This document shows, one piece after another, positions 1-64,000 of a stretch of 64,000 bases of DNA. The DNA lies in NCBI RefSeq assembly GCF_907164905.1, contig NZ_CAJRAF010000002.1, forward strand, positions 1,364,001 through 1,428,000, written 5' to 3'. Every line of letters starts with the position of its first letter. Position 1 is the first letter of the stretch. The position numbers were made by a program, and so were the translations under genes. The notes beneath the pieces were generated by a model. That model was not told the DNA's origin and did no database searches. It saw only the letters and a program-made list of their open reading frames with translations. Source of the DNA: Dyadobacter sp. CECT 9275 (GTDB lineage: Bacteria > Bacteroidota > Bacteroidia > Cytophagales > Spirosomataceae).

Positions 1-521
1 TGGTCAGAACCCAGTTCACGGACGATGATACCAGGAAAAAAGGTTCATTTTATGAAATCTATACCTATGATGCGCAGGGAAAACCAACCTTCTATACCAC
101 GCTGTCCATGAAAGGCCGCGGTTTGCTCACCGGTGGTACCCGATTATTTCTCAGTGACATTGTCCTTTATCGCTATGCGGACGTACTGTTACTGAAAGCC
201 GAAGCCAAAAATGCATTGGGCCAGGATCCAAGTGCGGAGATGAACAAAGTGAGGGAAAGAGCCTATAAGACAAATTTCGCCAGTCACATGTTCGTGTCGG
301 GCACCAAAGAAGCCAATGACGATGCCATCCTTAAAGAAAGACTTTTCGAACTGGTTTACGAAGGAAAAAGATGGTGGGACCTGGTGCGGTTTGGAAAAGT
401 ATTTGACCTGGTCCCGAACTTAAAAAGCAAAAAAGGCCAGGATTACCTGCTGCTCTTCCCGATTGCCAATACGGTACTAAGCCTTGAACCGAAGGTCAAG
501 CAGAATCCGGGGTATAAGTGA
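1..521 (+). CDS. SusD/RagB family outer-membrane lipoprotein, C-terminal end (5' cut by window)
   Basis: Reading frame 3 is open from the left edge, so this is the end of a longer gene. The visible ~172 residues show the SusD C-terminal pattern: a TPR-like helix with DIVLYRYADVLLLKAEAKNALGQ, then the family's LKERLFELVYEGKRWWDLVRFGK segment, and an LLFPIANTVL...NPGYK ending. SusD proteins are surface glycan-binding lipoproteins that sit on a SusC transporter; the partner SusC would be expected just upstream, outside the window. It heads the long plus-strand catabolic locus, which suggests that the locus imports an oligosaccharide. An internal ATG at 108 is not the start. Confidence 0.9.
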   Translation, partial: VRTQFTDDDTRKKGSFYEIYTYDAQGKPTFYTTLSMKGRGLLTGGTRLFLSDIVLYRYADVLLLKAEAKNALGQDPSAEMNKVRERAYKTNFASHMFVSGTKEANDDAILKERLFELVYEGKRWWDLVRFGKVFDLVPNLKSKKGQDYLLLFPIANTVLSLEPKVKQNPGYK

Positions 522-529
522 GTAGTGGC

Positions 530-595
530 GGTGGGAGGTGGGCAGTAAAAGTAAACAGTAGTCAGTAGGCAGTAGGCGGTAGGTGGTAAAAAGTG
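530..595. repeat. Degenerate purine-rich intergenic repeat (GTAGGCGGT type)
   Basis: The gap between the SusD gene and the next gene is made of near-repeats of GTAGGCAGTAGGCGGTAGGT plus AAAGTAAACAGTAGTCAG. The same words recur at 22295-22620 and 37815-37860. It contains no credible coding sequence, although a GTG at 583 extends the next frame into it. Confidence 0.6.
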
Positions 596-603
596 ATGGT
601 CAA

Positions 604-2448
604 ATGGGTCAAAAAGTTAATAGTCATACACGTCGGAGATTTTTAAAGAGTACTGTTGCCAGTGTAGGCGCAGCGCAGGCTCTTCCCGGAATATTCGGAG
701 ACAATTCTGGTTTGCTGCGGGACAGCGTATCTGAAAAGAAAGAACCGCTCTCAAAAAAGCATAAAAACCTGTTCAATGGTGACACCTGTGTTTTCTTTTA
801 CAACCCTGAAAAATGGCAACCCGGGGATTATACCTTTAAGCGCGTCATTAATCCCAGAACCGGAAAGCTCAATACCAAAGAAACGCTGCAGGGTGGTCCT
901 TTTGCTGCCAAGGCCATCCACCGTTTTGTAGACGAACTGGCCGACAACGATATTGATACCTTTGTTATCAACGCCAACGCATCGCGGGCCTGGTACCCCA
1001 GCAAGACCATCCCGAGTATTCTGGACGGGTACAAACGTGGTGACCGTGATTTTTTCAGAGGCCACGCTATCTGCCAGGGAATTACGGAACCGGAAGCCGT
1101 TGAAGATTTTCTGGATACCTTCTCAGCTTTCATGGACCGCTACCAGGATTTGCTGGATGCCGGGGTAGACTGGCTTGCCGAAACATCAAAGGCTTGCCGC
1201 AGGCGCAAGATATCACCCTGGGTAAGTATCCGGATGAATGACCTTCACGGGAGCAACAACTTTGAGGGTAGTTTCTTCAACCTGCCTCTTTTGAAACAAA
1301 AGGAAATGCGGTTGCAGAATAGCTCCTATGGCCCGCACAACCCGTCGTATCGGGAAGGGCTTAATTATGAAAAGGCCGAAGTACGGGATATCATGTTCAG
1401 GCAGATCAGGGAGGTGGTGGAAGATTACGACTTTGAAGGCCTGGAACTAGACTGGTGGAGGCAGCCGCTTTGCTGTGAACCCAATGCTTCTGAGCAAACG
1501 ATTGAAATGATGCGCAACTGGATCAGGGAAATCAGGAAGCTCACACAGGCAAGGGCCAGAAAAACCGGCCGCCCCTACCCTTTGGGTATTCGGATCCCTG
1601 GCAGGCTGGATATTCTCAGAAGTATCGGTCTGGACGTAGTAACACTTTGCCAGGAAGGTACCCTGGATTTTATCTGTCCTTCGGGATTCTGGTGCACAAC
1701 CTGGGACATGCCGCACGACCAGCTGCGAAAGTTGCTGGGCGACAAGGTAACTATTTACGGGGTGATCGAAGACGGAGCCAATGCCCTTGCCACAGTGGAC
1801 CCGGAGCGGAATACTACCCAAAAACTAAGATACATTTCGGCAAGCAAAGAAATACTGCATGCCAACGCAGCTGGTAAACTTGCACTGGGCGCGCAGGGAA
1901 TAGAGTGGTTCAACTTCTATTGCACAGATCAGGCCCGGATTCCCGGCGTCATCACCGAATATGCCTCTCTGCGTAATATTTATAACCTGGACTATCTCCG
2001 CGGGCGTCCCAAACATTATTCTTTCGCAATAGGTGGCCGATCATTTAATCTGATTCCCTTTGAACTGCCACCGCAATTACCAGTGGTTCTGGAGCCTGTA
2101 TCCCAGCATCCCTTTAAGATACCCATGTGTGCGGAGCCGGCCAATGCCAACCTGGAACTCGTCATTCAGATCGTGCTGAAATCCGACGATCCGGTGACAC
2201 ATCTTCCGGTTTCTTTCAATGGTTGCTGGCCTAATCTGGTAAAGGAAAAAACGGCAAAGCTGCTCTTCCCGCTGGGATTCTACACCGACCACGTAAAGGA
2301 AAATACTGCGTACAACTTCAGGTTTCCCATCACGCTGGTAAAGGAAGGCTGGAATGAAATTGTGGTGGAGAATGGAGGCAAGGCAACTTTAAATGTAGTG
2401 TGTATCGAACTGGCGGTGAAGCCCACAGAATTTAATACGAAACAATAA
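604..2448 (+). CDS. Tat-exported TIM-barrel glycoside-hydrolase-like protein
   Basis: A 614-residue protein that I recognise only at fold level. The N-terminus has a twin-arginine motif (HTRRRFLKSTVASVG), so export in folded form is likely. The middle has alternating strand/helix spacing with conserved acidic and aromatic residues, including GLELDWWRQPLCC (E281, D283 in this numbering) and IYGVIEDGANAL, resembling clan-A glycosidase barrels. A beta-rich C-terminal domain (about residue 500 onward, PFKIPMCAEP...ATLNVVCIEL) looks like a carbohydrate-binding or sandwich domain. I chose the ATG at 604; a GTG at 583 would add seven residues that fall in the intergenic repeat. It is probably co-transcribed with the PhyH gene 26 bp downstream. 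The substrate is unknown. Confidence 0.7.
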   Translation: MGQKVNSHTRRRFLKSTVASVGAAQALPGIFGDNSGLLRDSVSEKKEPLSKKHKNLFNGDTCVFFYNPEKWQPGDYTFKRVINPRTGKLNTKETLQGGPFAAKAIHRFVDELADNDIDTFVINANASRAWYPSKTIPSILDGYKRGDRDFFRGHAICQGITEPEAVEDFLDTFSAFMDRYQDLLDAGVDWLAETSKACRRRKISPWVSIRMNDLHGSNNFEGSFFNLPLLKQKEMRLQNSSYGPHNPSYREGLNYEKAEVRDIMFRQIREVVEDYDFEGLELDWWRQPLCCEPNASEQTIEMMRNWIREIRKLTQARARKTGRPYPLGIRIPGRLDILRSIGLDVVTLCQEGTLDFICPSGFWCTTWDMPHDQLRKLLGDKVTIYGVIEDGANALATVDPERNTTQKLRYISASKEILHANAAGKLALGAQGIEWFNFYCTDQARIPGVITEYASLRNIYNLDYLRGRPKHYSFAIGGRSFNLIPFELPPQLPVVLEPVSQHPFKIPMCAEPANANLELVIQIVLKSDDPVTHLPVSFNGCWPNLVKEKTAKLLFPLGFYTDHVKENTAYNFRFPITLVKEGWNEIVVENGGKATLNVVCIELAVKPTEFNTKQ

Positions 2449-2474
2449 TCTATCAATCAGAAAAACAGGTAGTT

Positions 2475-3239
2475 ATGGATATTGAATTAATAAAAAAACA
2501 ATTTGCAGAAGATGGTTATGTTTTTCTGCCTGGGTTTATTTCGGCAGAAGAAATTGAAGAACTGAATAAAAAACTCGAAACCTTTATTGAAAACGTAGTA
2601 CCAGGCATTCCGGCCACGGATGTTTTCTACGAAGACAAAAATGACCTTTCCACTTTAAAGCAGATCATGCACGTTTCGGAATACGAGCCCGACTTTGCTC
2701 CTTTGCTTAAAAATAGCAAGTTCAGTAAAATAGCTGAAGAACTGCTGGAAGACAAAGTGATACCGAGAATTCTGGAATATTTCAACAAACCTCCGAAAAT
2801 CGGAAAACCTACGCCGCCGCATCAGGATGGGTACTATTTCATGCTCAAACCGGCCAAAGCGGTCACCATGTGGATGGCGCTGGAAAATGTGGATGAAGCC
2901 AACGGATGCGTACGTTATGTAAAAGGTTCTCACCTAAAGGGGATGCGTACCCACGGCCGCACCCAAACGCTGGGCTTCTCGCAGGGGATTGTTGATTACG
3001 GACTGCCGGAAGATATGGAAAATGAAATTGCTTTTCCGGCCAAACCCGGCGACCTGCTCATCCACGATTCCCTCACGATACACCGTGCCGATGGAAACCA
3101 AACCGCCGATCGCACGCGGAAAGCTCTTGGCTTTATTTATTTCGGAGAATCTGCCAAAGAGGATGTGGAAGCCAAAGCCGCATACCAGGCCAGGCTGCAG
3201 AAAGAAATGCAGGAAAGAGGCGAGTTAATTACCGGGTAA
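2475..3239 (+). CDS. Phytanoyl-CoA dioxygenase (PhyH) family Fe(II)/2-oxoglutarate oxygenase
   Basis: 254 residues, the normal PhyH length. The facial triad is visible: H116-x-D118 in PTPPHQDGYYF and a distal H203 in LTIHRADGN, followed by the R in TADRTRKALGF that would bind 2-oxoglutarate. NGCVRYVKGSHLKG is the family's core strand. No signal peptide, so it is cytoplasmic. PhyH enzymes hydroxylate small molecules or acyl-CoAs. Inside a sugar locus a role in hydroxylating or demethylating an unusual substrate is possible, but that is inference. It lies 26 bp after the Tat hydrolase gene and 39 bp before the next propeller gene. Confidence 0.88.
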   Translation: MDIELIKKQFAEDGYVFLPGFISAEEIEELNKKLETFIENVVPGIPATDVFYEDKNDLSTLKQIMHVSEYEPDFAPLLKNSKFSKIAEELLEDKVIPRILEYFNKPPKIGKPTPPHQDGYYFMLKPAKAVTMWMALENVDEANGCVRYVKGSHLKGMRTHGRTQTLGFSQGIVDYGLPEDMENEIAFPAKPGDLLIHDSLTIHRADGNQTADRTRKALGFIYFGESAKEDVEAKAAYQARLQKEMQERGELITG

Positions 3240-3278
3240 ATACCGGGTGATATTATCAATTTTCTAATTCATTTACGA

Positions 3279-4334
3279 ATGCTTAAAGTCACAAGATACC
3301 TTCTTATTTTCCTTCTCTCGGGATACTGCCATACCTGGGCAAACGCCGCCATCCCGGCCGACTCCATCAGTATAACCAGGGTATGGGACAAAGAGCAGCA
3401 CAATGCATTTCCGGATCTGATTCAGTTTAAGGATTATTTTTATATCACGTTCAGGGAAGGCGCCAACCATGTTGGGAACGAAAACAACGGCAAGGTGAGG
3501 ATCATCAGATCCAAAAACAGGAAAGACTGGGAGTCAGTGGCATTATTTGACATGGATGCCGAAGATGTGAGGGAAGCCAGGTTATCCCTGAGGCCCGACG
3601 GCACACTGATGGCGATTGTGGCCGCCGGCATTTTCAAAGACGGAAAATACCTTACCCTTGCTCCCTATGTCTCTTTTTCGGACAAAACAGGAACCCATTT
3701 CTCTACACCCGAAAAAACCACCTTTAGTAAGGAAATTGCACCAGCACTCGACTGGATCTGGAGAATCACCTGGCACAAAGGAATAGGCTACGGAATCATG
3801 TACTCCGTAGATTACAAGATGGTTGATGGCAAAAGGGTAAGAACCATGTACGCACAGCTGCTACGCACCAAAGATGGAAAATCTTACGAAAAGGTACCCG
3901 GCGTAGCTATTAACGGAAGCCCTAATGAATCCACAATCCGTTTTGACAGCCACGACAATATGTATGTACTGGCGAGAAGGGAAACGGACGACCAGATGGG
4001 CATACTCGCCGTGAGCGCCTTTCCCTATCGCACGTGGGAGTACCACAAATTAAGCCAGAGGCTTGGAGGACCTAACTTTCAGTTTATGGGCAAGGACCGG
4101 CTGGTGATAGGCACCCGTATGCACGAGGGCAACGCTGCCTCTACCGCGCTCCATGTGACAGACCTGAAAGGAAAGATTCTGAAAACCATTAAACTTCCCA
4201 GTGGAGGCGATAACAGCTATCCGGGAATGGTGCTGGATAAAAAGATACTCTGGGTAGCTTATTATTCCAGCCATGAAGGCAAAGCGATGATTTACCTGGC
4301 CCGGGTACCCGTCAGCGATCTGAAAACTAAATAA
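3279..4334 (+). CDS. Exported sialidase-fold (BNR-like) beta-propeller protein
   Basis: 351 residues with a signal peptide (MLKVTRYLLIFLLSGYCHTWANA). It opens with HNAFPDLIQFKDYFYITFREGANH (residues 41-64), shared in outline with the other propellers here, and has a late SYPGMVLDKKILWVAYYSSHEGKA strand. Asp boxes are degenerate (RSKNRKDW, LRTKDGKSYEK). The canonical sialidase F/Y-R-I-P arginine is not seen at the first blade, so a true sialidase activity is not supported. It is likely periplasmic or surface exposed and to act on, or bind, the locus substrate. Least similar to the other exported propellers in this locus. Confidence 0.75.
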   Translation: MLKVTRYLLIFLLSGYCHTWANAAIPADSISITRVWDKEQHNAFPDLIQFKDYFYITFREGANHVGNENNGKVRIIRSKNRKDWESVALFDMDAEDVREARLSLRPDGTLMAIVAAGIFKDGKYLTLAPYVSFSDKTGTHFSTPEKTTFSKEIAPALDWIWRITWHKGIGYGIMYSVDYKMVDGKRVRTMYAQLLRTKDGKSYEKVPGVAINGSPNESTIRFDSHDNMYVLARRETDDQMGILAVSAFPYRTWEYHKLSQRLGGPNFQFMGKDRLVIGTRMHEGNAASTALHVTDLKGKILKTIKLPSGGDNSYPGMVLDKKILWVAYYSSHEGKAMIYLARVPVSDLKTK

Positions 4335-4408
4335 GTAGATCGCCGGATCACCCGCCATACCGGCTAAAATCACAAAAGGTTTTTAATGATTATTCCTAAA
4401 CATAAACC

Positions 4409-5572
4409 ATGAGAGTTCTGAAAATTTCAGTTGTTTTGATATTAATAGCCCTGCATCCGGTTGCCATGGCAGGAGGCGAAAAATATGAAGGCCGCACATC
4501 CCTTGCTGACTCTGCACGGCATCTTATCATTTCAAAGGGTGGCGAAGCGGGTCTATATCAGGCATTCCCTGATGCCTGCCGGCTAAAAAACGGAGACATC
4601 GTAGCGGTGTTCTACGCAGGAGATGAACATGTTACCAAGCAAAGCACTCAGTATCCTAAAGCAGGAAGGCTCTGTATGGTACGTTCTAAAGATGAGGGCC
4701 GTACCTGGTCAAAGCCAGTTACCATATATGATGACGCAGACGATAACCGCGACCCTCACATTGCTCAGTTGAGTGACGGATCACTGATCTGCAGCTTTTT
4801 TTCACTTCGTTATGCCACTTTTGGCGCCAAGGATTATGAACCGGTAGGCGGCCCTCAGTTGATCCGTTCAAAAGACAATGGTAAAACCTGGGAGAAGAAA
4901 GCAACGCTTCTGCAAACCGGAAGCGTGGATTGGTATTGCTCAGCACCGGTACGCGAAATGCCGGACGGAACCCTCATTCTGCCTGTTTACTACATGGACA
5001 AAGGAGCTGTGCATGCCTGGGGCGGCGTGATCCGTTCAACGGACAAAGGTAAAACCTGGGGGCAGGTTATCCCCATTGGTCAGGAAGCCAACCTCCCGCT
5101 TGCTGCCGAAACAGATGTTATTCTACTGAAAGACGGAACATTGTATGCTGCCCTGAGAGCTCAAAAGGACTTCCCCATGCATTATGCCGTCAGCAAGGAC
5201 CTGGGTAAAACCTGGTCCAAAGCCATGGACATAGGTTTCAAAGGTCATTCTCCTTCCTTTACCCGGCTGAAAACAGGTGAGATCCTCCTTACCACCAGAG
5301 CATTCAAAGGAACTACCGGCAACAGAGGGTATACCGGACTCCGCGTCAGCCGCGATGAAGGAAAAACCTGGGAAGGACCTTATTTGGTGGATGAAACATT
5401 GGGCGCTTATCCTTCCACAGTGGAGCTCAAAGATAGCTCCGTGCTGGTGGTTTATTATGAAGAAGGCAAGGGAAGCGGTATCCGCGTCTTTCGTTTTAAC
5501 GTACCAGAAAAAAGCGGCGACCGTATCTCGCTCAACAATCCGGAAGCACTTTTAAAACTTCCTCTAAACTGA
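4409..5572 (+). CDS. Exported sialidase-fold hydrolase-like protein, paralog A1
   Basis: 387 residues with a signal peptide (MRVLKISVVLILIALHPVAMA). Five Asp boxes of the S-x-D-x-G-x-T-W type are spaced along the chain (SKDEGRTW, SKDNGKTW, STDKGKTW, SKDLGKTW, SRDEGKTW), defining a six-bladed sialidase-superfamily propeller. At the position of the GH33 F/YRIP arginine it reads YQAFPD (50-55). The late LGAYPSTVELKD strand places a tyrosine near where sialidases have the nucleophile. It is closely similar over its whole length to the protein at 8105-9262, so the two are recent duplicates. The leader TATTCCTAAAC lies 18 bp upstream and is shared with that copy. Substrate unknown. Confidence 0.8.
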   Translation: MRVLKISVVLILIALHPVAMAGGEKYEGRTSLADSARHLIISKGGEAGLYQAFPDACRLKNGDIVAVFYAGDEHVTKQSTQYPKAGRLCMVRSKDEGRTWSKPVTIYDDADDNRDPHIAQLSDGSLICSFFSLRYATFGAKDYEPVGGPQLIRSKDNGKTWEKKATLLQTGSVDWYCSAPVREMPDGTLILPVYYMDKGAVHAWGGVIRSTDKGKTWGQVIPIGQEANLPLAAETDVILLKDGTLYAALRAQKDFPMHYAVSKDLGKTWSKAMDIGFKGHSPSFTRLKTGEILLTTRAFKGTTGNRGYTGLRVSRDEGKTWEGPYLVDETLGAYPSTVELKDSSVLVVYYEEGKGSGIRVFRFNVPEKSGDRISLNNPEALLKLPLN

Positions 5573-5626
5573 CCGAAGGAAAAAAACCTAATTCTCATTC
5601 ATTACATATTCCCCAGTAAAAAGCCT

Positions 5627-6889
5627 ATGTCCACAACTGAAACAGCACCATTAAAAGCTGAGTATGTACTACCTTCCGGAGCATGGAGGGTAGTTGTTTT
5701 GCTGTGTTTTGTGGGTTGCCTTAATTACCTGGATCGTACCATGATCACCACCATGCGTACCTCAATTATCCAGGCAATGCCCATGACAGATGCGCAGTTT
5801 GGATTGCTTACTTCTGTTTTCCTTTGGGTGTATGGCATTCTGAGTCCGTTTGCAGGTTTCCTCGCCGACCATTTCAATCGCAGCCGGGTAATCATCATAA
5901 GTCTTTTTGTATGGTCTGCCGTTACATGGCTGACAGCCTATTGCACTTCCTTCGAACAGCTCCTGGCCACCCGTGTGCTCATGGGCATCAGCGAAGCCTG
6001 TTACATTCCTGCGGCTCTGGCGCTTATTGTCGACTATCATAAAACATCCACTCGTTCTCTGGCATCAGGGATTCACATTGCTGGCATCATGGTGGGCCAA
6101 AGCCTGGGTTTCGTTGGCGGCTGGATCGCAGAGAAACAAGACTGGAGTGCTCCGTTCGGCGTCTTTGGTGTGGTGGGTGTTGTTTATTCCTTCATCCTGC
6201 TGTGGTTGCTTAAGGATGCCCCAAAGACCGGGCAGCCGCAGGAAAAGAAACAGGAATCTGAGGTACATTTTTTCACCGCCTTAAAGAGCCTGTTCAGCCA
6301 GGGTTCTTTTCTTCTGTTGATACTTTTCTGGTCTTTGCTCGGTATTATCGGCTGGATGGTAATGGGCTGGATGCCCACTTACTATGAGGAACATTTTAAC
6401 CTTTCGCAGGGTATGGCCGGGTTATATGCAACGGGTTATCTCTACCCCGCTTCCATTGCAGGTGTTATTTTAGGCGGATTTTTAACCGACCGCTTTTCCC
6501 GCGGCAATTCCATATCCACATTTCTGGTGCCGGTAATCGGCCTTTGTATTGCCGCTCCGGCTATTTTTATTGCCAGTAACACCACGGTACTTCCGCTGGC
6601 AATCACCATGTTCATGTTTTACGGGCTGACACGTATGTTCAGCGATGCCAACATCATGCCGATACTCTGCCTGATAGCGGATGTCAGATACCGGGCAACG
6701 GGTTATGGTGTCATTAATTTATTCGCCTGCGTCATCGGAGGCTTAGGCTTGTATGCAGGGGGTGTGTTGCGGGATATGGATGTAGACCTTGGAAAAATAT
6801 TTCAGTCTGCGGCTTTGCTCATGGTTGTCTGCATCGGATTGCTGTATCTGATCCGGAGAGGGGTAAATAAAAAATCGGAGGAAATATGA
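5627..6889 (+). CDS. MFS transporter, organic-anion/sugar-acid type
   Basis: 420 residues with about 12 hydrophobic helices. The loop 2-3 MFS motif is visible (GFLADHFNRSRVI), and helix 1 carries CLNYLDRTMITTMRTSI, typical of the anion:cation symporter/sugar-acid branch of the MFS. A cytosolic central loop (GQPQEKKQESEVHFF) separates the two halves. Its stop codon overlaps the start of the next gene (ATGA at 6886-6889), so it is translationally coupled to the cytoplasmic propeller. It probably imports the monomer released by the exported propellers, or a product of them. Confidence 0.88.
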   Translation: MSTTETAPLKAEYVLPSGAWRVVVLLCFVGCLNYLDRTMITTMRTSIIQAMPMTDAQFGLLTSVFLWVYGILSPFAGFLADHFNRSRVIIISLFVWSAVTWLTAYCTSFEQLLATRVLMGISEACYIPAALALIVDYHKTSTRSLASGIHIAGIMVGQSLGFVGGWIAEKQDWSAPFGVFGVVGVVYSFILLWLLKDAPKTGQPQEKKQESEVHFFTALKSLFSQGSFLLLILFWSLLGIIGWMVMGWMPTYYEEHFNLSQGMAGLYATGYLYPASIAGVILGGFLTDRFSRGNSISTFLVPVIGLCIAAPAIFIASNTTVLPLAITMFMFYGLTRMFSDANIMPILCLIADVRYRATGYGVINLFACVIGGLGLYAGGVLRDMDVDLGKIFQSAALLMVVCIGLLYLIRRGVNKKSEEI

Positions 6890-8013
6890 AAATTATTGAC
6901 AAAGGAAAAATACCTACACCCGACCATGACAAAAATTTCAGAAGTAACACTTTTCCGTGTATCGAGATATTACCCTCTGGAAGATGGCTTGCTGCCTTCA
7001 AAGCAGCAGAAATAAAAGGTGACTGCGCGTTTCAGCATGCAGTAATGACCTGGTCGGACGATGAAGGCAAAACCTGGATCACTCCTTATGAGCCGGTGAA
7101 ACTCCCCGATATTAACGGAACTCCCGGCCTGAGCAGGATTATGTACTTTCTGAGCCTCGGCGGCAGCCGTGTGCTGATGCTCGCCAACTGGATGGATGCC
7201 TCGGATATGTCTCTTCCTTATTACAACCCTGATCAAGAAAACCTGAAAGATACCCGGATTTTTACAAGTATTTCGGAAGACGAAGGTGAAACCTGGTCAT
7301 CACCACAGTTAATGAACATCCCCGGCATCACTGACCCTGTCCCTTTGACGGGAGCGCCGTTCAGGCTGGGAAACGGGATTATTGTATGCCAGTTTGAGAT
7401 CAACAAATCCGAAAATGATACGTCGCCCTGGGTACATCGCTCAGCCATGGTGTTTTCAGACGACGATGGTAAAACCTGGAACGATCCCGTGGTGGTAACC
7501 GAGGTACCTGATATGTATTACTGGGATCAGCGGCCGGTGATCCTGCAGGACGGGCGCACTATAGTTGATTTCTTCTGGACACTGGATGGGAAAAAACAGG
7601 AATACATCAATATCCACGGAAGAGAAAGTACCGACGGTGGAAAAACCTGGGGCGAGCTTTGGGATACCGGTATTTATGGCCAGCCCGGTCCTTCTGTTGA
7701 CCTGGGTGACGGACGCCTGGTAACCATCAGTATCGACAGAACCGTGCATCCGGTGATAACGGTAAGGATCTCATACGACCGGGGCCGGACGTTTGACGAA
7801 CCGCTGGTAGTGTTTGAAAAAAACAACCTGAACAGGCAAGACAGTAGGCAGATCAGCATGAACGACGCCTGGGACGAAATGGCTGCCTTTTCGGTAGGCC
7901 ATCCGGCGTTGGAAAAGATCAATGACAACGAGTTGCTGGCTTATTACTACGCGGGTGACCATACGGATGAAACAAGCATAGAATTCGTCAGAATTCAGAT
8001 CCGGGAAACATAA
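6886..8013 (+). CDS. Cytoplasmic sialidase-fold (Asp-box) protein coupled to the MFS transporter
   Basis: 375 residues. There is no signal peptide (starts MKIIDKGKIPTPDHDK), unlike the other propellers. Five Asp boxes are present (SDDEGKTW, SEDEGETW, SDDDGKTW, STDGGKTW, SYDRGRTF). A clear Shine-Dalgarno, CGGAGG, lies 5 bp upstream inside the end of the transporter gene, and the start overlaps the transporter stop by 4 bp, so this start is secure. A cytosolic propeller coupled to an importer suggests that it processes the imported compound. It could instead be a non-catalytic binder. Arginine-triad positions cannot be assigned with confidence. Confidence 0.8.
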   Translation: MKIIDKGKIPTPDHDKNFRSNTFPCIEILPSGRWLAAFKAAEIKGDCAFQHAVMTWSDDEGKTWITPYEPVKLPDINGTPGLSRIMYFLSLGGSRVLMLANWMDASDMSLPYYNPDQENLKDTRIFTSISEDEGETWSSPQLMNIPGITDPVPLTGAPFRLGNGIIVCQFEINKSENDTSPWVHRSAMVFSDDDGKTWNDPVVVTEVPDMYYWDQRPVILQDGRTIVDFFWTLDGKKQEYINIHGRESTDGGKTWGELWDTGIYGQPGPSVDLGDGRLVTISIDRTVHPVITVRISYDRGRTFDEPLVVFEKNNLNRQDSRQISMNDAWDEMAAFSVGHPALEKINDNELLAYYYAGDHTDETSIEFVRIQIRET

Positions 8014-8104
8014 AACTTGATGATATGGATGTAAATACAATTTAATGCAGACAACCAAACGCCAAAAGCTAATAGCTAGAACCTATTCCTAAACCATAAC
8101 CATT

Positions 8105-9262
8105 ATGACTACCTACCCATTTCGCGGACTGATGCTGCTTATCTGCCTCATGGCAACGGCCTCTCTACAGGCTTCCGATATAAAAACGGCACCGGCCGAC
8201 ACCCTCAAGCCCATTATGATTTCAAAAGGTGGAGACGCAGGTGATTATCAGGCTTTCCCTGACGCCTGCAGGCTGAAAAACGGAGATATTGTTGCCGTAT
8301 TCTATGCAGGTGACGAGCACGTAACCAAACAAAGCGAAAAGTACCCGAAGGCGGGAAGGATCTGCCTGGTACGCTCCAAAGATGAAGGGCGCACGTGGAG
8401 CAAACCTGTGACCATTTACGATGATACCGACGACAACCGCGATCCGCACATTGCCCAACTTAGTAACGGTGCACTGGTTGTCAGCTTCTTCTCCCTCAGA
8501 TATGCTACGTTCGGTGCAAAAGAATATAAGACGCTGGGTAGCCCTCAGCTCATCTGGTCAAAAAATAATGGGAAGACCTGGGACAAAGAAGCTACTCTTC
8601 TTAAGACCGGAGATATTGACTGGCTTTCTTCCGCTCAGGTAAGGGAAATGCCGGATGGTACGGTTATCCTGCCCATTTATCATCAGGAAGGCAAAGGAGG
8701 GCTCAAAGCCTGGGGCGGCGTGATGCGTTCCGCTGATAAAGGCAAAACCTGGGGCCCTGTGATCCCCATCGGCGAAAAAGCCAACCTTCCCCTGGCTGCT
8801 GAAACCGATGTGATTTTACTGAAAGACGGCACGCTCTACGCCGCTTTACGGGCTCAGCAAGAGGTACACATGCATTATTCAACCAGCAAGGACATGGGCA
8901 AAACCTGGTCAGATGTAAAAGATATTGGTTTCCGGGGGCACTCACCTTCTTTCACCAGACTTAAATCCGGTGAGATATTACTTACTACCAGGGCATTCCG
9001 GGAAGCGCCTTCCAAGAAAGGATACACTGGCCTGCGGATCAGCCGCGACGAAGCCAAAACCTGGGAAGGTCCTTATCTCGTGGATGAAACGCTTGGGGCT
9101 TACCCGTCCACTGTGGAGCTGAAAGACGGTTCGGTACTGGTGGTGTATTATGAAGAAGGCAAGGGAAGCGGAATCCGTGCTTATCGTTTTAAGATACCGG
9201 CCAAAGCAACAGATGCCCCGTTTGCCACCCCCAGAAGCCTGGGGATTCTTACCAGCAAATGA
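8105..9262 (+). CDS. Exported sialidase-fold hydrolase-like protein, paralog A2
   Basis: 385 residues with a signal peptide (MTTYPFRGLMLLICLMATASLQAS). It matches the 4409-5572 product nearly residue for residue from GGDAGDYQAFPDACRLKNGD through GAYPSTVELKDGSVLVVYYEEGKGSGIR. It keeps the Asp boxes (one changed to SRDEAKTW) and has the same Q in place of the sialidase RIP arginine. It sits after the MFS/cytosolic-propeller pair and before the DapA-type aldolase. The leader TATTCCTAAAC (8084-8094) is shared with paralog A1. Divergence is greatest in the signal peptide and the C-terminal tail. Confidence 0.8.
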   Translation: MTTYPFRGLMLLICLMATASLQASDIKTAPADTLKPIMISKGGDAGDYQAFPDACRLKNGDIVAVFYAGDEHVTKQSEKYPKAGRICLVRSKDEGRTWSKPVTIYDDTDDNRDPHIAQLSNGALVVSFFSLRYATFGAKEYKTLGSPQLIWSKNNGKTWDKEATLLKTGDIDWLSSAQVREMPDGTVILPIYHQEGKGGLKAWGGVMRSADKGKTWGPVIPIGEKANLPLAAETDVILLKDGTLYAALRAQQEVHMHYSTSKDMGKTWSDVKDIGFRGHSPSFTRLKSGEILLTTRAFREAPSKKGYTGLRISRDEAKTWEGPYLVDETLGAYPSTVELKDGSVLVVYYEEGKGSGIRAYRFKIPAKATDAPFATPRSLGILTSK

Positions 9263-9321
9263 TGCGCATACTTTAATTCTTTAGTTTCTCCGGCGCTAAA
9301 ATCGGCCACAAACATAACACG

Positions 9322-10254
9322 ATGGAGCAGCTTTCGGCTCAAAATTTAAAAGGGACCTGGTGTACAATGCTTTTGCCCGTCAGGGCAGATAACGGTATTG
9401 ACTATCAGTTACTGGAAGACGAGCTGGACATACTCTGCAGTGCCGGTATCAGCGGAATTTATTCAAATGGTACTGCGGGCGAGTTTTTCAACCAGACCGA
9501 ATCAGAATTTGACTCCATCAATCAGTTATTGGCACAAAAATGCAGTCAGTCTGGTATTCCCTTTCAGATTGGTGCAAGTCACATGAGCCCGCTCATTTCT
9601 CTGGAAAGGATCCGGCGGTCACGGTCTTTAAAACCAGGAGCTTTTCAGGTAATCATGCCCGACTGGGTAGCGCCCAACCCTGATGAGCAAGTAAACTTTC
9701 TGAAAGTGATTGCCGAAGAGGCCTTCCCAATCCCATTGGTTTTATATCATGTGGGCCATACCAAAACGGTTTTGAAACCAGCCGACTTTGGCCGGCTGGC
9801 GCTGGAAATCCCCTCCCTGATCGGCATAAAAGTAGGTGCCGGTGGGGCTGAATGGTATACCGCAATGCTGAAGGAAAATCCGCCGCTTTCCGTTTTTGTT
9901 CCCGGCCACAAACTCGCCACCGGTGTGAAAGAAGGCGTGGCCTCAGGAGCTTATTCCAATATGGCCTGTATCCATCCGCAGGCAGCGCAGCAATGGTATC
10001 TGCTAATGCAGGAAGATTTGCCCGCGGCACTGGAGATGGAACAGCGGATTACACAATTTTTCGATCAGTGTATTTTACCACTGCATTTTAAAGGTTATTC
10101 TGACATGGCGCTGGACAAATTCCTGGCGGCAATAGGAGGCTGGACCGCCGTTGGCACACGTGTAAGGTGGCCCTACCAGTCAATTGACCAACAAGAGGTA
10201 TCGGCAGTCCGAAAAATTGGCAGAAAGTTGATACCCGAATTTTTCCTTGTCTGA
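9322..10254 (+). CDS. DapA/NanA-family aldolase or dehydratase
   Basis: 310 residues, the standard length of the dihydrodipicolinate synthase/N-acetylneuraminate lyase superfamily. The Schiff-base lysine is K170 in LIGIKVGAGG and the catalytic tyrosine Y142 in LVLYHVGHTK; their spacing (28) equals that of E. coli DapA (Y133/K161). The SNGTAGEFF segment corresponds to the GTTGE substrate-carboxylate loop. Next to propellers and transporters rather than lysine genes, it more likely cleaves or dehydrates a 2-keto-3-deoxy sugar acid than makes dihydrodipicolinate. Cytoplasmic. The exact substrate cannot be read from sequence. Confidence 0.88.
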   Translation: MEQLSAQNLKGTWCTMLLPVRADNGIDYQLLEDELDILCSAGISGIYSNGTAGEFFNQTESEFDSINQLLAQKCSQSGIPFQIGASHMSPLISLERIRRSRSLKPGAFQVIMPDWVAPNPDEQVNFLKVIAEEAFPIPLVLYHVGHTKTVLKPADFGRLALEIPSLIGIKVGAGGAEWYTAMLKENPPLSVFVPGHKLATGVKEGVASGAYSNMACIHPQAAQQWYLLMQEDLPAALEMEQRITQFFDQCILPLHFKGYSDMALDKFLAAIGGWTAVGTRVRWPYQSIDQQEVSAVRKIGRKLIPEFFLV

Positions 10255-10304
10255 ACTTCACATACTTCAATACCACAGCAACCATTTTACCAAACCCCAT
10301 TATA

Positions 10305-11519
10305 ATGAGATTGAATAAGATATCAGGACTTTTTTTAGTTTTCACCCTGGTGATGATCTACGCTCCGGGTATCCAGGCCCGCTCCTTTTCTCTTCCCGGA
10401 GCTGCCCTACTTGCGGCTGACAGTATTCCTGGAGTGCGTAAAATCGAAGATGTGATCATTTATCAGAATCCGGATTTTCACGCTGCTTTTCCATCAGTCA
10501 TCAAAAAGAAAAACGGTGAGATACTGCTTGCTTTCCGCCGGGCCCCCAATCGGAAAATTTTCAGTGAAAAGGGCACCAATCATGTCGACCCGAACAGTTA
10601 TCTCGTAGCGGTGAAATCGAAAGACGGCAAAACCTGGACCCCTGAACCAGAATTGATCTATGCACATACTTTTGGAGGTTCTCAGGACCCCTGTCTGCTT
10701 CAGTTGAAAGACGGTACCCTGTTGTGCGCCAGTTATGGATGGGCATTTGTACGTCCCGACGGCATCCCCAATTTAAAAAAACCATACTTCGAAGCAGGTG
10801 GTGCTATTTTCCTGGGAGGCTACATCATGCGTTCTACCGATGGCGCCAAATCCTGGCAGGGACCCATTTACCCTCCTCATATCGCCCCGGAAATTAATCA
10901 TACCGCCCTTGGAAACATGGTTCCGGCATATAACCGTGGTGCCATGTATGAGGGCAAGGACGGACGGATTTTTTGGGTTGTAGCGGCGACTGACCAGCAA
11001 AAGCCCGGTAAAACTTCCAATCACCTGCTGATATCATCCGACAAAGGGCTTACCTGGAAATATTCCGCTCCGGTGGCAGTGGACAGCAAGGTATCTTTTA
11101 ATGAAGCCTCGGTTTATGAAACACCCAAAGGTAATCTGGTTGCTTTTCTGAGAACCGCCGGGCTGGATGACCAGGCCTGTATTGCACGCTCCACCGATGG
11201 CGGAAAAACTTTTACTGCCTGGGAGAAAATGGGATTTCAGGGACACCCGTTACAGGCACTTCGCCTGCCCGATAACCGCGTGCTGGTTTCCTACGGATAC
11301 CGCCATAAACCGCTGGGCATCCGGGCCCGGATTCTGAACGCCGAATGTACCGATTTTGCAACGGCTCCGGAAATTGTTCTGCGCACAGACGGAGGCAGTA
11401 CCGACCTTGGATATCCCTGGGCCGTTCAGCTGGATAAGAACCGCGTGCTGGTCAGTTATTATTTCAATGTTCCAGGCGGCCCGCAGCACATTGCCGGAAG
11501 TATTCTGGAAATCAAATAA
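10305..11519 (+). CDS. Exported sialidase-fold hydrolase-like protein, paralog B1
   Basis: 404 residues with a signal peptide (MRLNKISGLFLVFTLVMIYAPGIQA). The first blade reads FHAAFPSVIKKKNGEILLAFRRAPNRK (59 onward), with HAAFPS where GH33 sialidases have F/YRIP. Asp boxes include SSDKGLTW and STDGGKTF; others are the short SKDGKTW form. Conserved GGSQDPCLLQL and FQGHPLQALRLPDNRVLVSYGYRHKPLGIRARIL blocks are nearly identical in the protein at 13164-14354. The B pair is clearly distinct from the A pair (4409, 8105), so the locus has two separately duplicated propeller types. Substrate unknown. Confidence 0.8.
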   Translation: MRLNKISGLFLVFTLVMIYAPGIQARSFSLPGAALLAADSIPGVRKIEDVIIYQNPDFHAAFPSVIKKKNGEILLAFRRAPNRKIFSEKGTNHVDPNSYLVAVKSKDGKTWTPEPELIYAHTFGGSQDPCLLQLKDGTLLCASYGWAFVRPDGIPNLKKPYFEAGGAIFLGGYIMRSTDGAKSWQGPIYPPHIAPEINHTALGNMVPAYNRGAMYEGKDGRIFWVVAATDQQKPGKTSNHLLISSDKGLTWKYSAPVAVDSKVSFNEASVYETPKGNLVAFLRTAGLDDQACIARSTDGGKTFTAWEKMGFQGHPLQALRLPDNRVLVSYGYRHKPLGIRARILNAECTDFATAPEIVLRTDGGSTDLGYPWAVQLDKNRVLVSYYFNVPGGPQHIAGSILEIK

Positions 11520-11552
11520 ACGGATCGTGTGCTTATCTCAAATTTCACCGAC

Positions 11553-12254
11553 ATGCTGATGAAAATACGCCGGTCCTGCTTCCCAGGAGTTACTGTCACC
11601 ATGCTACTATTGGTTTTTCATACCGCCAATGGCCAGCAAACAAACTGGGATAGCACCGCAAGGCCTGATGTTTATGCTCCGCGGGTTGGGTTGATGAAAA
11701 CGTTTCGTCACTCCAGAAAGGACATTGTTTTCCTGGGGAACAGCATCACATTCTGGGCCGAATGGAGCGAATTTCTGGAAAACCGGCATGTAAAGAACCG
11801 GGGCATTCCCGGCGACAACAGCTTCGGTGTTCTCGAACGCCTCGGAGAGGTAACCAACGGAAAACCAGCAAAGATTTTTGTAATGATCGGCATCAATGAC
11901 CTGGCCCGGAATATCCCGGCAGAAATATTACTGAAAAATTTCCAGCGGATTGTCCGTAGGATAAAAACGGAATCTCCCGACACACGAATCTATCTTCAAA
12001 CCCTGCTTCCGACCAATGATTCCTTCCACAAAATGACCAATCACTGTAATAAGGACGCGGTGATCAGGGACGTAAACCTTGGGCTGGACCAATTGGCAAA
12101 GGACGAAAAAGTCTCTTTCGTTGATCTGTACAGCCACTTTGCGGATGAAAAGGGAAAATTAAAAAAGGAGCTTACATGGGATGGCGTACACCTTACGGCG
12201 GAGGGATATCTGCTTTGGGCCGCTGTCCTGAAACGGGGTAAGTATTTAAGATAA
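11553..12254 (+). CDS. Exported SGNH/GDSL-family esterase or lipase-like hydrolase
   Basis: About 234 residues with a signal peptide ending near TANGQ. All SGNH blocks are visible: block I FLGNSIT (nucleophile Ser), block II GIPGDNS (Gly), block III MIGINDLA (Asn) and block V WDGVHLTAEGY (Asp and His). These enzymes remove acetyl or other acyl esters from glycans, so a deacylase role before propeller action is plausible. I prefer ATG 11553 (ATG 11559 is equally possible); a GTG at 11529 also exists but would put extra residues before the signal peptide. It starts 33 bp after the paralog B1 stop. Confidence 0.85.
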   Translation: MLMKIRRSCFPGVTVTMLLLVFHTANGQQTNWDSTARPDVYAPRVGLMKTFRHSRKDIVFLGNSITFWAEWSEFLENRHVKNRGIPGDNSFGVLERLGEVTNGKPAKIFVMIGINDLARNIPAEILLKNFQRIVRRIKTESPDTRIYLQTLLPTNDSFHKMTNHCNKDAVIRDVNLGLDQLAKDEKVSFVDLYSHFADEKGKLKKELTWDGVHLTAEGYLLWAAVLKRGKYLR

Positions 12255-12310
12255 CAACCGGAAATCTCAGATTTCCATCATGAATAGTTTCAACAAACCA
12301 TGTATTCTGA

Positions 12311-13099
12311 ATGACAGCTTACCATACTGATATATTCCAACTGAACGACAAGCACATCTGGGTATTTGGCGGAGCAGGTTACCTGGGGCAGGCTACCGTG
12401 CTGATGCTCTCCAGGCTAGGGGCAAAAGTCCTTTGTGTGGATCTGGACAACCGAGCGGAAATCTTTGTAAGGAATAACAATTTAACAGGTGTTACACCCG
12501 CCTCGCTTGACATCAGAGAGACAGGGGCATGTGAACAGTTTGTCAAAGACCGGATCGCAGAGCGGGGTGTTCCGGACGGTTACGTAAACCTGACCACTGC
12601 AACAACAGCAAAAAAAATGGAAGACCTCACCGCCGAAGATTTTGATTCCGTAAATCATGGTGGCTTAACCTCCACCTTTATCCTCACCCGGGCGATCGGC
12701 AGCCAGATGGCCGTTCGCAACAGGGGAAGTATTGTACTGTTTTCCAGCATGTACGGAACGGTATCTCCCTATCCCGAGGTATATCAGGAACCGATGAACA
12801 AAAATCCGCTGGAATACGGGATTGGCAAGGCGGGAATCACCCAGATGACCCGTTATTTGGCCGTGCACTGGGGGAAATCCAATGTACGTTGTAACTGCAT
12901 TTCTCCGGGCCCGTTCCCCAATCCTGAGGTACAGAAAACCCATGGGGCCTTTGTGGAAAGACTGGCCGGGAAGTCTCCGCTGGGCCGAATCGGACAGGCG
13001 GAGGAGATAGCAGGTTCCGTGGCTTTCCTGTTGTCCGGGATTTCTTCCTATATCACCGGCCACAACCTGGCCGTGGATGGCGGGTGGACCTGCTGGTAG
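12311..13099 (+). CDS. SDR family oxidoreductase
   Basis: 262 residues, classical SDR length. The N-terminal nucleotide motif is VFGGAGYLGQA, with V-D at the end of strand 2 (LCVDLDNR), which favours NAD(H). The catalytic serine is in VLFSSMYG and the YxxxK motif is intact as EYGIGKAG; the C-terminus has the usual ISSYITGHNLAVDGGW. Within this locus it probably oxidises or reduces a sugar or sugar-acid hydroxyl. There is a 56-bp gap from the esterase gene. Compare with the SDR at 22633, which has lost the active-site lysine. Confidence 0.88.
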   Translation: MTAYHTDIFQLNDKHIWVFGGAGYLGQATVLMLSRLGAKVLCVDLDNRAEIFVRNNNLTGVTPASLDIRETGACEQFVKDRIAERGVPDGYVNLTTATTAKKMEDLTAEDFDSVNHGGLTSTFILTRAIGSQMAVRNRGSIVLFSSMYGTVSPYPEVYQEPMNKNPLEYGIGKAGITQMTRYLAVHWGKSNVRCNCISPGPFPNPEVQKTHGAFVERLAGKSPLGRIGQAEEIAGSVAFLLSGISSYITGHNLAVDGGWTCW

Positions 13100-13163
13100 G
13101 ACGCCTCAGGTTTATCCATCTTAAAAACATTTTTTGAAACACCATTCCTAACCCCAATATCTT

Positions 13164-14354
13164 ATGCAATTGAACACGCTTATACGACTCGGGCTGATGC
13201 TTGTCCTTATCTGCAAAGGCCTCTATGATGTTTCGGCCGACCCTATGCCGGGCGACAGTATTAAAGGTGTCCGGAAAGTTCAGGATGTCATGATTTATCA
13301 GGACAGTCAGTTCCACTGTGCATTTCCTTCTGTTGTTAAACTGAAAAACGGGGAAATTTATGTAGCCTTCCGCCGTGCTCCAAACCGGAAAATATTTGGC
13401 GAAAAAGGTACCAGCCACGTAGACCCGAACAGCTATCTGGTAGCGGTACGCTCCAAAGACGGGAAAACCTGGACCAAAGAACCTGAACTGATCTATGCGC
13501 ACCCCTTTGGTGGTTCGCAGGACCCATGTCTGCTGCAATTGCGGAACGGGAATTTGTTATGCGCCAGTTATGGATGGGCGTTTGTTCGTCCTGATGGTCT
13601 CCCAAACCTTAAAAAACCGCATTTTGAAACCTCGGGCGCCACATTTTTGGGTGGTTACATGGTACGTTCCACCGATGACGCAAAATCCTGGAAAGGTCCC
13701 GTTTATCCGCCACATATCGAACAGGAAATTCTTTACACCGCCATGGGAAATCCACTTCCAGCTTATAACCGCGGTGCTTTGTATGAGGCAAAGGATGGCC
13801 GCATTTTATGGGTTGTTGCCAATACCGACAGGGAAACACCTAACAAGACCTCCAATCACCTGATTGTTTCGGAGGACAAGGGCCTTACCTGGAAATACTC
13901 AAGCGCCGTGGCGGTAGACGACAAGATTTCCTTCAATGAAACATCCGTTTATGAAACGCCGAAGGGGGATATCGTTGCATTTATGAGGACCGAAGACAAT
14001 GGCGACCAAGCTTGCATCGCACGATCCACAGATGGCGGAAAAACATTTAAACCCTGGGAGAGCATGGGCTTTCAGGGACATCCGCTGCAGGCGCTTCGCC
14101 TCCCCGACAACCGGGTACTCCTCAGTTACGGTTACCGCCACAAGCCGCTGGGAATCCGGGCACGTATTCTGAATGCGGAATGTACCGATTTTGCCACAGC
14201 TCCTGAAATAATTCTACGTACAGATGGCGGCAATGGTGACCTGGGTTATCCCTGGGCAGTTCAGCTGGATAAAAAACATGTGCTGGTAACTTACTATTTC
14301 AATGTGCCGGGAGGTATGCAGCATATTGCGGGCAGTATTCTGGCAATAGACTAA
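13164..14354 (+). CDS. Exported sialidase-fold hydrolase-like protein, paralog B2
   Basis: 396 residues with a signal peptide (MQLNTLIRLGLMLVLICKGLYDVSA). Nearly identical in layout and much of its sequence to the 10305-11519 product: FHCAFPSVVKLKNGE, GGSQDPCLLQL, NETSVYETPKGD, FQGHPLQALRLPDNRVL. The first-blade arginine of sialidases is again absent (HCAFPS, 51-56). It lies 6 bp upstream of the sodium:solute symporter gene, so substrate release and uptake are probably co-expressed. The leader carries ATTCCTAA about 20 bp before the start, as in the A pair. Confidence 0.8.
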   Translation: MQLNTLIRLGLMLVLICKGLYDVSADPMPGDSIKGVRKVQDVMIYQDSQFHCAFPSVVKLKNGEIYVAFRRAPNRKIFGEKGTSHVDPNSYLVAVRSKDGKTWTKEPELIYAHPFGGSQDPCLLQLRNGNLLCASYGWAFVRPDGLPNLKKPHFETSGATFLGGYMVRSTDDAKSWKGPVYPPHIEQEILYTAMGNPLPAYNRGALYEAKDGRILWVVANTDRETPNKTSNHLIVSEDKGLTWKYSSAVAVDDKISFNETSVYETPKGDIVAFMRTEDNGDQACIARSTDGGKTFKPWESMGFQGHPLQALRLPDNRVLLSYGYRHKPLGIRARILNAECTDFATAPEIILRTDGGNGDLGYPWAVQLDKKHVLVTYYFNVPGGMQHIAGSILAID

Positions 14355-14360
14355 CCCCAG

Positions 14361-15914
14361 ATGATGCCGCATCCCATCAACACGCAGGTGCCACTCCTTG
14401 CAGCAATGCCCCGGCTAACCTACCCGGACTGGATAGTCATAGCCGTTTACGGTGCATTGATGCTTTTTATTGGCTGGTACTATTCACGCAGAAACAAAAC
14501 CCAGGAAGACTACGTGCTAGGGGGCCGTAAAATGAACCCTACCTCGGTGGGTATCTCCTTGTTTGCTACGCTGCTCAGTACCCTGAGTTACCTGTCCTAT
14601 CCCGGCGAGATGATCAAACACGGGCCGGTAATCTTCTCCGGAATGATTGCCTATCCGGTGATCTATTACGTGGCAGGCTGGTGGCTGATTCCCTACATCA
14701 TGAAAATGAAGGTAACCAGCGCTTATGAAATCCTGGAAAGAAAACTGGGGCTCAGTGTGCGGATGCTGGCAACGTTCATGTTTCTGTCGCTCCGGTTTTT
14801 ATGGATGGCTACCATTGTTTACGTCACGGTAGACGTTGCTTTGTTATCTGTTATTGATATTAACCCTGCCTATACTCCGTTCATTGGCATCATCCTCATG
14901 CTGGTTACCATCATTTATACTTCTATGGGTGGCCTTAAAGCGGTCGTTCTTACCGATGTGATCCAGTCAGCCATCTTTCTGGGCGGGGCTGTTCTGAGTA
15001 TCATCATCATCTGTCTGAACCTGGATTCCTTTACAGGCATATTTCCAAAACAATGGCCCGCTCACTGGGATACACCCCGGCTCGGATTTAACGTCATGGA
15101 ACGTACCTCAGTAGGAAATGCTGCCCTGGTAATTTTCACCTGGTACGTATGTACTACCGGATCTGACCAAATGGCCATACAACGTTACTTGTCAACCAAA
15201 GACATCCGGGACGCCAGAAAAACCCTGCGGGTTTCGTTTTTTTCAAGCATGCTTTCAGACCTGCTGCTGGCGCTTCTGGGATTATCCATGCTTGCGTTTT
15301 ATGTCAAAAATCAGCATTTTCTGTTACCAGGACAAACAATTTACGAGCAGGCAGATACTCTTTTCCCGAGGTTCATCATGATCGGGTTGCCTGCGGGGCT
15401 TTCGGGACTGGTCATTTCCGGCTTGCTGGCAGCCGCCATGTCCAGTATGTCGTCGGGTTTGAACAGTGTGTCGTCCGTTATCGCCGAAGACTTCCTGAAA
15501 CGGTTCCGGAATCCATCAGCCACACCACCTGACCCGCTCAGGCTTGTTAAACAGCTCTCCTACTTTTCCGGAGGTATTGTAATTGTGCTCAGTCTTTTTG
15601 TGTCGGGCGTACAGGGAAACCTCTATGAAGTGGTCATGAAAGTCGTCAATCTATTTGTAGCACCCTTGTTCGTCCTGTTTTTCATGGCCCTGTTCGTCCC
15701 TTTTGCTACCGAAAGAGCCACTTTTGCTGCGGGCCTCATAGCGGTTGGTGCCGCCATAGGGGTGGCGTTTTATGGTGTTTTTGGTATTACCATTCTGTGG
15801 ATGATGCCGTGTTCACTGGTTACAGGCGTTGCGGTTGGCGTGCTGCTGAGCCTCCCTGACAGGTTCTTACTTAAAAAAGGGCAATCCAGGGATCCGTTGA
15901 AAGTCTCTGAGTAG
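14361..15914 (+). CDS. Sodium:solute symporter (SSS family)
   Basis: 517 residues with about 13 hydrophobic helices. It has the family features YYSRRNKTQEDYVLGGRKM after helix 1, SLFATLLSTLSYLSYPGE in helix 2, GGLKAVVLTDVIQ around helix 6, and the ATGSDQ-type segment (TTGSDQMAIQRYLSTKD). SSS members import sugars, sialic acid, proline or similar compounds with sodium. It starts 6 bp after paralog B2 (ATG 14361, or 14364 immediately after it). It is a second importer in the locus beside the MFS at 5627, implying either two products or two uptake routes for one. Confidence 0.9.
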   Translation: MMPHPINTQVPLLAAMPRLTYPDWIVIAVYGALMLFIGWYYSRRNKTQEDYVLGGRKMNPTSVGISLFATLLSTLSYLSYPGEMIKHGPVIFSGMIAYPVIYYVAGWWLIPYIMKMKVTSAYEILERKLGLSVRMLATFMFLSLRFLWMATIVYVTVDVALLSVIDINPAYTPFIGIILMLVTIIYTSMGGLKAVVLTDVIQSAIFLGGAVLSIIIICLNLDSFTGIFPKQWPAHWDTPRLGFNVMERTSVGNAALVIFTWYVCTTGSDQMAIQRYLSTKDIRDARKTLRVSFFSSMLSDLLLALLGLSMLAFYVKNQHFLLPGQTIYEQADTLFPRFIMIGLPAGLSGLVISGLLAAAMSSMSSGLNSVSSVIAEDFLKRFRNPSATPPDPLRLVKQLSYFSGGIVIVLSLFVSGVQGNLYEVVMKVVNLFVAPLFVLFFMALFVPFATERATFAAGLIAVGAAIGVAFYGVFGITILWMMPCSLVTGVAVGVLLSLPDRFLLKKGQSRDPLKVSE

Positions 15915-15938
15915 TTCAAATAAAATGATTACATCAAA

Positions 15939-18275
15939 ATGAAATATACCAATCTTCTTACTGCCCCAGACCAGGCCCTTATCGGAAGCAGGCTCAACGA
16001 TTTCATACCAACGGAAATCTATGACATCCATGTGCATCCCTATGACCCCGCTCATTTTGCACCCGGTACATGGGCATTCCTGGAAGGTGCCGGAGTACTG
16101 GGATGCGCCGAGCACCGGGCGGCTCTGCAGCAGTATATGCCGGTGAAAACAATCCATGGCCTGTACTTCGGAATGCCGCACAAAAGCAGTAATCGTCAGG
16201 AAATGAACCGGTGGGTACACAGCGAAGTAGTGAACAACGGCACTTCACTGAGCCGTTCACTGATGGTAGTATCTCCCCTGGATGATCCGCAGGAGATTGC
16301 CGGGAATTTAAGGAGTGGCAGGTTTACCGGACTTAAAGTATACCACTGTTATGCCGCCCGTCCTGATACCATGAATGCATCGGTAACGGAATATGCCCCC
16401 GAATGGATGTGGGAATTATTACACGAGACCAAGGGCGTGTTGCTGCTCCACATTGTCCGCGACGGCGCGATGGATGATGCTGATAACCAAAAGGAAATAC
16501 GCAGGCTGTGCCGTACCTATCCCAATGTCAGACTGATACTCGCTCATGTGGCCCGGAGTTTTAATTATCGGAATGCGAGAAGCGGCCTTTATTCACTTGT
16601 CGATCTGGACAATGCGGTTATCGATACATCCGCTGTTACAGAATCTGAATCCTTTGCAGCTGCACTGAGGATACTTGGTCCCAAGCGGGTACTCTGGGGT
16701 TCAGACTTCGCCGTAAGCGAGGCCCGCGGACGATGTGTTACAACGGGTGGTTACTTTTACTGGCTTCATCCGGAAACCATCGCCCCGGAACACAAACCCG
16801 CAACAACCAATGAAATGACCCTGATCGGGATCGAATCCCTGCTTACCCTGCGCGAAGCCTGCGACGATGCGGGAATGACACCTTCGGATGTTCAGGATAT
16901 ATTTTTAAATAATGCCTTACGATTATTGAGTCCGCATCTTCCATCCAATGCCTTACCCGAGGAATCCACCGGCCCCGACTACTGGAAAAAAGCCCGGGAA
17001 GTAATTTCCGGAGGCACCGGACTGCTTTCCAAAAGAGCAGAAATGTTTGACGGAAAACAGTGGCCAGCTTATTTTTCCAAATCAGCCGGATGCGAGGTTT
17101 GGGATATGAATGGGAAAAGGTATATTGATTTTGCCGGTGGAATCGGCGCCGTTTTACTGGGTTACGCCGACCCGGATGTAAACGCTGCAGTAACCCGGCG
17201 AATCGCTCAGGGAAGTTACAGTTCACTGGTCAATCCACAGGAAGTAGAACTCGCCGCTACCCTGCTGGACCTTCATCCCTGGGCAGGCAAAGTTCGTTAC
17301 GCCCGTGGTGGAGGAGAAGCCATGATGATGGCTGTTCGTATTGCCCGGGCATCCACCGGCCGGAGTGGGGTTGCGTTCTGCGGATACCACGGCTGGCACG
17401 ACTGGTACCTGGCGGCAAATCTTGGAGAGCACGATGCACTGGACGGACATTTATTGCCTGGCTTAGCTCCCAGTGGGGTTCCCCGGGAATTGAAAGGTAC
17501 TTCGGTCCCTTTCAGGTTTAACGACATGGCGTCCTTTGAATCCGCCCTGCAGACACTCGGCACCAACCTGGCGGCCGTAGTTATGGAACCCATGCGTTCC
17601 CAGTTCCCACAGGATGAGTTCATTGCAAAGGTGGCCGCCCGATGCAGGCAAAACGGTGGCGTTTTTGTGGTGGATGAAGTATCAAGCGGACTGCGCTATG
17701 GTTTCCCAGGTGCACTTTCACACATCGGAGTAGAGCCGGATGTTGTGGTTTATGCCAAAGCCATGGGAAATGGTTTCCCCTTCGGTGCAGTGATTGGCCG
17801 CGAAAAAATTATGGCAGATGCAAACGCCAGTTTTATCTCCTCCAGTTACTGGACCGACGGTGTAGGAACAGCCGCTGCTCTTGCCGTACTGGATAAAATG
17901 AGACGGCTCAATGTGCAGGAAGTGGTTTGGGAAAGAGGTTTAAAATTCAAGAAAAAATTGAATGACCTTGCCTCCCTGTATCCGGCATGCTGTCTGATAG
18001 TCGGCGGAATGCCCGTAACCCCAACCCTGTCCTTTCAGCTAAACGGCCAGGCCTTGATGGCTAAAAAGATTTTTATACAAAAAATGCTGGAACATGGCTT
18101 CCTGGTTTCCTCTTCGATGTACCTGATGTACGCCCATGAAGAGATACATGTGGATGGCCTGCTGCAAGCCATGGAGGTTGTGTTATCCGAAATGCAGGAG
18201 GATATCATCACTGGAAAATATGAAAATACTGGCGAGCCCCAGGATATTCAGCCTGGTTTTGCACGACTGACCTAG
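15939..18275 (+). CDS. Amidohydrolase_2 / class-III PLP aminotransferase fusion protein
   Basis: 778 residues formed of two complete enzymes. Residues 1 to about 335 are an amidohydrolase-2 barrel: metal-binding DIHVHP, LLLH, ILAHVARS and WGSDF. Residues about 345-778 are a glutamate-1-semialdehyde-aminomutase-like class-III aminotransferase: EVWDMNGKRYIDFAGG, GGGEAMMMAVRIARA, GYHGWHDWYLA, D579 in FVVDEVSSG and the PLP lysine K607 in VVYAKAMGNGFPFG. The frame is continuous through the junction (near 16940-16980) with no internal stop. One chain may hydrolyse a lactone, amide or ring and transaminate the product. It follows the SSS transporter by 24 bp. Each half is certain; the joint reaction is inference. 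Confidence 0.88.
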   Translation: MKYTNLLTAPDQALIGSRLNDFIPTEIYDIHVHPYDPAHFAPGTWAFLEGAGVLGCAEHRAALQQYMPVKTIHGLYFGMPHKSSNRQEMNRWVHSEVVNNGTSLSRSLMVVSPLDDPQEIAGNLRSGRFTGLKVYHCYAARPDTMNASVTEYAPEWMWELLHETKGVLLLHIVRDGAMDDADNQKEIRRLCRTYPNVRLILAHVARSFNYRNARSGLYSLVDLDNAVIDTSAVTESESFAAALRILGPKRVLWGSDFAVSEARGRCVTTGGYFYWLHPETIAPEHKPATTNEMTLIGIESLLTLREACDDAGMTPSDVQDIFLNNALRLLSPHLPSNALPEESTGPDYWKKAREVISGGTGLLSKRAEMFDGKQWPAYFSKSAGCEVWDMNGKRYIDFAGGIGAVLLGYADPDVNAAVTRRIAQGSYSSLVNPQEVELAATLLDLHPWAGKVRYARGGGEAMMMAVRIARASTGRSGVAFCGYHGWHDWYLAANLGEHDALDGHLLPGLAPSGVPRELKGTSVPFRFNDMASFESALQTLGTNLAAVVMEPMRSQFPQDEFIAKVAARCRQNGGVFVVDEVSSGLRYGFPGALSHIGVEPDVVVYAKAMGNGFPFGAVIGREKIMADANASFISSSYWTDGVGTAAALAVLDKMRRLNVQEVVWERGLKFKKKLNDLASLYPACCLIVGGMPVTPTLSFQLNGQALMAKKIFIQKMLEHGFLVSSSMYLMYAHEEIHVDGLLQAMEVVLSEMQEDIITGKYENTGEPQDIQPGFARLT

Positions 18276-18351
18276 CGGTCCCGCTGGGGATACCATTTAA
18301 AAAATCGAACTATAGCCGCATAACAGGCAAACCACCCTATTCTGTCATTAT

Positions 18352-19311
18352 ATGAAACATTCAATCACTACTTTAACAGTTCTTTTCTTATCGATTATGC
18401 TCAACGCATGCACCAGTAAAAAAACAGAGTCAACAGATTTATCTGAAAATGAACAACAGTCACTCACTATTCTGAGAGATGTTCTGTCCGGCCAGTCGGA
18501 ATGGGTAAAAGTACATGCCGCGGAATATTTGCTATGGTCGGGATACCCGGAAGGTGTGAAAGAAACTTTTCTTGAAGAAGAGAAACGCTCCGGCACAAAA
18601 CCACCCTACCGAATTGGTATCTGGCGCGTACTGGCTCAGGCTGCTACCGGAGAAACAGAAAAAAAAGCTTTCACTGATAAAATAAAGGCCGTTTTTCTGG
18701 ATAGTACAGCTACGGACCGTACCCACGCAGTTGAAACACTAGCCAAACTGAGGATATCTCCTCTGGCCGATGATCAGCCACTTACAAAAAAAACGCTGAA
18801 CGGCCCGGTGAGTCCCTTATCACTTTATACGCTCTGGAGTGTGGCATTTACCACGCAGGATTCTCTCAGAAAAGCTCCGGCCAAATTGCTGGAAATGATA
18901 CTTAACGCTGGTGACGACGTTACATTCAAAACCATTCCGGCATATGCGCTGCGCCAAATAAAAGGTTTGTCGGACCAGGAATGGGAGCAGCTTGCGGATG
19001 CCGCACTCGCTGAACCCGCCGCTTCACCCGCAAGGGTCTATATGCTTAGCGCCGCCTTTACCACGGCCTCAGCCGGGTCACCCAAGCGGGAACAGATCCA
19101 CGCAGAACTATTGAAATACAAAAACGCCACCTCAAAAGGTGACGTAGCGGAGATGGCCGCGGCCCTGGCTGACAGCGGCAGCGAAGATGATATCCCCTTA
19201 CTGGTTTCCTTGTTCAAAGACACCGCTCAGCTCTCTTCGGAGGCGGATAAAGCGGATGTTGCCGCTTCTGCCGCCCACGCCGTTCTGCGAATTATGAAAA
19301 GGAACCGATAG
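18352..19311 (+). CDS. Lipoprotein with HEAT-like helical repeats
   Basis: 319 residues. The N-terminus MKHSITTLTVLFLSIMLNACTSK is a lipoprotein signal peptide with lipobox LNAC. The rest is all-helical, with repeating pairs such as VKVHAAEYLLWSGYPEGVKETFLEE, THAVETLAKLRIS and DVAEMAAALADSGSEDDIPLLVSLF, consistent with HEAT/PBS-type repeats. No catalytic motif is visible. Probably a periplasmic scaffold for locus enzymes, but that is inference. It is the last gene before a 176-bp gap that carries a promoter-like element, so it may end the first operon. Confidence 0.7.
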   Translation: MKHSITTLTVLFLSIMLNACTSKKTESTDLSENEQQSLTILRDVLSGQSEWVKVHAAEYLLWSGYPEGVKETFLEEEKRSGTKPPYRIGIWRVLAQAATGETEKKAFTDKIKAVFLDSTATDRTHAVETLAKLRISPLADDQPLTKKTLNGPVSPLSLYTLWSVAFTTQDSLRKAPAKLLEMILNAGDDVTFKTIPAYALRQIKGLSDQEWEQLADAALAEPAASPARVYMLSAAFTTASAGSPKREQIHAELLKYKNATSKGDVAEMAAALADSGSEDDIPLLVSLFKDTAQLSSEADKADVAASAAHAVLRIMKRNR

Positions 19312-19406
19312 CAGGATGAATGAAAGCAAACGGATTTTTAAGAAAGCAGCGGAGATATCGCTGGTTTTACCCGCGATTCGGCCTTGAGAACAACAACCCG
19401 CAGAGA

Positions 19407-19427
19407 TGAAAAATAGTATCATAAATA
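19407..19427. promoter_or_regulatory. Candidate AraC operator, copy 1 (21-bp word shared with 27041-27061)
   Basis: The word TGAAAAATAGTATCATAAAT plus one A is identical at 27041-27061, upstream of the AraC gene. Similarity continues weakly into an AAAGTA 8 bp further on. It ends 60 bp before the aldolase ATG and 36 bp before a TAATTTTG promoter element, a suitable place for an activator. Confidence 0.5.
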
Positions 19428-19463
19428 GGAATGAAAGTAACAGAACGGTTAACAGGTGAATAT

Positions 19464-19471
19464 TAATTTTG
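19464..19471 (+). promoter_or_regulatory. Bacteroidota-type -7 promoter element (TAATTTTG)
   Basis: TAATTTTG matches the Bacteroidota sigma-A -7 consensus TAnnTTTG and lies 16 bp before the aldolase ATG at 19488. No good -33 TTTG is visible, which fits a promoter that needs an activator. Confidence 0.45.
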
Positions 19472-19487
19472 ATAAAAAGACAAGACC

Positions 19488-20294
19488 ATGAAAATGCGCG
19501 AAAGCCGGGTATTAAAAAAACTCAGAGCAGGAGAAATAGTAAGCTGCTTTAAAATAAATTTTTCGGATGCCAGGGTATCCGAAATTGCTGCTATCTCGGG
19601 ATTCGATTGCGTCTGGACCGATCAGGAACACATCGGACAGGATTGGTCCATACTGGCTGCCAGTATATGGGCTACCAAAGCGCATGACACCGACCTGCTG
19701 GTGCGGGTGCCCAAGGGCAGTTACAGCGACTTTGTGAGGCCGCTGGAACTGGATGCTACGGGAATTATGGTACCACATATCATGAACCTGCAGGAAGCCG
19801 AAGCCATCGTATCCATGACCCGGTTTCATCCCATAGGCCGCCGCCCGATCGACGGAGGTAATGCCGATGGCGCGTATACTGCCCTGGATTTTAACGAATA
19901 CCTGGTGCAAGCCAACCGGCAGCGGTTCATTATTTTCCAGATCGAAGATCCGGAACCGCTCGAAGAACTGGAAGAAATTGCGGCGCTGGACGGTTATGAT
20001 ATGCTGTTTTTTGGACCGGGCGATTTCAGCCAGGGTATTGGTGCGCCCGGAGAGTGGAATCATCCGGAACTGATCGCAGCCAGAAAGAGAGTAGCAGAGG
20101 TAGCACGCAAGCATGGAAAATTTGCCGGAACCGTGGGAGGCCCCGGAAACGTGGACGAGCTGATTGCGATGGGGTACCAGTTTGTGAGTATGGGTGCAGA
20201 CGTTGTAGGTGTCAAAAACTATTGTCAGGATCTGGTGGGTGCTTTTACAAAATCCGCCTCGGCCGGGTCGAAAAATTCATACATGAATACCTGA
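19488..20294 (+). CDS. HpcH/HpaI-family aldolase (2-keto-3-deoxy-sugar-acid aldolase type)
   Basis: 268 residues, usual length for HpcH/HpaI (2-dehydro-3-deoxyglucarate/rhamnonate aldolase) proteins. Visible motifs: FDCVWTDQEHIGQDW (catalytic His region), LLVRVP (substrate Arg), FQIEDPEPLEELEEI (metal-binding Glu region) and MLFFGPGDFSQGIG (the family's metal-binding DLS-like segment). It would cleave a 2-keto-3-deoxy acid to pyruvate plus an aldehyde in the cytoplasm. First gene of the distal operon that runs to 25924 and is preceded by the candidate AraC site. ATG 19488 is chosen; ATG 19494 is an alternative. Confidence 0.85.
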   Translation: MKMRESRVLKKLRAGEIVSCFKINFSDARVSEIAAISGFDCVWTDQEHIGQDWSILAASIWATKAHDTDLLVRVPKGSYSDFVRPLELDATGIMVPHIMNLQEAEAIVSMTRFHPIGRRPIDGGNADGAYTALDFNEYLVQANRQRFIIFQIEDPEPLEELEEIAALDGYDMLFFGPGDFSQGIGAPGEWNHPELIAARKRVAEVARKHGKFAGTVGGPGNVDELIAMGYQFVSMGADVVGVKNYCQDLVGAFTKSASAGSKNSYMNT

Positions 20295-20349
20295 GCACGG
20301 CCTAGTCCATAGTAGGAAAGCTCTAAATAAATAAAACCAGATATTAACC

Positions 20350-21303
20350 ATGAAAAAAAGGCCACTGGGCGCTACCGGGATACTTGTGTCAGAAATTGCT
20401 TTTGGGGGGGTAGAAATAGGCATGCCCTATGGTATCGGTGTCACAGGAAGGGAGGATATGTTGTCCGAAAAAGATGCGATCTACCTGCTGCATGAAGCTC
20501 AGGAAAAAGGTATCAACTTTTTTGATACGGCCCGGTTATATGGTGAAAGCGAATCCATTATGGGTAAAGCTTTTGAAAAAAGAAGGGATGATGTGGTAAT
20601 CGCAACCAAGTGCAACCATTTTAGAAAAGACGGCAAGCTGCTGCCCGACAAAGACCTGAAGCCATTCATCGAAAATTCGGTACAGGAAAGTCTGCGGGCA
20701 CTCCGAACCGACTACCTGGATATTTTTATGCTACATCAGGCAGATACCGAAATTCTGAAAAATCAGGTCATTGCAGAAGCTTTCTCAGAATTGAAAGACA
20801 AAAAGGTGATCCGTGCCACGGGGGCATCTACCTACGCCGCAGCCGAAACCGAATTAGCAGTTGACACGGGCAGCTGGGACATCATACAACTTCCTTTTAA
20901 TCTGATGGACCAGCGGCACAGTATCTGTTTCCAGCAGGCTGGCCAAAAAGGTGTGGGGCTGGTGATCCGTTCGGTTCTCATGAAAGGACTTTTGAGCGAC
21001 AGAGGCAGGAACCTTCATCCGGCGTTAACGGAAGTTGAAAAACACATTCAGGGGTATTACAAACTGGTGGGAGATCAGTTTCCCGATCTGCCCACGTTGG
21101 CCACCCAATTTGCCCTTTCGTTTGAAAATGTCTCAGCAGTGCTGGTAGGCATCGACAAAATGGAATACCTGTATAAGGCACTTGCAACGGCAAACGGGCA
21201 GTACATGAGCCAGGAACAGCTCAAAGAGGCCGAACAGCTGACATACCCCGATCCAGCTTTCCTGAATCTTCCGCATTGGGACCGGATGGGCTGGTTAAAA
21301 TGA
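20350..21303 (+). CDS. Aldo/keto reductase
   Basis: 317 residues, the normal AKR length. The catalytic tetrad can be seen: D in INFFDTARLYG, Y in ARLYGESE, K in VIATKCNHF and H in IFMLHQAD. The start LGATGILVSEIAFGG is the typical AKR first strand. It probably reduces or oxidises a sugar-derived aldehyde or ketone with NADP(H). It lies 55 bp after the aldolase gene and 58 bp before the Gfo/Idh gene, in the same orientation, so the three likely form one pathway segment. Confidence 0.88.
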   Translation: MKKRPLGATGILVSEIAFGGVEIGMPYGIGVTGREDMLSEKDAIYLLHEAQEKGINFFDTARLYGESESIMGKAFEKRRDDVVIATKCNHFRKDGKLLPDKDLKPFIENSVQESLRALRTDYLDIFMLHQADTEILKNQVIAEAFSELKDKKVIRATGASTYAAAETELAVDTGSWDIIQLPFNLMDQRHSICFQQAGQKGVGLVIRSVLMKGLLSDRGRNLHPALTEVEKHIQGYYKLVGDQFPDLPTLATQFALSFENVSAVLVGIDKMEYLYKALATANGQYMSQEQLKEAEQLTYPDPAFLNLPHWDRMGWLK

Positions 21304-21361
21304 CTATAAAGCAAAGAAATTTTTCATATACAAAGAGTAAGACCAACAGCTACAACTTGTC

Positions 21362-22294
21362 ATGATCAACATTGGAATAATTGGCATGAGCCCCGGAAAT
21401 GCACATCCCTACTCCTGGGCAGCTATTATTAACGGATCTTTTGACGCGGAGGAAATTACACGCATCGGTTATCCCGCTGTGGCAGCTTACCTGCAGGCCA
21501 ATCGGGATACCCTGGGGATACCTAATGCCCGTGTAACACACGTCTGGTCGCAGGAAAGAGCGATATCGGAAAGCATTGCTTTTGCCGCTTCCATACCCTA
21601 TATCACCGATAATCTGGAGGATATGGCCAGCCAGGTTGATGCGGTAATCCTGGCGCGGGACGACCCCGAAAATCACCAGGCCATGGCCGCACCTTTTATA
21701 GCCGCAGGACTTCCGGTTTTTATTGATAAGCCTCTCGCCTATTCCGCCGAGGACCTGCAATGGTTTTCCGACCAACATACTGAGGGAAAATTCATTATGT
21801 CCTGTTCTTCTATGCGATATGCCAATGAATGCCGCATTGCCCGCCAGGAATTAAAAACGCTGGGTCAGTTGGAACTCATTACAGCGGTGGGTAAAAAGGA
21901 CTGGAAAAAATACGGGGTACATCTCCTGGAAGCGGTATTCGGGATACTGGATGATCCCGAGCCGGCGTCTGTCAGACATGTGGGTGAACTTGGTAAAGAA
22001 ATTGTACACCTCAGGTTGCGTGACGGCCTGCAAATCACCTTTTACCTTTTTAACGATATAACCGGCACATTTCAACTCTCCCTTTTCGGTCAGCAGGGCT
22101 GGAAGCTGGTGGATATCCGAAACTCCTACTCCATGTTCCGCGACAACATCATTGAATTCGTCCGGTCGGTAGAAGAAGGTAAACCCCGCCTGGCATTCAG
22201 TAAAACCAGGAACATTATCAGTATCATCATTGCAGCAAAGGAAAGCAGGGAGAACGGGGGGAAGGAGGTTTTACTGGAGAAATTGGTGCGGTAG
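21362..22294 (+). CDS. Gfo/Idh/MocA-family oxidoreductase
   Basis: 310 residues, at the short end of the family. The N-terminal Rossmann start is INIGIIGMSPGNAHPYS, with a modified glycine motif. Strand 4 and the following loop read VDAVILARDDPENHQAMAAPFIAAGLPVFIDKPLAYS, where DKP stands for the family's EKP. A second alpha/beta domain follows, with GKKDWKKYGVHLLEAVFGIL. These enzymes act on sugars or inositols with NAD(P). It is the last gene before the 330-bp purine repeat, which separates it from the SDR gene. Confidence 0.82.
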   Translation: MINIGIIGMSPGNAHPYSWAAIINGSFDAEEITRIGYPAVAAYLQANRDTLGIPNARVTHVWSQERAISESIAFAASIPYITDNLEDMASQVDAVILARDDPENHQAMAAPFIAAGLPVFIDKPLAYSAEDLQWFSDQHTEGKFIMSCSSMRYANECRIARQELKTLGQLELITAVGKKDWKKYGVHLLEAVFGILDDPEPASVRHVGELGKEIVHLRLRDGLQITFYLFNDITGTFQLSLFGQQGWKLVDIRNSYSMFRDNIIEFVRSVEEGKPRLAFSKTRNIISIIIAAKESRENGGKEVLLEKLVR

Positions 22295-22620
22295 AGGGTG
22301 GGCGGTTGGAAGTAGGCAGTGGGAAGTAGGCAGTGAAGTAAACAGTAAAACAGTTCACAGTAAAAAGAGCTGACGGCTTGAAGGAGTTGACAGTAGGCGG
22401 TGGGAAGGAGGGAGTTAACAGTAAACAGCACACTGCAAAAATAGCTAACAGCTAATAGCCAACAGCTTGAAGCAGTAGGAAGTAGGCGGTGGAAGTAAAC
22501 AGTAAAAAAGCGAACAGTCAATAGCCAGCAGCTAACAGCTTGAAGGAGAGGGCAGTAAGAAGTTAACAGTAAACAGAAAAAAAGCTAACAGCTAATGGCT
22601 AATAGCCAACAGCTAAATAC
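22295..22620. repeat. Long degenerate purine-rich intergenic repeat array
   Basis: About 325 bp with no credible gene. It is built from three interspersed words in many degenerate copies: GTAGGCAGTGGGAAG, AGTAAACAGTAAAA and AGCTAACAGCTAATAGCCAAC, with TTGAAGGAG linkers. The same words occur at 530-595 and 37815-37860, and one AAAGCTAATAGCTAG at 8066-8080. The plus strand is almost free of C-rich stretches. It lies inside an otherwise tight co-directional gene run. ORFs read through it on the minus strand are low-complexity artefacts. Confidence 0.75.
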
Positions 22621-22632
22621 CCAAAATGAATC

Positions 22633-23412
22633 ATGAATGTAAAAGACTTACTCAGTTTAAAAAATAAAGTCATCCTGGTTACGGGTGGGTCGGGGAACTA
22701 TGGAAAATGTATTGTAGAAGGACTGGCCGAAGCGGACGCCACCGTCATTACTACCTCTCGAGACCTTTCTTCTGCAGAAAAGAATGCCGGTTATTTTAGA
22801 GATAAAAACCTGGATGTACACGCTATGCAGGCAGACCAGGGCGATGCAGATTCCGTAAAAGCTTTGAAATCCGGAATTATGGAAAAATTCGGCAGGTTGG
22901 ACGGTTTTGTAAATAACGCCGTTTCCAGGCCTATGAAGGGTTATCATGCTCCTATTGACCAGTTTGAAGAATCAATGCAGGTGAATGCTACCGGGATGAT
23001 GAATCTCCTGCGGGAAATGACCGCCCTGATCGTGCAGAGTGGCGGCGGCAGTGTGATCAACATCGCATCCATGATGGGGATGTTCGGCCCGGACCTTTCC
23101 AATTACGACGGAGCACCCGGCATGGGTGATTTACCCCCCGATTATTTCTTTCACAACGCGGGGCTGATCAACCTCAACCGCTATATGGCCCAGATGAACG
23201 CCGGTAAAAATATCCGTTTCAACTGCATTAGCCCGGGGGGATTGTTCAACAATCAGCCCGAAGCTTTTGTGAATAATTATTGCAAAAAAGTACCGCTGCG
23301 CCGTATGGCCAATCAGGATGACATCAAAGGTTTGGTGGTATTACTTTCGTCCGATGCAGGAGCCTACATCAACGGAGAAAACATCCTGATGGACGGGGGA
23401 CTTAATGCCTGA
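22633..23412 (+). CDS. SDR family protein with altered YxxxK motif (Lys replaced by Asn)
   Basis: 259 residues of clear SDR sequence: ILVTGGSGNYGKCIVEGL (nucleotide site), VNNAVSRPM (the NAG position changed to NAV), VINIASMMG (catalytic Ser) and a C-terminal INGENILMDGGLNA. The active-site motif reads Y171-F-F-H-N175 in DYFFHNAGLINLNRYMA, so the catalytic lysine that lowers the Tyr pKa and holds the ribose is an asparagine (codon AAC). It may be weakly active, use another base, or be non-catalytic. It is preceded by the repeat array and followed by RidA. Confidence 0.85.
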   Translation: MNVKDLLSLKNKVILVTGGSGNYGKCIVEGLAEADATVITTSRDLSSAEKNAGYFRDKNLDVHAMQADQGDADSVKALKSGIMEKFGRLDGFVNNAVSRPMKGYHAPIDQFEESMQVNATGMMNLLREMTALIVQSGGGSVINIASMMGMFGPDLSNYDGAPGMGDLPPDYFFHNAGLINLNRYMAQMNAGKNIRFNCISPGGLFNNQPEAFVNNYCKKVPLRRMANQDDIKGLVVLLSSDAGAYINGENILMDGGLNA

Positions 23413-23499
23413 CAGCCATTTATTAAATCAGACCCGCGCAGGAACCAGAAGATACCATCTGCTCTTGTCTATACCAAATCGCTTATTAACTTATCATTT

Positions 23500-23880
23500 A
23501 TGAAAAAAGTAAATCATCCCGACCGAAATCCAGACTTCGCAACCGGTGCTTATTCTGACGGCATTATCGTTGACGGCTTTTTATTTGTAAGCGGTCAGGC
23601 GGCCGTAGACTTTAAAACTTCAAAATTTGTGCTCGGTACCATTGAAGAAGAGACCCGGCTGACACTGGACAATATCAAAGCCATTGTGGAAGCAGCAGGT
23701 GCAAGCATGGAGAACGTCGTAAAATGTACGGCACACCTGGCTGATATCAATGAATTTGACAGGTACAATACAGTATATGCCACCTATTTCCCGGGAATAA
23801 AACCAGCCAGAACCACGGTGCAGTCCGTACTGGCAGAAAACATCCGCGTGGAAATAGATTGTATTGTAAAACTGCCGTAG
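23500..23880 (+). CDS. RidA/YjgF-family enamine/imine deaminase
   Basis: 126 residues, normal RidA length. Motifs: GFLFVSGQAAVD (substrate-pocket Gly), ENVVKCTAHLADINEFDRYNTVYATYF and the terminal PARTTVQSVLAENIRVEIDCIVKLP with the family arginine. RidA hydrolyses reactive 2-aminoacrylate-type imines to keto acids. Its place in a catabolic locus with a PLP aminotransferase suggests clearing of enamine or imine intermediates or a direct deamination step on an amino sugar acid. The stop is 17 bp before the next gene. Confidence 0.9.
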   Translation: MKKVNHPDRNPDFATGAYSDGIIVDGFLFVSGQAAVDFKTSKFVLGTIEEETRLTLDNIKAIVEAAGASMENVVKCTAHLADINEFDRYNTVYATYFPGIKPARTTVQSVLAENIRVEIDCIVKLP

Positions 23881-23897
23881 ACCAGACGGTAAACAAC

Positions 23898-24896
23898 ATG
23901 AACGAACTCATGAAAGTGGAGGATATAAGGATTGGCGTGGTGGGCCTGGGCCTGATGGGCTCCAGCATCGTAGCGGCGTTGCTGGTGGCAGGGCATCAGG
24001 TGGTGGCTCTTGCGCCTGTTTCTTATGATGCACAGGAGGCCCCCTCCAAAATTGGCCGCCAACTGGAACTATGCCAGCAGGCAGGCATGATCAAAAATAA
24101 CCCCTCCTTTTATCTGGACCGGTTGACCATATCCGAAGATTATGATTTGCTCGGTGCCTGCAGTATTGTTCTGGAATGTGTGATCGAAAAAATAGAGATC
24201 AAAGCCGAGGTGTATCATAAAATCACGTCGGTGGTAAGTTCTAAAACCATCATTGGGTCTAACACCTCAGCCATCCCCATCAGTGTTTTGCAGGAGAAGG
24301 TTGCTCATCCTGAACGCTTTCTGGGAGTCCATTGGGCAGAACCCGCCTTCATGACCCGGTTTCTTGAGATCACCTGCGGCAAACTTACCTCCGCGGATTG
24401 TGCCGACCATATTTTTACATTGGCTCATCATTGGGGCAAGGAGCCCACTTTGCTCAAAAAAGATATCCGCGGGTTTATCACCAATCGGTTGATGTATGCG
24501 GTATACCGGGAGATATTTCACCTGCTTGAAAACAATGTGGCCAAACAAGAGGATTTTGATAAGGCTTTCCGTTATGATGCGGGATCATGGATGACCCTGA
24601 TGGGTTTGTTTCGCCGGATGGATTACATGGGGCTCGGTGACTATGCTGCCATTATCGATCAGCTTTTTCCTGAATTGAGTAATTCCGAAAAGGTACCCGC
24701 AAAAATGCAGGAAATGGTCCAAACCGCGGCTAAAGGCATTCATAACAGCAAAGGATTGTATCCCTACGTGCATGGAGAAGCTGACCAGTGGGATGAAGCG
24801 TTTGCCAGTTTCAACAACGAAATACATCAGCTGGCAGCAGAATACCCTGCCGGAAAAGTAAACGATTACCTTATCTCAGGCAAAAATTATCAGTAA
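23898..24896 (+). CDS. 3-hydroxyacyl-CoA-dehydrogenase-like NAD oxidoreductase
   Basis: About 332 residues. It has the NAD motif IGVVGLGLMGSSIVAALLVAGH, the SNTSAIPIS segment and the catalytic histidine in FLGVHWAEPAFMTRFLEITCG, then GFITNRLMYAVYREIFHLLENNVA at the start of the helical C-terminal domain. This is the 3HCDH fold used for 3-hydroxy acids, including L-gulonate-type dehydrogenases. In this locus a hydroxy-acid or sugar-acid substrate is more likely than a fatty acyl-CoA. I use ATG 23898; a TTG at 23859 would overlap RidA. A divergent paralog follows immediately. Confidence 0.85.
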   Translation: MNELMKVEDIRIGVVGLGLMGSSIVAALLVAGHQVVALAPVSYDAQEAPSKIGRQLELCQQAGMIKNNPSFYLDRLTISEDYDLLGACSIVLECVIEKIEIKAEVYHKITSVVSSKTIIGSNTSAIPISVLQEKVAHPERFLGVHWAEPAFMTRFLEITCGKLTSADCADHIFTLAHHWGKEPTLLKKDIRGFITNRLMYAVYREIFHLLENNVAKQEDFDKAFRYDAGSWMTLMGLFRRMDYMGLGDYAAIIDQLFPELSNSEKVPAKMQEMVQTAAKGIHNSKGLYPYVHGEADQWDEAFASFNNEIHQLAAEYPAGKVNDYLISGKNYQ

Positions 24897-24946
24897 GGCA
24901 GCGAGGTACCTGCAGACATTAAATTACACGTTTAATCCTTCAACGA

Positions 24947-25924
24947 ATGAAAGTATCCGGATACCCTCAATCACCTGTTCTGCTGATGGGTGACAATAGA
25001 CTGGCTTACAGCATAGCCCTTTGTCTGCAAAAAGCCGGACAGCCAGTTTATCTGAGTACGCCGGACAGCGAAAACGCGCAGCGTTACCTGCAACAGTATG
25101 CCGGGGCTCTCCCGGAAGATACGCCCATCGGGACAATAAGTGTGATCCGGGATCTGCATTTGGAAGAAAGTATCTCGATGGCCATTGTTGTGACCGATGA
25201 AAATCTCATTCATAAACAGCGGGCCATCTCGGCGCTCGAAGCCGTCATTCCGGCGGATACCCTCATCGCCATCAATACAGAATCAATTCCTTTGAGCCAG
25301 CTACAGTCCCAGGCCGGCAATCCTGACCGTATCCTGGGGGCCAACTGGGTAGAGCCCGCTAACACAACATTATTCCTTGAAATCATAGCCAATTCAGTCA
25401 CCAAACCGGCCTTCACACACTATTTTTCCGAAACGGCATTATCATGCTGGAACAAAGACCCCTATATTGTAAACGGGGATTCGGGGATCCGGATGCGGCT
25501 TTTCGCGGCCATGATACGGGAAGCATTTTACCTGATAGAAAATGGCTATGCCAATGTGGGTGACATAGACAGAGCCTGCAGAAATGATGCCGGCTACTAT
25601 CTTCCCTTTGCAGGAAATTTGCGGTACATGGACCTGATGGGCACCGATGCCTATGGTATGGTCATGAAGGATCTCAATCCTGAACTGGCACAGGATAAAA
25701 AGGCTCCGGAGTTTTTCAATGCCATGATGCGGAACAAACGCCTGGGAATGGAAAGCAACGGCGGATTTTATGATTACCAGCCGGGTGAAAGTGAAAAATG
25801 GGAATCACTGCTCAACCAGTTCAGTCACCAGATCAACGGCCTCTTTCAAAAATATCCTTTTAATTACAAGACCTCCGGAACAAACGGCAACCTTGCCACA
25901 TTCCATTCCGAAAATCAGGTATAA
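24947..25924 (+). CDS. 3-hydroxyacyl-CoA-dehydrogenase-like paralog with degenerate active site
   Basis: 325 residues, aligning along its length with the preceding gene product (for example GANWVEPANTTLFLEIIAN against GVHWAEPAFMTRFLEITCG, and AMIREAFYLIENGYANVGDIDRACRNDAGYYLPFAGNLRYMDLMG in the C-terminal domain). The catalytic His is Asn and the glycine-rich NAD motif is lost (VLLMGDNRLAYSIAL in place of GxGxxG). The reading frame is intact, so it is a maintained pseudoenzyme rather than a decayed gene. It may be a regulatory or structural partner of the active paralog. It ends the plus-strand locus. Confidence 0.8.
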   Translation: MKVSGYPQSPVLLMGDNRLAYSIALCLQKAGQPVYLSTPDSENAQRYLQQYAGALPEDTPIGTISVIRDLHLEESISMAIVVTDENLIHKQRAISALEAVIPADTLIAINTESIPLSQLQSQAGNPDRILGANWVEPANTTLFLEIIANSVTKPAFTHYFSETALSCWNKDPYIVNGDSGIRMRLFAAMIREAFYLIENGYANVGDIDRACRNDAGYYLPFAGNLRYMDLMGTDAYGMVMKDLNPELAQDKKAPEFFNAMMRNKRLGMESNGGFYDYQPGESEKWESLLNQFSHQINGLFQKYPFNYKTSGTNGNLATFHSENQV

Positions 25925-26115
25925 TCCAGGAGCCGGTACCGCTGGTATGCTACTGGAGTTCAAATAGAACAACAAGGGATACCTCCCCAAATACCACATA
26001 ACCGGATAATCGAGAACAAGGCAATTTCCATTCGAAACAGCCATTACATATTCCTGACTTCATAGTGCCTGTGATACTATCATGCAAAAGTCCGTACCAG
26101 AATTTCGGCAGATCG

Positions 26116-26982
26116 CTAAATATTCAGGGTTCTCCGGTAGTCACTCGGTGTCATGCTTTTCAGCTTTTTAAATTGCCTGTTGAAGTTGGCAAGGTTTGTA
26201 AAACCGCACTCATAAGCCACCTCCACCACCTTCCGATCGTTTTGGGACAACAGCTTACACGCATGCCCGATCCGCACCGTTGTGAGGTACTCCACGAACG
26301 TGACGCGGAACTGCTCCTTGAAAAAATTACAGAACGCCGTTACCCCCATACTGCTTACAGCAGCCATTTCCGGCAGGCTTATGTCCTTGTCAAAATTTTG
26401 CATGATATACCCGGTTATCTTTTTAAACCGGTCGGACGAGCCATAGTGGAAGTTCTGCACAAAACGCGGGCTGGCCAGCAGCTCGTATTCATTGGTGTTG
26501 GACATGATATCAAAAATCAGGAACAGGGAAGATAACCTCTGGAGTCCGTTCATGTCGGGCATTTGTTTGATCAACGCATTGATTTTCTTGCGAGTATCTC
26601 CCAGCAAGGTCATGCCGCGTTCTGACAGCTTTAAAACTTTACGGAAATTTTCGATTTCCGGAATATTCATAAAATCTTCTCCCAGAAAATCATCTGTAAA
26701 GTGTAATACCAAGGCATCCGCTTTATGGTCGGCCCGCCTTTCCAGATAAATAGGATCATTCACCCAGACGTGTGGCAGCAACGAACCCATAAACACCAGG
26801 TCTTCCTCTCCGAAATATCCGATGTGGTCACCGACCATTCGCCTGCCGGTACTTTTGGTAACGAGTACAAACTCATAATGCGCATGGTAATGCCAGGGCG
26901 CAGGAAAGAAATCACCGGTTTCCCGGAAAACTATAAATGATTTGTCGACATCCTGAGGTAGGTGAAATTCAACAGCTTTCAT
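26116..26982 (-). CDS. AraC-family transcriptional regulator with cupin sensor domain
   Basis: 288 residues. The N-terminal half is a cupin-like sensor (DFFPAPWHYHAHYEFVLVTKSTGRRMVGDHIGYFGEEDLVFMGSLLPHVW), the usual sugar-sensing pocket. The C-terminal about 100 residues are the double helix-turn-helix (ISLPEMAAVSSMGVTAFCNFFKEQF...VAYECGFTNLANFNRQFKKLKSMTPSDYRR). It is convergent with the catabolic locus. The 21-bp word 59 bp upstream of its ATG is identical to one upstream of the aldolase at 19488, which suggests autoregulation and control of the distal operon (inference). Confidence 0.9.
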   Translation of the reverse strand: MKAVEFHLPQDVDKSFIVFRETGDFFPAPWHYHAHYEFVLVTKSTGRRMVGDHIGYFGEEDLVFMGSLLPHVWVNDPIYLERRADHKADALVLHFTDDFLGEDFMNIPEIENFRKVLKLSERGMTLLGDTRKKINALIKQMPDMNGLQRLSSLFLIFDIMSNTNEYELLASPRFVQNFHYGSSDRFKKITGYIMQNFDKDISLPEMAAVSSMGVTAFCNFFKEQFRVTFVEYLTTVRIGHACKLLSQNDRKVVEVAYECGFTNLANFNRQFKKLKSMTPSDYRRTLNI

Positions 26983-27040
26983 AGTCCATAAATTTATTGT
27001 TTATGGAAAATAATATAATCATTCAATATTCACCAATTTG

Positions 27041-27061
27041 TGAAAAATAGTATCATAAATA
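27041..27061. promoter_or_regulatory. Candidate AraC operator, copy 2
   Basis: Identical 21-bp word to 19407-19427, here 59 bp upstream of the AraC start, but in the opposite orientation relative to the gene. A GGTGAATATT on the minus strand next to it (27025-27034) also recurs downstream of copy 1 (19456-19465). No other full copy was noticed in the window. Confidence 0.5.
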
Positions 27062-27151
27062 TAGATAAAAGTAGAATGATGTTGCCGTAGTGCGCGGAAA
27101 ACGAACTGGATTTAAAAATCCTGCTCTATGGTCACCAGACCATGTGTAAAA

Positions 27152-28282
27152 TCATATCGTGAGCAGGGGGGATTGGGCAGGGGGCAATTCGGTTAAGCGG
27201 TAAGTGGTACTGCGTCCGCCAGAATCTTCTTTCACCAAAATATTCTGATCGACAAGATTTTGAATATCCCGCAGCGCCGTGTCTTGAGATGACTTGGTAA
27301 TCTTTGCCCACTTGGATGTGTTGAGTTTCCCGGTAAGGCCGTCAAGAAGTTTATTTAACATGATTCTTTGCCGCCGGTTGATATTCTTTCCGCTAAACAT
27401 ATTCCAGTACTGCGATTTTCTGAGCACAGATTCCAAGATTTCATCACTAACTGAAATGGCTCTGTCCAGGCAAGCCAGAAACCACACAAGCCATTCTGTA
27501 ATATCAAGCTCGCCTTTTTGAGTTTTTTCCAGAATGTCGTAATATTTGTTTCTTTCAACTCTGATCTGTGCAGACATGCTGTAAAAGCGCTGGGAGGTCT
27601 TGTCGGATCGTGCCAATTGCATGTCAGCAATCGTGCGAGCTATGCGTCCGTTACCATCGGCAAATGGATGTATCGTGACAAACCATAAATGTGCAATAGC
27701 TGCTTTGATTACCGGGTCATTGCTCTTATCATTGTTGAACCACGCTATAAACTGATGCATCTCTGATGGAATTTTATCCGAAACGGGAGCCTCAAAGTGA
27801 ACTTTTTCCTTTCCCAACACACCTGACACAACCTGTATAGGGCCGCTAGAACCGTCTCGCCAGTTCCCTGTCGTGATTTTAAACATCCCGCTTCTGCCTG
27901 TTGGAAAAAGTGCTGAGTGCCAACCAAACAATCTTTCCTCTGTAAGTTCTTTCGAAAAGTTGCTTGTTGCATCCATCAGCATTTCCACCACACCTTCAAC
28001 ATTACGATCAGCAGTGGACAGCCCGCTTGCATCCATTCCAAGTTTTCGGGCAATGGAAGAGCGTACTTGTTCCGGGTCCAGGATTTCTCCCTCTATTTCG
28101 TTTGACTTAAGCACATCTAAAGTAAGCGTCTGTAAAACTGCTTCCTCCCTTAACGAAAAGCCAAGAGTCTCCATCTTGCCAATAAGCCGACCTTGTTTGT
28201 TTCTTATTGAAGCCAAAGGTTGGATGATAACATTATTATCGCAGGAGAATTTTGGCCAGAGTGCTTTTTGATGGATGTACAT
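27152..28282 (-). CDS. Fic-family AMP-transferase with N-terminal inhibitory motif and C-terminal winged helix
   Basis: 376 residues. The Fic core HxFx(D/E)GNGRxxR is intact as HPFADGNGRIAR (H205). Residues 60-65, S-N-E-I-E-G, match the (S/T)xxxE(G/N) inhibitory helix placed before the Fic core (class II). The start MYIHQKALWPKF is typical of Fic proteins with a DUF4172-type N-terminus, and the C-terminus (ITKSSQDTALRDIQNLVDQNILVKEDSGGRSTTYRL) is a winged helix-turn-helix. I chose ATG 28282 because GGAG lies 7 bp upstream; ATG 28297 lies before that site. It is a stand-alone gene with no antitoxin neighbour. It probably AMPylates a cellular protein and may regulate its own promoter. Confidence 0.88.
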   Translation of the reverse strand: MYIHQKALWPKFSCDNNVIIQPLASIRNKQGRLIGKMETLGFSLREEAVLQTLTLDVLKSNEIEGEILDPEQVRSSIARKLGMDASGLSTADRNVEGVVEMLMDATSNFSKELTEERLFGWHSALFPTGRSGMFKITTGNWRDGSSGPIQVVSGVLGKEKVHFEAPVSDKIPSEMHQFIAWFNNDKSNDPVIKAAIAHLWFVTIHPFADGNGRIARTIADMQLARSDKTSQRFYSMSAQIRVERNKYYDILEKTQKGELDITEWLVWFLACLDRAISVSDEILESVLRKSQYWNMFSGKNINRRQRIMLNKLLDGLTGKLNTSKWAKITKSSQDTALRDIQNLVDQNILVKEDSGGRSTTYRLTELPPAQSPLLTI

Positions 28283-28285
28283 ATT

Positions 28286-28332
28286 TATTCTCCGCATTTA
28301 ATGCGTTGAATGTAGTCTATATTCTCCGCATT
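28286..28332. repeat. 13-bp direct repeat at the Fic gene start
   Basis: TATTCTCCGCATT occurs at 28286-28298 and again at 28320-28332, 34 bp apart. The first copy, read on the minus strand, contains the likely Shine-Dalgarno (GGAG) of the fic gene. Two phased copies in front of a gene encoding a winged helix could be an operator. Confidence 0.45.
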
Positions 28333-28389
28333 ATCAAGCTTATTCCAGGCAGGAATCTGGGGCAGAAGAGATGGGAAAAGGACAATCCC

Positions 28390-28437
28390 TTCCTTCCTTC
28401 CTTCCTTCCTTCCTTCCTTCCTTCCTTCCTTCCTTCC
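28390..28437. repeat. (TTCC)12 tetranucleotide microsatellite
   Basis: Twelve perfect, uninterrupted TTCC units, 48 bp, between the divergent fic gene (starts 28282) and the receptor gene (starts 28528). Such tracts vary in length by slipped-strand mispairing. It is not in a credible coding frame; the ORF through it gives only PSFL repeats. Confidence 0.95.
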
Positions 28438-28527
28438 CGATCACATCCTTAATAATAACTAACAAATCATGAACCCGATCTGCCATTTTCAGATTACTTT
28501 TGTTCTTTCTTATAAAGAAGGGCCTCC

Positions 28528-30312
28528 TTGAAGAAGATATTCTTAATTTTTATCCTTTTGTTGCCTCTTCATGCTGTGGTTGCCCAGGTGCCCTACCTCC
28601 TGACCGACAGTGTATCTGCACAAATAAAAAATTACGAACTACTACCTGACAAAGGTTATACCATTCACCAGATTCTTTCCGATACCACCTTTCGCTTTAT
28701 TTCAAACGATTCACTGCGCCCGGGAAAAGAAACAGCCTACTGGCTCAGGCTAAAAATTGAGAATCCCTTTTTTTACGACCAGCATTTTGATCTTTGGCTT
28801 CGCCCCTATTTTAAAAATACACTTTATTATTTTGACAGCAACGACCGGAAATGGGTCGCCCGGGAAACAGGTATTAAATCAAGGTCCGATTATCGCAAGC
28901 GCGGGGTGTTAACAATGCCCTTCATTTTACAGGGACAAACTACAAATGTATTGTATGTTAAAACGGACCTACCGCCATCCGGTAAATACGCCCCGGCATT
29001 CAAACCAAAAATAGTGCTCAAACAACAAAAGGCCAGTATTCAGGAAGAGCGAATCGTATGGATTGCCTGGGTAGCCTCGCTGGTGGTACTGTTGCTGTTT
29101 TTTCTCAACAATTTATATGTCTATTTCAGCTTCCGGGACCGAACAATTTTATATTATCTCATCGCACAGCTCGGCGGAATCATCTATATAACTTCATACC
29201 GGGAGTTTTTTACAGGTTTTTTTAATGGCCCCGTTTTCACCTTCCAGCTGAAACCCAACGGGTTCATTGCTTATTTTAACCTGAATTTTTTGCTGATGTA
29301 CATCAGTCTCATACTGATCATGTATGGCATTGTGCAATTCACAAGATCCTATCTGGAAACGCCCAAAAACCTTCCTGTACATGACAAAGTACTAAAATAC
29401 GGGCTGATCTTTTACCTGGCGGTCACCGGCACCATTACCTTACTGAATGTAAGCGTAATATGCCTGCTCGGAGTTTCTACGGTGTACGAGAATATCCTGG
29501 CGCTCCTGCTGATATGCGCTGTCCTGTTTGCCTCTGTATCCGGTTATCGCCGAAGGCTCCGTACGGCGGGTCCGTTTTTAGTGGCCAATACAGTGCCGCT
29601 GGTTTTTATAATTTGTACCACTTTGTTCCATGTTTTTGTGAGCCATAGCCGTACTGACGAAACATTTCTTCCCGACCTCAGCATCGTTGCACAGGCATTT
29701 GGTTTCTCGGTGGCGCTGGTTGCCCGTACAAGACTGCTGCAAAACGATTTGAACCAGAAAAAGTTAGAAGCGAACCAGCTGGAATTTGACCTTCGTGAGA
29801 TTACCCTGCAGCAAAGATTTATGAAACTGGAAAATGAAAAAATCAATGCCGAAATCAATGAGGAAAAAATCAGAAATGAACTTCTGAATCAAACCCTGGA
29901 AGTGAACCAACGTGAACTGGCATCCACAACATTGTACATCGTGCAAAAAAACAAAATGCTTGCCAAACTAAAAAAGCAAATCCACGACTCGAATGCCGAC
30001 AACAAAAACGAGAATATTAAAGACATTGAATCCCTGCTGAACAGCAACCTGTATCTTGACTCAGACTGGTCAAAGTTCAAACTGCATTTCGAACAGGTCC
30101 ATCCCAATTTTTTCTCTGACCTCATTGCCAGATATCCTTCTCTGACCAAGAATGAAATAAGGCTCTTCGCATATTTTCACATCAATCTTTCTACGAAGGA
30201 AATTGCTGCATTACTGAACGTAGACCCGGGCAGTGTACGACGCGCCAAAAGTCGGCTTTACAAAAAGATAGCTATTCTTGGCGCGGATGAAACTCAAAGG
30301 AAGATGAACTGA
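28528..30312 (+). CDS. 7TMR-DISM receptor with coiled coil and LuxR-like DNA-binding domain
   Basis: 594 residues. Signal peptide (MKKIFLIFILLLPLHAVVAQ), then a 7TMR-DISM extracellular sensor domain with a carbohydrate-binding-like sandwich (TAYWLRLKIENPFFYDQHFDLWLRPYF). A seven-helix membrane region follows (about residues 175-400), then a coiled coil (LNQKKLEANQLEFDLREITLQQRF...). The C-terminus is a LuxR-like helix-turn-helix (LTKNEIRLFAYFHINLSTKEIAALLNVDPGSVRRAKSRLYKKI). It starts at TTG 28528, preceded by AAGAAGGG; an in-frame stop at 28513 excludes longer forms. It would link an extracellular signal directly to DNA binding at the membrane. The C-terminus resembles that of 31821-32465. 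Confidence 0.88.
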   Translation: MKKIFLIFILLLPLHAVVAQVPYLLTDSVSAQIKNYELLPDKGYTIHQILSDTTFRFISNDSLRPGKETAYWLRLKIENPFFYDQHFDLWLRPYFKNTLYYFDSNDRKWVARETGIKSRSDYRKRGVLTMPFILQGQTTNVLYVKTDLPPSGKYAPAFKPKIVLKQQKASIQEERIVWIAWVASLVVLLLFFLNNLYVYFSFRDRTILYYLIAQLGGIIYITSYREFFTGFFNGPVFTFQLKPNGFIAYFNLNFLLMYISLILIMYGIVQFTRSYLETPKNLPVHDKVLKYGLIFYLAVTGTITLLNVSVICLLGVSTVYENILALLLICAVLFASVSGYRRRLRTAGPFLVANTVPLVFIICTTLFHVFVSHSRTDETFLPDLSIVAQAFGFSVALVARTRLLQNDLNQKKLEANQLEFDLREITLQQRFMKLENEKINAEINEEKIRNELLNQTLEVNQRELASTTLYIVQKNKMLAKLKKQIHDSNADNKNENIKDIESLLNSNLYLDSDWSKFKLHFEQVHPNFFSDLIARYPSLTKNEIRLFAYFHINLSTKEIAALLNVDPGSVRRAKSRLYKKIAILGADETQRKMN

Positions 30313-30349
30313 AGTCTCTTCCAAAAGCCCATTGATTCAAATGCATTTT

Positions 30350-30397
30350 ACAATTATGTATATCACTGCAAGTCACTTACTGATATATACAAATTGT
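30350..30397. terminator. Imperfect inverted repeat between convergent genes
   Basis: ACAATTATGTATATCA at 30350-30365 pairs, with a one-base slip, with TGATATATACAAATTGT at 30381-30397. It lies between the receptor gene and the convergent phosphotransferase gene. The stem is AT-rich, so a terminator role is weakly supported. Confidence 0.3.
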
Positions 30398-30442
30398 TTC
30401 ATAGTTTGAGTTTCTATCACTACCCTCTCAGGTTGTTTAACT

Positions 30443-31447
30443 TCAAATCTCAACATCCTTCGTCCAGAATGATTTAACGATATGTTTTAAAATACCCAGA
30501 TAGGATTTAACATGAGGAGCCTGGGTGTAAAGTGTAAATTGGTCATGAGTCGTATGAAATCCCATATAGAAAAGCCAGAAGCCAAAAGAAAGGTATGGAA
30601 CCGCAGCAAGCTCCACCTCACTGATGGAGCGATGATTCCTGTAACCTTCTAAGAATATGGTGTATGCCTCATCCGCAGCCGGTTGCGTCATCCTTCCTGT
30701 GTACACTTCTAAAACCAAATATTGCCAAAAGGTCATAATATCATTCACCAGCCAGCCATAACCCATAAAATCAAAATCAAATAACGTAATCCGGTCATTT
30801 TCAAAATGGAAATTTTTGGGAAGAAAATCAAAATGACAATATCCAGCTGAAAAGTCAGCAGTATCCATAAGTAATAGCTGATCTTTCGCAATCCTGGCTT
30901 TCTCACTTAACCAATTGTATCCTTCCGGATCATCCCTAAAAGAACCACCTATCATTCTTAAAGGATTGTCGATGGTAGTTTCAAAGTTAAAGTTCCATCG
31001 CGCTCCTACTTCCGGCATATTTGAGGACACATGATGGAAGCGTGCCATTTCCTTACCAAGATTTAATAACTGGTTTTCATTGAGCACCCTCACCACTTTT
31101 CCCGCAGCATAACTGAACAATACCTAATGCCTCAATCCTTCCACTGCTTCAATACTTAAAATTGCTTGTCCTGAAACGTCCAAAATCGGATAAGACACCG
31201 AAACCCCGGCATGCTTCAGTGTTTGTAATATCAGCACCTCTTCTTTTATCTGAGCCAAACTCCGGTGAGAACAACGATATATCCTTAGAATAAAACGGTC
31301 ATCGCCAGATTCAACAAGATAGGTGTCTCCAACACCCCGGACTAACAGTTTACATTGGATTACCTCAATGTCGTATTTATCTGAAATGAGTGCAGACAAA
31401 GCATCAGGGCAAAGCGTAGAGTAAGTGGCGGGGAATATAGGCTTCAT
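30443..31447 (-). pseudogene. Aminoglycoside-phosphotransferase/homoserine-kinase-type kinase interrupted by one in-frame amber codon
   Basis: The minus-strand frame reads MKPIFPATYSTLCPDALSAL...EAVEGLRH, then TAG at 31124-31126, then VLFSYAAGKVVRVLNENQL in the same frame to a stop at 30443. Both parts together give about 335 residues, the normal length of APH-family kinases. The N-lobe is on the 5' part (FILRIYRCSHRSLAQIKEEVLILQTL). The catalytic loop CHFDFLPKNFHF and the metal-binding LFDFDFMGYG are on the 3' part. No frameshift or deletion is seen, so this is a recent nonsense mutation, a sequencing error, or readthrough. A TTG at 31120 could re-initiate but would give a kinase lacking its N-lobe. 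Confidence 0.82.
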
Positions 31448-31820
31448 ATGGCAAAGATAGAGCTAAGCATCGGCAAGTCTATAAAGTCCGATAATTTGAG
31501 AGGCCAAATTGTCAGCTAGAACGGTTTCGTCCATACCTGAAATAGGACCACTGGTCGTCGGCGTTCACTTTACTATTACTGCTCTACTCATGAGTCGTAA
31601 TTCTTAACCCCGAATTCATCCCTCAACCCAAGTTATCCACAAAATATTTTTTTTGTCCATACTTTGTCCATGCCCGATTTTAGCCTCTCAGGCAGAAACA
31701 GGGTTGTTTTGTGCTTCCTTTTTCATATCCGGCCTGGCTGCTACCATTATCAAGACCTCTCTTACAAGAATCGCCCTAACTCATAACTCTTAATTCTTAA
31801 CTCATACCCTCCCATTGTTC
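31448..31820. other. Intergenic gap without a recognised gene
   Basis: About 370 bp between two divergent genes. No credible ORF or RNA gene was seen. The right part contains a short low-complexity stretch (CTCATAACTCTTAATTCTTAACTCAT, in two blocks at 31780-31806). A TTTTTTTTGTCCATACTTTG at 31649-31668 is weakly promoter-like for the plus-strand gene. Confidence 0.5.
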
Positions 31821-32465
31821 ATGAACAAGCAACCGATCATCTACTATTTCCTGATCGAACTGATCGTCGTGATTAGTATCAGTTTTTACGGCCCATTTTT
31901 TAAGGACCTGACGGGCATGTATGGTTTACCCATAGCGGTCCTGCTGTATGTGATCCTCACGCAGGCCATTGCCATATCAGCTGTACTAACATTACAATAT
32001 ATTAAGAAAAAAAGTGGCTCCCTCCCACCTATACATACGGACACAAACAGCGAACCTGAAAAAGACTCGTCCCCTCTTACTAATGTAGCCCTCCCTGTCA
32101 AACTTCCCGGACGATCCCATTCGGCGACCGAGGTGCAACAGCCCTTAGTCGTTGAATCGGGGTCAGCCGGTAATCCATTGTCTGTTGCAGAACGCAGCAA
32201 GCTTAAGATCAATTTTGAACTGACCCATCCCGATTTTTTCGATAACCGTAAGAAACAGCACCCGTACCTGTCTAACAACGAAATATGGCTGCTGGTCTAC
32301 TATGATCTCAAATTGTCAACAAAAGAAATTGCGGCCATCCTCAATATTGACTCCGCGAGCGTACGCAGAGCCAAGACCAGGATGCAGAGAAAACTCCGTC
32401 AACACGGTACTGAACCTGCAGACGACCCGTCGGATCCGATGAACGACATACCTGAAAGCGGTTGA
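31821..32465 (+). CDS. Membrane-anchored LuxR-like helix-turn-helix regulator
   Basis: 214 residues. Two hydrophobic helices come first (about 6-27 and 34-62), followed by a positively charged boundary (QYIKKKSG), a flexible linker rich in Pro and Ser, and a C-terminal helix-turn-helix (HPYLSNNEIWLLVYYDLKLSTKEIAAILNIDSASVRRAKTRMQRKL). The C-terminal ~80 residues, beginning FELTHPDFF, parallel the end of the 7TMR-DISM protein at 28528 (FEQVHPNFF). There is no receiver or kinase domain. ATG 31821 is chosen over TTG 31815. It lies 61 bp upstream of the giant beta-helix gene and may control it (inference). Confidence 0.8.
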   Translation: MNKQPIIYYFLIELIVVISISFYGPFFKDLTGMYGLPIAVLLYVILTQAIAISAVLTLQYIKKKSGSLPPIHTDTNSEPEKDSSPLTNVALPVKLPGRSHSATEVQQPLVVESGSAGNPLSVAERSKLKINFELTHPDFFDNRKKQHPYLSNNEIWLLVYYDLKLSTKEIAAILNIDSASVRRAKTRMQRKLRQHGTEPADDPSDPMNDIPESG

Positions 32466-32526
32466 GATTCCTTTTCACAAAACCCGTCTGTCCCACCTTT
32501 TATATCAGAAAATTCAAAAAACAACC

Positions 32527-35500
32527 ATGCATTTAAAGCAAACACACCGAACAAAAAGTAATCTTTCACCCCGTTTCAGCCAGGCAATTATGCTGATCCT
32601 AATCCTCTTAGGAAGCATCGATGCCAGCGCAACCCGCCGTTATGTGGACGCCTCCAGCACCGCCCCTACGCCCGACGGCCTCAGTTGGGCCACAGCCTAT
32701 ACAAAATTTGAAGATGCCGTTACTGCCGCCGTCAGTGGCGATGTGATCTGGGTAGCCAAAGGAACCTACCAGCCAGCCTTCGAGGCCAGTTATACGCTCA
32801 AGGCCGGCGTAGAGATCTACGGCGGTTTCACCAATACCGATACGGACATAAGCCAGCGGGACTGGGAAGCTAATGTGACCAAACTGAAGGGCAACGGCAA
32901 CAGCGTATTTTATATTAAAGAGGTGCGGAATAACCCGGTGTTGGATGGCTTTACAATTTGCGAGGGCATAAACAGGCTCGACTATGCCGGTGGGATGTGT
33001 ATTTTATCTTCCTCACCGACACTTCGTAACCTGATTATCCGCGACAATCTCTTTTTTGACAGTGCCTTTAACCCCTCACTCTATCCATTCGGTGCAGGTA
33101 TGTTTAACTTTAATTCCACAACGGTTCTTACCAACGTTAAGTTTATTGATAACATCTGCAATTCCGCTACTTCTATGGCCATCGGTGGCGGATTGGCCAA
33201 CGTTTTCCATTCCAGTGTGGTAATGAACGATGTGGTTTTCTCTGGGAACAAATGTATTTCGGCTAATAATTTATCCCTGGGCGGAGGAATGGCTAATGAT
33301 AATCAATCTAGTGCGGTATTGAACAATGTGACTTTCTCAGACAATAAATGCATTTCGGCTAATAATTTTTCCCTGGGCGGAGGAATGGCTAATAATAATC
33401 AATCTAGTGCGGTATTGAACAATGTGATTTTCTCAGACAACAAATGCATTTCGTCTGATGGCGACAAGTCCTATGCCTATGGAGCCGGGTTCTACTGCTC
33501 CGAGTCATCTCTTACTTTAGATAAGGTTGTGTTCTCTAAAAACGTGAGCGAGGCAGGCACGGGCACCTATGGCGGAGCCGTTTACATTGCATACACTCCG
33601 ACCGACAAGCCCTCCTTGCTTACCAACGTGGTTTTTGATCAGAACTCGGCTTTATACGGGGCTGCTGTATATTGTAAGTATTCGACCGTTACCATGGCAC
33701 ACGCCACGGCTTCGAATAATATCGGAAATTACAGTTGGTGCTACGCATTTACCGGAGTCGCTGCTACCGTAACCATCGGCAACAGTGTCTTTTATAATAA
33801 TCGAAGGGATCTCTTTTTTAGTAATCCGGTATCTACCGCCGTCAGAAACTCTTTCATAAACCCTCAAGGTACCGAAATCACTCCTGTTAATTCAATCTCG
33901 AGCGATTTTTCCCCGTTTTTGAATGAAGGCGTTCCGGCGGGCCCAGACGGTATCTGGATGACGGCGGACGACGGACTACGCCTGGTCTATGATGCCGTAG
34001 TAACACCCATAGACAAGGCGGAAACCATTACTTCTGAACTTTATTCTGCCTCGGTTGTCAGTGCGTCGGGAACGGACATCCGGGGCGTTCCCAGGCCGCA
34101 GGGCGCTGCCAACGATATGGGTGCCTACGAAGGCGGTGTGGATCGGGCCATTATCTACGTAGATGTTTCGAATACATCTGCAGTACATGACGGAACCTCA
34201 TGGTCCACTGCTTTTAACAAATTAGAGGATGCGTTGGATCCGACAATTGTCGGTTCGGGAGGGTCGGTGTGGGTCGCCAAAGGAACCTATCAGCCTGAGG
34301 AAGGCAAATCGTTCATGATGCTCCCACTGAGCAGGATATATGGAGGATTTAAGAATACCGATACCGAGTTCGAACAGCGGGATTGGGTAAATAACCAAAC
34401 GATCCTGCAGGGCAACGGCAGCCATGTCATCAAGAACGTTAACAGTGGCGTCGATCCGCCGATTACCGGCAAATCGGAGCTTGACGGGTTTACCATTACC
34501 GGAGGCAACGGAGGAGCAACAGGAGGAGGAGGAATGTACAACTATAGGTGTTCCCCAACCATTTCAAATTCAATATTTGATCAAAACGAAACCGATCTGA
34601 GAGGTGGAGCCGTTTATAATGATCTCAGTTCCCCCTGGTTCAGGAATGTATCCTTTACCGGCAACAGCAGTAACAACGGCGATGGTGGCGCAATTTATAA
34701 TAATGGCGGATCGACGGCATATGACAACGTAATTTTCAGCAACAATAAGGCCGACAACGGCTATGGAGGTGCAGTTGTTGCCGATCGCGTAACGATGGTA
34801 ATGAACAACGCCGTTTTTGAATCCAATCATGCAGCCAACGGAGGAGCCATTTCATCGATCCAGTCAACGGTGGATATTACCAACTCCGTATTCGTTGGCA
34901 ACCAGGCCACCACTTCTTCGGCCGTCATGTACAACACAGGCATAAAGCTTCATATCACCCATGCGACCTTCCTGAATAATATCGCCACGGACGAGCTAAT
35001 ATCTGAGCATGGCGCGTCAATATATTCATACACTTCCATTATCAACAGCGTCTTCAAAGGAGGAGCACCCATTGGTAGCTACCCGGTTGTCTCGTATACT
35101 ACTTTAGGAACCGTGCGGTCGGGAATAGCCAACGAGGTAAAAACAACTGATTTGTTTGTTAACGAAAACCTTCCCAAAGGAGCGGACGGAATCTGGTTCA
35201 CTGAGGATGATGGATTACAACTGGCTTATGACGTGGATACCTCGCCGGCAACGGCGATCAATTCGGGCAAGACCGTCGTCGAGGCTGATGGTAATACCTC
35301 AATCACCGACGTTGCACTAAAAGATATTACCGGTTTCCCGAGACCATCCGGAATGGGTTACGACAAGGGTGCCTACGAATATCGATACCCAGTCGGTGTT
35401 GCCAGTCACCTCTATGTGGATGCGTCCAATACAGCAGATCCGAGAGACGGAAAAACCTGGGGGCGGGCTTATAACAATCTTGACCTGGCTCTGGCTGACC

Positions 35501-37779
35501 CGCTTCTAACCGCAGGTAATGAACTGTGGGTGGCTAAAGGTACTTACCAGCCTGCAAGCGGCAGTTCATTTGTGATGAAAGAGGGTGTGGGCATTTATGG
35601 TGGATTGCTCAATACCCATTTGGATTTATCGGAACGGGATCCTGCCGCCAACCCCACCATACTCAAAGGCAATGGAAAATCGGTGATTGACAATACTTTC
35701 ACGGAGCCAACAGCCCTCACCGGTACTGCCGTTCTGGACGGCTTTACCATTCAGGATGGAACTTCCAGTATTTTGGGCGGTGGTATCAGGAACACCTATG
35801 CGTCACCAACACTTCAAAACCTCATCATCAAAAATAACTCCGCCACCAGCAACGGAGGAGGAATAGCGCTCGACCATTCATCTTCCCAACTGATGAACGT
35901 CAGAATTGAAGGTAACCAGGCACGGATCGGGGCAGGCATGGATATTACGAATAGCTCGCCGTCCATGATCAATGTGGTCTTTAAGGACAATAATGCTGGC
36001 GAATTTGGCGGCGGTATCAACAGCACATCGAGCAGTTATGACTTATTGAACGCTGTTTTCGACGGAAATAAAGTTACCGGAGAGTGGGGCGCAGGCGGCG
36101 GTGTATTCTCTTCGGGCGAATCAGGCCCTACAATTTTCAAGAACGTGATCTTCTATGACAATAAGGCCGATTTTGGCGGCGGGATCAGTGGTGAAAGTCC
36201 CGTTTTAACGAATGCCACTTTTTACAAAAATATTGGAAATTTTGGGGGCGGCGCCACAAACTTTTATTCACAGACGGCTGATGTAGCTGCGATCACCAAC
36301 AGTGTTTTCTGGGGAAATACCGATGGAGACAATGATACAGCGACGCCCGACCTTTATTTTCCGGGACAGGACATCACCGCCAACTACAACTTCACCCAAT
36401 CCGATTTCAGCAGCGGGAGAACGGGCAACATCCAGGGAACATCGTCCCCATTTGTGAACGAAGCCCAGCCTATGGGCCCGGATGGTATCTGGTTTACCGA
36501 AGACGACGGTCTGCAGCTCAGCGTCTGCTCCCCGGCACTGGACAAAGGCAGTAACGATGCCGCCAGCGAAATTTACATCGACGTGCTTGAGCAACCGCGT
36601 AAACACAACACCACGGTGGACATGGGCGCTTATGAAAAACAAAGCAACACCAAGCCTGATGAATTTGCCTCCAATGCAGCCCTGAGCCTGAATACAGCCA
36701 ACGACCTTCCCCTACTGCCTACCTGCGAGGACAACGGCTGGACTTTCTACGCCGATCCCACAAAACCCGACAACTTCATTTTCGCCATCGACTGGAGTAC
36801 CGGTAATGAAGCGGCCAAAGCGACAGCAACTGTTAAAATCACGCTTGCGGAAAACAACACTGCTGTGCTGGACAGCGACAAAGGCATTGTAGCCATGCGG
36901 CGCTACTGGAATGTGGATCTGCACGCTACTACGCTGGTGAATCCTGTCAAAGTACGTTTTTACTATGACACGGCCGATGTAACAGCCATGGAAAGCACTG
37001 TATCAGACGCTTCGCTGTTCATGAAAAACAATGAGGTGAAATGGTTTAAAACCACTGGCAACTTATATGTTCCGACGCAAATCACGGCAACGGATATCAA
37101 CACAGGCGCCCGCTTGTTCCTTACACCCGCGTATGGTACGGACAACGGCATCGCCTTTGCCCAGTTCAACGAAGTAACCTCATTTAGTGGTGGTACCGCC
37201 GTCATACTGGCCGAGAAAGAACCGTCGCTCCCCGTTACGCTGATCAGTTTCCAAGGTAAAAACACCGAACCAGGTAGTAACCTGCTTACATGGAAAACCG
37301 CCGCCGAAAAGGATTTCAGCCATTTTGAAATAGAACACAGCCTCAATGGTACCACATTTACAGTACTCGGCAACGTCCAGGGACAGAATACAGGCAATTA
37401 TCAATACACACACGCAAACCCGCCGTTCGCGGTCAATTATTACCGTCTCAGGATGGTAGACCTCGACGGTTCCTTTGCCTATTCCAGGATGATTTCTGTC
37501 GCCAACAATCAGGGTGTTCCCCTTGCAGGCAGCATTTATCCTAACCCTGCTGCATCAGGAAAAAATAGCTTTATCGACTTTAACGTCAATGAAGCAGGTA
37601 CCTGGCAAACACAGATATTCAGTACCTCAGGTATTTTGCTGAAATCCGGCAGTATCAGTCTCCAGCCCGGTTTCAACAAAATCATGATCGACGTCAAAGG
37701 CTTGCCCGAAGGAATACACCTGGTCAGGTTCAGAGACCAGTACCAGCGTGAGGTGGTCAGGAAGCTTGTAATTGAGTAA
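32527..37779 (+). CDS. Giant T9SS-secreted parallel beta-helix protein with three repeated modules
   Basis: 1750 residues. After a signal peptide-like start (LILILLGSIDASA), three modules of pectin-lyase-fold beta-helix begin near residues 37, 541 and 961. Each opens with Y-V-D-x-S-(N/S)-T ... WVAKGTYQP ... IYGGF and closes with (P)xGxDGIWxTxDDGLxL. Module bodies are rungs of the GGG(M/I)xN...NVxFxxN type. A sandwich domain (about 1395-1560), a fibronectin-like LPVTLISFQGKNTEPGSNLLTWKTAAEKDFSHFEIEHS, and a C-terminal T9SS sorting domain (IYPNPAASGKNSFI...VVRKLVIE) follow. Likely a surface adhesin or glycan-binding protein; lyase residues were not identified. A 96-bp internal duplication is listed separately. 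Confidence 0.88.
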   Translation: MHLKQTHRTKSNLSPRFSQAIMLILILLGSIDASATRRYVDASSTAPTPDGLSWATAYTKFEDAVTAAVSGDVIWVAKGTYQPAFEASYTLKAGVEIYGGFTNTDTDISQRDWEANVTKLKGNGNSVFYIKEVRNNPVLDGFTICEGINRLDYAGGMCILSSSPTLRNLIIRDNLFFDSAFNPSLYPFGAGMFNFNSTTVLTNVKFIDNICNSATSMAIGGGLANVFHSSVVMNDVVFSGNKCISANNLSLGGGMANDNQSSAVLNNVTFSDNKCISANNFSLGGGMANNNQSSAVLNNVIFSDNKCISSDGDKSYAYGAGFYCSESSLTLDKVVFSKNVSEAGTGTYGGAVYIAYTPTDKPSLLTNVVFDQNSALYGAAVYCKYSTVTMAHATASNNIGNYSWCYAFTGVAATVTIGNSVFYNNRRDLFFSNPVSTAVRNSFINPQGTEITPVNSISSDFSPFLNEGVPAGPDGIWMTADDGLRLVYDAVVTPIDKAETITSELYSASVVSASGTDIRGVPRPQGAANDMGAYEGGVDRAIIYVDVSNTSAVHDGTSWSTAFNKLEDALDPTIVGSGGSVWVAKGTYQPEEGKSFMMLPLSRIYGGFKNTDTEFEQRDWVNNQTILQGNGSHVIKNVNSGVDPPITGKSELDGFTITGGNGGATGGGGMYNYRCSPTISNSIFDQNETDLRGGAVYNDLSSPWFRNVSFTGNSSNNGDGGAIYNNGGSTAYDNVIFSNNKADNGYGGAVVADRVTMVMNNAVFESNHAANGGAISSIQSTVDITNSVFVGNQATTSSAVMYNTGIKLHITHATFLNNIATDELISEHGASIYSYTSIINSVFKGGAPIGSYPVVSYTTLGTVRSGIANEVKTTDLFVNENLPKGADGIWFTEDDGLQLAYDVDTSPATAINSGKTVVEADGNTSITDVALKDITGFPRPSGMGYDKGAYEYRYPVGVASHLYVDASNTADPRDGKTWGRAYNNLDLALADPLLTAGNELWVAKGTYQPASGSSFVMKEGVGIYGGLLNTHLDLSERDPAANPTILKGNGKSVIDNTFTEPTALTGTAVLDGFTIQDGTSSILGGGIRNTYASPTLQNLIIKNNSATSNGGGIALDHSSSQLMNVRIEGNQARIGAGMDITNSSPSMINVVFKDNNAGEFGGGINSTSSSYDLLNAVFDGNKVTGEWGAGGGVFSSGESGPTIFKNVIFYDNKADFGGGISGESPVLTNATFYKNIGNFGGGATNFYSQTADVAAITNSVFWGNTDGDNDTATPDLYFPGQDITANYNFTQSDFSSGRTGNIQGTSSPFVNEAQPMGPDGIWFTEDDGLQLSVCSPALDKGSNDAASEIYIDVLEQPRKHNTTVDMGAYEKQSNTKPDEFASNAALSLNTANDLPLLPTCEDNGWTFYADPTKPDNFIFAIDWSTGNEAAKATATVKITLAENNTAVLDSDKGIVAMRRYWNVDLHATTLVNPVKVRFYYDTADVTAMESTVSDASLFMKNNEVKWFKTTGNLYVPTQITATDINTGARLFLTPAYGTDNGIAFAQFNEVTSFSGGTAVILAEKEPSLPVTLISFQGKNTEPGSNLLTWKTAAEKDFSHFEIEHSLNGTTFTVLGNVQGQNTGNYQYTHANPPFAVNYYRLRMVDLDGSFAYSRMISVANNQGVPLAGSIYPNPAASGKNSFIDFNVNEAGTWQTQIFSTSGILLKSGSISLQPGFNKIMIDVKGLPEGIHLVRFRDQYQREVVRKLVIE
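33241..33432 (+). repeat. Two tandem 96-bp near-identical units inside the beta-helix gene
   Basis: Units 33241-33336 and 33337-33432 differ at about 8 of 96 positions, with a truncated third unit at 33433-33453. Each encodes 32 residues (one or two beta-helix rungs: N-K-C-I-S-A-N-N ... GGGMAN ... NQSSAVLNNV). The frame is kept, so copy-number change would add or remove rungs. Confidence 0.9.
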
Positions 37780-37814
37780 GAGCCTGAGGCAGAGGGTTGT
37801 CAATGGCATCTGGT

Positions 37815-37860
37815 GAACAGTAGGTAGTTAATAGTAGGCAGTGGGCGGTAGGCGGTGGGT
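37815..37860. repeat. Degenerate purine-rich intergenic repeat
   Basis: Contains GAACAGTAGGTAGTTAATAG followed by GTAGGCAGTGGGCGGTAGGC. These are the same words as at 530-595 and 22295-22620. It lies just after the beta-helix stop codon, before the terminator hairpin. Confidence 0.6.
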
Positions 37861-37899
37861 GCAACGGTCAATGGTCAAAACAGGAATTAATTTGAAACA

Positions 37900-37929
37900 G
37901 CAAACCGGCGGATAAGGCAGCCGGTTTGC
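37900..37929. terminator. Hairpin terminator between convergent genes
   Basis: Perfect 10-bp stem GCAAACCGGC / GCCGGTTTGC with a 10-nt loop. It lies between the beta-helix gene (ends 37779) and the convergent hydrolase gene (ends 37948), so it could serve both. The flanking T-tracts are short and interrupted. Confidence 0.55.
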
Positions 37930-37947
37930 CATGACCGACCTTTTGTT

Positions 37948-39318
37948 TTACTTCAACACAGCTCTGATCGCCCGCATCAATACTTCCTCCACCTCCGGTG
38001 CCACGCCGGAAGCCAGCCCGCTGGTTTCGTACCCACCCTGGGAATAAGCCGCGCTTGTGCCGATGTAGCCAGGGCCATATTCCTCATAAGCGGCTGTACA
38101 TACCTGCTCAGGCGCCGGGCGCAGCTTTTGGGCAGCAAGCTGGTATTCAATGAACAATTCACCGGGGAGATTAAGCAGCCATGTCCTGTCGAGCCTTAGC
38201 GAAGAAATTGTCACCTGGTTGGTGACAGTGTTTTTCTCCAGCCACGCCAGCTTTTCAGCTGCTGCATACTTATCAGAGGTACCCGAAGTGGTATCTTCCA
38301 GCGTTTTTTTCAAATCCTTTGCATTAATATTGCGTGTGCTTGGCAGATGGGTATTTACATATTTCCAGGAAAGATCCTTGCTCGTCAGGGCCGACCTGCT
38401 GGTTTGGGCCCAGGCTTTTTTCATCGCCTCTTCCATTCTTTCCGTCAGAAGAACACGGGTGGCCGGAGATCCATCATTGTATTTCCCGGCTGTAATATTG
38501 CCACCGGCACCATTGAAATGAATGTGAGGAATGCCCGTGGCCTTTTCCCTGGCATTCCTTGCTATACCCACAAATTCGCAGGTAACGTCACCCTGGCCAT
38601 AGTAGCTCTGCGGATGTGTAGCATAATAGGTCAGTACTGCAAGCGGCTTGTCATTCTGCCAGAAGCTTACATTTTTTAGCCAGGGGTCTATCAATCCTTC
38701 CGGGGCTGCTATAGCCTTTGGATCTTTGGTACTACTCCACCGTACAATGGCCACCTTTCCATCCGGCCCCAGGATGCGCCGGTTTGAAGCCACCTTATCC
38801 ACTTGCGCCTGACCAAAACCAACATGCGTTACCTCCTGTGCACTACGCATGGCTTTGCTGACACCCGCTGCAACATTATCGATCACCTCTAAAAGAAAAA
38901 GGCTATCCATGTGCGAACCGCCCATACCGTATCGGCTCAGTATCCTTTCGATTCTAAAATCACAAACCACGCCATCGTGCTGATGTAACGCATGCACCGA
39001 TACCCGTTCCACGGTTGTATGGGCAGCGTCCGCCAGCTTACGTCTCCACACATCCTGTCCTTCATTTGAAATCCCTATCCAGTCAACGGCACACAAGACA
39101 ATCGGTTTTTCATCGGAGAGTATGACAACCCCTCTGGCACTAAGCGAATCGGTAATGGAGCGTGCCCGGGCATAGGCAACCGGGCTGCCAATGGGTGGCG
39201 TAGCATCCACATTAAAAACTCCAATCCTGACGGCCTGTGCGGCACAGCCGGGAATCACCAGCAGCCAAACGGCGATAATTAGGTAAAGTTTCACTTTTCT
39301 CTTGTCAGGCAGGCACAT
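37948..39318 (-). CDS. Exported neutral/alkaline ceramidase-like hydrolase
   Basis: 457 residues. The signal peptide (KVKLYLIIAVWLLVIPGCAAQA) contains a possible lipobox (IPGC). The body resembles the N-terminal domain of neutral/alkaline non-lysosomal ceramidases: RIGVFNVDATPPIG, VSVHALHQHDG (metal-binding His pattern), VLTYYATHPQSYYGQGDVTCEFVG, and FNGAGGNITAGKYNDG. It lacks the C-terminal part of full-length ceramidases, as do many Bacteroidota relatives, so the true substrate may differ. I chose ATG 39318; the frame stays open for 84 further codons upstream, but those lie before the signal peptide and look non-coding. Confidence 0.7.
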   Translation of the reverse strand: MCLPDKRKVKLYLIIAVWLLVIPGCAAQAVRIGVFNVDATPPIGSPVAYARARSITDSLSARGVVILSDEKPIVLCAVDWIGISNEGQDVWRRKLADAAHTTVERVSVHALHQHDGVVCDFRIERILSRYGMGGSHMDSLFLLEVIDNVAAGVSKAMRSAQEVTHVGFGQAQVDKVASNRRILGPDGKVAIVRWSSTKDPKAIAAPEGLIDPWLKNVSFWQNDKPLAVLTYYATHPQSYYGQGDVTCEFVGIARNAREKATGIPHIHFNGAGGNITAGKYNDGSPATRVLLTERMEEAMKKAWAQTSRSALTSKDLSWKYVNTHLPSTRNINAKDLKKTLEDTTSGTSDKYAAAEKLAWLEKNTVTNQVTISSLRLDRTWLLNLPGELFIEYQLAAQKLRPAPEQVCTAAYEEYGPGYIGTSAAYSQGGYETSGLASGVAPEVEEVLMRAIRAVLK

Positions 39319-39459
39319 ATCAGTTTGAGGGTTAGGATTCAGAAATTCAGGTGCGAAGGTCATTTTTACAAAACAAACATTTTTATCCGTGCTCCGGCGT
39401 AAACAGACGTTTTGCTTTGGAATGGCAAACTTACGTAAAAGCCGTGTGGATAAAATGAT

Positions 39460-39620
39460 TAAGCCCGGATTACGCAATAGGAATTTGAACGAAATATCAT
39501 TTTGCAAAATTGGCGTAAAGTTCGCTGTGACGGCAGACCGGGGCCTGTCGGACAAGAACTGAAATGCCAATGAAGCAAATTTTTATTTCGGACCATGAGC
39601 TAATGCGTAATCCGGGTTAA
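39460..39620. repeat. MITE-like element with imperfect terminal inverted repeats
   Basis: TTAAGCCCGGATTACGCAATAG on the left is matched on the right (39600-39620) by its near reverse complement, CTAATGCGTAATCCGGGTTA; 13 bp (TGCGTAATCCGGG) pair exactly. An inner ATTGGC/GCCAAT pair is also present. The size is about 160 bp and there is no coding capacity. No target-site duplication could be made out with confidence. Confidence 0.4.
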
Positions 39621-39629
39621 AACAAAGAT

Positions 39630-39662
39630 GCCCATCATTGGGCTTCCTTGTTCTTTTTATTT
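39630..39662 (+). terminator. Orphan intrinsic-terminator-like hairpin
   Basis: GCCCA-TCAT-TGGGC hairpin followed by TTCCTTGTTCTTTTTATTT. There is no annotated plus-strand gene upstream for it to end. With the preceding inverted repeat it could mark the 3' end of a small RNA; the remaining gap (39319-39737) shows nothing else recognisable. Confidence 0.4.
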
Positions 39663-39737
39663 AATATTCGGTTTAATTACTTTTCAAAAATAGAAAACCT
39701 CCTCAGTATCTCACCAAGCCTAATCTACCCTTGAAAT

Positions 39738-40904
39738 ATGTACTCCCGACGCGAATTTGTAAGACGGCATTCTTTGAAAAGTCTGGGTTTGTTACTGGCC
39801 CCTTTTGTTTTACCCGATGAGCGGAAACCCAAAACGTCGTTCCGGTTCATCAGCCCGGTAGACGGAGATATGCTCCACAGTGGAGACGGAATTGCCACCA
39901 ACGGCACGCTTAAAACCAAAGTGAAAATTTCGGCTCCTGCCCATGCGCTCATCACGGTAAATGGTAGGCCTGCGGTCCGCAAAGGTAATATCTTTACTTC
40001 TGAACTGATGCTGGACCAGTATAAGAACATTATAGAAGCAAGGAATACCAGAACCGGAGAAAGCAAAACAATCACGATTTACTGGCTTCCCAACCTGGTG
40101 GATCGATACCGGCTTTCCATTGACGATGCCATCTGGTTTTTGAAGGATATTCACCTTCACGCAAGTACTTATCAGTCGCTTTTTGAAAATCCGTTCATGG
40201 GTTTTCTGAAAGAGTTGCATGACCAGTTTGGAACGAAAGTCCATATCAACATTTTCTACGAAACGGAGGGTTTTAATCTGTCGCAGATGACAGATAAATT
40301 CAGGAATGAATGGATAGCGAATGCTTCCTGGCTCCGGCTGAGTTTTCATGCAAAGGCTGAATTTCCCGACAATCCTTACAGAAATGCCGGATACCATCAG
40401 GTGAAGCAGGAGTGTGAGCAGGTAATCTCCCAGATACGCCGCTTTGCGGGTGCCGAACTGGACGGCCCCGTTACTACGCTTCACTGGGGCGAGGTACCCG
40501 TTGAAGTATCCAGAGCATTACGTGACGCGGGTTATAAAGGCCAGCTTTGCGATTTTAATGTAGATGACGATCTTCCTCCCTGCTCCTATTACCTTAGCGT
40601 AGAACAAAGGCGCCACATGAACAAACGTTTTGTCTGGAGGGATAATCAGGAGGATATTATTTTCATCAAAAGCAGTGTAATTATAGATACCATGAAAATA
40701 GAAGGTATTGTGCCACACCTGGAAAGATACGGACGGGAATCACGCCGCCAGCCCTATACGGACCTGCTGGTTCATGAACAATATTTTTATCCTTATTACC
40801 GCGCCTATCAGCCCAATTACCGCGATAAGGTACTAAAAGCCGTTACCTGGGCGCACGACAATGGGTATCGGCCAGCTTTTTTAAGTGACTGTATTTTTGG
40901 TTAA
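39738..40904 (+). CDS. Exported polysaccharide-deacetylase-like protein
   Basis: 388 residues. The N-terminus (MYSRREFVRRHSLKSLGLLLAPF) has a twin-arginine-like pattern. A beta-sandwich segment comes next (FRFISPVDGDMLHSGDG...IEARNTRTGESKTITIYWL). The second domain has the order of a deacetylase barrel: SIDDAIWFLKDI (paired Asp), LSFHAKAEFPDNPYRN (His), and VTTLHWGEVPVEVSRALRDAGYKG. The assignment to polysaccharide-deacetylase-like is by pattern only and moderate. It has no close operon partner: the neighbours are 419 bp upstream and 170 bp downstream. Confidence 0.55.
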   Translation: MYSRREFVRRHSLKSLGLLLAPFVLPDERKPKTSFRFISPVDGDMLHSGDGIATNGTLKTKVKISAPAHALITVNGRPAVRKGNIFTSELMLDQYKNIIEARNTRTGESKTITIYWLPNLVDRYRLSIDDAIWFLKDIHLHASTYQSLFENPFMGFLKELHDQFGTKVHINIFYETEGFNLSQMTDKFRNEWIANASWLRLSFHAKAEFPDNPYRNAGYHQVKQECEQVISQIRRFAGAELDGPVTTLHWGEVPVEVSRALRDAGYKGQLCDFNVDDDLPPCSYYLSVEQRRHMNKRFVWRDNQEDIIFIKSSVIIDTMKIEGIVPHLERYGRESRRQPYTDLLVHEQYFYPYYRAYQPNYRDKVLKAVTWAHDNGYRPAFLSDCIFG

Positions 40905-41074
40905 CCTGGTAACTCCTGTTGTTCAACTTTCAGGTAGCACCAGTATTCGAAAATAATGAGCAGCCGCACTTTTTTATATGTGTAAAGTCATTCTTTTGTC
41001 CTACAAATCATTGAAAATTGCATTACCCTGACACGATACAGGAACCAATCCATTATTTCAAAATTGAATCTGTT

Positions 41075-41905
41075 ATGAAAAAGATACTCGTTCCAATAGA
41101 TTTTTCCGAAAATGCACAAAAGGCTATCAAAGCCGCGGAAACTATAGCATCCAAAACCGGAGCCGCGCTCTCCATCCTGCATACCTACCAGCCCTATGTT
41201 GCCGATATTTCCATCCCTGCTACGGTAAGTTCCCTGCCGGTTTACGAAGAACTGGAAAATTCTTACAAACAGCAGCTGGACGAATACGTAGCAGAAGCGC
41301 AAGCGTTGGGGTATCAGGCCGAGGCCGTCTGGGAATCGGATGGTATTCATACTGCCATTCTTCGCCAGGCAAAAAATACCAATGCGGACCTGATTGTACT
41401 GGGACGTACCGGAAAAGGAAGTTTTATGGATAAACTAATCGGAAGCGCTGCAACCGGTATTGCCACCGACGCCCCCTGCCCCGTGCTGGTGATCCCCCCG
41501 GATGCTGCCACCACCGACTTTAAGCAGGTGGTGTATGCCACGCAGCTGGAGTATGAAGAAACAGATATTCTCCGTCAGGTCATTCAACTGGCGGAACTGC
41601 TGGGTGCCAAACTTACCTTTATCAAGATCAGCTCTTTGGAACAACCTAACATCCAACCGGATAACCAGTATATTGAACAAATGACCGCGGAATTTAACAT
41701 TCCGGCCAGCGATATTGTGATACGCACCGGAGGAGGGGTTCTGGACGGGATTGAAAATTACTGCAAAGAGGTAAACGCAGACCTGCTGATTGTATCTACC
41801 CGTGAAAGAGGTTTTTGGGAACAGTTTATCATCAATCCAAGCGTAACCAGGAAACTGGTGGTGGAAACCCACGTGCCATTGCTGGTTTATCACATGAAAG
41901 AATAG
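41075..41905 (+). CDS. Universal stress protein with two UspA domains
   Basis: 276 residues, two tandem UspA domains. Domain 1 begins KKILVPIDFSENAQKAIKAAETIA and ends with an ATP-type loop, ADLIVLGRTGKGSFMDKLIGSAATGIATDAPCPVLVIP. Domain 2 is more divergent and ends DLLIVSTRERGFWEQFIINPSVTRKLVVETHVPLLVYH. This is a common Bacteroidota USP layout. Cytoplasmic, for stress survival or nucleotide sensing. ATG 41075 is chosen because MKKILVPIDF is the standard start; a longer frame to 41018 adds 19 unlike residues. Confidence 0.9.
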   Translation: MKKILVPIDFSENAQKAIKAAETIASKTGAALSILHTYQPYVADISIPATVSSLPVYEELENSYKQQLDEYVAEAQALGYQAEAVWESDGIHTAILRQAKNTNADLIVLGRTGKGSFMDKLIGSAATGIATDAPCPVLVIPPDAATTDFKQVVYATQLEYEETDILRQVIQLAELLGAKLTFIKISSLEQPNIQPDNQYIEQMTAEFNIPASDIVIRTGGGVLDGIENYCKEVNADLLIVSTRERGFWEQFIINPSVTRKLVVETHVPLLVYHMKE

Positions 41906-41930
41906 TAAACCGGAAACACCGGGGCAAATG

Positions 41931-41962
41931 GAGTATCCGGAGCGGGTCCGCTTCGGATACTC
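41931..41962. terminator. Strong hairpin terminator after the universal stress gene
   Basis: Outer 9-bp stem GAGTATCCG/CGGATACTC, one G/T bulge pair, inner AGCG/CGCT stem and a 4-nt loop. It starts 25 bp after the stop at 41905 and is followed by a T-containing stretch. It is convergent with the gene ending at 42042, so it may act in both directions. Confidence 0.65.
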
Positions 41963-42041
41963 AAAGCATTTTGTTTGTAAAAAAAATAACAGTTTTTAGC
42001 TCTCAACAAGGACTGCCTCCGTCAGCAAAGCAATAGCCGGA

Positions 42042-43145
42042 TTACTTCTTTTTTAACAACAAACTATTGGTGATATTTTTAACATACTGATTTTTATCTG
42101 TCAATATCTCTTTTATTGTTTGGTATATATCAGGATTTGAAATATGCCTGGCCGAAACTAACTGATAGGCGTAACTGAGCGCAGCGGGGTTCAGTATACC
42201 CTGCAGATAGTAGCGAAGTAATTGCAGCACGACTTCGTCGGAAACCGCAGGACATTCAAGCAGCTTCCATATAATATCCAGTCTTTTCAGATCATTTACT
42301 TCTGGTATCTGATCTGCCAGTTTCTTCTGAACTGCCTCACTGCTTAAACTGCCCACCGTGATCACCCGCAATGCCAGGCTGGAATTACGCTCGTCTTTAG
42401 ACGCTACTCTATCAATCAGCTGATCAACAAAGCTGCTCACATACTGTGTGTTACCCGCAAGAATATTGAACACCCAGAAGTCTGCGATCGGGTCGTTTTT
42501 ATGTAGCAGATTGGCCAGATACCCCTGGCTAACGCGCTGTTTCAAAAGGTTATTTATATTTTTTTTACCCTTTCCGTAAACAACCTTCCACAAGGTAAAA
42601 CAAGTGTAAACCGCATCCTGCACCACGTAGTCGTGCAAGGATTTACGCGTTGCGCCGGATACCCCATCCACATCATTTTTCTTTTCCACCACCAGATCTT
42701 CCATTTCAAGATCTTTAAAAACAGATAACGAATCAGATAAAATAAAATGAAGCCTGTTGTAATCATCTGCACTGAATTCCGCATGATCCGTTTTGGTCAG
42801 TGGCTCCCGATCCATTAATTCAAAGTGATGATAATTTCCAAAACCGTCCCAAACCAACCGGATACTAATCATCCTGCACTGGCCCGAATTACATACTGAT
42901 TGATGGATATCACTGCTAAACCAGTTGCTTGGTCCGTCTGCCGCCTGGCATTCCAGCAGACTAAAGGTTTCGAGTGAATCGTCAGTAAAGGTATGTTTCA
43001 GGAATACACAATTTTCATCCGCCTTCTGCTTTTGCCAATGCAAGCCGTACGAAACGACTGAATGAGTTAAAAACAAAAATACCAGTATTACGAGACGGCC
43101 GATAAAATGATAAAACATACTTCTGCTAATTTTCCTGCGATCCAT
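42042..43145 (-). CDS. Exported protein with FMN_bind-like motif and helical C-terminus
   Basis: 367 residues. An N-terminal hydrophobic segment (FIGRLVILVFLFLTHSVVSYG) acts as a signal or anchor. Residues about 90-175 resemble an FMN-binding (RnfG/NqrC-type) domain: IRLVWDGFGNYHHFELMDREPLT and then D160-G-V-S-G-A-T166, which fits the covalent-flavinylation motif DxxSGAT. The C-terminal half is helical, HEAT-like (SSLALRVITVGSLSSEAVQKKLADQ). Four cysteines lie near residues 46-90. ATG 43145 is preferred to TTG 43151. Flavin attachment is inference; no apbE gene is in the window. Confidence 0.55.
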   Translation of the reverse strand: MDRRKISRSMFYHFIGRLVILVFLFLTHSVVSYGLHWQKQKADENCVFLKHTFTDDSLETFSLLECQAADGPSNWFSSDIHQSVCNSGQCRMISIRLVWDGFGNYHHFELMDREPLTKTDHAEFSADDYNRLHFILSDSLSVFKDLEMEDLVVEKKNDVDGVSGATRKSLHDYVVQDAVYTCFTLWKVVYGKGKKNINNLLKQRVSQGYLANLLHKNDPIADFWVFNILAGNTQYVSSFVDQLIDRVASKDERNSSLALRVITVGSLSSEAVQKKLADQIPEVNDLKRLDIIWKLLECPAVSDEVVLQLLRYYLQGILNPAALSYAYQLVSARHISNPDIYQTIKEILTDKNQYVKNITNSLLLKKK

Positions 43146-43260
43146 ATTCAATATGACGAAAACTTACCGCATCACAACCGTTTTGTTGTGCCATAGGTAC
43201 AAAACAATCTCACTAAACGTCCTTCCGGATAATCAGTAACAGCTTTCACTATAATAGATT

Positions 43261-44631
43261 CTAAATGGTCCACTTCACCTCTGTCCAATCCACTTCCTGA
43301 GGTAAGCGGTTAGAAGTTGCCGAAATGGCGGCCAGTCGCCCGGCTGCCTCGCCCATCACCACAGAGTTGCCCGTAACCCGGTAACTGGAATGCGCAATAA
43401 AATCACCGCTTATGCAGCGCCCGGCCATCATTAATCCTTTGATATCTTTCGCAATTAATGCACGGATGGGTATGTCATAAGGTATGGCCTTTACACCCCG
43501 GTTATATACCTGCCTGTTCTCATCATCTTTTTTCACCGAATGCACATCCACTCCAAAAGTTACTCTACAGACCGCATCCTCATGCCGTGCCCCGGCCATG
43601 ATATCTCCAGCCGTTACGGTATACAACCCATGTATCCTGCGGCTTTCCCGTACCCCGATCTGTTCGGCAGTACTCACGATCCTTAAATTTTGCCAGGAGC
43701 CACCAAGTGAGCGGAGGCCATTCACGATCTGATGCACCTCCGCACGTGCCCGGAGGGTGGCAATACTGATTTGCCGGGCATCAAACCCCACATAACCATA
43801 TTCATGATTGGCCATTAACATAAACAGATCTTTATGTATGGGATATAACCCGGGCAGGCTATAGGAAGGTTTCACGCCACTTTTCATGATTTCGGCTTCC
43901 AGTCTTTTTTTAGAAGGAGACCGCACCTTGCTATCCTCGGCGTCGCGGACAAACGGTTTGATCTCTTCATAATTTATGCCGGTAACAATGGCCAGAAGGC
44001 TCATCGGCTGGCCTTCCCCTTCGGGGCCGCCATAATCGTATTTACAACCTGCCTGCATGGCAAGGTCCCCGTCGCCGGAACAATCCACAAAAATCCTGGC
44101 TGACCAGGCTTCCCTCCCCGACTTAGACTCTGTCAGCAGGTGCGTAAGCCTTCCATTTTTCACCGCCGTTGATACAACTCTGGTATGCAGACGGACATCG
44201 ACATTGGCCTCTACACAATAGGCCTCCAGAACTACCTTCATGATCTCGGCGTCAAAAGCATAACTGCTCCCGCTTGCAACAGTACCCTGCCCGGAAAGTT
44301 TGGCGAGGTCACGCTTGATTTCATTGATAAAACCTGATTTGTTCTGATTGTCCAGTATCCAGGTAAGGTTGCCGGCCGTCCATACTCCCCCCAAACAACC
44401 ATGTACTTCAATCAAAAGCGTTTTGGCTCCGTTTCTCCCTGCCTCTACGGCAGCAGCTATACCTGCCGGGCCCGCACCGCAAACGATCACATCATAAGCT
44501 CCGGCCAGAGGAATGGTCCGCTGGGGCTCTACCACTCCCTTTTCTTTGCTGACGGCGCCTTGTGCCACCGACTCGGAAAAGGGCAGTATTGCACCAAAAA
44601 TTGCTGTATTGATAAACGCTCTCCTCTCCAT
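43261..44631 (-). CDS. Tat-exported FAD-dependent oxidoreductase, copy 2
   Basis: 456 residues. The N-terminus MERRAFINTAIFGAILPFSESVAQG has a twin-arginine-like pattern, consistent with export of a folded flavoprotein. The FAD site is AYDVIVCGAGPAGIAAAVEAGRNGAKTLLIE, followed by HGCLGGVWTAG and IFVDCSGDGDLAMQAGC, which identify the FAD_oxidored (PF12831-type) family. The C-terminus KGLMMAGRCISGDFIAHSSYRVTGNSVVMGEAAG is the flavin-closing motif. It is closely paralogous to the next upstream gene (44811-46178) and downstream of a SusCD pair. The substrate may be the imported glycan or an alcohol. Confidence 0.88.
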   Translation of the reverse strand: MERRAFINTAIFGAILPFSESVAQGAVSKEKGVVEPQRTIPLAGAYDVIVCGAGPAGIAAAVEAGRNGAKTLLIEVHGCLGGVWTAGNLTWILDNQNKSGFINEIKRDLAKLSGQGTVASGSSYAFDAEIMKVVLEAYCVEANVDVRLHTRVVSTAVKNGRLTHLLTESKSGREAWSARIFVDCSGDGDLAMQAGCKYDYGGPEGEGQPMSLLAIVTGINYEEIKPFVRDAEDSKVRSPSKKRLEAEIMKSGVKPSYSLPGLYPIHKDLFMLMANHEYGYVGFDARQISIATLRARAEVHQIVNGLRSLGGSWQNLRIVSTAEQIGVRESRRIHGLYTVTAGDIMAGARHEDAVCRVTFGVDVHSVKKDDENRQVYNRGVKAIPYDIPIRALIAKDIKGLMMAGRCISGDFIAHSSYRVTGNSVVMGEAAGRLAAISATSNRLPQEVDWTEVKWTI

Positions 44632-44663
44632 CTGCTAATTGGTTTTGGTTATATATCATTCAT

Positions 44664-44789
44664 TTAAAAACAGGCCCAGGTCCACTGACGAGAGGCAAAC
44701 AGTACCTTTGAAACGTAAATGATCTTACCGCCCTCCCCTTTGGAGCAGCCCAGATCGAAGTAAGTATTCTCCAGCACCAGATCGTTTTT
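44664..44789 (-). other. Open frame without start in the gap between the two oxidoreductase genes, possible gene remnant
   Basis: The 179-bp gap contains a 41-codon frame on the minus strand, from 44789 to a stop at 44664-44666, reading NDLVLENTYFDLGCSKGEGG and onward to a terminal WTWACF. It looks protein-like but has no start and a stop immediately before it. It could be the decayed end of a third gene or chance. Confidence 0.25.
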
Positions 44790-44810
44790 TCATACAAAAC
44801 GTGACCTGAT

Positions 44811-46178
44811 TTAAGAAACTTCACTCCAGTTTACGGCCATGGGCAGCCTGTTGGACAGAGATGCCTTTGCCGCTACCTTGCCAGCAGCTTCCCCCATGGG
44901 CACGGCGTTACCCGTTACCCTGTAGCTTGCGTGCGCGTAAAAATCACCGCTGATACACCGGCCCGCCATCATCAGGTTGGTTACATCCTTAGCAATAAGG
45001 GAACGGAGGGGTATCTGGTAAGGCTTCATTTTTATGCCGGAGTTACTGTAACCTCCGCCTTCCGCTTTGGCCAATGCATGTACATCCACAGAGAATTTCA
45101 CATCACATACACCATCAGGAAACTGTGCTCCTTTCAGCAGATCTTCCTTGGTGAGCATATACTGCCCATGAATTCTCCTTCCCTCCCGGATACCGATTTG
45201 CGCCGCCGAAGTTACAATTCTTACATTGGACCAGATACCTCCGGTTGCCCGCAGCCCGCTTATGACTTTATTGATTTCGTTGCGCGCGTCAATGGTCGCC
45301 TTACTGATCGCATCGGCATCAATGGCTGACACGCCGTACTGGTGATTCATCATCAGCGCTACGGAGTCAGGGCGGATGGTAAAAAAGCTCGGCATACTGT
45401 AACTGGTGTCAAAGCCGATCCGTAGGATCGCCGCGTGCAGTTTTTTCTTACCTTCGGTAGAAGGTGACCCGTCTTTACCAAGTCCCTCAATAAATCCCTC
45501 CTTCACCAGGTCGGCCTCTTTCAGCCCGCTTAAAATCACCATCAGGGACATCGGCTGAACCCGGCCGGTTGCAGGCTCACCAAGATCAAAGCCACATCCG
45601 GCCCGAGCCGCCAGGTCGCCGTTACCCGTAGCATCAATGAACACTTTCGCCTTCCAGGCCTCGCGTCCCGAAAAACTTTCAGTAGTTATAAAATCAATTT
45701 TCTTATTCCTGTCCTGATACGCCGCCGTTACCCGTGTATGCAGGCGTACCTCCACCCCCGCTTCCCTGCACATTTCTTCCAGTATCCATTTCATTTGCTC
45801 GGCATCGTACTTCTTGGCCGTAAACTGAGCACCCGACTGATCCAGCCTGTAAATCAGTTCTTTCATGATGCCATTTTTATTTTCGTGATCGATGATATTA
45901 CTGAGCAGGCCTGCCGTCCAGATTCCCCCCAGGCACCCGTGCAGCTCAATCAGGGTTGTTTTTGCACCCGACCGGGCTGAGGCCAGCGCAGCGGCGAAAC
46001 CCGCCGGTCCACCTCCGCATACGATCACATCTGTTTCTCTGACAACAGACAAAGAACGCCGGGGTTCTTCCACGGTACCCTCCTTGCCTTTCTGAAAGGG
46101 ATTACTTTCGGAAGACACGAGATGCGGCAAAACGAACGGCCCCAGTAAACCCGCCTTGATGATATTTCTTCTTTTCAT
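44811..46178 (-). CDS. Tat-exported FAD-dependent oxidoreductase, copy 1
   Basis: 455 residues. Twin-arginine start MKRRNIIKAGLLGPFVLPHL, FAD site ETDVIVCGGGPAGFAAALASARSGAKTTLIE, HGCLGGIWTAG, FIDATGNGDLAARAGCGFDLG and the C-terminal NLMMAGRCISGDFYAHASYRVTGNAVPMGEAAGKVA. Collinear with the 43261-44631 product along its whole length, so they are a tandem duplication. It lies 109 bp downstream of the SusD gene on the same strand and is probably part of that uptake operon. Export places it in the periplasm next to the imported substrate. Confidence 0.88.
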   Translation of the reverse strand: MKRRNIIKAGLLGPFVLPHLVSSESNPFQKGKEGTVEEPRRSLSVVRETDVIVCGGGPAGFAAALASARSGAKTTLIELHGCLGGIWTAGLLSNIIDHENKNGIMKELIYRLDQSGAQFTAKKYDAEQMKWILEEMCREAGVEVRLHTRVTAAYQDRNKKIDFITTESFSGREAWKAKVFIDATGNGDLAARAGCGFDLGEPATGRVQPMSLMVILSGLKEADLVKEGFIEGLGKDGSPSTEGKKKLHAAILRIGFDTSYSMPSFFTIRPDSVALMMNHQYGVSAIDADAISKATIDARNEINKVISGLRATGGIWSNVRIVTSAAQIGIREGRRIHGQYMLTKEDLLKGAQFPDGVCDVKFSVDVHALAKAEGGGYSNSGIKMKPYQIPLRSLIAKDVTNLMMAGRCISGDFYAHASYRVTGNAVPMGEAAGKVAAKASLSNRLPMAVNWSEVS

Positions 46179-46287
46179 GATTTTTTAGTTTCAGGTAATG
46201 GATAACAGGTCTAAAATCAAATTCAAAAGATCGGAAAATGAAAAGGTACCGGCCCGGGATACTCGCAAACACGATACCTTTTTCATT

Positions 46288-47730
46288 TTACTTTATTGCC
46301 CAGAATACTTTGGTACGGGCTTCCAGCGCCGATATATTATCAATGTCTGTAGGCGTGCTGGTGTTCCTGGTGATTTCACTAACGGGGTACGGTAAACGCG
46401 ATGCTCTTCCGGTAGGATCAGTAAGCGGAATAACGCCCGTTCTTCTGACATCGTTATAGGCTTCTATAGGCTGAAACTGATAAAAATAAATGTACTTCTG
46501 CTTAATAACGTCACTCAAAACCAGCGCTCCGCTGCCGGGTAAAACTTTGGGTAAACTTTTATAGGCGCTGATTTTCTCATCACTCAGTTTTACCGCAGGC
46601 CGGTAATCTCCGGCATGTTTCAGCGCTAGGTCCACTGCCTGCTCATAAGCCGCATTGGCTTTGGCCTTATCCCCCAGCCTCAGCTGCGCTTCGGCTTCAA
46701 TGAATTTCAGCTCAACAAACGTCAGCAACGGCATCGGAGAATTAAAATATTTCATCAGTTCCGGTTTGGAATAATAGGCGCCATCGAGCCTAGGTTCCCC
46801 AAAGTCAGCCCTGGCGGTGCCGTTGGGGGCCGAAACGATCTGTCCTTTTACTTTGGTAAACCATATAGCAGCCCGTGGATCTTCATCGGCTTTCTGAGTA
46901 CTTCCAAAGCTCGCCATCGCCTGATAGATGCCATTCCCTACACTGGATCCTGGCTGGCTGTTATTGGCTACTGAAAACGGGTTTCCGTTGGTTTGGGTAT
47001 CCGCAAATTTAGAGAATATCAGGTTTTCAGCGTCACTGCTGAATGACTTTGCAATTGCAGCCAGCGCATTATTGGCCGATCCGGTACCATCAACGTTGCT
47101 CAGGCGGTTATACAGCCTGGCTTTTAACCCATAAGCCGTTTTAATCCACAGTGCCCGGTTGCCTGCAAAAAACATGTCATCCGTTTTGGGCGCAACAGGA
47201 CCCGGCTCCTTTTCCAGATTGATGATTGCTTCGTCCAGCATTTTTTGAATTTCGGCATAGATTTCCTGGGACGGATCAAAAGACGGATTCACAATATCGT
47301 CTCTTAACGCCTCCTTAAAGGGTATGTCGCCGAACAGATCCGTTAAAGCGGCCAGATTAAATGCTCTTAATACATCTGCTATTCCGGCATAGGTATACGC
47401 TTCGCTTTCCAGGGCCTTTTTCTTTACAATCGCAAGGTCATTCAGGGCCGAATAAGCCTGGCCCCATACCTGAGATCCCAGCCCCTGCACATCCTTGAGC
47501 ACGTTGTTCCCTAATACAAAGGTGTTAGCCTCCGACAGGTAATAGGCGTTTAAAGCGGTACTACCTCCCGCCACCTCTGTCACATAACTCATTTGTACCT
47601 GCGGCAAAATGGTTTTAAGCGGGGCATCATTTACCTGATTGGGATTGGTGTCTATTTTGTTAAGTATTTCATCCGTACAGGCCGCCGAAATGAACAGAAG
47701 CAGTACAATCAGTATCTGTAATTTTTTCAT
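46288..47730 (-). CDS. SusD/RagB-like lipoprotein (SusD-like_2 type)
   Basis: 480 residues. The lipoprotein signal is MKKLQILIVLLLFISAACTDEIL with lipobox SAAC. The start of the mature protein, NKIDTNPNQVNDAPLKTILPQVQMSYV, and the C-terminal KQKYIYFYQFQPIEAYNDVRRTG block are typical of the SusD-like_2 subfamily. It is the ligand-binding lid for the SusC encoded just upstream; 12 bp separate the two genes. ATG 47730 is chosen over TTG 47739, since it gives the standard signal peptide. Confidence 0.9.
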   Translation of the reverse strand: MKKLQILIVLLLFISAACTDEILNKIDTNPNQVNDAPLKTILPQVQMSYVTEVAGGSTALNAYYLSEANTFVLGNNVLKDVQGLGSQVWGQAYSALNDLAIVKKKALESEAYTYAGIADVLRAFNLAALTDLFGDIPFKEALRDDIVNPSFDPSQEIYAEIQKMLDEAIINLEKEPGPVAPKTDDMFFAGNRALWIKTAYGLKARLYNRLSNVDGTGSANNALAAIAKSFSSDAENLIFSKFADTQTNGNPFSVANNSQPGSSVGNGIYQAMASFGSTQKADEDPRAAIWFTKVKGQIVSAPNGTARADFGEPRLDGAYYSKPELMKYFNSPMPLLTFVELKFIEAEAQLRLGDKAKANAAYEQAVDLALKHAGDYRPAVKLSDEKISAYKSLPKVLPGSGALVLSDVIKQKYIYFYQFQPIEAYNDVRRTGVIPLTDPTGRASRLPYPVSEITRNTSTPTDIDNISALEARTKVFWAIK

Positions 47731-47742
47731 CTTTATCAAAAT

Positions 47743-50700
47743 TTAAAATTTCAACCGAATACCGGCGCCATAACTTTTTGTCTGGGGAATTTGAGAAACC
47801 TCAATACCTTGTGAATTCGGGCTGGAGTAGGATCCTTCGGTAATATTGACCTCAGGATCTGTAAAAGCCTTTGTGATCAGGAAAAGGTTGCGCCCTGTGA
47901 AGTAAACAGAAGCGTCACTTATTTTCCTCCCTTTCAGCCATTTAGCCGGGAAATTATAACTCAGCCCTACTTCCCGTAATCTGACAAACGATGCGTCGCT
48001 CAGGCTGGCTTCGCTGTTGGGCCATAAATTGTTGAAATAATTCACATCCTTCTTGATGACAATGTCGTTATCACCCACGATCTCCACCGTCCCGTTGGCC
48101 ACCGTTCCTTTTTTGCCCACAGGAACAAACGAGGTCTCTCTGTCGCGGGTTTCTCCTGCCAGGCCTCTTCTCTGAGACTCGTTCAGCGAATGGTTATATA
48201 TCAGCCCACCTTTTCGCCAATCCAGCTGGGCCGACAGGGTAAGACCTTTAAAGGTGAAACTGTTTATAAAATTCATTTCAAAATCGGGGGTAGGTGTACC
48301 GAGTACCTTTTGCGTATTGTTAATGATGGGTAACCCGTAATCCACCTTGGATTGATCACTCTGATAGATGATCTGATTACTTGCCGGATCTCTCATATAA
48401 GACGTCCCTACAAACTGAGGATATACATTGCCCACCTCGGCCACCAGTGAGATGACCCCGCTGGAAATATTTACCCGCTGGGTTCCTCCGTAAAGTTCCA
48501 GTACCTTGCTTTTATAGGTTGTGAAGTTTGTATTAAACTCCCATCTGAAATCTTTGATCTGCACGGGTACCAGCGAAAGGACGATTTCATGCCCGTTGTT
48601 GCGTATTTTTCCACCGTTTCTGATCTCGCTGGAAGCTCCGGTGGTAATGGCCACGGGAACATTAAAAATTTGCCCGTCCGACTTACTGTCAAAATAGGTG
48701 TAGTCAATGGATATCCGGTCACTTAAAAATCGGAGATCACCGCCTATTTCAAAAGTCCGGGTATTTTCGGGGCGCAGGTTCGGATTGATACGCGTTGAAC
48801 TCTGCGTCCAGCTCACCAGTCCCTGATACGGAAAAACGAAAGATCCTGGCGTATTGGTTGTAAAGCCTCTGCCATTGACGTAAATAGGACCCGCCTGGCC
48901 AACTTCAGCCAAGGTAGCTCTCAGCTTGGCAAATGAAAAGATCTGCTTGCTCTCCGGAAGCAGCTCGGTAACAATGGCACTGGCTCCGATAGAAGGATAA
49001 AAAAACGACCGGTTGCCTGCCGGCATATTGGATACGATATCATTTCTGCCCGAAGCATTGATGTAAATTTTATCGTTCCATCCGATGTTGACATTACCAT
49101 AAAATCCAACGATACGCTGTTTACTGGTACTGTTACTTGCGGAAATCAGGGTGGCATTTGCAAGATTAGGCCAGTTTCCAACCACCAAATTGGACCCCGT
49201 GGTGTTAATACTCTGGAAATTACTGTCGAATACTTCATTCCCGATAATGGCATCCACATTCCAGACCTTGCCGATGCGCTTGCTGTAGTTAAGGAACAGA
49301 TTGGAGTTCAGCTGGTTGGAAAACCTCGTATACAGAAAAAGGTCTCCTCCGCTAGGTGGGTTGGTTCTGCCCCGGGTGGCATAACCGAGTTCGTTATAAT
49401 CATTGATGACCGTGGTGTAATGATCCACCCCGACCCGATAATTCAGTGCAAGGTCAGGTGTAAACTTATAGTTCAGCAGTATATTCCCAAGGGTTCGTTT
49501 GGTCTTTTCGTTTCTGAACGTATGATTGATCACCCAGTAAGGATTATTCTGCGATACCCGGTAAAATATTTGCTGGTAAGGATCCCCCGGTGTTGCGTAA
49601 GGTTTCCCTTTCAGGTTATAGGAAGGAGGAGTTTCCGTTATCCCTCTGAAAATGTTTTCGTTACCTCCCTTTTCCGGAAAATCGTCCACTTTCAGATCCG
49701 AATAATTCACCGAGATGGAGGAGGTCAGATTTTTCAGCAATTTAAAATCACCGTTAAATTTGATGTTGTTTCTGGACATCGACGAATTAGGCACAATTCC
49801 CTTTTGATCGTTTCTGCCCACTGCTATCATGAAATTCCCGAAATCACCTGAATTGGAAAAACTCAAATTGGTGTTCATGGTACTTCCATTCCTGAAAAAA
49901 TCCTTGTCGTTGTCATACACCCCTGGTTCTTCCTGCTCTCCGAGCTGATTCGTATAGGTGGTCATTGAACTGATGCGCGGTCCCCATGTAAAAATGGAAT
50001 TGGGATTAAAAACGCCGTTTTCGCCCTGCGCGAATTCCATCTGCAGGTCCGGAAGCATACCTATCTGATCCACACTGAACTGGGTATCGAAACTCACCGT
50101 AGGTTTTCCTTTGGCACCCGCACCATTTTTGGTCGTGATTACCACCACCCCGTTTGATGCTCTCAGGCCATACAAAGCAGAAGCTGCCGGTCCTTTAAGT
50201 ACGTTCATGGACTCAATATCATTTGGGTTCAGATCAAGTACACGGTCACCTCCTGAAATAGGCAGACCATCCACTACATAAAGCGGTGAATTATTCCCCG
50301 ACAGCGAACGGCTCCCCCTGATCCTGATCCCCGGAGACTTTCCCGGCATACCGCTGTTAAGGTTCACTGTTACTCCCGCAACCTTTCCCTGAAGCCCTCC
50401 CAGGACATTTGGATTACCAGCGGCAGAAATGGATTTCCCGGATATCTGCTGCGTGGCATACGTAAGTGATTTCTGTTCCTTTTTGATACCGAATGCTGTG
50501 ACCACCACTTCGTCAAAAGTACGGGCATCCACCACCATGCTTACTTTCAGATAGTTGGACTTTCCTATTTCTATTTCTTGCGTGAGATAACCTACAAATG
50601 AGAAAACAAGTATATTGCTGCCTTCGGGAACATCAAGTCGGAAATCGCCGTCGGCATCGCTGATGGTTCCTGTCTGAGAATTTTTAACCAGAATGGTAAC

Positions 50701-51174
50701 ACCGGGGAGTGCACTACCTGTATCGTCCGTCACTTTTCCCGAAACCGATTTCACATTGGCTTTCAAGGGAATTACCTCCTCTGTTTTTTCTTCCCTCGCC
50801 TCCTTTTTCTCCGTGCTATTGGTTTTACGTGAGAGGATGATCTGTCTTCCGGATACGATATACCCTACCTGCAAAGGGCTCAGGAGATTATCCAGTACTT
50901 CTCCCACCGTAACATTATCTGCTTTGAGTGAAACCGTTCGCTTTGGAGGTACCACCTGAGGACTGTAAGAAAACCGGACATCCGCATTTTTTTCAATCAT
51001 GTGCAGAACAGTTTTAATATTCTCGTTCTGTACATGGATTGAAATAGTCCGGTTCAGCAGTTCCTGGGCGGAAACATCCGTGGCCCAGGATACCCCTACA
51101 AACAGAAAAGCTAAAACAATTTGCACAAAGGTAATTTTCATACACCTTTTTAGGTATGGATTTACTTTTTTCAT
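47743..51174 (-). CDS. SusC/RagA TonB-dependent transporter with N-terminal STN domain
   Basis: 1143 residues. The signal peptide is followed by a secretin/TonB STN domain (about 45-115, ISIHVQNENIKTVLHMIEKNADVRFSYSP), a linker, a CarboxypepD_reg-like domain (about 143-215, VSGKVTDDTGSALPGVTILVKNSQTGTISDADGDF), and a plug (VVVTAFGIKKEQKSLTYATQQISG...LNPNDIESMNVLKGPAASALYGLRASNGVVVITTK). The remainder is a 22-strand barrel ending RLKF. The STN domain marks a transducer that signals to the FecR and ECF sigma factor encoded upstream (51356-53118). It imports an oligosaccharide or similar ligand across the outer membrane. Confidence 0.95.
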   Translation of the reverse strand: MKKVNPYLKRCMKITFVQIVLAFLFVGVSWATDVSAQELLNRTISIHVQNENIKTVLHMIEKNADVRFSYSPQVVPPKRTVSLKADNVTVGEVLDNLLSPLQVGYIVSGRQIILSRKTNSTEKKEAREEKTEEVIPLKANVKSVSGKVTDDTGSALPGVTILVKNSQTGTISDADGDFRLDVPEGSNILVFSFVGYLTQEIEIGKSNYLKVSMVVDARTFDEVVVTAFGIKKEQKSLTYATQQISGKSISAAGNPNVLGGLQGKVAGVTVNLNSGMPGKSPGIRIRGSRSLSGNNSPLYVVDGLPISGGDRVLDLNPNDIESMNVLKGPAASALYGLRASNGVVVITTKNGAGAKGKPTVSFDTQFSVDQIGMLPDLQMEFAQGENGVFNPNSIFTWGPRISSMTTYTNQLGEQEEPGVYDNDKDFFRNGSTMNTNLSFSNSGDFGNFMIAVGRNDQKGIVPNSSMSRNNIKFNGDFKLLKNLTSSISVNYSDLKVDDFPEKGGNENIFRGITETPPSYNLKGKPYATPGDPYQQIFYRVSQNNPYWVINHTFRNEKTKRTLGNILLNYKFTPDLALNYRVGVDHYTTVINDYNELGYATRGRTNPPSGGDLFLYTRFSNQLNSNLFLNYSKRIGKVWNVDAIIGNEVFDSNFQSINTTGSNLVVGNWPNLANATLISASNSTSKQRIVGFYGNVNIGWNDKIYINASGRNDIVSNMPAGNRSFFYPSIGASAIVTELLPESKQIFSFAKLRATLAEVGQAGPIYVNGRGFTTNTPGSFVFPYQGLVSWTQSSTRINPNLRPENTRTFEIGGDLRFLSDRISIDYTYFDSKSDGQIFNVPVAITTGASSEIRNGGKIRNNGHEIVLSLVPVQIKDFRWEFNTNFTTYKSKVLELYGGTQRVNISSGVISLVAEVGNVYPQFVGTSYMRDPASNQIIYQSDQSKVDYGLPIINNTQKVLGTPTPDFEMNFINSFTFKGLTLSAQLDWRKGGLIYNHSLNESQRRGLAGETRDRETSFVPVGKKGTVANGTVEIVGDNDIVIKKDVNYFNNLWPNSEASLSDASFVRLREVGLSYNFPAKWLKGRKISDASVYFTGRNLFLITKAFTDPEVNITEGSYSSPNSQGIEVSQIPQTKSYGAGIRLKF

Positions 51175-51355
51175 AATTTTGATTTGTCAGTTCAGTATTA
51201 TTAGATTCTGGACATAGCCATCCCGTTTCCAAATCTTCTGATTGGTAATGCCGGGTGCAAAACCAGTGGTGATGCAAGCACCATTGGTTTTTTATTTTAA
51301 GAGTAGGGTATTTATGTTTTCATTGGCATTATTTTAGGTTCATACTTCGGAATAC

Positions 51356-52459
51356 TTATTCACAACTGCCTCCATTGATGATAATCTGCCCATCAAATTT
51401 CTGGTAAGTTGCTTTTACCGTTTTACAGATTATTTCCAGTTTCTGGTCAAACGATTCATGATTCAAAGAAGCGCTCAGCTGGCACCCCTGCAGACCTTCC
51501 TGATTATATCGGATGGTAATGCCATAGGCCATTTCGATATCCTTAAATACTTTTGAAATGGAAACCTCGTCGTACATAAACGTAGGCCTGTCCGTGGCGG
51601 CCGACGTCAGGATTTCAGGTTTTTCCACCAAAGTCTTGCTGAATTCTTCTGATTTTCTTGAAAAAACAGCCTGCTGATTGGGCAGCAGTAACAGTCCCTT
51701 ATGCGGTGGTTTTTCATTGCCAGCCTGGGTATGGCCCGCTGGTTCCCGGTAAACCGATACCTGCCCCGATGCCACATTTACCTTCACCTCCGTTTCCTTT
51801 TCGTAGGCACGCACGACAAATTTCGTTCCCAAAACCCGGGTTACCACCTTGTTGGCATATACCAGAAAAGGCTTCTGAACATTTTTTGTAACTTCAAAAG
51901 AGGCCTCGCCCGAGAGCAGTACCTTGCGGTCAGTTTGATTAAAATCGTTTCCATAGCTGATTTTGCTATGGGGCAGCAGCTGTACCTCGGAGCCATCCGG
52001 CAAAAGAAACAACTGTACCTGCCCAGTTGAATTTACCTTTTCAGTAAAGGCCGTCTGCAACGCCGAAACATGTAAACTGTAATCCGATTTGGTGCCCTTG
52101 CTTCTCCATATCAAACTCCCTACCAGGATCGCAAGCACAACCGAGGCAGCCGCAAGCCATTTAGGGCTCAGTTTCAGACTTCGGGTTTGCGCCTGTGCTG
52201 CATTAGTGGCTTTGATTTTGAGAAGTAATTCCGAGATCATCGCCTCCGATAAATAGGTGGAAGCGTAATCGTGCAGCCCCAGCCGAACCGAATCCAATAA
52301 AAAAATGGCTTGCTCCCATTCGTTCAGATTGCCGGGATCCGTTTGTAACCAAGCTTCCCAGAATTCAGATGAAGTCTTCGTCGGCAATAACTGGTGGCTG
52401 ATAAAGGTATCATCCGTCAGAAAATCAGATGAAGTAAAATGGGAGTAGACAGTTTTCAA
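51356..52459 (-). CDS. FecR-family anti-sigma factor
   Basis: 367 residues. An N-terminal cytoplasmic segment (EFWEAWLQTDPGNLNEWEQAIFLLD) is followed by one transmembrane helix (about 103-121, WLAAASVVLAILVGSLIW). The periplasmic FecR domain (VQLFLLPDGSEVQLLPHSKISY...LSGEASFEVTKNVQKPFLVYANKVVTRVLGTKFVVRAY) and a C-terminal STN-like DUF4974 domain come next. The only upstream start in frame is TTG 52459. It lies 59 bp after the sigma gene stop. In this system it receives the signal from the STN domain of SusC and releases the sigma factor. Confidence 0.92.
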   Translation of the reverse strand: MKTVYSHFTSSDFLTDDTFISHQLLPTKTSSEFWEAWLQTDPGNLNEWEQAIFLLDSVRLGLHDYASTYLSEAMISELLLKIKATNAAQAQTRSLKLSPKWLAAASVVLAILVGSLIWRSKGTKSDYSLHVSALQTAFTEKVNSTGQVQLFLLPDGSEVQLLPHSKISYGNDFNQTDRKVLLSGEASFEVTKNVQKPFLVYANKVVTRVLGTKFVVRAYEKETEVKVNVASGQVSVYREPAGHTQAGNEKPPHKGLLLLPNQQAVFSRKSEEFSKTLVEKPEILTSAATDRPTFMYDEVSISKVFKDIEMAYGITIRYNQEGLQGCQLSASLNHESFDQKLEIICKTVKATYQKFDGQIIINGGSCE

Positions 52460-52518
52460 CGAGATCAGATTTTGTTAAGTCCGCCAATAGATGACCGATT
52501 TGACAAAACGTACTCACT

Positions 52519-53118
52519 TTAACCCAAAAAAATATTAAAAAAGTTAATAAAAAACAGAATGATCCATCCGCGCAGTTTCTCAATTGCCCTGAAAACCAGA
52601 TTTTTGGCCGACTGGCTGTTGACTTCCAGCACATTTCCTATCTCGGTGTAATTCAGGTTTTCGATAAACCGCAATTTCAGCGCTTCCTGCTGCCTGTTCG
52701 GCAATTGGGCAATCAGTATTTTAAGCCTCTCCTGGCGGGAGCTGGCGGCCTCGAGTTCTTCCAGGATTTCAAGATCATTGGGTTCAAAAACCTCTATGTC
52801 TACATCGGCCAACGACTTAAAGGAACGCTCCTTCCGTTCGAGCAGGTGCATCATTCTTGTTTTGAGCGCCTTTAACAGGTAATATTTTACATTATCTGGT
52901 ACCGACAACCGGTTTCGTTTTGCCCATATCTCCGTAAAAACATCATGAATACAATCCAGGACGAAGGCGTCGGAAGTGGTTACCAGGCTTGATCCGTACC
53001 GGTACATATCTCTGATGAAAAGCTTGTATAATTGCGTATACGACTCTTCATCTCCGTCCAGAAAAGCTAGCCAGAGCTGCTGATCCTGTTTTGAATGTGG
53101 ATTAACGGTAGCCTTCAA
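52519..53118 (-). CDS. ECF-type RNA polymerase sigma factor
   Basis: 199 residues with sigma region 2 (YKLFIRDMYRYGSSLVTTSDAFVLDCIHDVFTEIWAKRNRL) and region 4 (LPNRQQEALKLRFIENLNYTEIGNVLEVNSQSAKNLVFRAIEKLR). It is followed by the FecR gene and SusCD, the standard trans-envelope regulated order in Bacteroidota. The start is TTG 53118; no ATG was found upstream in frame. The C-terminus ends in a short hydrophobic tail (WIILFFINFFNIF), unusual for a soluble sigma factor and worth noting. Confidence 0.92.
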   Translation of the reverse strand: MKATVNPHSKQDQQLWLAFLDGDEESYTQLYKLFIRDMYRYGSSLVTTSDAFVLDCIHDVFTEIWAKRNRLSVPDNVKYYLLKALKTRMMHLLERKERSFKSLADVDIEVFEPNDLEILEELEAASSRQERLKILIAQLPNRQQEALKLRFIENLNYTEIGNVLEVNSQSAKNLVFRAIEKLRGWIILFFINFFNIFLG

Positions 53119-53346
53119 CGGAGATGGGTTAGGACAAAAGTGGGACGGAGAAATATGCAGAACGACAGGGAGAGTAAAACATCAGCGTGAAATTAAGATT
53201 AATTCCATTTTTTATCAATATAATCTAAGAATATATCTTGAATGGAAATAAATCTACAAAATTCCGTCGTGCGAGACGCGGAAATACCAATCGCTTTAGA
53301 GGTACCTCATGCTGCACTACCCAACAGCTGACCCATGGAAAAGCAA

Positions 53347-55005
53347 TTATTTGACTGGCATCAGGGCTTCCCCCACTACCTTTCCGATGGAGCCGCTTGG
53401 GGGCAGGATATGTAATAATGCCGAAATCGTAGGTGCTATGTCGCTGATATGTGTTCTGTTTAATGTCTCTCCCGCTTTTACTCCCCAGCCAAACAGTAAA
53501 AACGGAACATGGGTATCATAATGGTAGGGCGTCCCGTGGGTGGTGCCATATTTGCCGCGGCCTATCCAGCCCGGCTGGAAAAGGATCAGCAGGTCCCCGC
53601 TGCGTTTTGCATTGAAGTCGTTCTGATAAAGCTGTTTCTGATAATCGGGGATCGGTTCCTGCTGGAGCTTGTGCAAATTGATAACATTGGCCACTTCAGG
53701 TAATTCCATGACCAGTTCGCTGATCACGGTCTGAATCGCCTCAATGGATATGTTTTTTTCCTTCATCCGTTTCTTGTCCAGATAAATCTGCCAGGAGGAT
53801 ATAGTCTTGATAAAATGCTCGCCAAATTCGCCGGATACCCGCTCCTTGATTTTCCGTTGCACTTCCACGGGGTTATACCGGCCCGAAGGAATTTTGTGCT
53901 GCGTCAGAAATTCGGGTACATCCATCACGCCGTGGTCTGCTGTCAGAAATACGGTGTATTTTCCCTTTCCTGCCCATTGGTCCAGAAATCCAAACAGTTC
54001 GGCAAGTTCTGCATCAAGCCTTAGGTAAAGATCTTCCTGTTCAATGGAATTGGGCCCAAAGCGATGTCCTACCCCATCCGGCGCCGAAAAACTAAGCGCA
54101 AGGAAGTCGGTGAATGCGCCCTTCCCAAGTTTTTCACCCTTAACAGCCGCAATGGCCATGTCTTTTGTGAGGGTATTGCCCCACGGAGTGGCCCCTATCA
54201 GATCCGGGTCAGAGGTGACGAGAGGATATGGAAAGACAGGCCTGGTACTTCCCTCCAGTATCTCTTCATAACTTTGATCATCGGTTGTACTTTCCTGGTA
54301 CTCAGCCAATGGCAATAGCGGCTTCCACCCTTTGGAAAGATACTGGAGGTATAACTTTTTGTTGTTAAAATCCTGAACCCATGCTGGCAGCCCGGCCATA
54401 TAAAAGGTACTGGTGATCCAGTTTCCGGTATCCCCGTCGAACCAGTAACTGCCATTCGAGGTATGACCTCCCGGCAGAATAGCGGAACGATCCTTAAGGG
54501 CGATACTGATGGTTTTAGATCTGAAATTGTGGGCAATCCGGAGCTGGTCAGTAACCGTGGTTACCAGCATATTCCTGGGAGAATTCTGGCCAGACTTTGT
54601 ATTCCCGACACCCGACTCGGTGCTGTCTTCAACGCAATTCATATTCCTGTTCAGCGACCGCACGTACCAGTCGTTCGCGATGATGCCATGTATAGCCGGA
54701 GCCGAACCCGTGTATACGGAGGCATGCCCCGGGCCGGTGGAAGTATTGGCATAATGATAATGGTGATTCCGGCAGTTAAAGCCCTCGCGGAGCATTCTTT
54801 TGAAACCGCCACTCTGATATTTGTCGTAATACCGGAACAGGTAATCATACCTCATCTGATCGACCACAATACCAACCACCAGCCGGGGTTGCGCTAGCTT
54901 TTGCGACGATGTTTCCGGCTTCTGTGCCTTTGCCATATAGGAAAGCTGCGGTGCGGGCAGGGAGAGTATCAGAAATATCAAAATTTTTACTGGTCCGTTT
55001 CTCAT
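53347..55005 (-). CDS. PafA-like alkaline phosphatase-superfamily enzyme
   Basis: 552 residues with a signal peptide. The metal-binding aspartate is in VVGIVVDQMRYDYL, the nucleophile is T90 in YANTSTGPGHASVYTG, and N111 in IIANDWY lies 21 residues later, the same spacing as T79/N100 of PafA. Other metal ligands are in DGVGHRFGP and FLTADHGVMDVP. It would be a periplasmic phosphate monoesterase (PafA type) or a related phosphodiesterase. It lies upstream of the ECF sigma gene in the same direction, 228 bp apart, so it is probably separate from that operon. Confidence 0.88.
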   Translation of the reverse strand: MRNGPVKILIFLILSLPAPQLSYMAKAQKPETSSQKLAQPRLVVGIVVDQMRYDYLFRYYDKYQSGGFKRMLREGFNCRNHHYHYANTSTGPGHASVYTGSAPAIHGIIANDWYVRSLNRNMNCVEDSTESGVGNTKSGQNSPRNMLVTTVTDQLRIAHNFRSKTISIALKDRSAILPGGHTSNGSYWFDGDTGNWITSTFYMAGLPAWVQDFNNKKLYLQYLSKGWKPLLPLAEYQESTTDDQSYEEILEGSTRPVFPYPLVTSDPDLIGATPWGNTLTKDMAIAAVKGEKLGKGAFTDFLALSFSAPDGVGHRFGPNSIEQEDLYLRLDAELAELFGFLDQWAGKGKYTVFLTADHGVMDVPEFLTQHKIPSGRYNPVEVQRKIKERVSGEFGEHFIKTISSWQIYLDKKRMKEKNISIEAIQTVISELVMELPEVANVINLHKLQQEPIPDYQKQLYQNDFNAKRSGDLLILFQPGWIGRGKYGTTHGTPYHYDTHVPFLLFGWGVKAGETLNRTHISDIAPTISALLHILPPSGSIGKVVGEALMPVK

Positions 55006-55233
55006 TTCTTCTATTAAAAGTACTATACCCTTAATACTTGGAAGTATCCGAAAGCTACTACTGTCTGTATCGAGTCCGTAGACATTAAACTTTTCCAGTC
55101 ATTCGGATAGTTGTTTGAATTGTTGTTTTCCGTTTGCTACAGGACCGATTTTTACCGTTTACTCAATACCTCCGCCCACATTACAACTTCCGGGCCGGAT
55201 TGTGGTTCTACTGTGAAACAAAATTTATCAGCC

Positions 55234-55998
55234 ATGAATACCAAAATCAGAATCGCATCCTTTGGCTTCAAACGAATTTTTATTACAACCCTCCTCACTG
55301 GCTCATTACTGGCCTGTAAAACCGCCGAGCTGTCCGTTCATCAGGAGCTGGAAAAAGAAACAGAAATATACCCCGTTAAAGGCAGGCAAGGGTCGCTGAT
55401 AGGCCAGGTATTGTCGTTTGGAAGTTTCCGGACAGACAAAATAAAACGGGGATGGACATTTGGCTACAGTATCCCGTTCATTGTCCGCTTCAATGGTGCT
55501 TCGGAAAAATTAAGCTTCACCCAGTATGGCTCCAACGGACAGACAGCGGACGTAGCGGTAGTGAGCAAATTCCGTGAAACGGAGCTGTCCCAACTGGAGG
55601 AGTACTTTTCCATTTCACTTAAGTACAAAAACTATTTCGCCGGCACCGTCAAAACGAGTGATCCCGCTGACAACTGGGACTTCCTTGTTCACAATGTGGA
55701 CGGCCCTGGGAGAAGTTTAAATAATAAAAGTACTGTGGGCTTTATCCGAAACGGTCACATGCGCATAGAAATCTCGGGAATCAGGGAATTAAAAGGTTCC
55801 TCTTCCCTGCTGACACAAAACGAGGTCTACGGTTATGAATACACGCTGAACGGTAATATCATAGGGGCCGTTTCGACCATCAATAATGGCAAGGTATGGC
55901 TAAAAAGGGATTTAAGTACCCCCCTGAAACTTTTGCTGGCGAGTGTATCATCCGGACTTATGCTTCGTAATTCGGTAGCAAATCAGGATTTAATCTGA
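55234..55998 (+). CDS. Hypothetical lipoprotein
   Basis: 254 residues that I do not recognise. ATG 55234 gives a lipoprotein signal, GFKRIFITTLLTGSLLACK, with lipobox LLAC; an upstream frame to 55111 would not be a signal peptide. The mature part is beta-rich with repeated S/T/N (IGQVLSFGSFRTDKIKRGWTFGYSIPFIVRFNGASEKLSFTQYGSNG). Its stop overlaps the stop of the convergent serine hydrolase gene by 9 bp. No paralog in the window. Confidence 0.65.
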   Translation: MNTKIRIASFGFKRIFITTLLTGSLLACKTAELSVHQELEKETEIYPVKGRQGSLIGQVLSFGSFRTDKIKRGWTFGYSIPFIVRFNGASEKLSFTQYGSNGQTADVAVVSKFRETELSQLEEYFSISLKYKNYFAGTVKTSDPADNWDFLVHNVDGPGRSLNNKSTVGFIRNGHMRIEISGIRELKGSSSLLTQNEVYGYEYTLNGNIIGAVSTINNGKVWLKRDLSTPLKLLLASVSSGLMLRNSVANQDLI

Positions 55999-57474
55999 CC
56001 CTAATTTGGCTAATGCTTCTTTGGCGAAATGGTTTTCCGGATTGATCGACAATGATTTTCTGAACATTATTTTCGCTTCTCCGGATTTCCCATTCGTCAG
56101 AAGCAGCTCTGCATAGCTGTTGAAAGTTTGCCAGGCAGGATCTATGAAAGTCAGCAACTTTGATGTTTCCAGGGCTGCGGATTTGTGCCCGGCAGCATTC
56201 AGTTCTCTGGCCGCATAGTCCATCTCTCCGGGCGAAAAACGGTACTGCACGGTATCTGGCTTCAGTTCATGAAAGTGAGCTGCGGCCAGGTCCGCTCCGT
56301 AAATCAGCAGATCGTTGGTGTAAACCTTGACAAGCGATTTTTTCTGAGGTCGGATCTTACGACCCGTCATCAGTTGCATCACATTTTCAGCTGTGAGATG
56401 CAACCCGTCACTCTCGCCGTTGTCCAGCACGATTACCGCTTGCTGCCTTGTAACATTCCGGCTAAACATGGTGGCACCCCCAGGAATGAACCCTGAATGC
56501 GAAACAATCTTGCCACCGGTAGTATCTGTCGAGATAAACCATCCCAGTCCAAACGTCAGCCTTCCTGGTTCCACCACTGCCTGCTCCCCGGAATTTAGCT
56601 TTTGGGGACGGTACGCTTCTTCCAATGTTGCAGGTTTCAGCAGGGCTCCATTATAAAGCGCCTGATCGAACCTCAGAAGGTCCGCGGTGGTGCTTGCAAC
56701 AAAACCAAGGCCCTGCAAACCTCCAAAATTAATCAGTAAGGCCTTATACTTTCGCATGGTATCCACTTTTTGCAACTGATACGAGAAAATCGGCATCCGG
56801 TAACTTTCTGCCCTGAGGGGGTCAGGGCGTGACATGGCGGCAGAGTAAGAATAAGTGTCTGTCATATCAGCGGGCTTCCAGATATTCATCGACAGGTAAT
56901 CCATAAATTTCAGCTTGCTTACTTTTTCTACAATCAGAGCCAGTACGCAATATCCCGGATTGGAATACCCCCATTTCTCACCCGAAGGAAATTCGAGTTT
57001 GTCATACCTTTTCAGCGCGGGGATAACCAGTGCATTATCTATAACCTGGTCTGGCTGCTCATTCACAAATGGATTGAATATCTGAAGGTCGGGCAAGCCG
57101 GACGTATGCGAAAGGAGCTGGCGGATTGTGATCTTAGCAAACGGGAAATCGGGGATATATTTTACGACCGGATCATCTAGTTTAAGTTTTTTTCTTTCAC
57201 TGAGCTGGAGAACAGCTACCGCCGTGAATGTTTTGCCAATGGATGCCAGCTGGAACCTTGTAGATTCACTGTTTGCCATACGGGTATCTGTGTTGGCATA
57301 ACCGAACGACTTGCTGTACAAAACCTTACCCTTTTCTGCCACAAGAATACTGCCATTCAGATTATGGTTTTGATATGCTGTCGTGAGAAGACTGTCAATG
57401 CGTTCGGTCTGGCAGAAAGCAGGTGTAGCCGGGCAGAAAATTAACAAGAAGCAGAATAGACATAAAGTTTTCAT
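55990..57474 (-). CDS. Serine hydrolase of the beta-lactamase/class-C family with C-terminal TPR-like tail
   Basis: 494 residues with a signal peptide (LCLFCFLLIFCPATPAFC). The SxxK motif is S78-I-G-K81 in FQLASIGKTFTAVA, the YxN motif is in WGYSNPGYCVLALI, and the third motif is HSG in IVSHSGFIPGG. This is the penicillin-binding-protein/esterase type fold. The C-terminal ~110 residues have a TPR-like repeat (GEAKIMFRKSLSINPENHFAKEALAKL). Likely a periplasmic D-amino-acid peptidase, esterase or similar; whether it hydrolyses beta-lactams cannot be told. Confidence 0.88.
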   Translation of the reverse strand: MKTLCLFCFLLIFCPATPAFCQTERIDSLLTTAYQNHNLNGSILVAEKGKVLYSKSFGYANTDTRMANSESTRFQLASIGKTFTAVAVLQLSERKKLKLDDPVVKYIPDFPFAKITIRQLLSHTSGLPDLQIFNPFVNEQPDQVIDNALVIPALKRYDKLEFPSGEKWGYSNPGYCVLALIVEKVSKLKFMDYLSMNIWKPADMTDTYSYSAAMSRPDPLRAESYRMPIFSYQLQKVDTMRKYKALLINFGGLQGLGFVASTTADLLRFDQALYNGALLKPATLEEAYRPQKLNSGEQAVVEPGRLTFGLGWFISTDTTGGKIVSHSGFIPGGATMFSRNVTRQQAVIVLDNGESDGLHLTAENVMQLMTGRKIRPQKKSLVKVYTNDLLIYGADLAAAHFHELKPDTVQYRFSPGEMDYAARELNAAGHKSAALETSKLLTFIDPAWQTFNSYAELLLTNGKSGEAKIMFRKSLSINPENHFAKEALAKLGSD

Positions 57475-57609
57475 TAAGCAGGAATGGTTTGTCTGGATTT
57501 ACAGCCTACCATTCAAGGACTATGCCGATGTTCTAAACAGCTCATTATTAACAATGTAAAAAAACAACCACAACTCAAACCGTCCGCTACTGAACGGAAA
57601 TGTACAATT

Positions 57610-57807
57610 ATGAACACTTTGGACAGCACTCTTTTCGGCCGGGAAGCGTGTGAGCGCTTAATTCAAAACTGCGGAAACGACCAAAATCCCGTAAAGATTT
57701 GTTCTCAGGTACTTCCTGCTTTTTTGACAACGAAGCTCAACTGCCACTATTTTTTCAATACTTTTGGCGGAGTAAATCAAGATCCGCTTAAAAACAATTC
57801 CAAATGA
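57610..57807 (+). CDS. Small hypothetical protein coupled to the monooxygenase gene
   Basis: 65 residues, MNTLDSTLFGREACERLIQN onward, not recognised; it is cysteine-bearing. Its stop (TGA 57805-57807) overlaps the ATG of the next gene (57804) in an ATGA arrangement, which suggests translational coupling and supports it being real. A longer frame from 57484 reads through what appears to be leader sequence. Confidence 0.4.
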   Translation: MNTLDSTLFGREACERLIQNCGNDQNPVKICSQVLPAFLTTKLNCHYFFNTFGGVNQDPLKNNSK

Positions 57808-58103
57808 ACCCACAGCCTGTTTATGTATTCGCCAGGTGGCAAGTGAAAGATGGCCATCTAGACACCGTACTCCAATTGCTTGCCATACTAAGTGAAAAGA
57901 GCAATGCAGAAGAAGGAAATTTATTTTACAAGTTACACCAAAGCAATACCGACAAAAATACCCTCATGTTATACGAGTGCTACAAAGACGAGGCCGCCGT
58001 TTCGGCTCACCGTAATTCCGAGCATTTTCAGACCATGGTACTGGGGCAAATTGTTCCGCTGCTAGAAAGCCGGGAAGCGCTTCTTACCAGTTATCTGTTC
58101 TGA
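57804..58103 (+). CDS. Antibiotic biosynthesis monooxygenase (ABM/YgiN-type) family protein
   Basis: 99 residues, typical of ABM-domain quinol monooxygenases. The pattern is VYVFARWQVKDGHLDTVLQLLAILSEKSNAEEGNLFYKLHQSNTDKNTLMLYECYKDEAAVSAHRNSEHFQTMV, with the conserved E in the EGN turn and the H in HRNSEHF. Ferredoxin-like fold, usually a dimer, cofactor-free. Substrates are aromatic or quinol compounds in known members; here unknown. Coupled to the small ORF before it. Confidence 0.8.
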   Translation: MNPQPVYVFARWQVKDGHLDTVLQLLAILSEKSNAEEGNLFYKLHQSNTDKNTLMLYECYKDEAAVSAHRNSEHFQTMVLGQIVPLLESREALLTSYLF

Positions 58104-58231
58104 AACCAGGCCTCACCATTTCCCGCGCTTGCTGGACCGTAACACCCGAAGGGCCAGCACAGCCTACCCCACTTGGAGGAAAAAGCTTAAAACCGTGGAC
58201 TCATTCCTGTCTGGGACAACCAACCCGTTCT

Positions 58232-59458
58232 TCACGGATACAGGAGATACTTCATCCGTATGGCCTTAAATTTCTGCAGACCTGGTTCCCAGCTTTTTCG
58301 GATGTCTGCCTCAGATACCCCTGCGATAATTTGTTTTCTTAACTGATCGGTCCCGATGCGCAGATCAAAGGCGGATATATCCTGGTTGGCTCGTCCGGGA
58401 GTGAAGAAATTGGCTTTGTCAGGATAGGCGTTGTACAATTCAATTAGCCATGACAAATTAATCTGGCGGCTTTTACGAAGCTTGTCAGTATCATATTTGC
58501 GAAGGTCAAGCCCATAACAAACAGCGTCCTTATGCCTGGGACTTTCACTCATTCCGGGTATACCCACGGGTTTGTATGAAAACGGGTACTTATCCTTCAA
58601 GGCAGGCGCTCCCAATACGGTAAATGGCATGTACGTTCCACGACCTTCGTTGATGGCCGTTCCTTCAAACATACATAAGCTCGGGAATAACATCACCGCC
58701 TGCTGTGTATTCAAATTCGGCGAGGGATTTATGGGAAGTACATAGGACTTGTCATGATCATAGTTGGCCACCTTTACGATGGTGATTTTGCATGGTTTTT
58801 TCAGATACCCTTCGCCGTTGAGGTACTGTGCAAACTCTCCGATGGTCATACCGTGGGTCATGGGAATGTAATGAATCCCTATGGCAGACTTAAATCTGTC
58901 GTCCGTCATTACCGGCCCGTCTACAACATAAGCGTTAGGATTGGGCCTGTCCAGAATCAGCAGTTCTTTGTTGTTCTCCGCACAAGCCTCCATCACGTAC
59001 TGAAGCGTATTGATGTTGGTATAGTAACGGCAGCCCACATCCTGAATGTCAAAGACCATCAGATCCACATCCGCCAGTTGCTCCTTGGTTGGTTTCTGAT
59101 TTTTGCCATATAAAGAGATGATCGGAATGCCTGTTTTAAGATCCGTCTCATTGCCTACTGCGGCCCCATTACTGGCATTGCCTCTAAAACCATGCTCAGG
59201 GCCGAACACCTTGACGATTTTAACCCCCAGGCTCAACAGGCTGTCGACACTGCTTTTCCTGCCAATGATGGAACTCTGGTTTGCCACCAGGGCAATCCGT
59301 TTTCCTTTCAGATAAGGCACATATTTTTCAGTCTGGTCGGCACCGGTAATAATGCCCGGCTTATCATACCTGCTTTGGACCGACGACGCAATCCGTGCAG
59401 TCACTTCCACATGACTGATCGCCAGAAATGTAAAGAAAAATATGGTAATAAATCTCAT
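58232..59458 (-). CDS. DUF1343/NamZ-family exo-beta-N-acetylmuramidase
   Basis: 408 residues with a signal peptide (MRFITIFFFTFLAISHVEVTA). The family signatures are clear: KRIALVANQSSIIGRKSSVDSLLSLGVKIVKVFGPEHGFRGNASNGAAVGNETDLKTGIPIISLYG, DIQDVGCRYYTNINTLQYVMEAC, LDRPNPNAYVVDGPV and GIHYIPMTHGMTIGEFA. The family removes non-reducing N-acetylmuramic acid from peptidoglycan fragments in the periplasm. The length is normal. No MurNAc transport or MurQ gene is next to it. Confidence 0.92.
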   Translation of the reverse strand: MRFITIFFFTFLAISHVEVTARIASSVQSRYDKPGIITGADQTEKYVPYLKGKRIALVANQSSIIGRKSSVDSLLSLGVKIVKVFGPEHGFRGNASNGAAVGNETDLKTGIPIISLYGKNQKPTKEQLADVDLMVFDIQDVGCRYYTNINTLQYVMEACAENNKELLILDRPNPNAYVVDGPVMTDDRFKSAIGIHYIPMTHGMTIGEFAQYLNGEGYLKKPCKITIVKVANYDHDKSYVLPINPSPNLNTQQAVMLFPSLCMFEGTAINEGRGTYMPFTVLGAPALKDKYPFSYKPVGIPGMSESPRHKDAVCYGLDLRKYDTDKLRKSRQINLSWLIELYNAYPDKANFFTPGRANQDISAFDLRIGTDQLRKQIIAGVSEADIRKSWEPGLQKFKAIRMKYLLYP

Positions 59459-59582
59459 TGTTTGAATAGGTTATCAGGCTTAGCGTTTGAAAGGTTCGAA
59501 CAGGTTGCAAAGGCTAAATTAGTAAATTTGGGCTCCAGGTACTTATAAACCACAAAAACTATGCAACACCCCTGACTTAGCA

Positions 59583-60560
59583 TTAACCGCCCATACCCTT
59601 CTCAACCGAATACCGCTTAGGCTTCTCTCCGATATGCTGCTCGAAAACCCTTGAAAAATGACTCAGATTAGTAAAACCCAGCTGAAAGCCCACTTCTGAT
59701 ACGCTGAGGCGCTTTTCTTTCAGCAGCCTGGCAGCCTCCTGCATCCGGGCAGACTGGTAATATTCAAAGACACTTTTTCCGAAGGTCTGCCTGAACAGTT
59801 TCCTTAGCTTGGGTTCACTCATGCCAGCCTCTCTGGCCTGAGTAGCAATATCGGGCGGCTCGCTCAGGTGCGACTGCAAATGCAGCTTGATGGCGTAAAT
59901 GGCTTTGATGTCCTCGATATGCATATTGCTTGCGGGCACCGAATCTCTTTGTAAGAGCAGGCCAAAAATATGGCAGAGCAGTTCTTCGCATTTCAGTTTG
60001 CAATAGTGGCTTTCCAGACTTTCCGGGACCGGCAGTTCCAGTATTTCACTCGCCGTTTTGATCATCGCGGGCGAAATGCCGGTCTCAAAGGCGAAGTTTT
60101 CTCTTGCCTCCAGAATGCTCACCACCAGCGGGTGTGACAGATTGCCGAAAAGTTTTTGCAGATATTGTCTCGAGGCGGCAATCGTTACACTTCTAAAAGA
60201 GGTATTTGAAGGCATATTCAGCACCGAAGAAACGGCGTGCGCACAAATAAAGACGTTTGTTTGCTCGGGCAACAGTTGTTTTTCCTGATCGGCCGAAGCA
60301 GGGAAAATGCCGCTCAGCAAAAAAATGATATCATCCTGCCCCTCCGCCAGCTCATTGGTGCGTTCGATCAGAATTTCCTCGTTCAGGTGATAATTGCGTA
60401 CCATCATCCGCAGGTCCGTGCCCCAGGCAAAACCGCTGAGATACCCTCCTCCCTTGTCTTCCGGAATGTACACGAACCGCCCCTGAACCCTGGCACCGAT
60501 CGCCCGGGCCAATCCCAGTAAAATGCCGGAACCCTGCTTATCTGTAAGCGATATTTTCAT
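59583..60560 (-). CDS. AraC-family transcriptional regulator
   Basis: 325 residues. The C-terminal DNA-binding domain reads DIATQAREAGMSEPKLRKLFRQTFGKSVFEYYQSARMQEAARLLKEKRLSVSEVGFQLGFTNLSHFSRVFEQHIGEKPKRY. The N-terminal domain starts MKISLTDKQGSGILLGLARAIGARVQGRFVYIPEDKGGGYLSG and is a common Bacteroidota sensor of unknown ligand. It is divergent from the TetX-like monooxygenase gene with an 80-bp intergenic region, so it probably regulates that gene. Confidence 0.9.
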   Translation of the reverse strand: MKISLTDKQGSGILLGLARAIGARVQGRFVYIPEDKGGGYLSGFAWGTDLRMMVRNYHLNEEILIERTNELAEGQDDIIFLLSGIFPASADQEKQLLPEQTNVFICAHAVSSVLNMPSNTSFRSVTIAASRQYLQKLFGNLSHPLVVSILEARENFAFETGISPAMIKTASEILELPVPESLESHYCKLKCEELLCHIFGLLLQRDSVPASNMHIEDIKAIYAIKLHLQSHLSEPPDIATQAREAGMSEPKLRKLFRQTFGKSVFEYYQSARMQEAARLLKEKRLSVSEVGFQLGFTNLSHFSRVFEQHIGEKPKRYSVEKGMGG

Positions 60561-60611
60561 TTACGACTATTTTAATATCAGAAACAGGTATTTTAACTCT
60601 TAATGTACGCA

Positions 60612-60619
60612 TAATTTTG
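60612..60619 (+). promoter_or_regulatory. Bacteroidota-type -7 promoter element (TAATTTTG) for the monooxygenase gene
   Basis: TAATTTTG, an exact TAnnTTTG match, 20 bp before the ATG at 60640 in the AraC/monooxygenase divergent gap. An upstream T-rich run at 60591-60594 is a weak -33 candidate. Confidence 0.5.
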
Positions 60620-60639
60620 TAATCATAAAAAACAAAACC

Positions 60640-61839
60640 ATGTTACTACAAAATAAAAAAATAGCCATTGTGGGCGGAGGTCCCGGCGGATTAACCCTGG
60701 CGCGCTTGCTTCAGCAAAAAGGAGCCGATGTGAAAGTATACGAAAGAGATGAAAGCCAGGAGGTGAGGGCGCAGGGCGCTACCCTGGACCTGCATTTCGA
60801 ATCGGGTTTAAGAGCACTGGAAGAAGCTGGTTTGATAGATGCCTTTAAAGCCAATTACAGGCCCGATGCAGACAGGCTTCGCGTGGTGGACGAAAACGCA
60901 AAAATTTTCCTGGATGAACATCACGAAGATTCTACGAGCAGTTTCGGAGATGAATGGTTCCGGCCTGAAATAGACCGCGGTCCGTTGCGGAATATTTTAC
61001 TGGACTCCCTGCTGCCGGGTACAGTTGTGTGGGACAGCCATATTGTGGCCATTGAGCAGCGTTCCGCAGAAGAAGCCGAACATTCGTGGGAAATTATTTT
61101 TCAAAATGGCAACACCGCAGCGGCCGACATCCTGATCGGGGCCGACGGGGCGAAGTCAAAAATCCGTCCGTTTGTCACACCCATTAAACCCTTTTATTCG
61201 GGAGTAACAGTACTGGAAGGCAATATCCCGGACGCCGAAAAGAACGCACCAAAAATCTACGGCTTGCTGAAAGGTGGAAAAATAATGGCTCTGGGCGATT
61301 CAAAAACCATATCTGTGAGTGCCAAGGGGGACGGCAGTATGGATTTTTACACGGGCTGGAACGTGGATGCAAACTGGGTTACCGGGAGCGGCATAGACTT
61401 TAAAAACGGTAAACAGGTCCTGGAATGGTTTAAAAAGGAGTATGCCAGCTGGGATGACATCTGGCTGGAATTATTCGAGGTTGAAGGCACCGTCTTCACG
61501 CCCAGACCGCAATACTGTATGCCTTTGGATCAGCAATGGGAGGCCAAGCCCGACATCACCCTCATCGGAGACGCCGCGCACTGGATGCCGCCATATGCAG
61601 GCGAGGGCGTGAACATGGCGATGCTGGACGCCGTAGAATTAAGCGAGAGCTTAACCAGCGGAAAATTTACAGATGTACAATCGGCGATTGCCCATTACGA
61701 AAAACAAATGTTTGCCAGATTTGCCGAAATCGGTCGGGACACATTGAACAACACCGAATTCATGCATTCACCCGAGGGGTTACAAAAACTGCTGGCAATG
61801 TTCAACGGGCAGCCAAATGAAAGGCCGGTCCCTGGTTGA
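60640..61839 (+). CDS. FAD-dependent monooxygenase, TetX-like
   Basis: 399 residues. It has the FAD site IAIVGGGPGGLTLARLLQQKGADVKVYERD, the substrate-region RPEIDRGPLRNILLDSLLPGTVVWDSHI, and TLIGDAAHWMPPYAGEGVNMAMLDAVELSESL, with D311 in GDAAH at the same number as in Tet(X). The C-terminal ...AIAHYEKQMFARFAEIGRDTLNNTE tail parallels Tet(X). Chromosomal homologues of this kind occur in Bacteroidota and may oxidise tetracycline-like or other aromatic compounds. Activity on tetracycline is not shown. It is divergent from an AraC regulator. Confidence 0.85.
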   Translation: MLLQNKKIAIVGGGPGGLTLARLLQQKGADVKVYERDESQEVRAQGATLDLHFESGLRALEEAGLIDAFKANYRPDADRLRVVDENAKIFLDEHHEDSTSSFGDEWFRPEIDRGPLRNILLDSLLPGTVVWDSHIVAIEQRSAEEAEHSWEIIFQNGNTAAADILIGADGAKSKIRPFVTPIKPFYSGVTVLEGNIPDAEKNAPKIYGLLKGGKIMALGDSKTISVSAKGDGSMDFYTGWNVDANWVTGSGIDFKNGKQVLEWFKKEYASWDDIWLELFEVEGTVFTPRPQYCMPLDQQWEAKPDITLIGDAAHWMPPYAGEGVNMAMLDAVELSESLTSGKFTDVQSAIAHYEKQMFARFAEIGRDTLNNTEFMHSPEGLQKLLAMFNGQPNERPVPG

Positions 61840-61897
61840 CGGAGCCGGCCTATACAGGTGTTTGTCCGTCCGCCGGTGTCTGTGTACGGCGCCGGTG

Positions 61898-61945
61898 TTG
61901 TGTCCTCACAAACACCCAGCTTGTTGCTCATTTGTGAGGACACAA
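61898..61945. terminator. 15-bp perfect inverted repeat in the convergent gap
   Basis: TTGTGTCCTCACAAA at 61898-61912 and TTTGTGAGGACACAA at 61931-61945, with an 18-nt spacer. It lies between the monooxygenase gene and the convergent GH95 gene. The loop is long and there is no T-tract, so it could be a bidirectional terminator or a protein-binding site. A shorter AGGCCGG/CCGGCCT pair surrounds the monooxygenase stop codon. Confidence 0.45.
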
Positions 61946-62008
61946 ACGAGGGCATGGAAATACCAACAAACTAAAATCAATCCTTTGGCAGCCAGACTTT
62001 TGTATAGA

Positions 62009-64000
62009 TTATTTTTTAACCAAAGTGTATATTTTTCCTTTTTGAGTCTCGAAGGTTATCATAAAACCATTTGAATCAGGTTTTGAAGTGAATTTCGCTT
62101 CTTTTACCGACAGATTTACCGGCGTTCGAAGCACACATGTTTCCCCTGTTAATGACTTAACGTTAACCACTGTGGGCAGATTACTTGCCCACTGAATGTC
62201 AAGTTCGAATCCGCCCCTTGCTCTCAATCCTTTGACAAATCCATTTTTCCACTGTGATGGCAATGCTGGTAATATGTCTAAAATATATTTATCCGGAGCA
62301 TAGCGCTGCATACTTTGTAGTAGAACCTCTGAAATCCCAGACACTGCTCCAAAATTGCCATCGATTTGGAATGGAGGATGTGCATCAAAGAGATTGGGAT
62401 AAGTTCCGCCTGCACCAGCCATAATTGTTCTTGTTTGCTCTGTATACCTAAGCTGGTTTGCAAGCAATTGATTAACCTGATCGCCATCTCTTAATCGCGC
62501 CCAAAAATTTTCCTTCCATGCAATTGACCAGCCTGTTCCATCATTCCCTCGAATTTTCAAAGACTTCTTCGCAGCCGCAGCTAATTCTGGAGTTCCTATT
62601 GCCGTAATTTGATTTCCCGGATGTAGAGCAAAAAGGTGAGATACATGCCTATGCTCCAGATCATCTGAATTCATATCCCAATCTTTCCCCCATTCCATTA
62701 ACTGTCCATTACGTCCGATTTGAAGCTTTTTTATTTTATCCCTCGCGGCAGTGACTTGCTTTCTAAACTCCACGTCGATATTCAATACTTCTGCTGCATG
62801 GGCAACGTTGTTGAAAAGATCCCAAATAATTGAACGCTCCATCGTATTTCCTTCTGAAACACTCGCTTTTTGTCCATCGTCCGTTATAAAATAATTCTCG
62901 GGCGATGTTGACGGTGAAGTAATCAATTCTCCATTTTGGTCCTCTATCATAGTAGCTAAATAGAATTCGGCTGCACCTTTTAAAGTTGGGTAGACTGACT
63001 TTAAATAAGATTTATCTCTCGAAAATGCATAGTGTTCCCAAAGATGCTGACACGCCCATCCACTTCCGCCAGCAAAAACACCCCAAGGTAGTTTAGCACC
63101 CGGACTTGTCCACCCCCAGCCGTTTGTTGTGTAGCCATAATACCATCCTGGTGTATCAGGGCCAAAATAACTTTTGGCAGACTTCGCACCTGCAGTCTGT
63201 AAGCTTTGCGTTTGTTTTATCATTGGCAGGTGAAGTTCCGATAAATTCGCCTGCTCTGAAGGCCAATAATTCATTTGATAATTAATATTGGACTTATAGT
63301 CACACTGCCATGGAAGAGATAAGCCGTCACCCCAGATACCTTGCGAGTTTGATGGCAAGAGGTTGTCCGGCCGGCTTGACGATATGAGAAGGTACCGGCC
63401 ATATTGAAAAAATAATGAAATAAAAGCAGGATCCATGCCGCCATTTCCATAGCTTTTCAGCCGTTCGTCTGTTGGAAGTGCGGCACTTGATGAAGAGCCC
63501 AGGTCCAATTCTACCCTGTTAAAGTACTGTTGATAATCCTTGATGTGATTGCTTAGCAAAACCTTGTAAGGTTTTGCTGCAACTGCTTTCATCTGTTCTG
63601 TAACCTTGGAATGTGGATGTACTCCCTTATAACCCTTTGCATAGTCTAATAGGTAAGAGGTTCCTGCGGTCAAAAATATGGTTGCTTCGTCTGCCTCGCT
63701 TACGATCAATTGATTATCAATAGCCCTTATGGTCCCGCCTTTAGTTTGCACACTTACCTGCACTTCAAAATCAAGTGTTTTCCCTGTGTTACCGGTCATG
63801 ACCAACATGTTAGTCCCCCGCGATACCGTTTGCGAATTTTCCAGTCTTGTGAGATCGAGTGTAAATGTAACACTGCCTTTTCCAGAGCCTTGGATCCTAC
63901 TCACGATGGCCTGATCAGGAGCTGAACTAAATGTTTCTCTACGGTATTCTGTTTGTCCTATCGTGAAACTAACTCCTGATACAGCTCTATTGATATCAAG
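62009..64000 (-). CDS. GH95 alpha-L-fucosidase/galactosidase-family glycoside hydrolase (5' cut by window)
   Basis: The frame is open to the right edge (the last codon is 63998-64000), so the N-terminus lies outside. At least 663 residues are visible. They cover the end of the GH95 N-terminal domain (SGVSFTIGQTEYRRETFSSAPDQAIVSRIQG) and the (alpha/alpha)6 catalytic barrel. Key motifs are NINYQMNYWPSEQANLSE (the two catalytic Asn), TSPSTSPENYF (the general acid Glu) and DAHPPFQIDGNFGA (the active-site Asp). The C-terminus is a beta-sandwich ending in KGKIYTLVKK. It would hydrolyse fucosyl or galactosyl glycans in the periplasm. A GTG at 63904 is internal, not the start. Confidence 0.93.
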   Translation of the reverse strand, partial: LDINRAVSGVSFTIGQTEYRRETFSSAPDQAIVSRIQGSGKGSVTFTLDLTRLENSQTVSRGTNMLVMTGNTGKTLDFEVQVSVQTKGGTIRAIDNQLIVSEADEATIFLTAGTSYLLDYAKGYKGVHPHSKVTEQMKAVAAKPYKVLLSNHIKDYQQYFNRVELDLGSSSSAALPTDERLKSYGNGGMDPAFISLFFQYGRYLLISSSRPDNLLPSNSQGIWGDGLSLPWQCDYKSNINYQMNYWPSEQANLSELHLPMIKQTQSLQTAGAKSAKSYFGPDTPGWYYGYTTNGWGWTSPGAKLPWGVFAGGSGWACQHLWEHYAFSRDKSYLKSVYPTLKGAAEFYLATMIEDQNGELITSPSTSPENYFITDDGQKASVSEGNTMERSIIWDLFNNVAHAAEVLNIDVEFRKQVTAARDKIKKLQIGRNGQLMEWGKDWDMNSDDLEHRHVSHLFALHPGNQITAIGTPELAAAAKKSLKIRGNDGTGWSIAWKENFWARLRDGDQVNQLLANQLRYTEQTRTIMAGAGGTYPNLFDAHPPFQIDGNFGAVSGISEVLLQSMQRYAPDKYILDILPALPSQWKNGFVKGLRARGGFELDIQWASNLPTVVNVKSLTGETCVLRTPVNLSVKEAKFTSKPDSNGFMITFETQKGKIYTLVKK

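Follow-up and report, generated by a model that had tools for sequence, protein, structure and literature searches.

Organization of the propeller gene run

The window analyzed here is a 64,000-nucleotide stretch of DNA from Dyadobacter sp. CECT 9275. The first-pass annotation had described six sialidase-like propeller genes in it, and all six ORFs are present on the plus strand, named here by their first nucleotides as 3279, 4409, 6886, 8105, 10305 and 13164 and coding for proteins of 351-404 aa. They lie in a run of plus-strand genes that opens in the window with a 621-aa protein without a family match in the Pfam scan (583..2448) and a PhyH-type dioxygenase identified by Pfam (2475..3239), a conserved member of the locus. 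Propellers 3279 (3279..4334) and 4409 (4409..5572, 387 aa) are followed by an MFS transporter (5627..6889; Pfam, with the D-galactonate type model TIGR00893 as top NCBIfam match, under its cut-off), whose gene overlaps that of propeller 6886 (6886..8013) by 4 bases. Then come propeller 8105 (8105..9262), the syntenic orthologue in Dyadobacter, a DHDPS-family protein (9322..10254), propeller 10305 (10305..11519), a GDSL esterase-like protein with a hydrophobic N-terminal stretch (11529..12254, Pfam), an SDR oxidoreductase (12311..13099), propeller 13164 (13164..14354) and a sodium:solute symporter of the SSF type (14361..15914; Pfam and NCBIfam). The remainder of the run encodes a protein in which an Amidohydro_2 domain is fused to a class-III PLP aminotransferase domain (15939..18275), a conserved locus protein without a Pfam or NCBIfam family (18352..19311), an HpcH/HpaI-family aldolase of 2-oxo acids (19488..20294), an aldo/keto reductase (20350..21303; Pfam and NCBIfam), a Gfo/Idh/MocA oxidoreductase (21362..22294, Pfam), a second SDR (22633..23412) and two 3-hydroxyacyl-CoA-dehydrogenase-type oxidoreductases (23859..25924), of which the one at 23859-24896 was recognized by Pfam and the one at 24947-25924 by NCBIfam under the cut-off. 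A putative AraC-type regulator, assigned by eye without a profile, lies on the minus strand (26116..26982), and proteins 64-94% identical to it occur at the related loci L019, L025, L075 and L076.

The gene set recurs in relatives with conserved synteny. Upstream, a SusD-family protein was found (SusD_RagB match, 3.1e-25, in L010 at 2902-4518), and a putative SusC was assigned from ORF size and position. The locus resembles SusC/SusD utilization loci in that a SusD lies upstream and one recurring run unites exported-looking enzymes with transporters and a regulator. It differs from them in that the Dyadobacter run is rich in propellers and oxidoreductases. No classical polysaccharide-cleaving family was found in Pfam scans of the run, in which 583-2448 and 18352-19311 matched nothing.

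Family assignment, export and origin of the propellers

Pfam BNR_2 was matched above its cut-off by five of the six propellers. The exception is 3279, for which no Pfam family at E 0.001 and no NCBIfam family was obtained; its fold is suggested by two weak matches, BLAST to 4409 (E 4e-7) and hhalign to GH33 (35.8%, E 4e-4), so that its place among the six sialidase-fold propellers is tentative. The proposed split into five exported propellers and one cytoplasmic propeller agrees with the predicted N termini, hydrophobic in the five and not so in 6886: the best 12-residue hydrophobic mean was 1.67 for 3279, the weakest of the exported-looking proteins, 2.38-2.88 for the other four and 0.77 for 6886. 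The motif [HY]-x-A-F-P-[DS] is present in all five exported-looking propellers, with N-T-F-P-C as its counterpart in 6886. A chance origin of the motif was rejected, since no match occurred in 93,324 residues of a narrow control consisting of one unrelated family. When 10305 was used as query, 3,170 proteins among 8,000 scored were retrieved at E 0.001. A looser version of the motif, [HYF]x[AST]FP[DS], was present in 118 of the 120 best of these, a set that includes P0141, the window's own 13164; most of the named entries among these 120 carry the label 'sialidase-1' or 'sialidase family protein'. The statement that Asp boxes are kept needs correction: 4409, 8105 and 6886 have five, four and five strict boxes, 10305 and 13164 two each, and 3279 none.

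The propellers 4409/8105 and 10305/13164 had been read as duplicated pairs. Their closeness stands (74 and 75% identity, respectively), but a recent tandem duplication of the two pairs was rejected from tree and identities. Propeller 10305 clusters with three syntenic Dyadobacter orthologues (support 94/89, just short of the 95/80 mark) in a tree that left out a fourth orthologue, L109, and also L110-L112, while 13164 falls in a separate clade of the 10305 family with P0142, P0143 and P0148 (support 100/99). Similarly, 4409 is about equally distant (69-72%) from 8105 and from three syntenic orthologues, which are 79-85% like 8105. These placements and identities imply that in each pair one gene is either an older paralogue, as 4409 is taken to be relative to 8105, or an acquisition.

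Active-site residues compared with GH33

The GH33 active site comprises an arginine triad, a nucleophile pair of Tyr and Glu and an acid/base Asp, with a further Glu in a salt-bridge role. We aligned 38 rows of four propeller families with 13 of 23 GH33 sequences. The loss of the RIP arginine (Arg1) noted in the first-pass annotation was borne out, the position being A, S or T in all 38 rows, and it extends beyond the five exported-looking propellers to 6886. Among the best 120 of 3,170 matches of 10305 the column holds A, S, T or G in 120 of 120, no Arg was seen at this site among the 120 listed matches of 6886, and a GH33-type protein of the same genome (L006) retains FRIP. By comparison, the Glu of the nucleophile pair, the last-blade nucleophile Tyr and Arg2 are each kept in the exported-looking families in 13/13, 6/6 and 7/7 rows. 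The corresponding positions read NAFPD 42-46, Glu217, Arg233, Tyr314 and Tyr328-329 in 3279; A52 (at Arg1), Glu234, Arg250, Tyr334 and Tyr350 in 4409; and A61, H93, E267, R283, R333, Y370 and Y386 in 10305. The propeller families share with GH33 (own-genome L006 and L080, NanI, Neu2) the fold, as modelled for 6886, and, in the exported-looking families, Glu, Arg2 and Tyr, but differ in Arg1, in a Tyr in place of Glu371 and in an acid/base Asp that is replaced or unaligned.

The column of the third triad arginine, GH33 R322, is gapped or variable in the propeller families and does not align cleanly; near it lie the invariant R333 (10305), R297 (4409) and R280 (3279), and R285 (6886, 119 of 120). 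At the place aligned with the acid/base Asp, His occurs in 13 of 13 rows of the 10305 family and is confined to that family; elsewhere Y/G, N/S/A or a gap is found, in a loop whose alignment is unsure. Among the best 120 of 3,170 matches of 10305, R78, R79, R83, R211, R333, R340, R342, H93 and Y370 are invariant, and these seven arginines are candidates for a triad rebuilt from other positions. The suggestion that the propellers are diverging is supported by these differences in active-site residues between families.

In the 6886 family the set is replaced (Glu by Gln 12/12, Arg2 by Trp 12/12, nucleophile Tyr by His 10/12), and 6886 itself has T22 at Arg1, Gln215, Trp231, His339 and Tyr355. 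The structural model of 6886 is a sialidase propeller, and its 50 VIA-align rows consist entirely of sialidases, candidate sialidases and 5HX0, which does not exclude other families; a lyase fold is absent from these rows, an absence that excludes nothing. A GH93 relationship was set aside, the 6886 profile giving weak matches (0.0007) to exo-arabinanases of that family. The family is 55-71% identical to 6886 in 12 of 13 loci (Spirochaetota, Bacillota, Bacteroidota) and 42% in the thirteenth, from Planctomycetota, and 18 of 27 positions, chosen by hand and mostly for conservation, show variation in no more than 2 of the 120 listed rows. P0331 was dismissed as proof of a BNR-MFS fusion, its propeller part ending near residue 284 in what looks like a deletion or chimera.

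Nearest characterized relatives

A close solved homologue of 10305 is 5HX0, Dfer_1899 of Dyadobacter fermentans, to which no function is assigned; it scored 774.7 bits with the 10305 profile, covering 398 of its 399 positions, and its alignment shows AFPS, NEAS, GYRHK, YPW and YYF, although it is a protein of another species than 10305. A literature search by name found no paper under Dfer_1899 or 5HX0. For residues 232-334 of 4409, the top solved matches were GH181 chains (E about 4e-8), with E234/E218, R250/R234 and R306/R305 (4409/GH181) aligned, R306 not being conserved within the 4409 family. GH181 resembles 4409 in its kept Glu and, as far as the 4409 triad can be aligned, in an incomplete Arg triad, but has Gln350/His349 at the Tyr site, where 4409 has Tyr334, invariant in 6 of 6, and a CBM-like C-terminal domain (8AXI, 8AXS and 8AXT, chains of 576-582 residues) for which the propellers of 351-404 aa have no room. 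According to published accounts, the GH181 enzyme Amuc_1547 of Akkermansia has two of the three arginines and Gln367, lacks the Tyr, and yet cleaves sialosides (PMC10067855, PMC12018670). Since GH181 is active with an incomplete triad, the missing RIP arginine does not imply a non-sialic substrate, and the first-pass argument that this is not a sialic-acid locus does not follow from it.

Metabolic genes of the run

What does stand is that this is no classical Neu5Ac locus, because the DHDPS-family protein 9322 stays far under the cut-offs (281 and 382) of the N-acetylneuraminate lyase models, with scores of 29.7 and 24.8 bits, respectively. NCBIfam gave no NanA equivalog, and the Pfam scan of 20 locus proteins turned up neither a NanE nor a NanK family. 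The top model for aldolase 19488 is HpaI (4-hydroxy-2-oxoheptanedioate, 118.5 bits), narrowly ahead of 2-dehydro-3-deoxyglucarate aldolase (114.3 bits), both under cut-off, so this aldolase does not prove a sugar-acid pathway. Both SDRs have as top NCBIfam model PRK09186, presumably a flagellin modification family, and also match KduD-type models; for 12311 the score of 122.6 bits is a near tie with gluconate 5-dehydrogenase (121.6), and for 22633 it is 170 bits, with PtmA further down. That the aldolase, the SDRs and the 3-hydroxyacyl-CoA-dehydrogenase-type dehydrogenases are all under NCBIfam cut-offs counts against a scheme of sugar-acid breakdown.

The fusion protein 15939 has PRK06209 as its top NCBIfam match (214.7 bits, cut-off 486), within the range of many HemL-like matches (about 209-265). 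Its PLP domain clusters with aminotransferases of NeuB loci on long branches with support of 83/87, below the 95/80 mark. That tree left out L115 and L116, two PRK06209 matches above cut-off; L132 and L133 are wrongly picked ORFs with a branch length of 10 and belong to no group; and L127, labelled hemL, fell into the second aminotransferase group. Labels as hemL or neuB rest on score and place. Of the 37 PRK06209-type genes with the highest scores, 30 have a NeuB gene within 10 kb; this count sets the 37 best aminotransferase places against a selection from the NeuB places.

Interpretation of the locus

The genes, residues, synteny and modelled fold of 6886 are established here directly; enzymatic activity, an anionic substrate, transport and the order of steps are what we infer. 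The explanation we prefer, at roughly even chances, is an accessory SusD-linked locus for use of a small acidic (carboxylated) sugar conjugate, with exported propellers that are probably exo-acting glycosidases and the cytoplasmic propeller, oxidoreductases and aldolase acting after them. The exported five would use the kept Tyr and Glu pair, Arg2 and another invariant late-propeller Arg, with a small residue and a Tyr in place of the Arg1/Glu pair and a loop with a conserved His probably replacing the acid/base Asp region. Because this pair and region are altered, they would recognize a carboxylate sugar distinct from Neu5Ac, or recognize it in another way. The acid set free would enter through the MFS or SSF transporter, 6886, which lacks Glu, Arg2 and Tyr, may work on the intermediate after import with another kind of chemistry, and the oxidoreductases, the amidohydrolase-aminotransferase fusion and the HpcH-type aldolase would complete breakdown.

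It is possible, if rather doubtful, that the propellers are sialidases in a wide sense, binding a nonulosonic acid with two arginines as GH181 does, while fusion 15939 and the SDRs degrade an amino- or N-acylated nonulosonic acid. The activity of GH181 (PMC10067855, PMC12018670), its match to part of 4409, the NeuB-linked placement of 15939 and the PRK09186 matches speak for such sialidases, but the PLP clustering falls short of the support mark, 15939 scores like HemL proteins, the NCBIfam matches are under cut-off, NanA, NanE and NanK equivalents are absent from the proteins scanned, and the Gln at the GH181 Tyr site is absent from the 4409 family. A more far-reaching reading, which we consider unlikely, would make the 6886 family a cytoplasmic sialidase-fold enzyme class with a wholly rebuilt site, which finishes the degradation of an undescribed amino- or N-acyl nonulosonic-type acid. 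This class would be shared by Bacteroidota, Spirochaetota and Bacillota, with more distant members in Planctomycetota, and its exported partners would form a glycosidase family with two arginines and a Tyr nucleophile, separate from both GH33 and GH181.

We regard as quite unlikely that the propellers are beta-eliminating uronate lyases with a His/Tyr acid/base and an Arg neutralizer, as in PL24, PL25 and PL42, with SDRs and aldolase processing unsaturated uronates. In the 10305 family the invariance of H93, Y370 and several arginines would suit such a mechanism, as would the KduD-type matches of the SDRs and FoRham1 (PL42), for which His85 is the proposed base-acid catalyst and Arg166 the proposed neutralizer (PMC8377490); FoRham1 has seven blades (PMC8377490), however, the VIA-align rows of 6886 point to sialidases, though they do not exclude other families, and lyase chemistry leaves the kept Glu-Arg2-Tyr set unexplained. 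It is very improbable that the propellers serve in binding or as structural proteins, or that they are inactive relics. The BNR protein Amuc_0623 is reported to be inactive on the sialosides tested, an earlier indirect assay having called it active (PMC10067855), and 6886 lacks the GH33 Glu, Arg2, Tyr and Arg1; yet many positions are invariant across the 120 listed homologues of 10305, and 6886 is itself conserved across its loci and chosen positions.

By residue pattern, the 'sialidase' names on 10305-type database proteins are unproven, and the same pattern suggests a few mutants and substrates to try. The public structure of a 10305 homologue, 5HX0, has no assigned function. Cytoplasmic 6886, lacking every GH33 residue checked, may perform new chemistry. 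If the preferred reading is true, a kept nucleophile with a swapped carboxylate clamp would provide a compact test of substrate change in the sialidase fold.

Active-Site Residues of the Propellers

BNR_2 of Pfam was matched by five of the six propellers, and the remaining one, starting at 3279, had no match in Pfam or NCBIfam. Kinship of 3279 to the other propellers is argued by BLAST matches to 4409 (E 4.4e-7) and 8105 (E 1.3e-6), by its motif set (NAFPD / PNES / ARR / SYP / YY) and by weak similarity to GH33 in a profile comparison (35.8%, E 4e-4); the GH33 profile matches of the 4409, 10305 and 6886 families were 98.5, 96.8 and 97.7%, respectively. The four propeller families were aligned with 13 of the 23 GH33-type proteins from Dyadobacter, predicted enzymes in all of which FRIP and the other catalytic residues are present. 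The own genome's GH33-type protein (G000:C4:544700-545857) has relatives, some just 39–40% identical, in 30 of 59 genomes with the own genome counted.

At the column of Arg1 (R38), the first arginine of the GH33 triad, the 10305 family has Ala in eight, Ser in four and Thr in one row, the 4409 and 3279 families have Ala throughout (6/6 and 7/7), and the family of the cytoplasmic propeller 6886 has Thr in nine, Ala in two and Ser in one. The Glu371 column is occupied by Tyr in the 10305 (13/13), 4409 (6/6), 3279 (7/7) and 6886 (12/12) families. Arg2 (R260), Glu244 and Tyr355 are retained in all rows of the three exported families, and in the 6886 family Arg2 is replaced by Trp (12/12), Glu244 by Gln (12/12) and Tyr355 by His (10/12, the remaining two being Gln and Leu). 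The column of Asp63, the GH33 acid/base residue, holds His in all 13 rows of the 10305 family; alignment of this loop is unreliable in the other families, of which two have an invariant His in the loop, H74 in the 4409 family and H64 in the 3279 family. The third arginine of the triad aligns poorly, its GH33 column (R322) being gapped or variable in the families. None of 120 database hits of the 10305 family carries Arg at Arg1, and H93, D95, E267, R283, R333, Y370, Y385 and Y386 are invariant among them. Likewise, Arg was found at Arg1 in none of 120 hits of the 6886 family, in which E171, N173, K174, W182, H184, W213, D214, Q215, Q266, P340 and Y355 are invariant; five of these hits have 'RIP' within the first 60 residues, but N-terminal to the TFP/AFP motif. 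The observation made in the first-pass annotation is sound at its core, and richer than first stated.

Arg1 loss is common among the BNR proteins of the own genome. Among 13 further such proteins (two of equal length in locus L009 being merged into one row), an N-terminal FRIP was found only in that of locus L006, and in three rows from L009 the RIP is located in a late blade. The own genome thereby has another propeller cluster in L009 (6034-14638; G000:C4, about 799–807 kb), where five BNR_2 proteins occur together with SusD-family, DHDPS-family, two GDSL, AstE/AspA-type and PALP-type proteins and an MFS protein 62% like that of the window.

Comparison With GH181 Sialidases

According to excerpts of PMC10067855 and PMC12018670, GH181 enzymes are inverting, cleave sialosides and retain R234, R305 and E218, with Gln367 in place of the third Arg and Gln350 in place of the Tyr. 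For residues 232-334 of 4409, the best solved matches were GH181 chains, and we read the alignment as placing E234, R250 and R306 at chain positions 197, 213 and 284, which correspond, once a uniform offset of 21 is allowed for, to E218, R234 and R305 of GH181. The four other members of the 4409 family that possess the loop carry Lys or Ser in place of R306; the sixth member is without the loop. In contrast to GH181, the exported propellers keep the Tyr and are without the extra domain, and therefore they are not GH181. Given the GH181 precedent of a site with two arginines, loss of one triad Arg is compatible with sialic acid. The step previously taken from the missing RIP arginine to a locus not concerned with sialic acid is unsound, since GH181 cleaves sialosides with an incomplete triad.

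Organization and Distribution of the Locus

In the own genome (7.23 Mb, 4 contigs), the six propeller ORFs are uninterrupted, share one reading direction and lie in a gene run from 583 to 25924, with intergenic gaps of -4 to 176 bases up to 22294 and of 338, 446 and 50 bases past it. A 1008-aa ORF, a putative SusC by its position, and a SusD-family protein both lie mostly ahead of the window start. By eye, window 32527-37779 encodes a repetitive, exported-looking protein of 1750 aa, and 37948-39570 resembles a ceramidase-like protein (954-2345) that borders the related locus L075 and matches PF04734 slightly below cut-off.

A related locus was found in G321, of the same genus. Four more relatives, G306, G326, G327 and G329, have a 10305 homologue. 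The context comparison within Dyadobacter covers four other loci, L073-L076 (L076 being the same locus as L016). These loci have in common PhyH, 3279, MFS, 8105 or 6886, 10305, GDSL, SDR and 18352-type genes as well as HpcH, AKR, Gfo and SDR, in the same or nearly the same order, with big ORFs at the SusC/SusD place wherever the compared stretch extends that far; 6886 in L076 occupies the place that 8105 has in L073-L075. Relative to these, the window locus is expanded: 4409, DHDPS, 13164, SSF and 15939 are added, and 6886 and 8105 are both there. In L019, L020 and L025 (Chitinophagaceae, Sphingobacteriales, Pleomorphovibrio), 15939, SSF, 6886, HpcH and AKR are found in common, so that part of the genes added in the window belongs to the same system elsewhere. 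The product of 18352-19311, without a Pfam or NCBIfam match, has counterparts at 37–60% identity in L016, L019, L020 and L073-L075.

The locus is accessory. Counting the own genome each time, 6886 was present in 2/59 relatives and 1/296 phylum-wide genomes, 3279 in 6/59 relatives (one at 44%), 10305 in 9/59 (one a fragment) and 4409-type proteins of at least 74% identity in 4/59. The database protein P0331 (585 aa), in which a 6886-like propeller ends near residue 284 and is followed by part of an MFS protein, is probably a deletion or chimera. A Spirochaetales locus (L022, 3721-6059 and neighbors) encodes two adjacent BNR proteins and a DHDPS-family protein, together with fumarate-reductase-type flavoproteins and an oligopeptide-type ABC transporter.

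Pathway Genes and Possible Substrate

The HpcH-family aldolase matched HpaI best (118.5 bits) and 2-dehydro-3-deoxyglucarate aldolase next (114.3 bits), both far under cut-off; its best solved match was 2,4-dihydroxyhept-2-ene-1,7-dioic acid aldolase, followed by YfaU, a 2-keto-3-deoxy sugar aldolase. At 15939-18275, one fusion combines an amidohydrolase (Amidohydro_2) with a class-III aminotransferase; in L025, L074 and L075 another aminotransferase sits between two 3HCDH-type genes, adjoined in L075 by an M19 dipeptidase-family gene. A search with 15939 gave matches at E 0.001 for 7,721 of 8,000 scored candidates, many perhaps by a single domain, and both Pfam domains were present in all 120 matches listed, with named holders including Larkinella, Arenibacter and Opitutus. 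The PLP domain of 15939 is closest to PRK06209 (212.8 bits vs. a cut-off of 486). Among the matches listed, a NeuB gene lies at most 10 kb from 30 of the best 37 PRK06209-type genes of Bacteroidota, and in a PLP-domain tree the 15939 group and the NeuB-locus group were joined at 83/87, on long branches. Kinship of 15939 with the NeuB-locus aminotransferases is a lead, not a result; if the grouping points anywhere, it hints at a nonulosonic-like substrate, contrary to the earlier exclusion of sialic acid.
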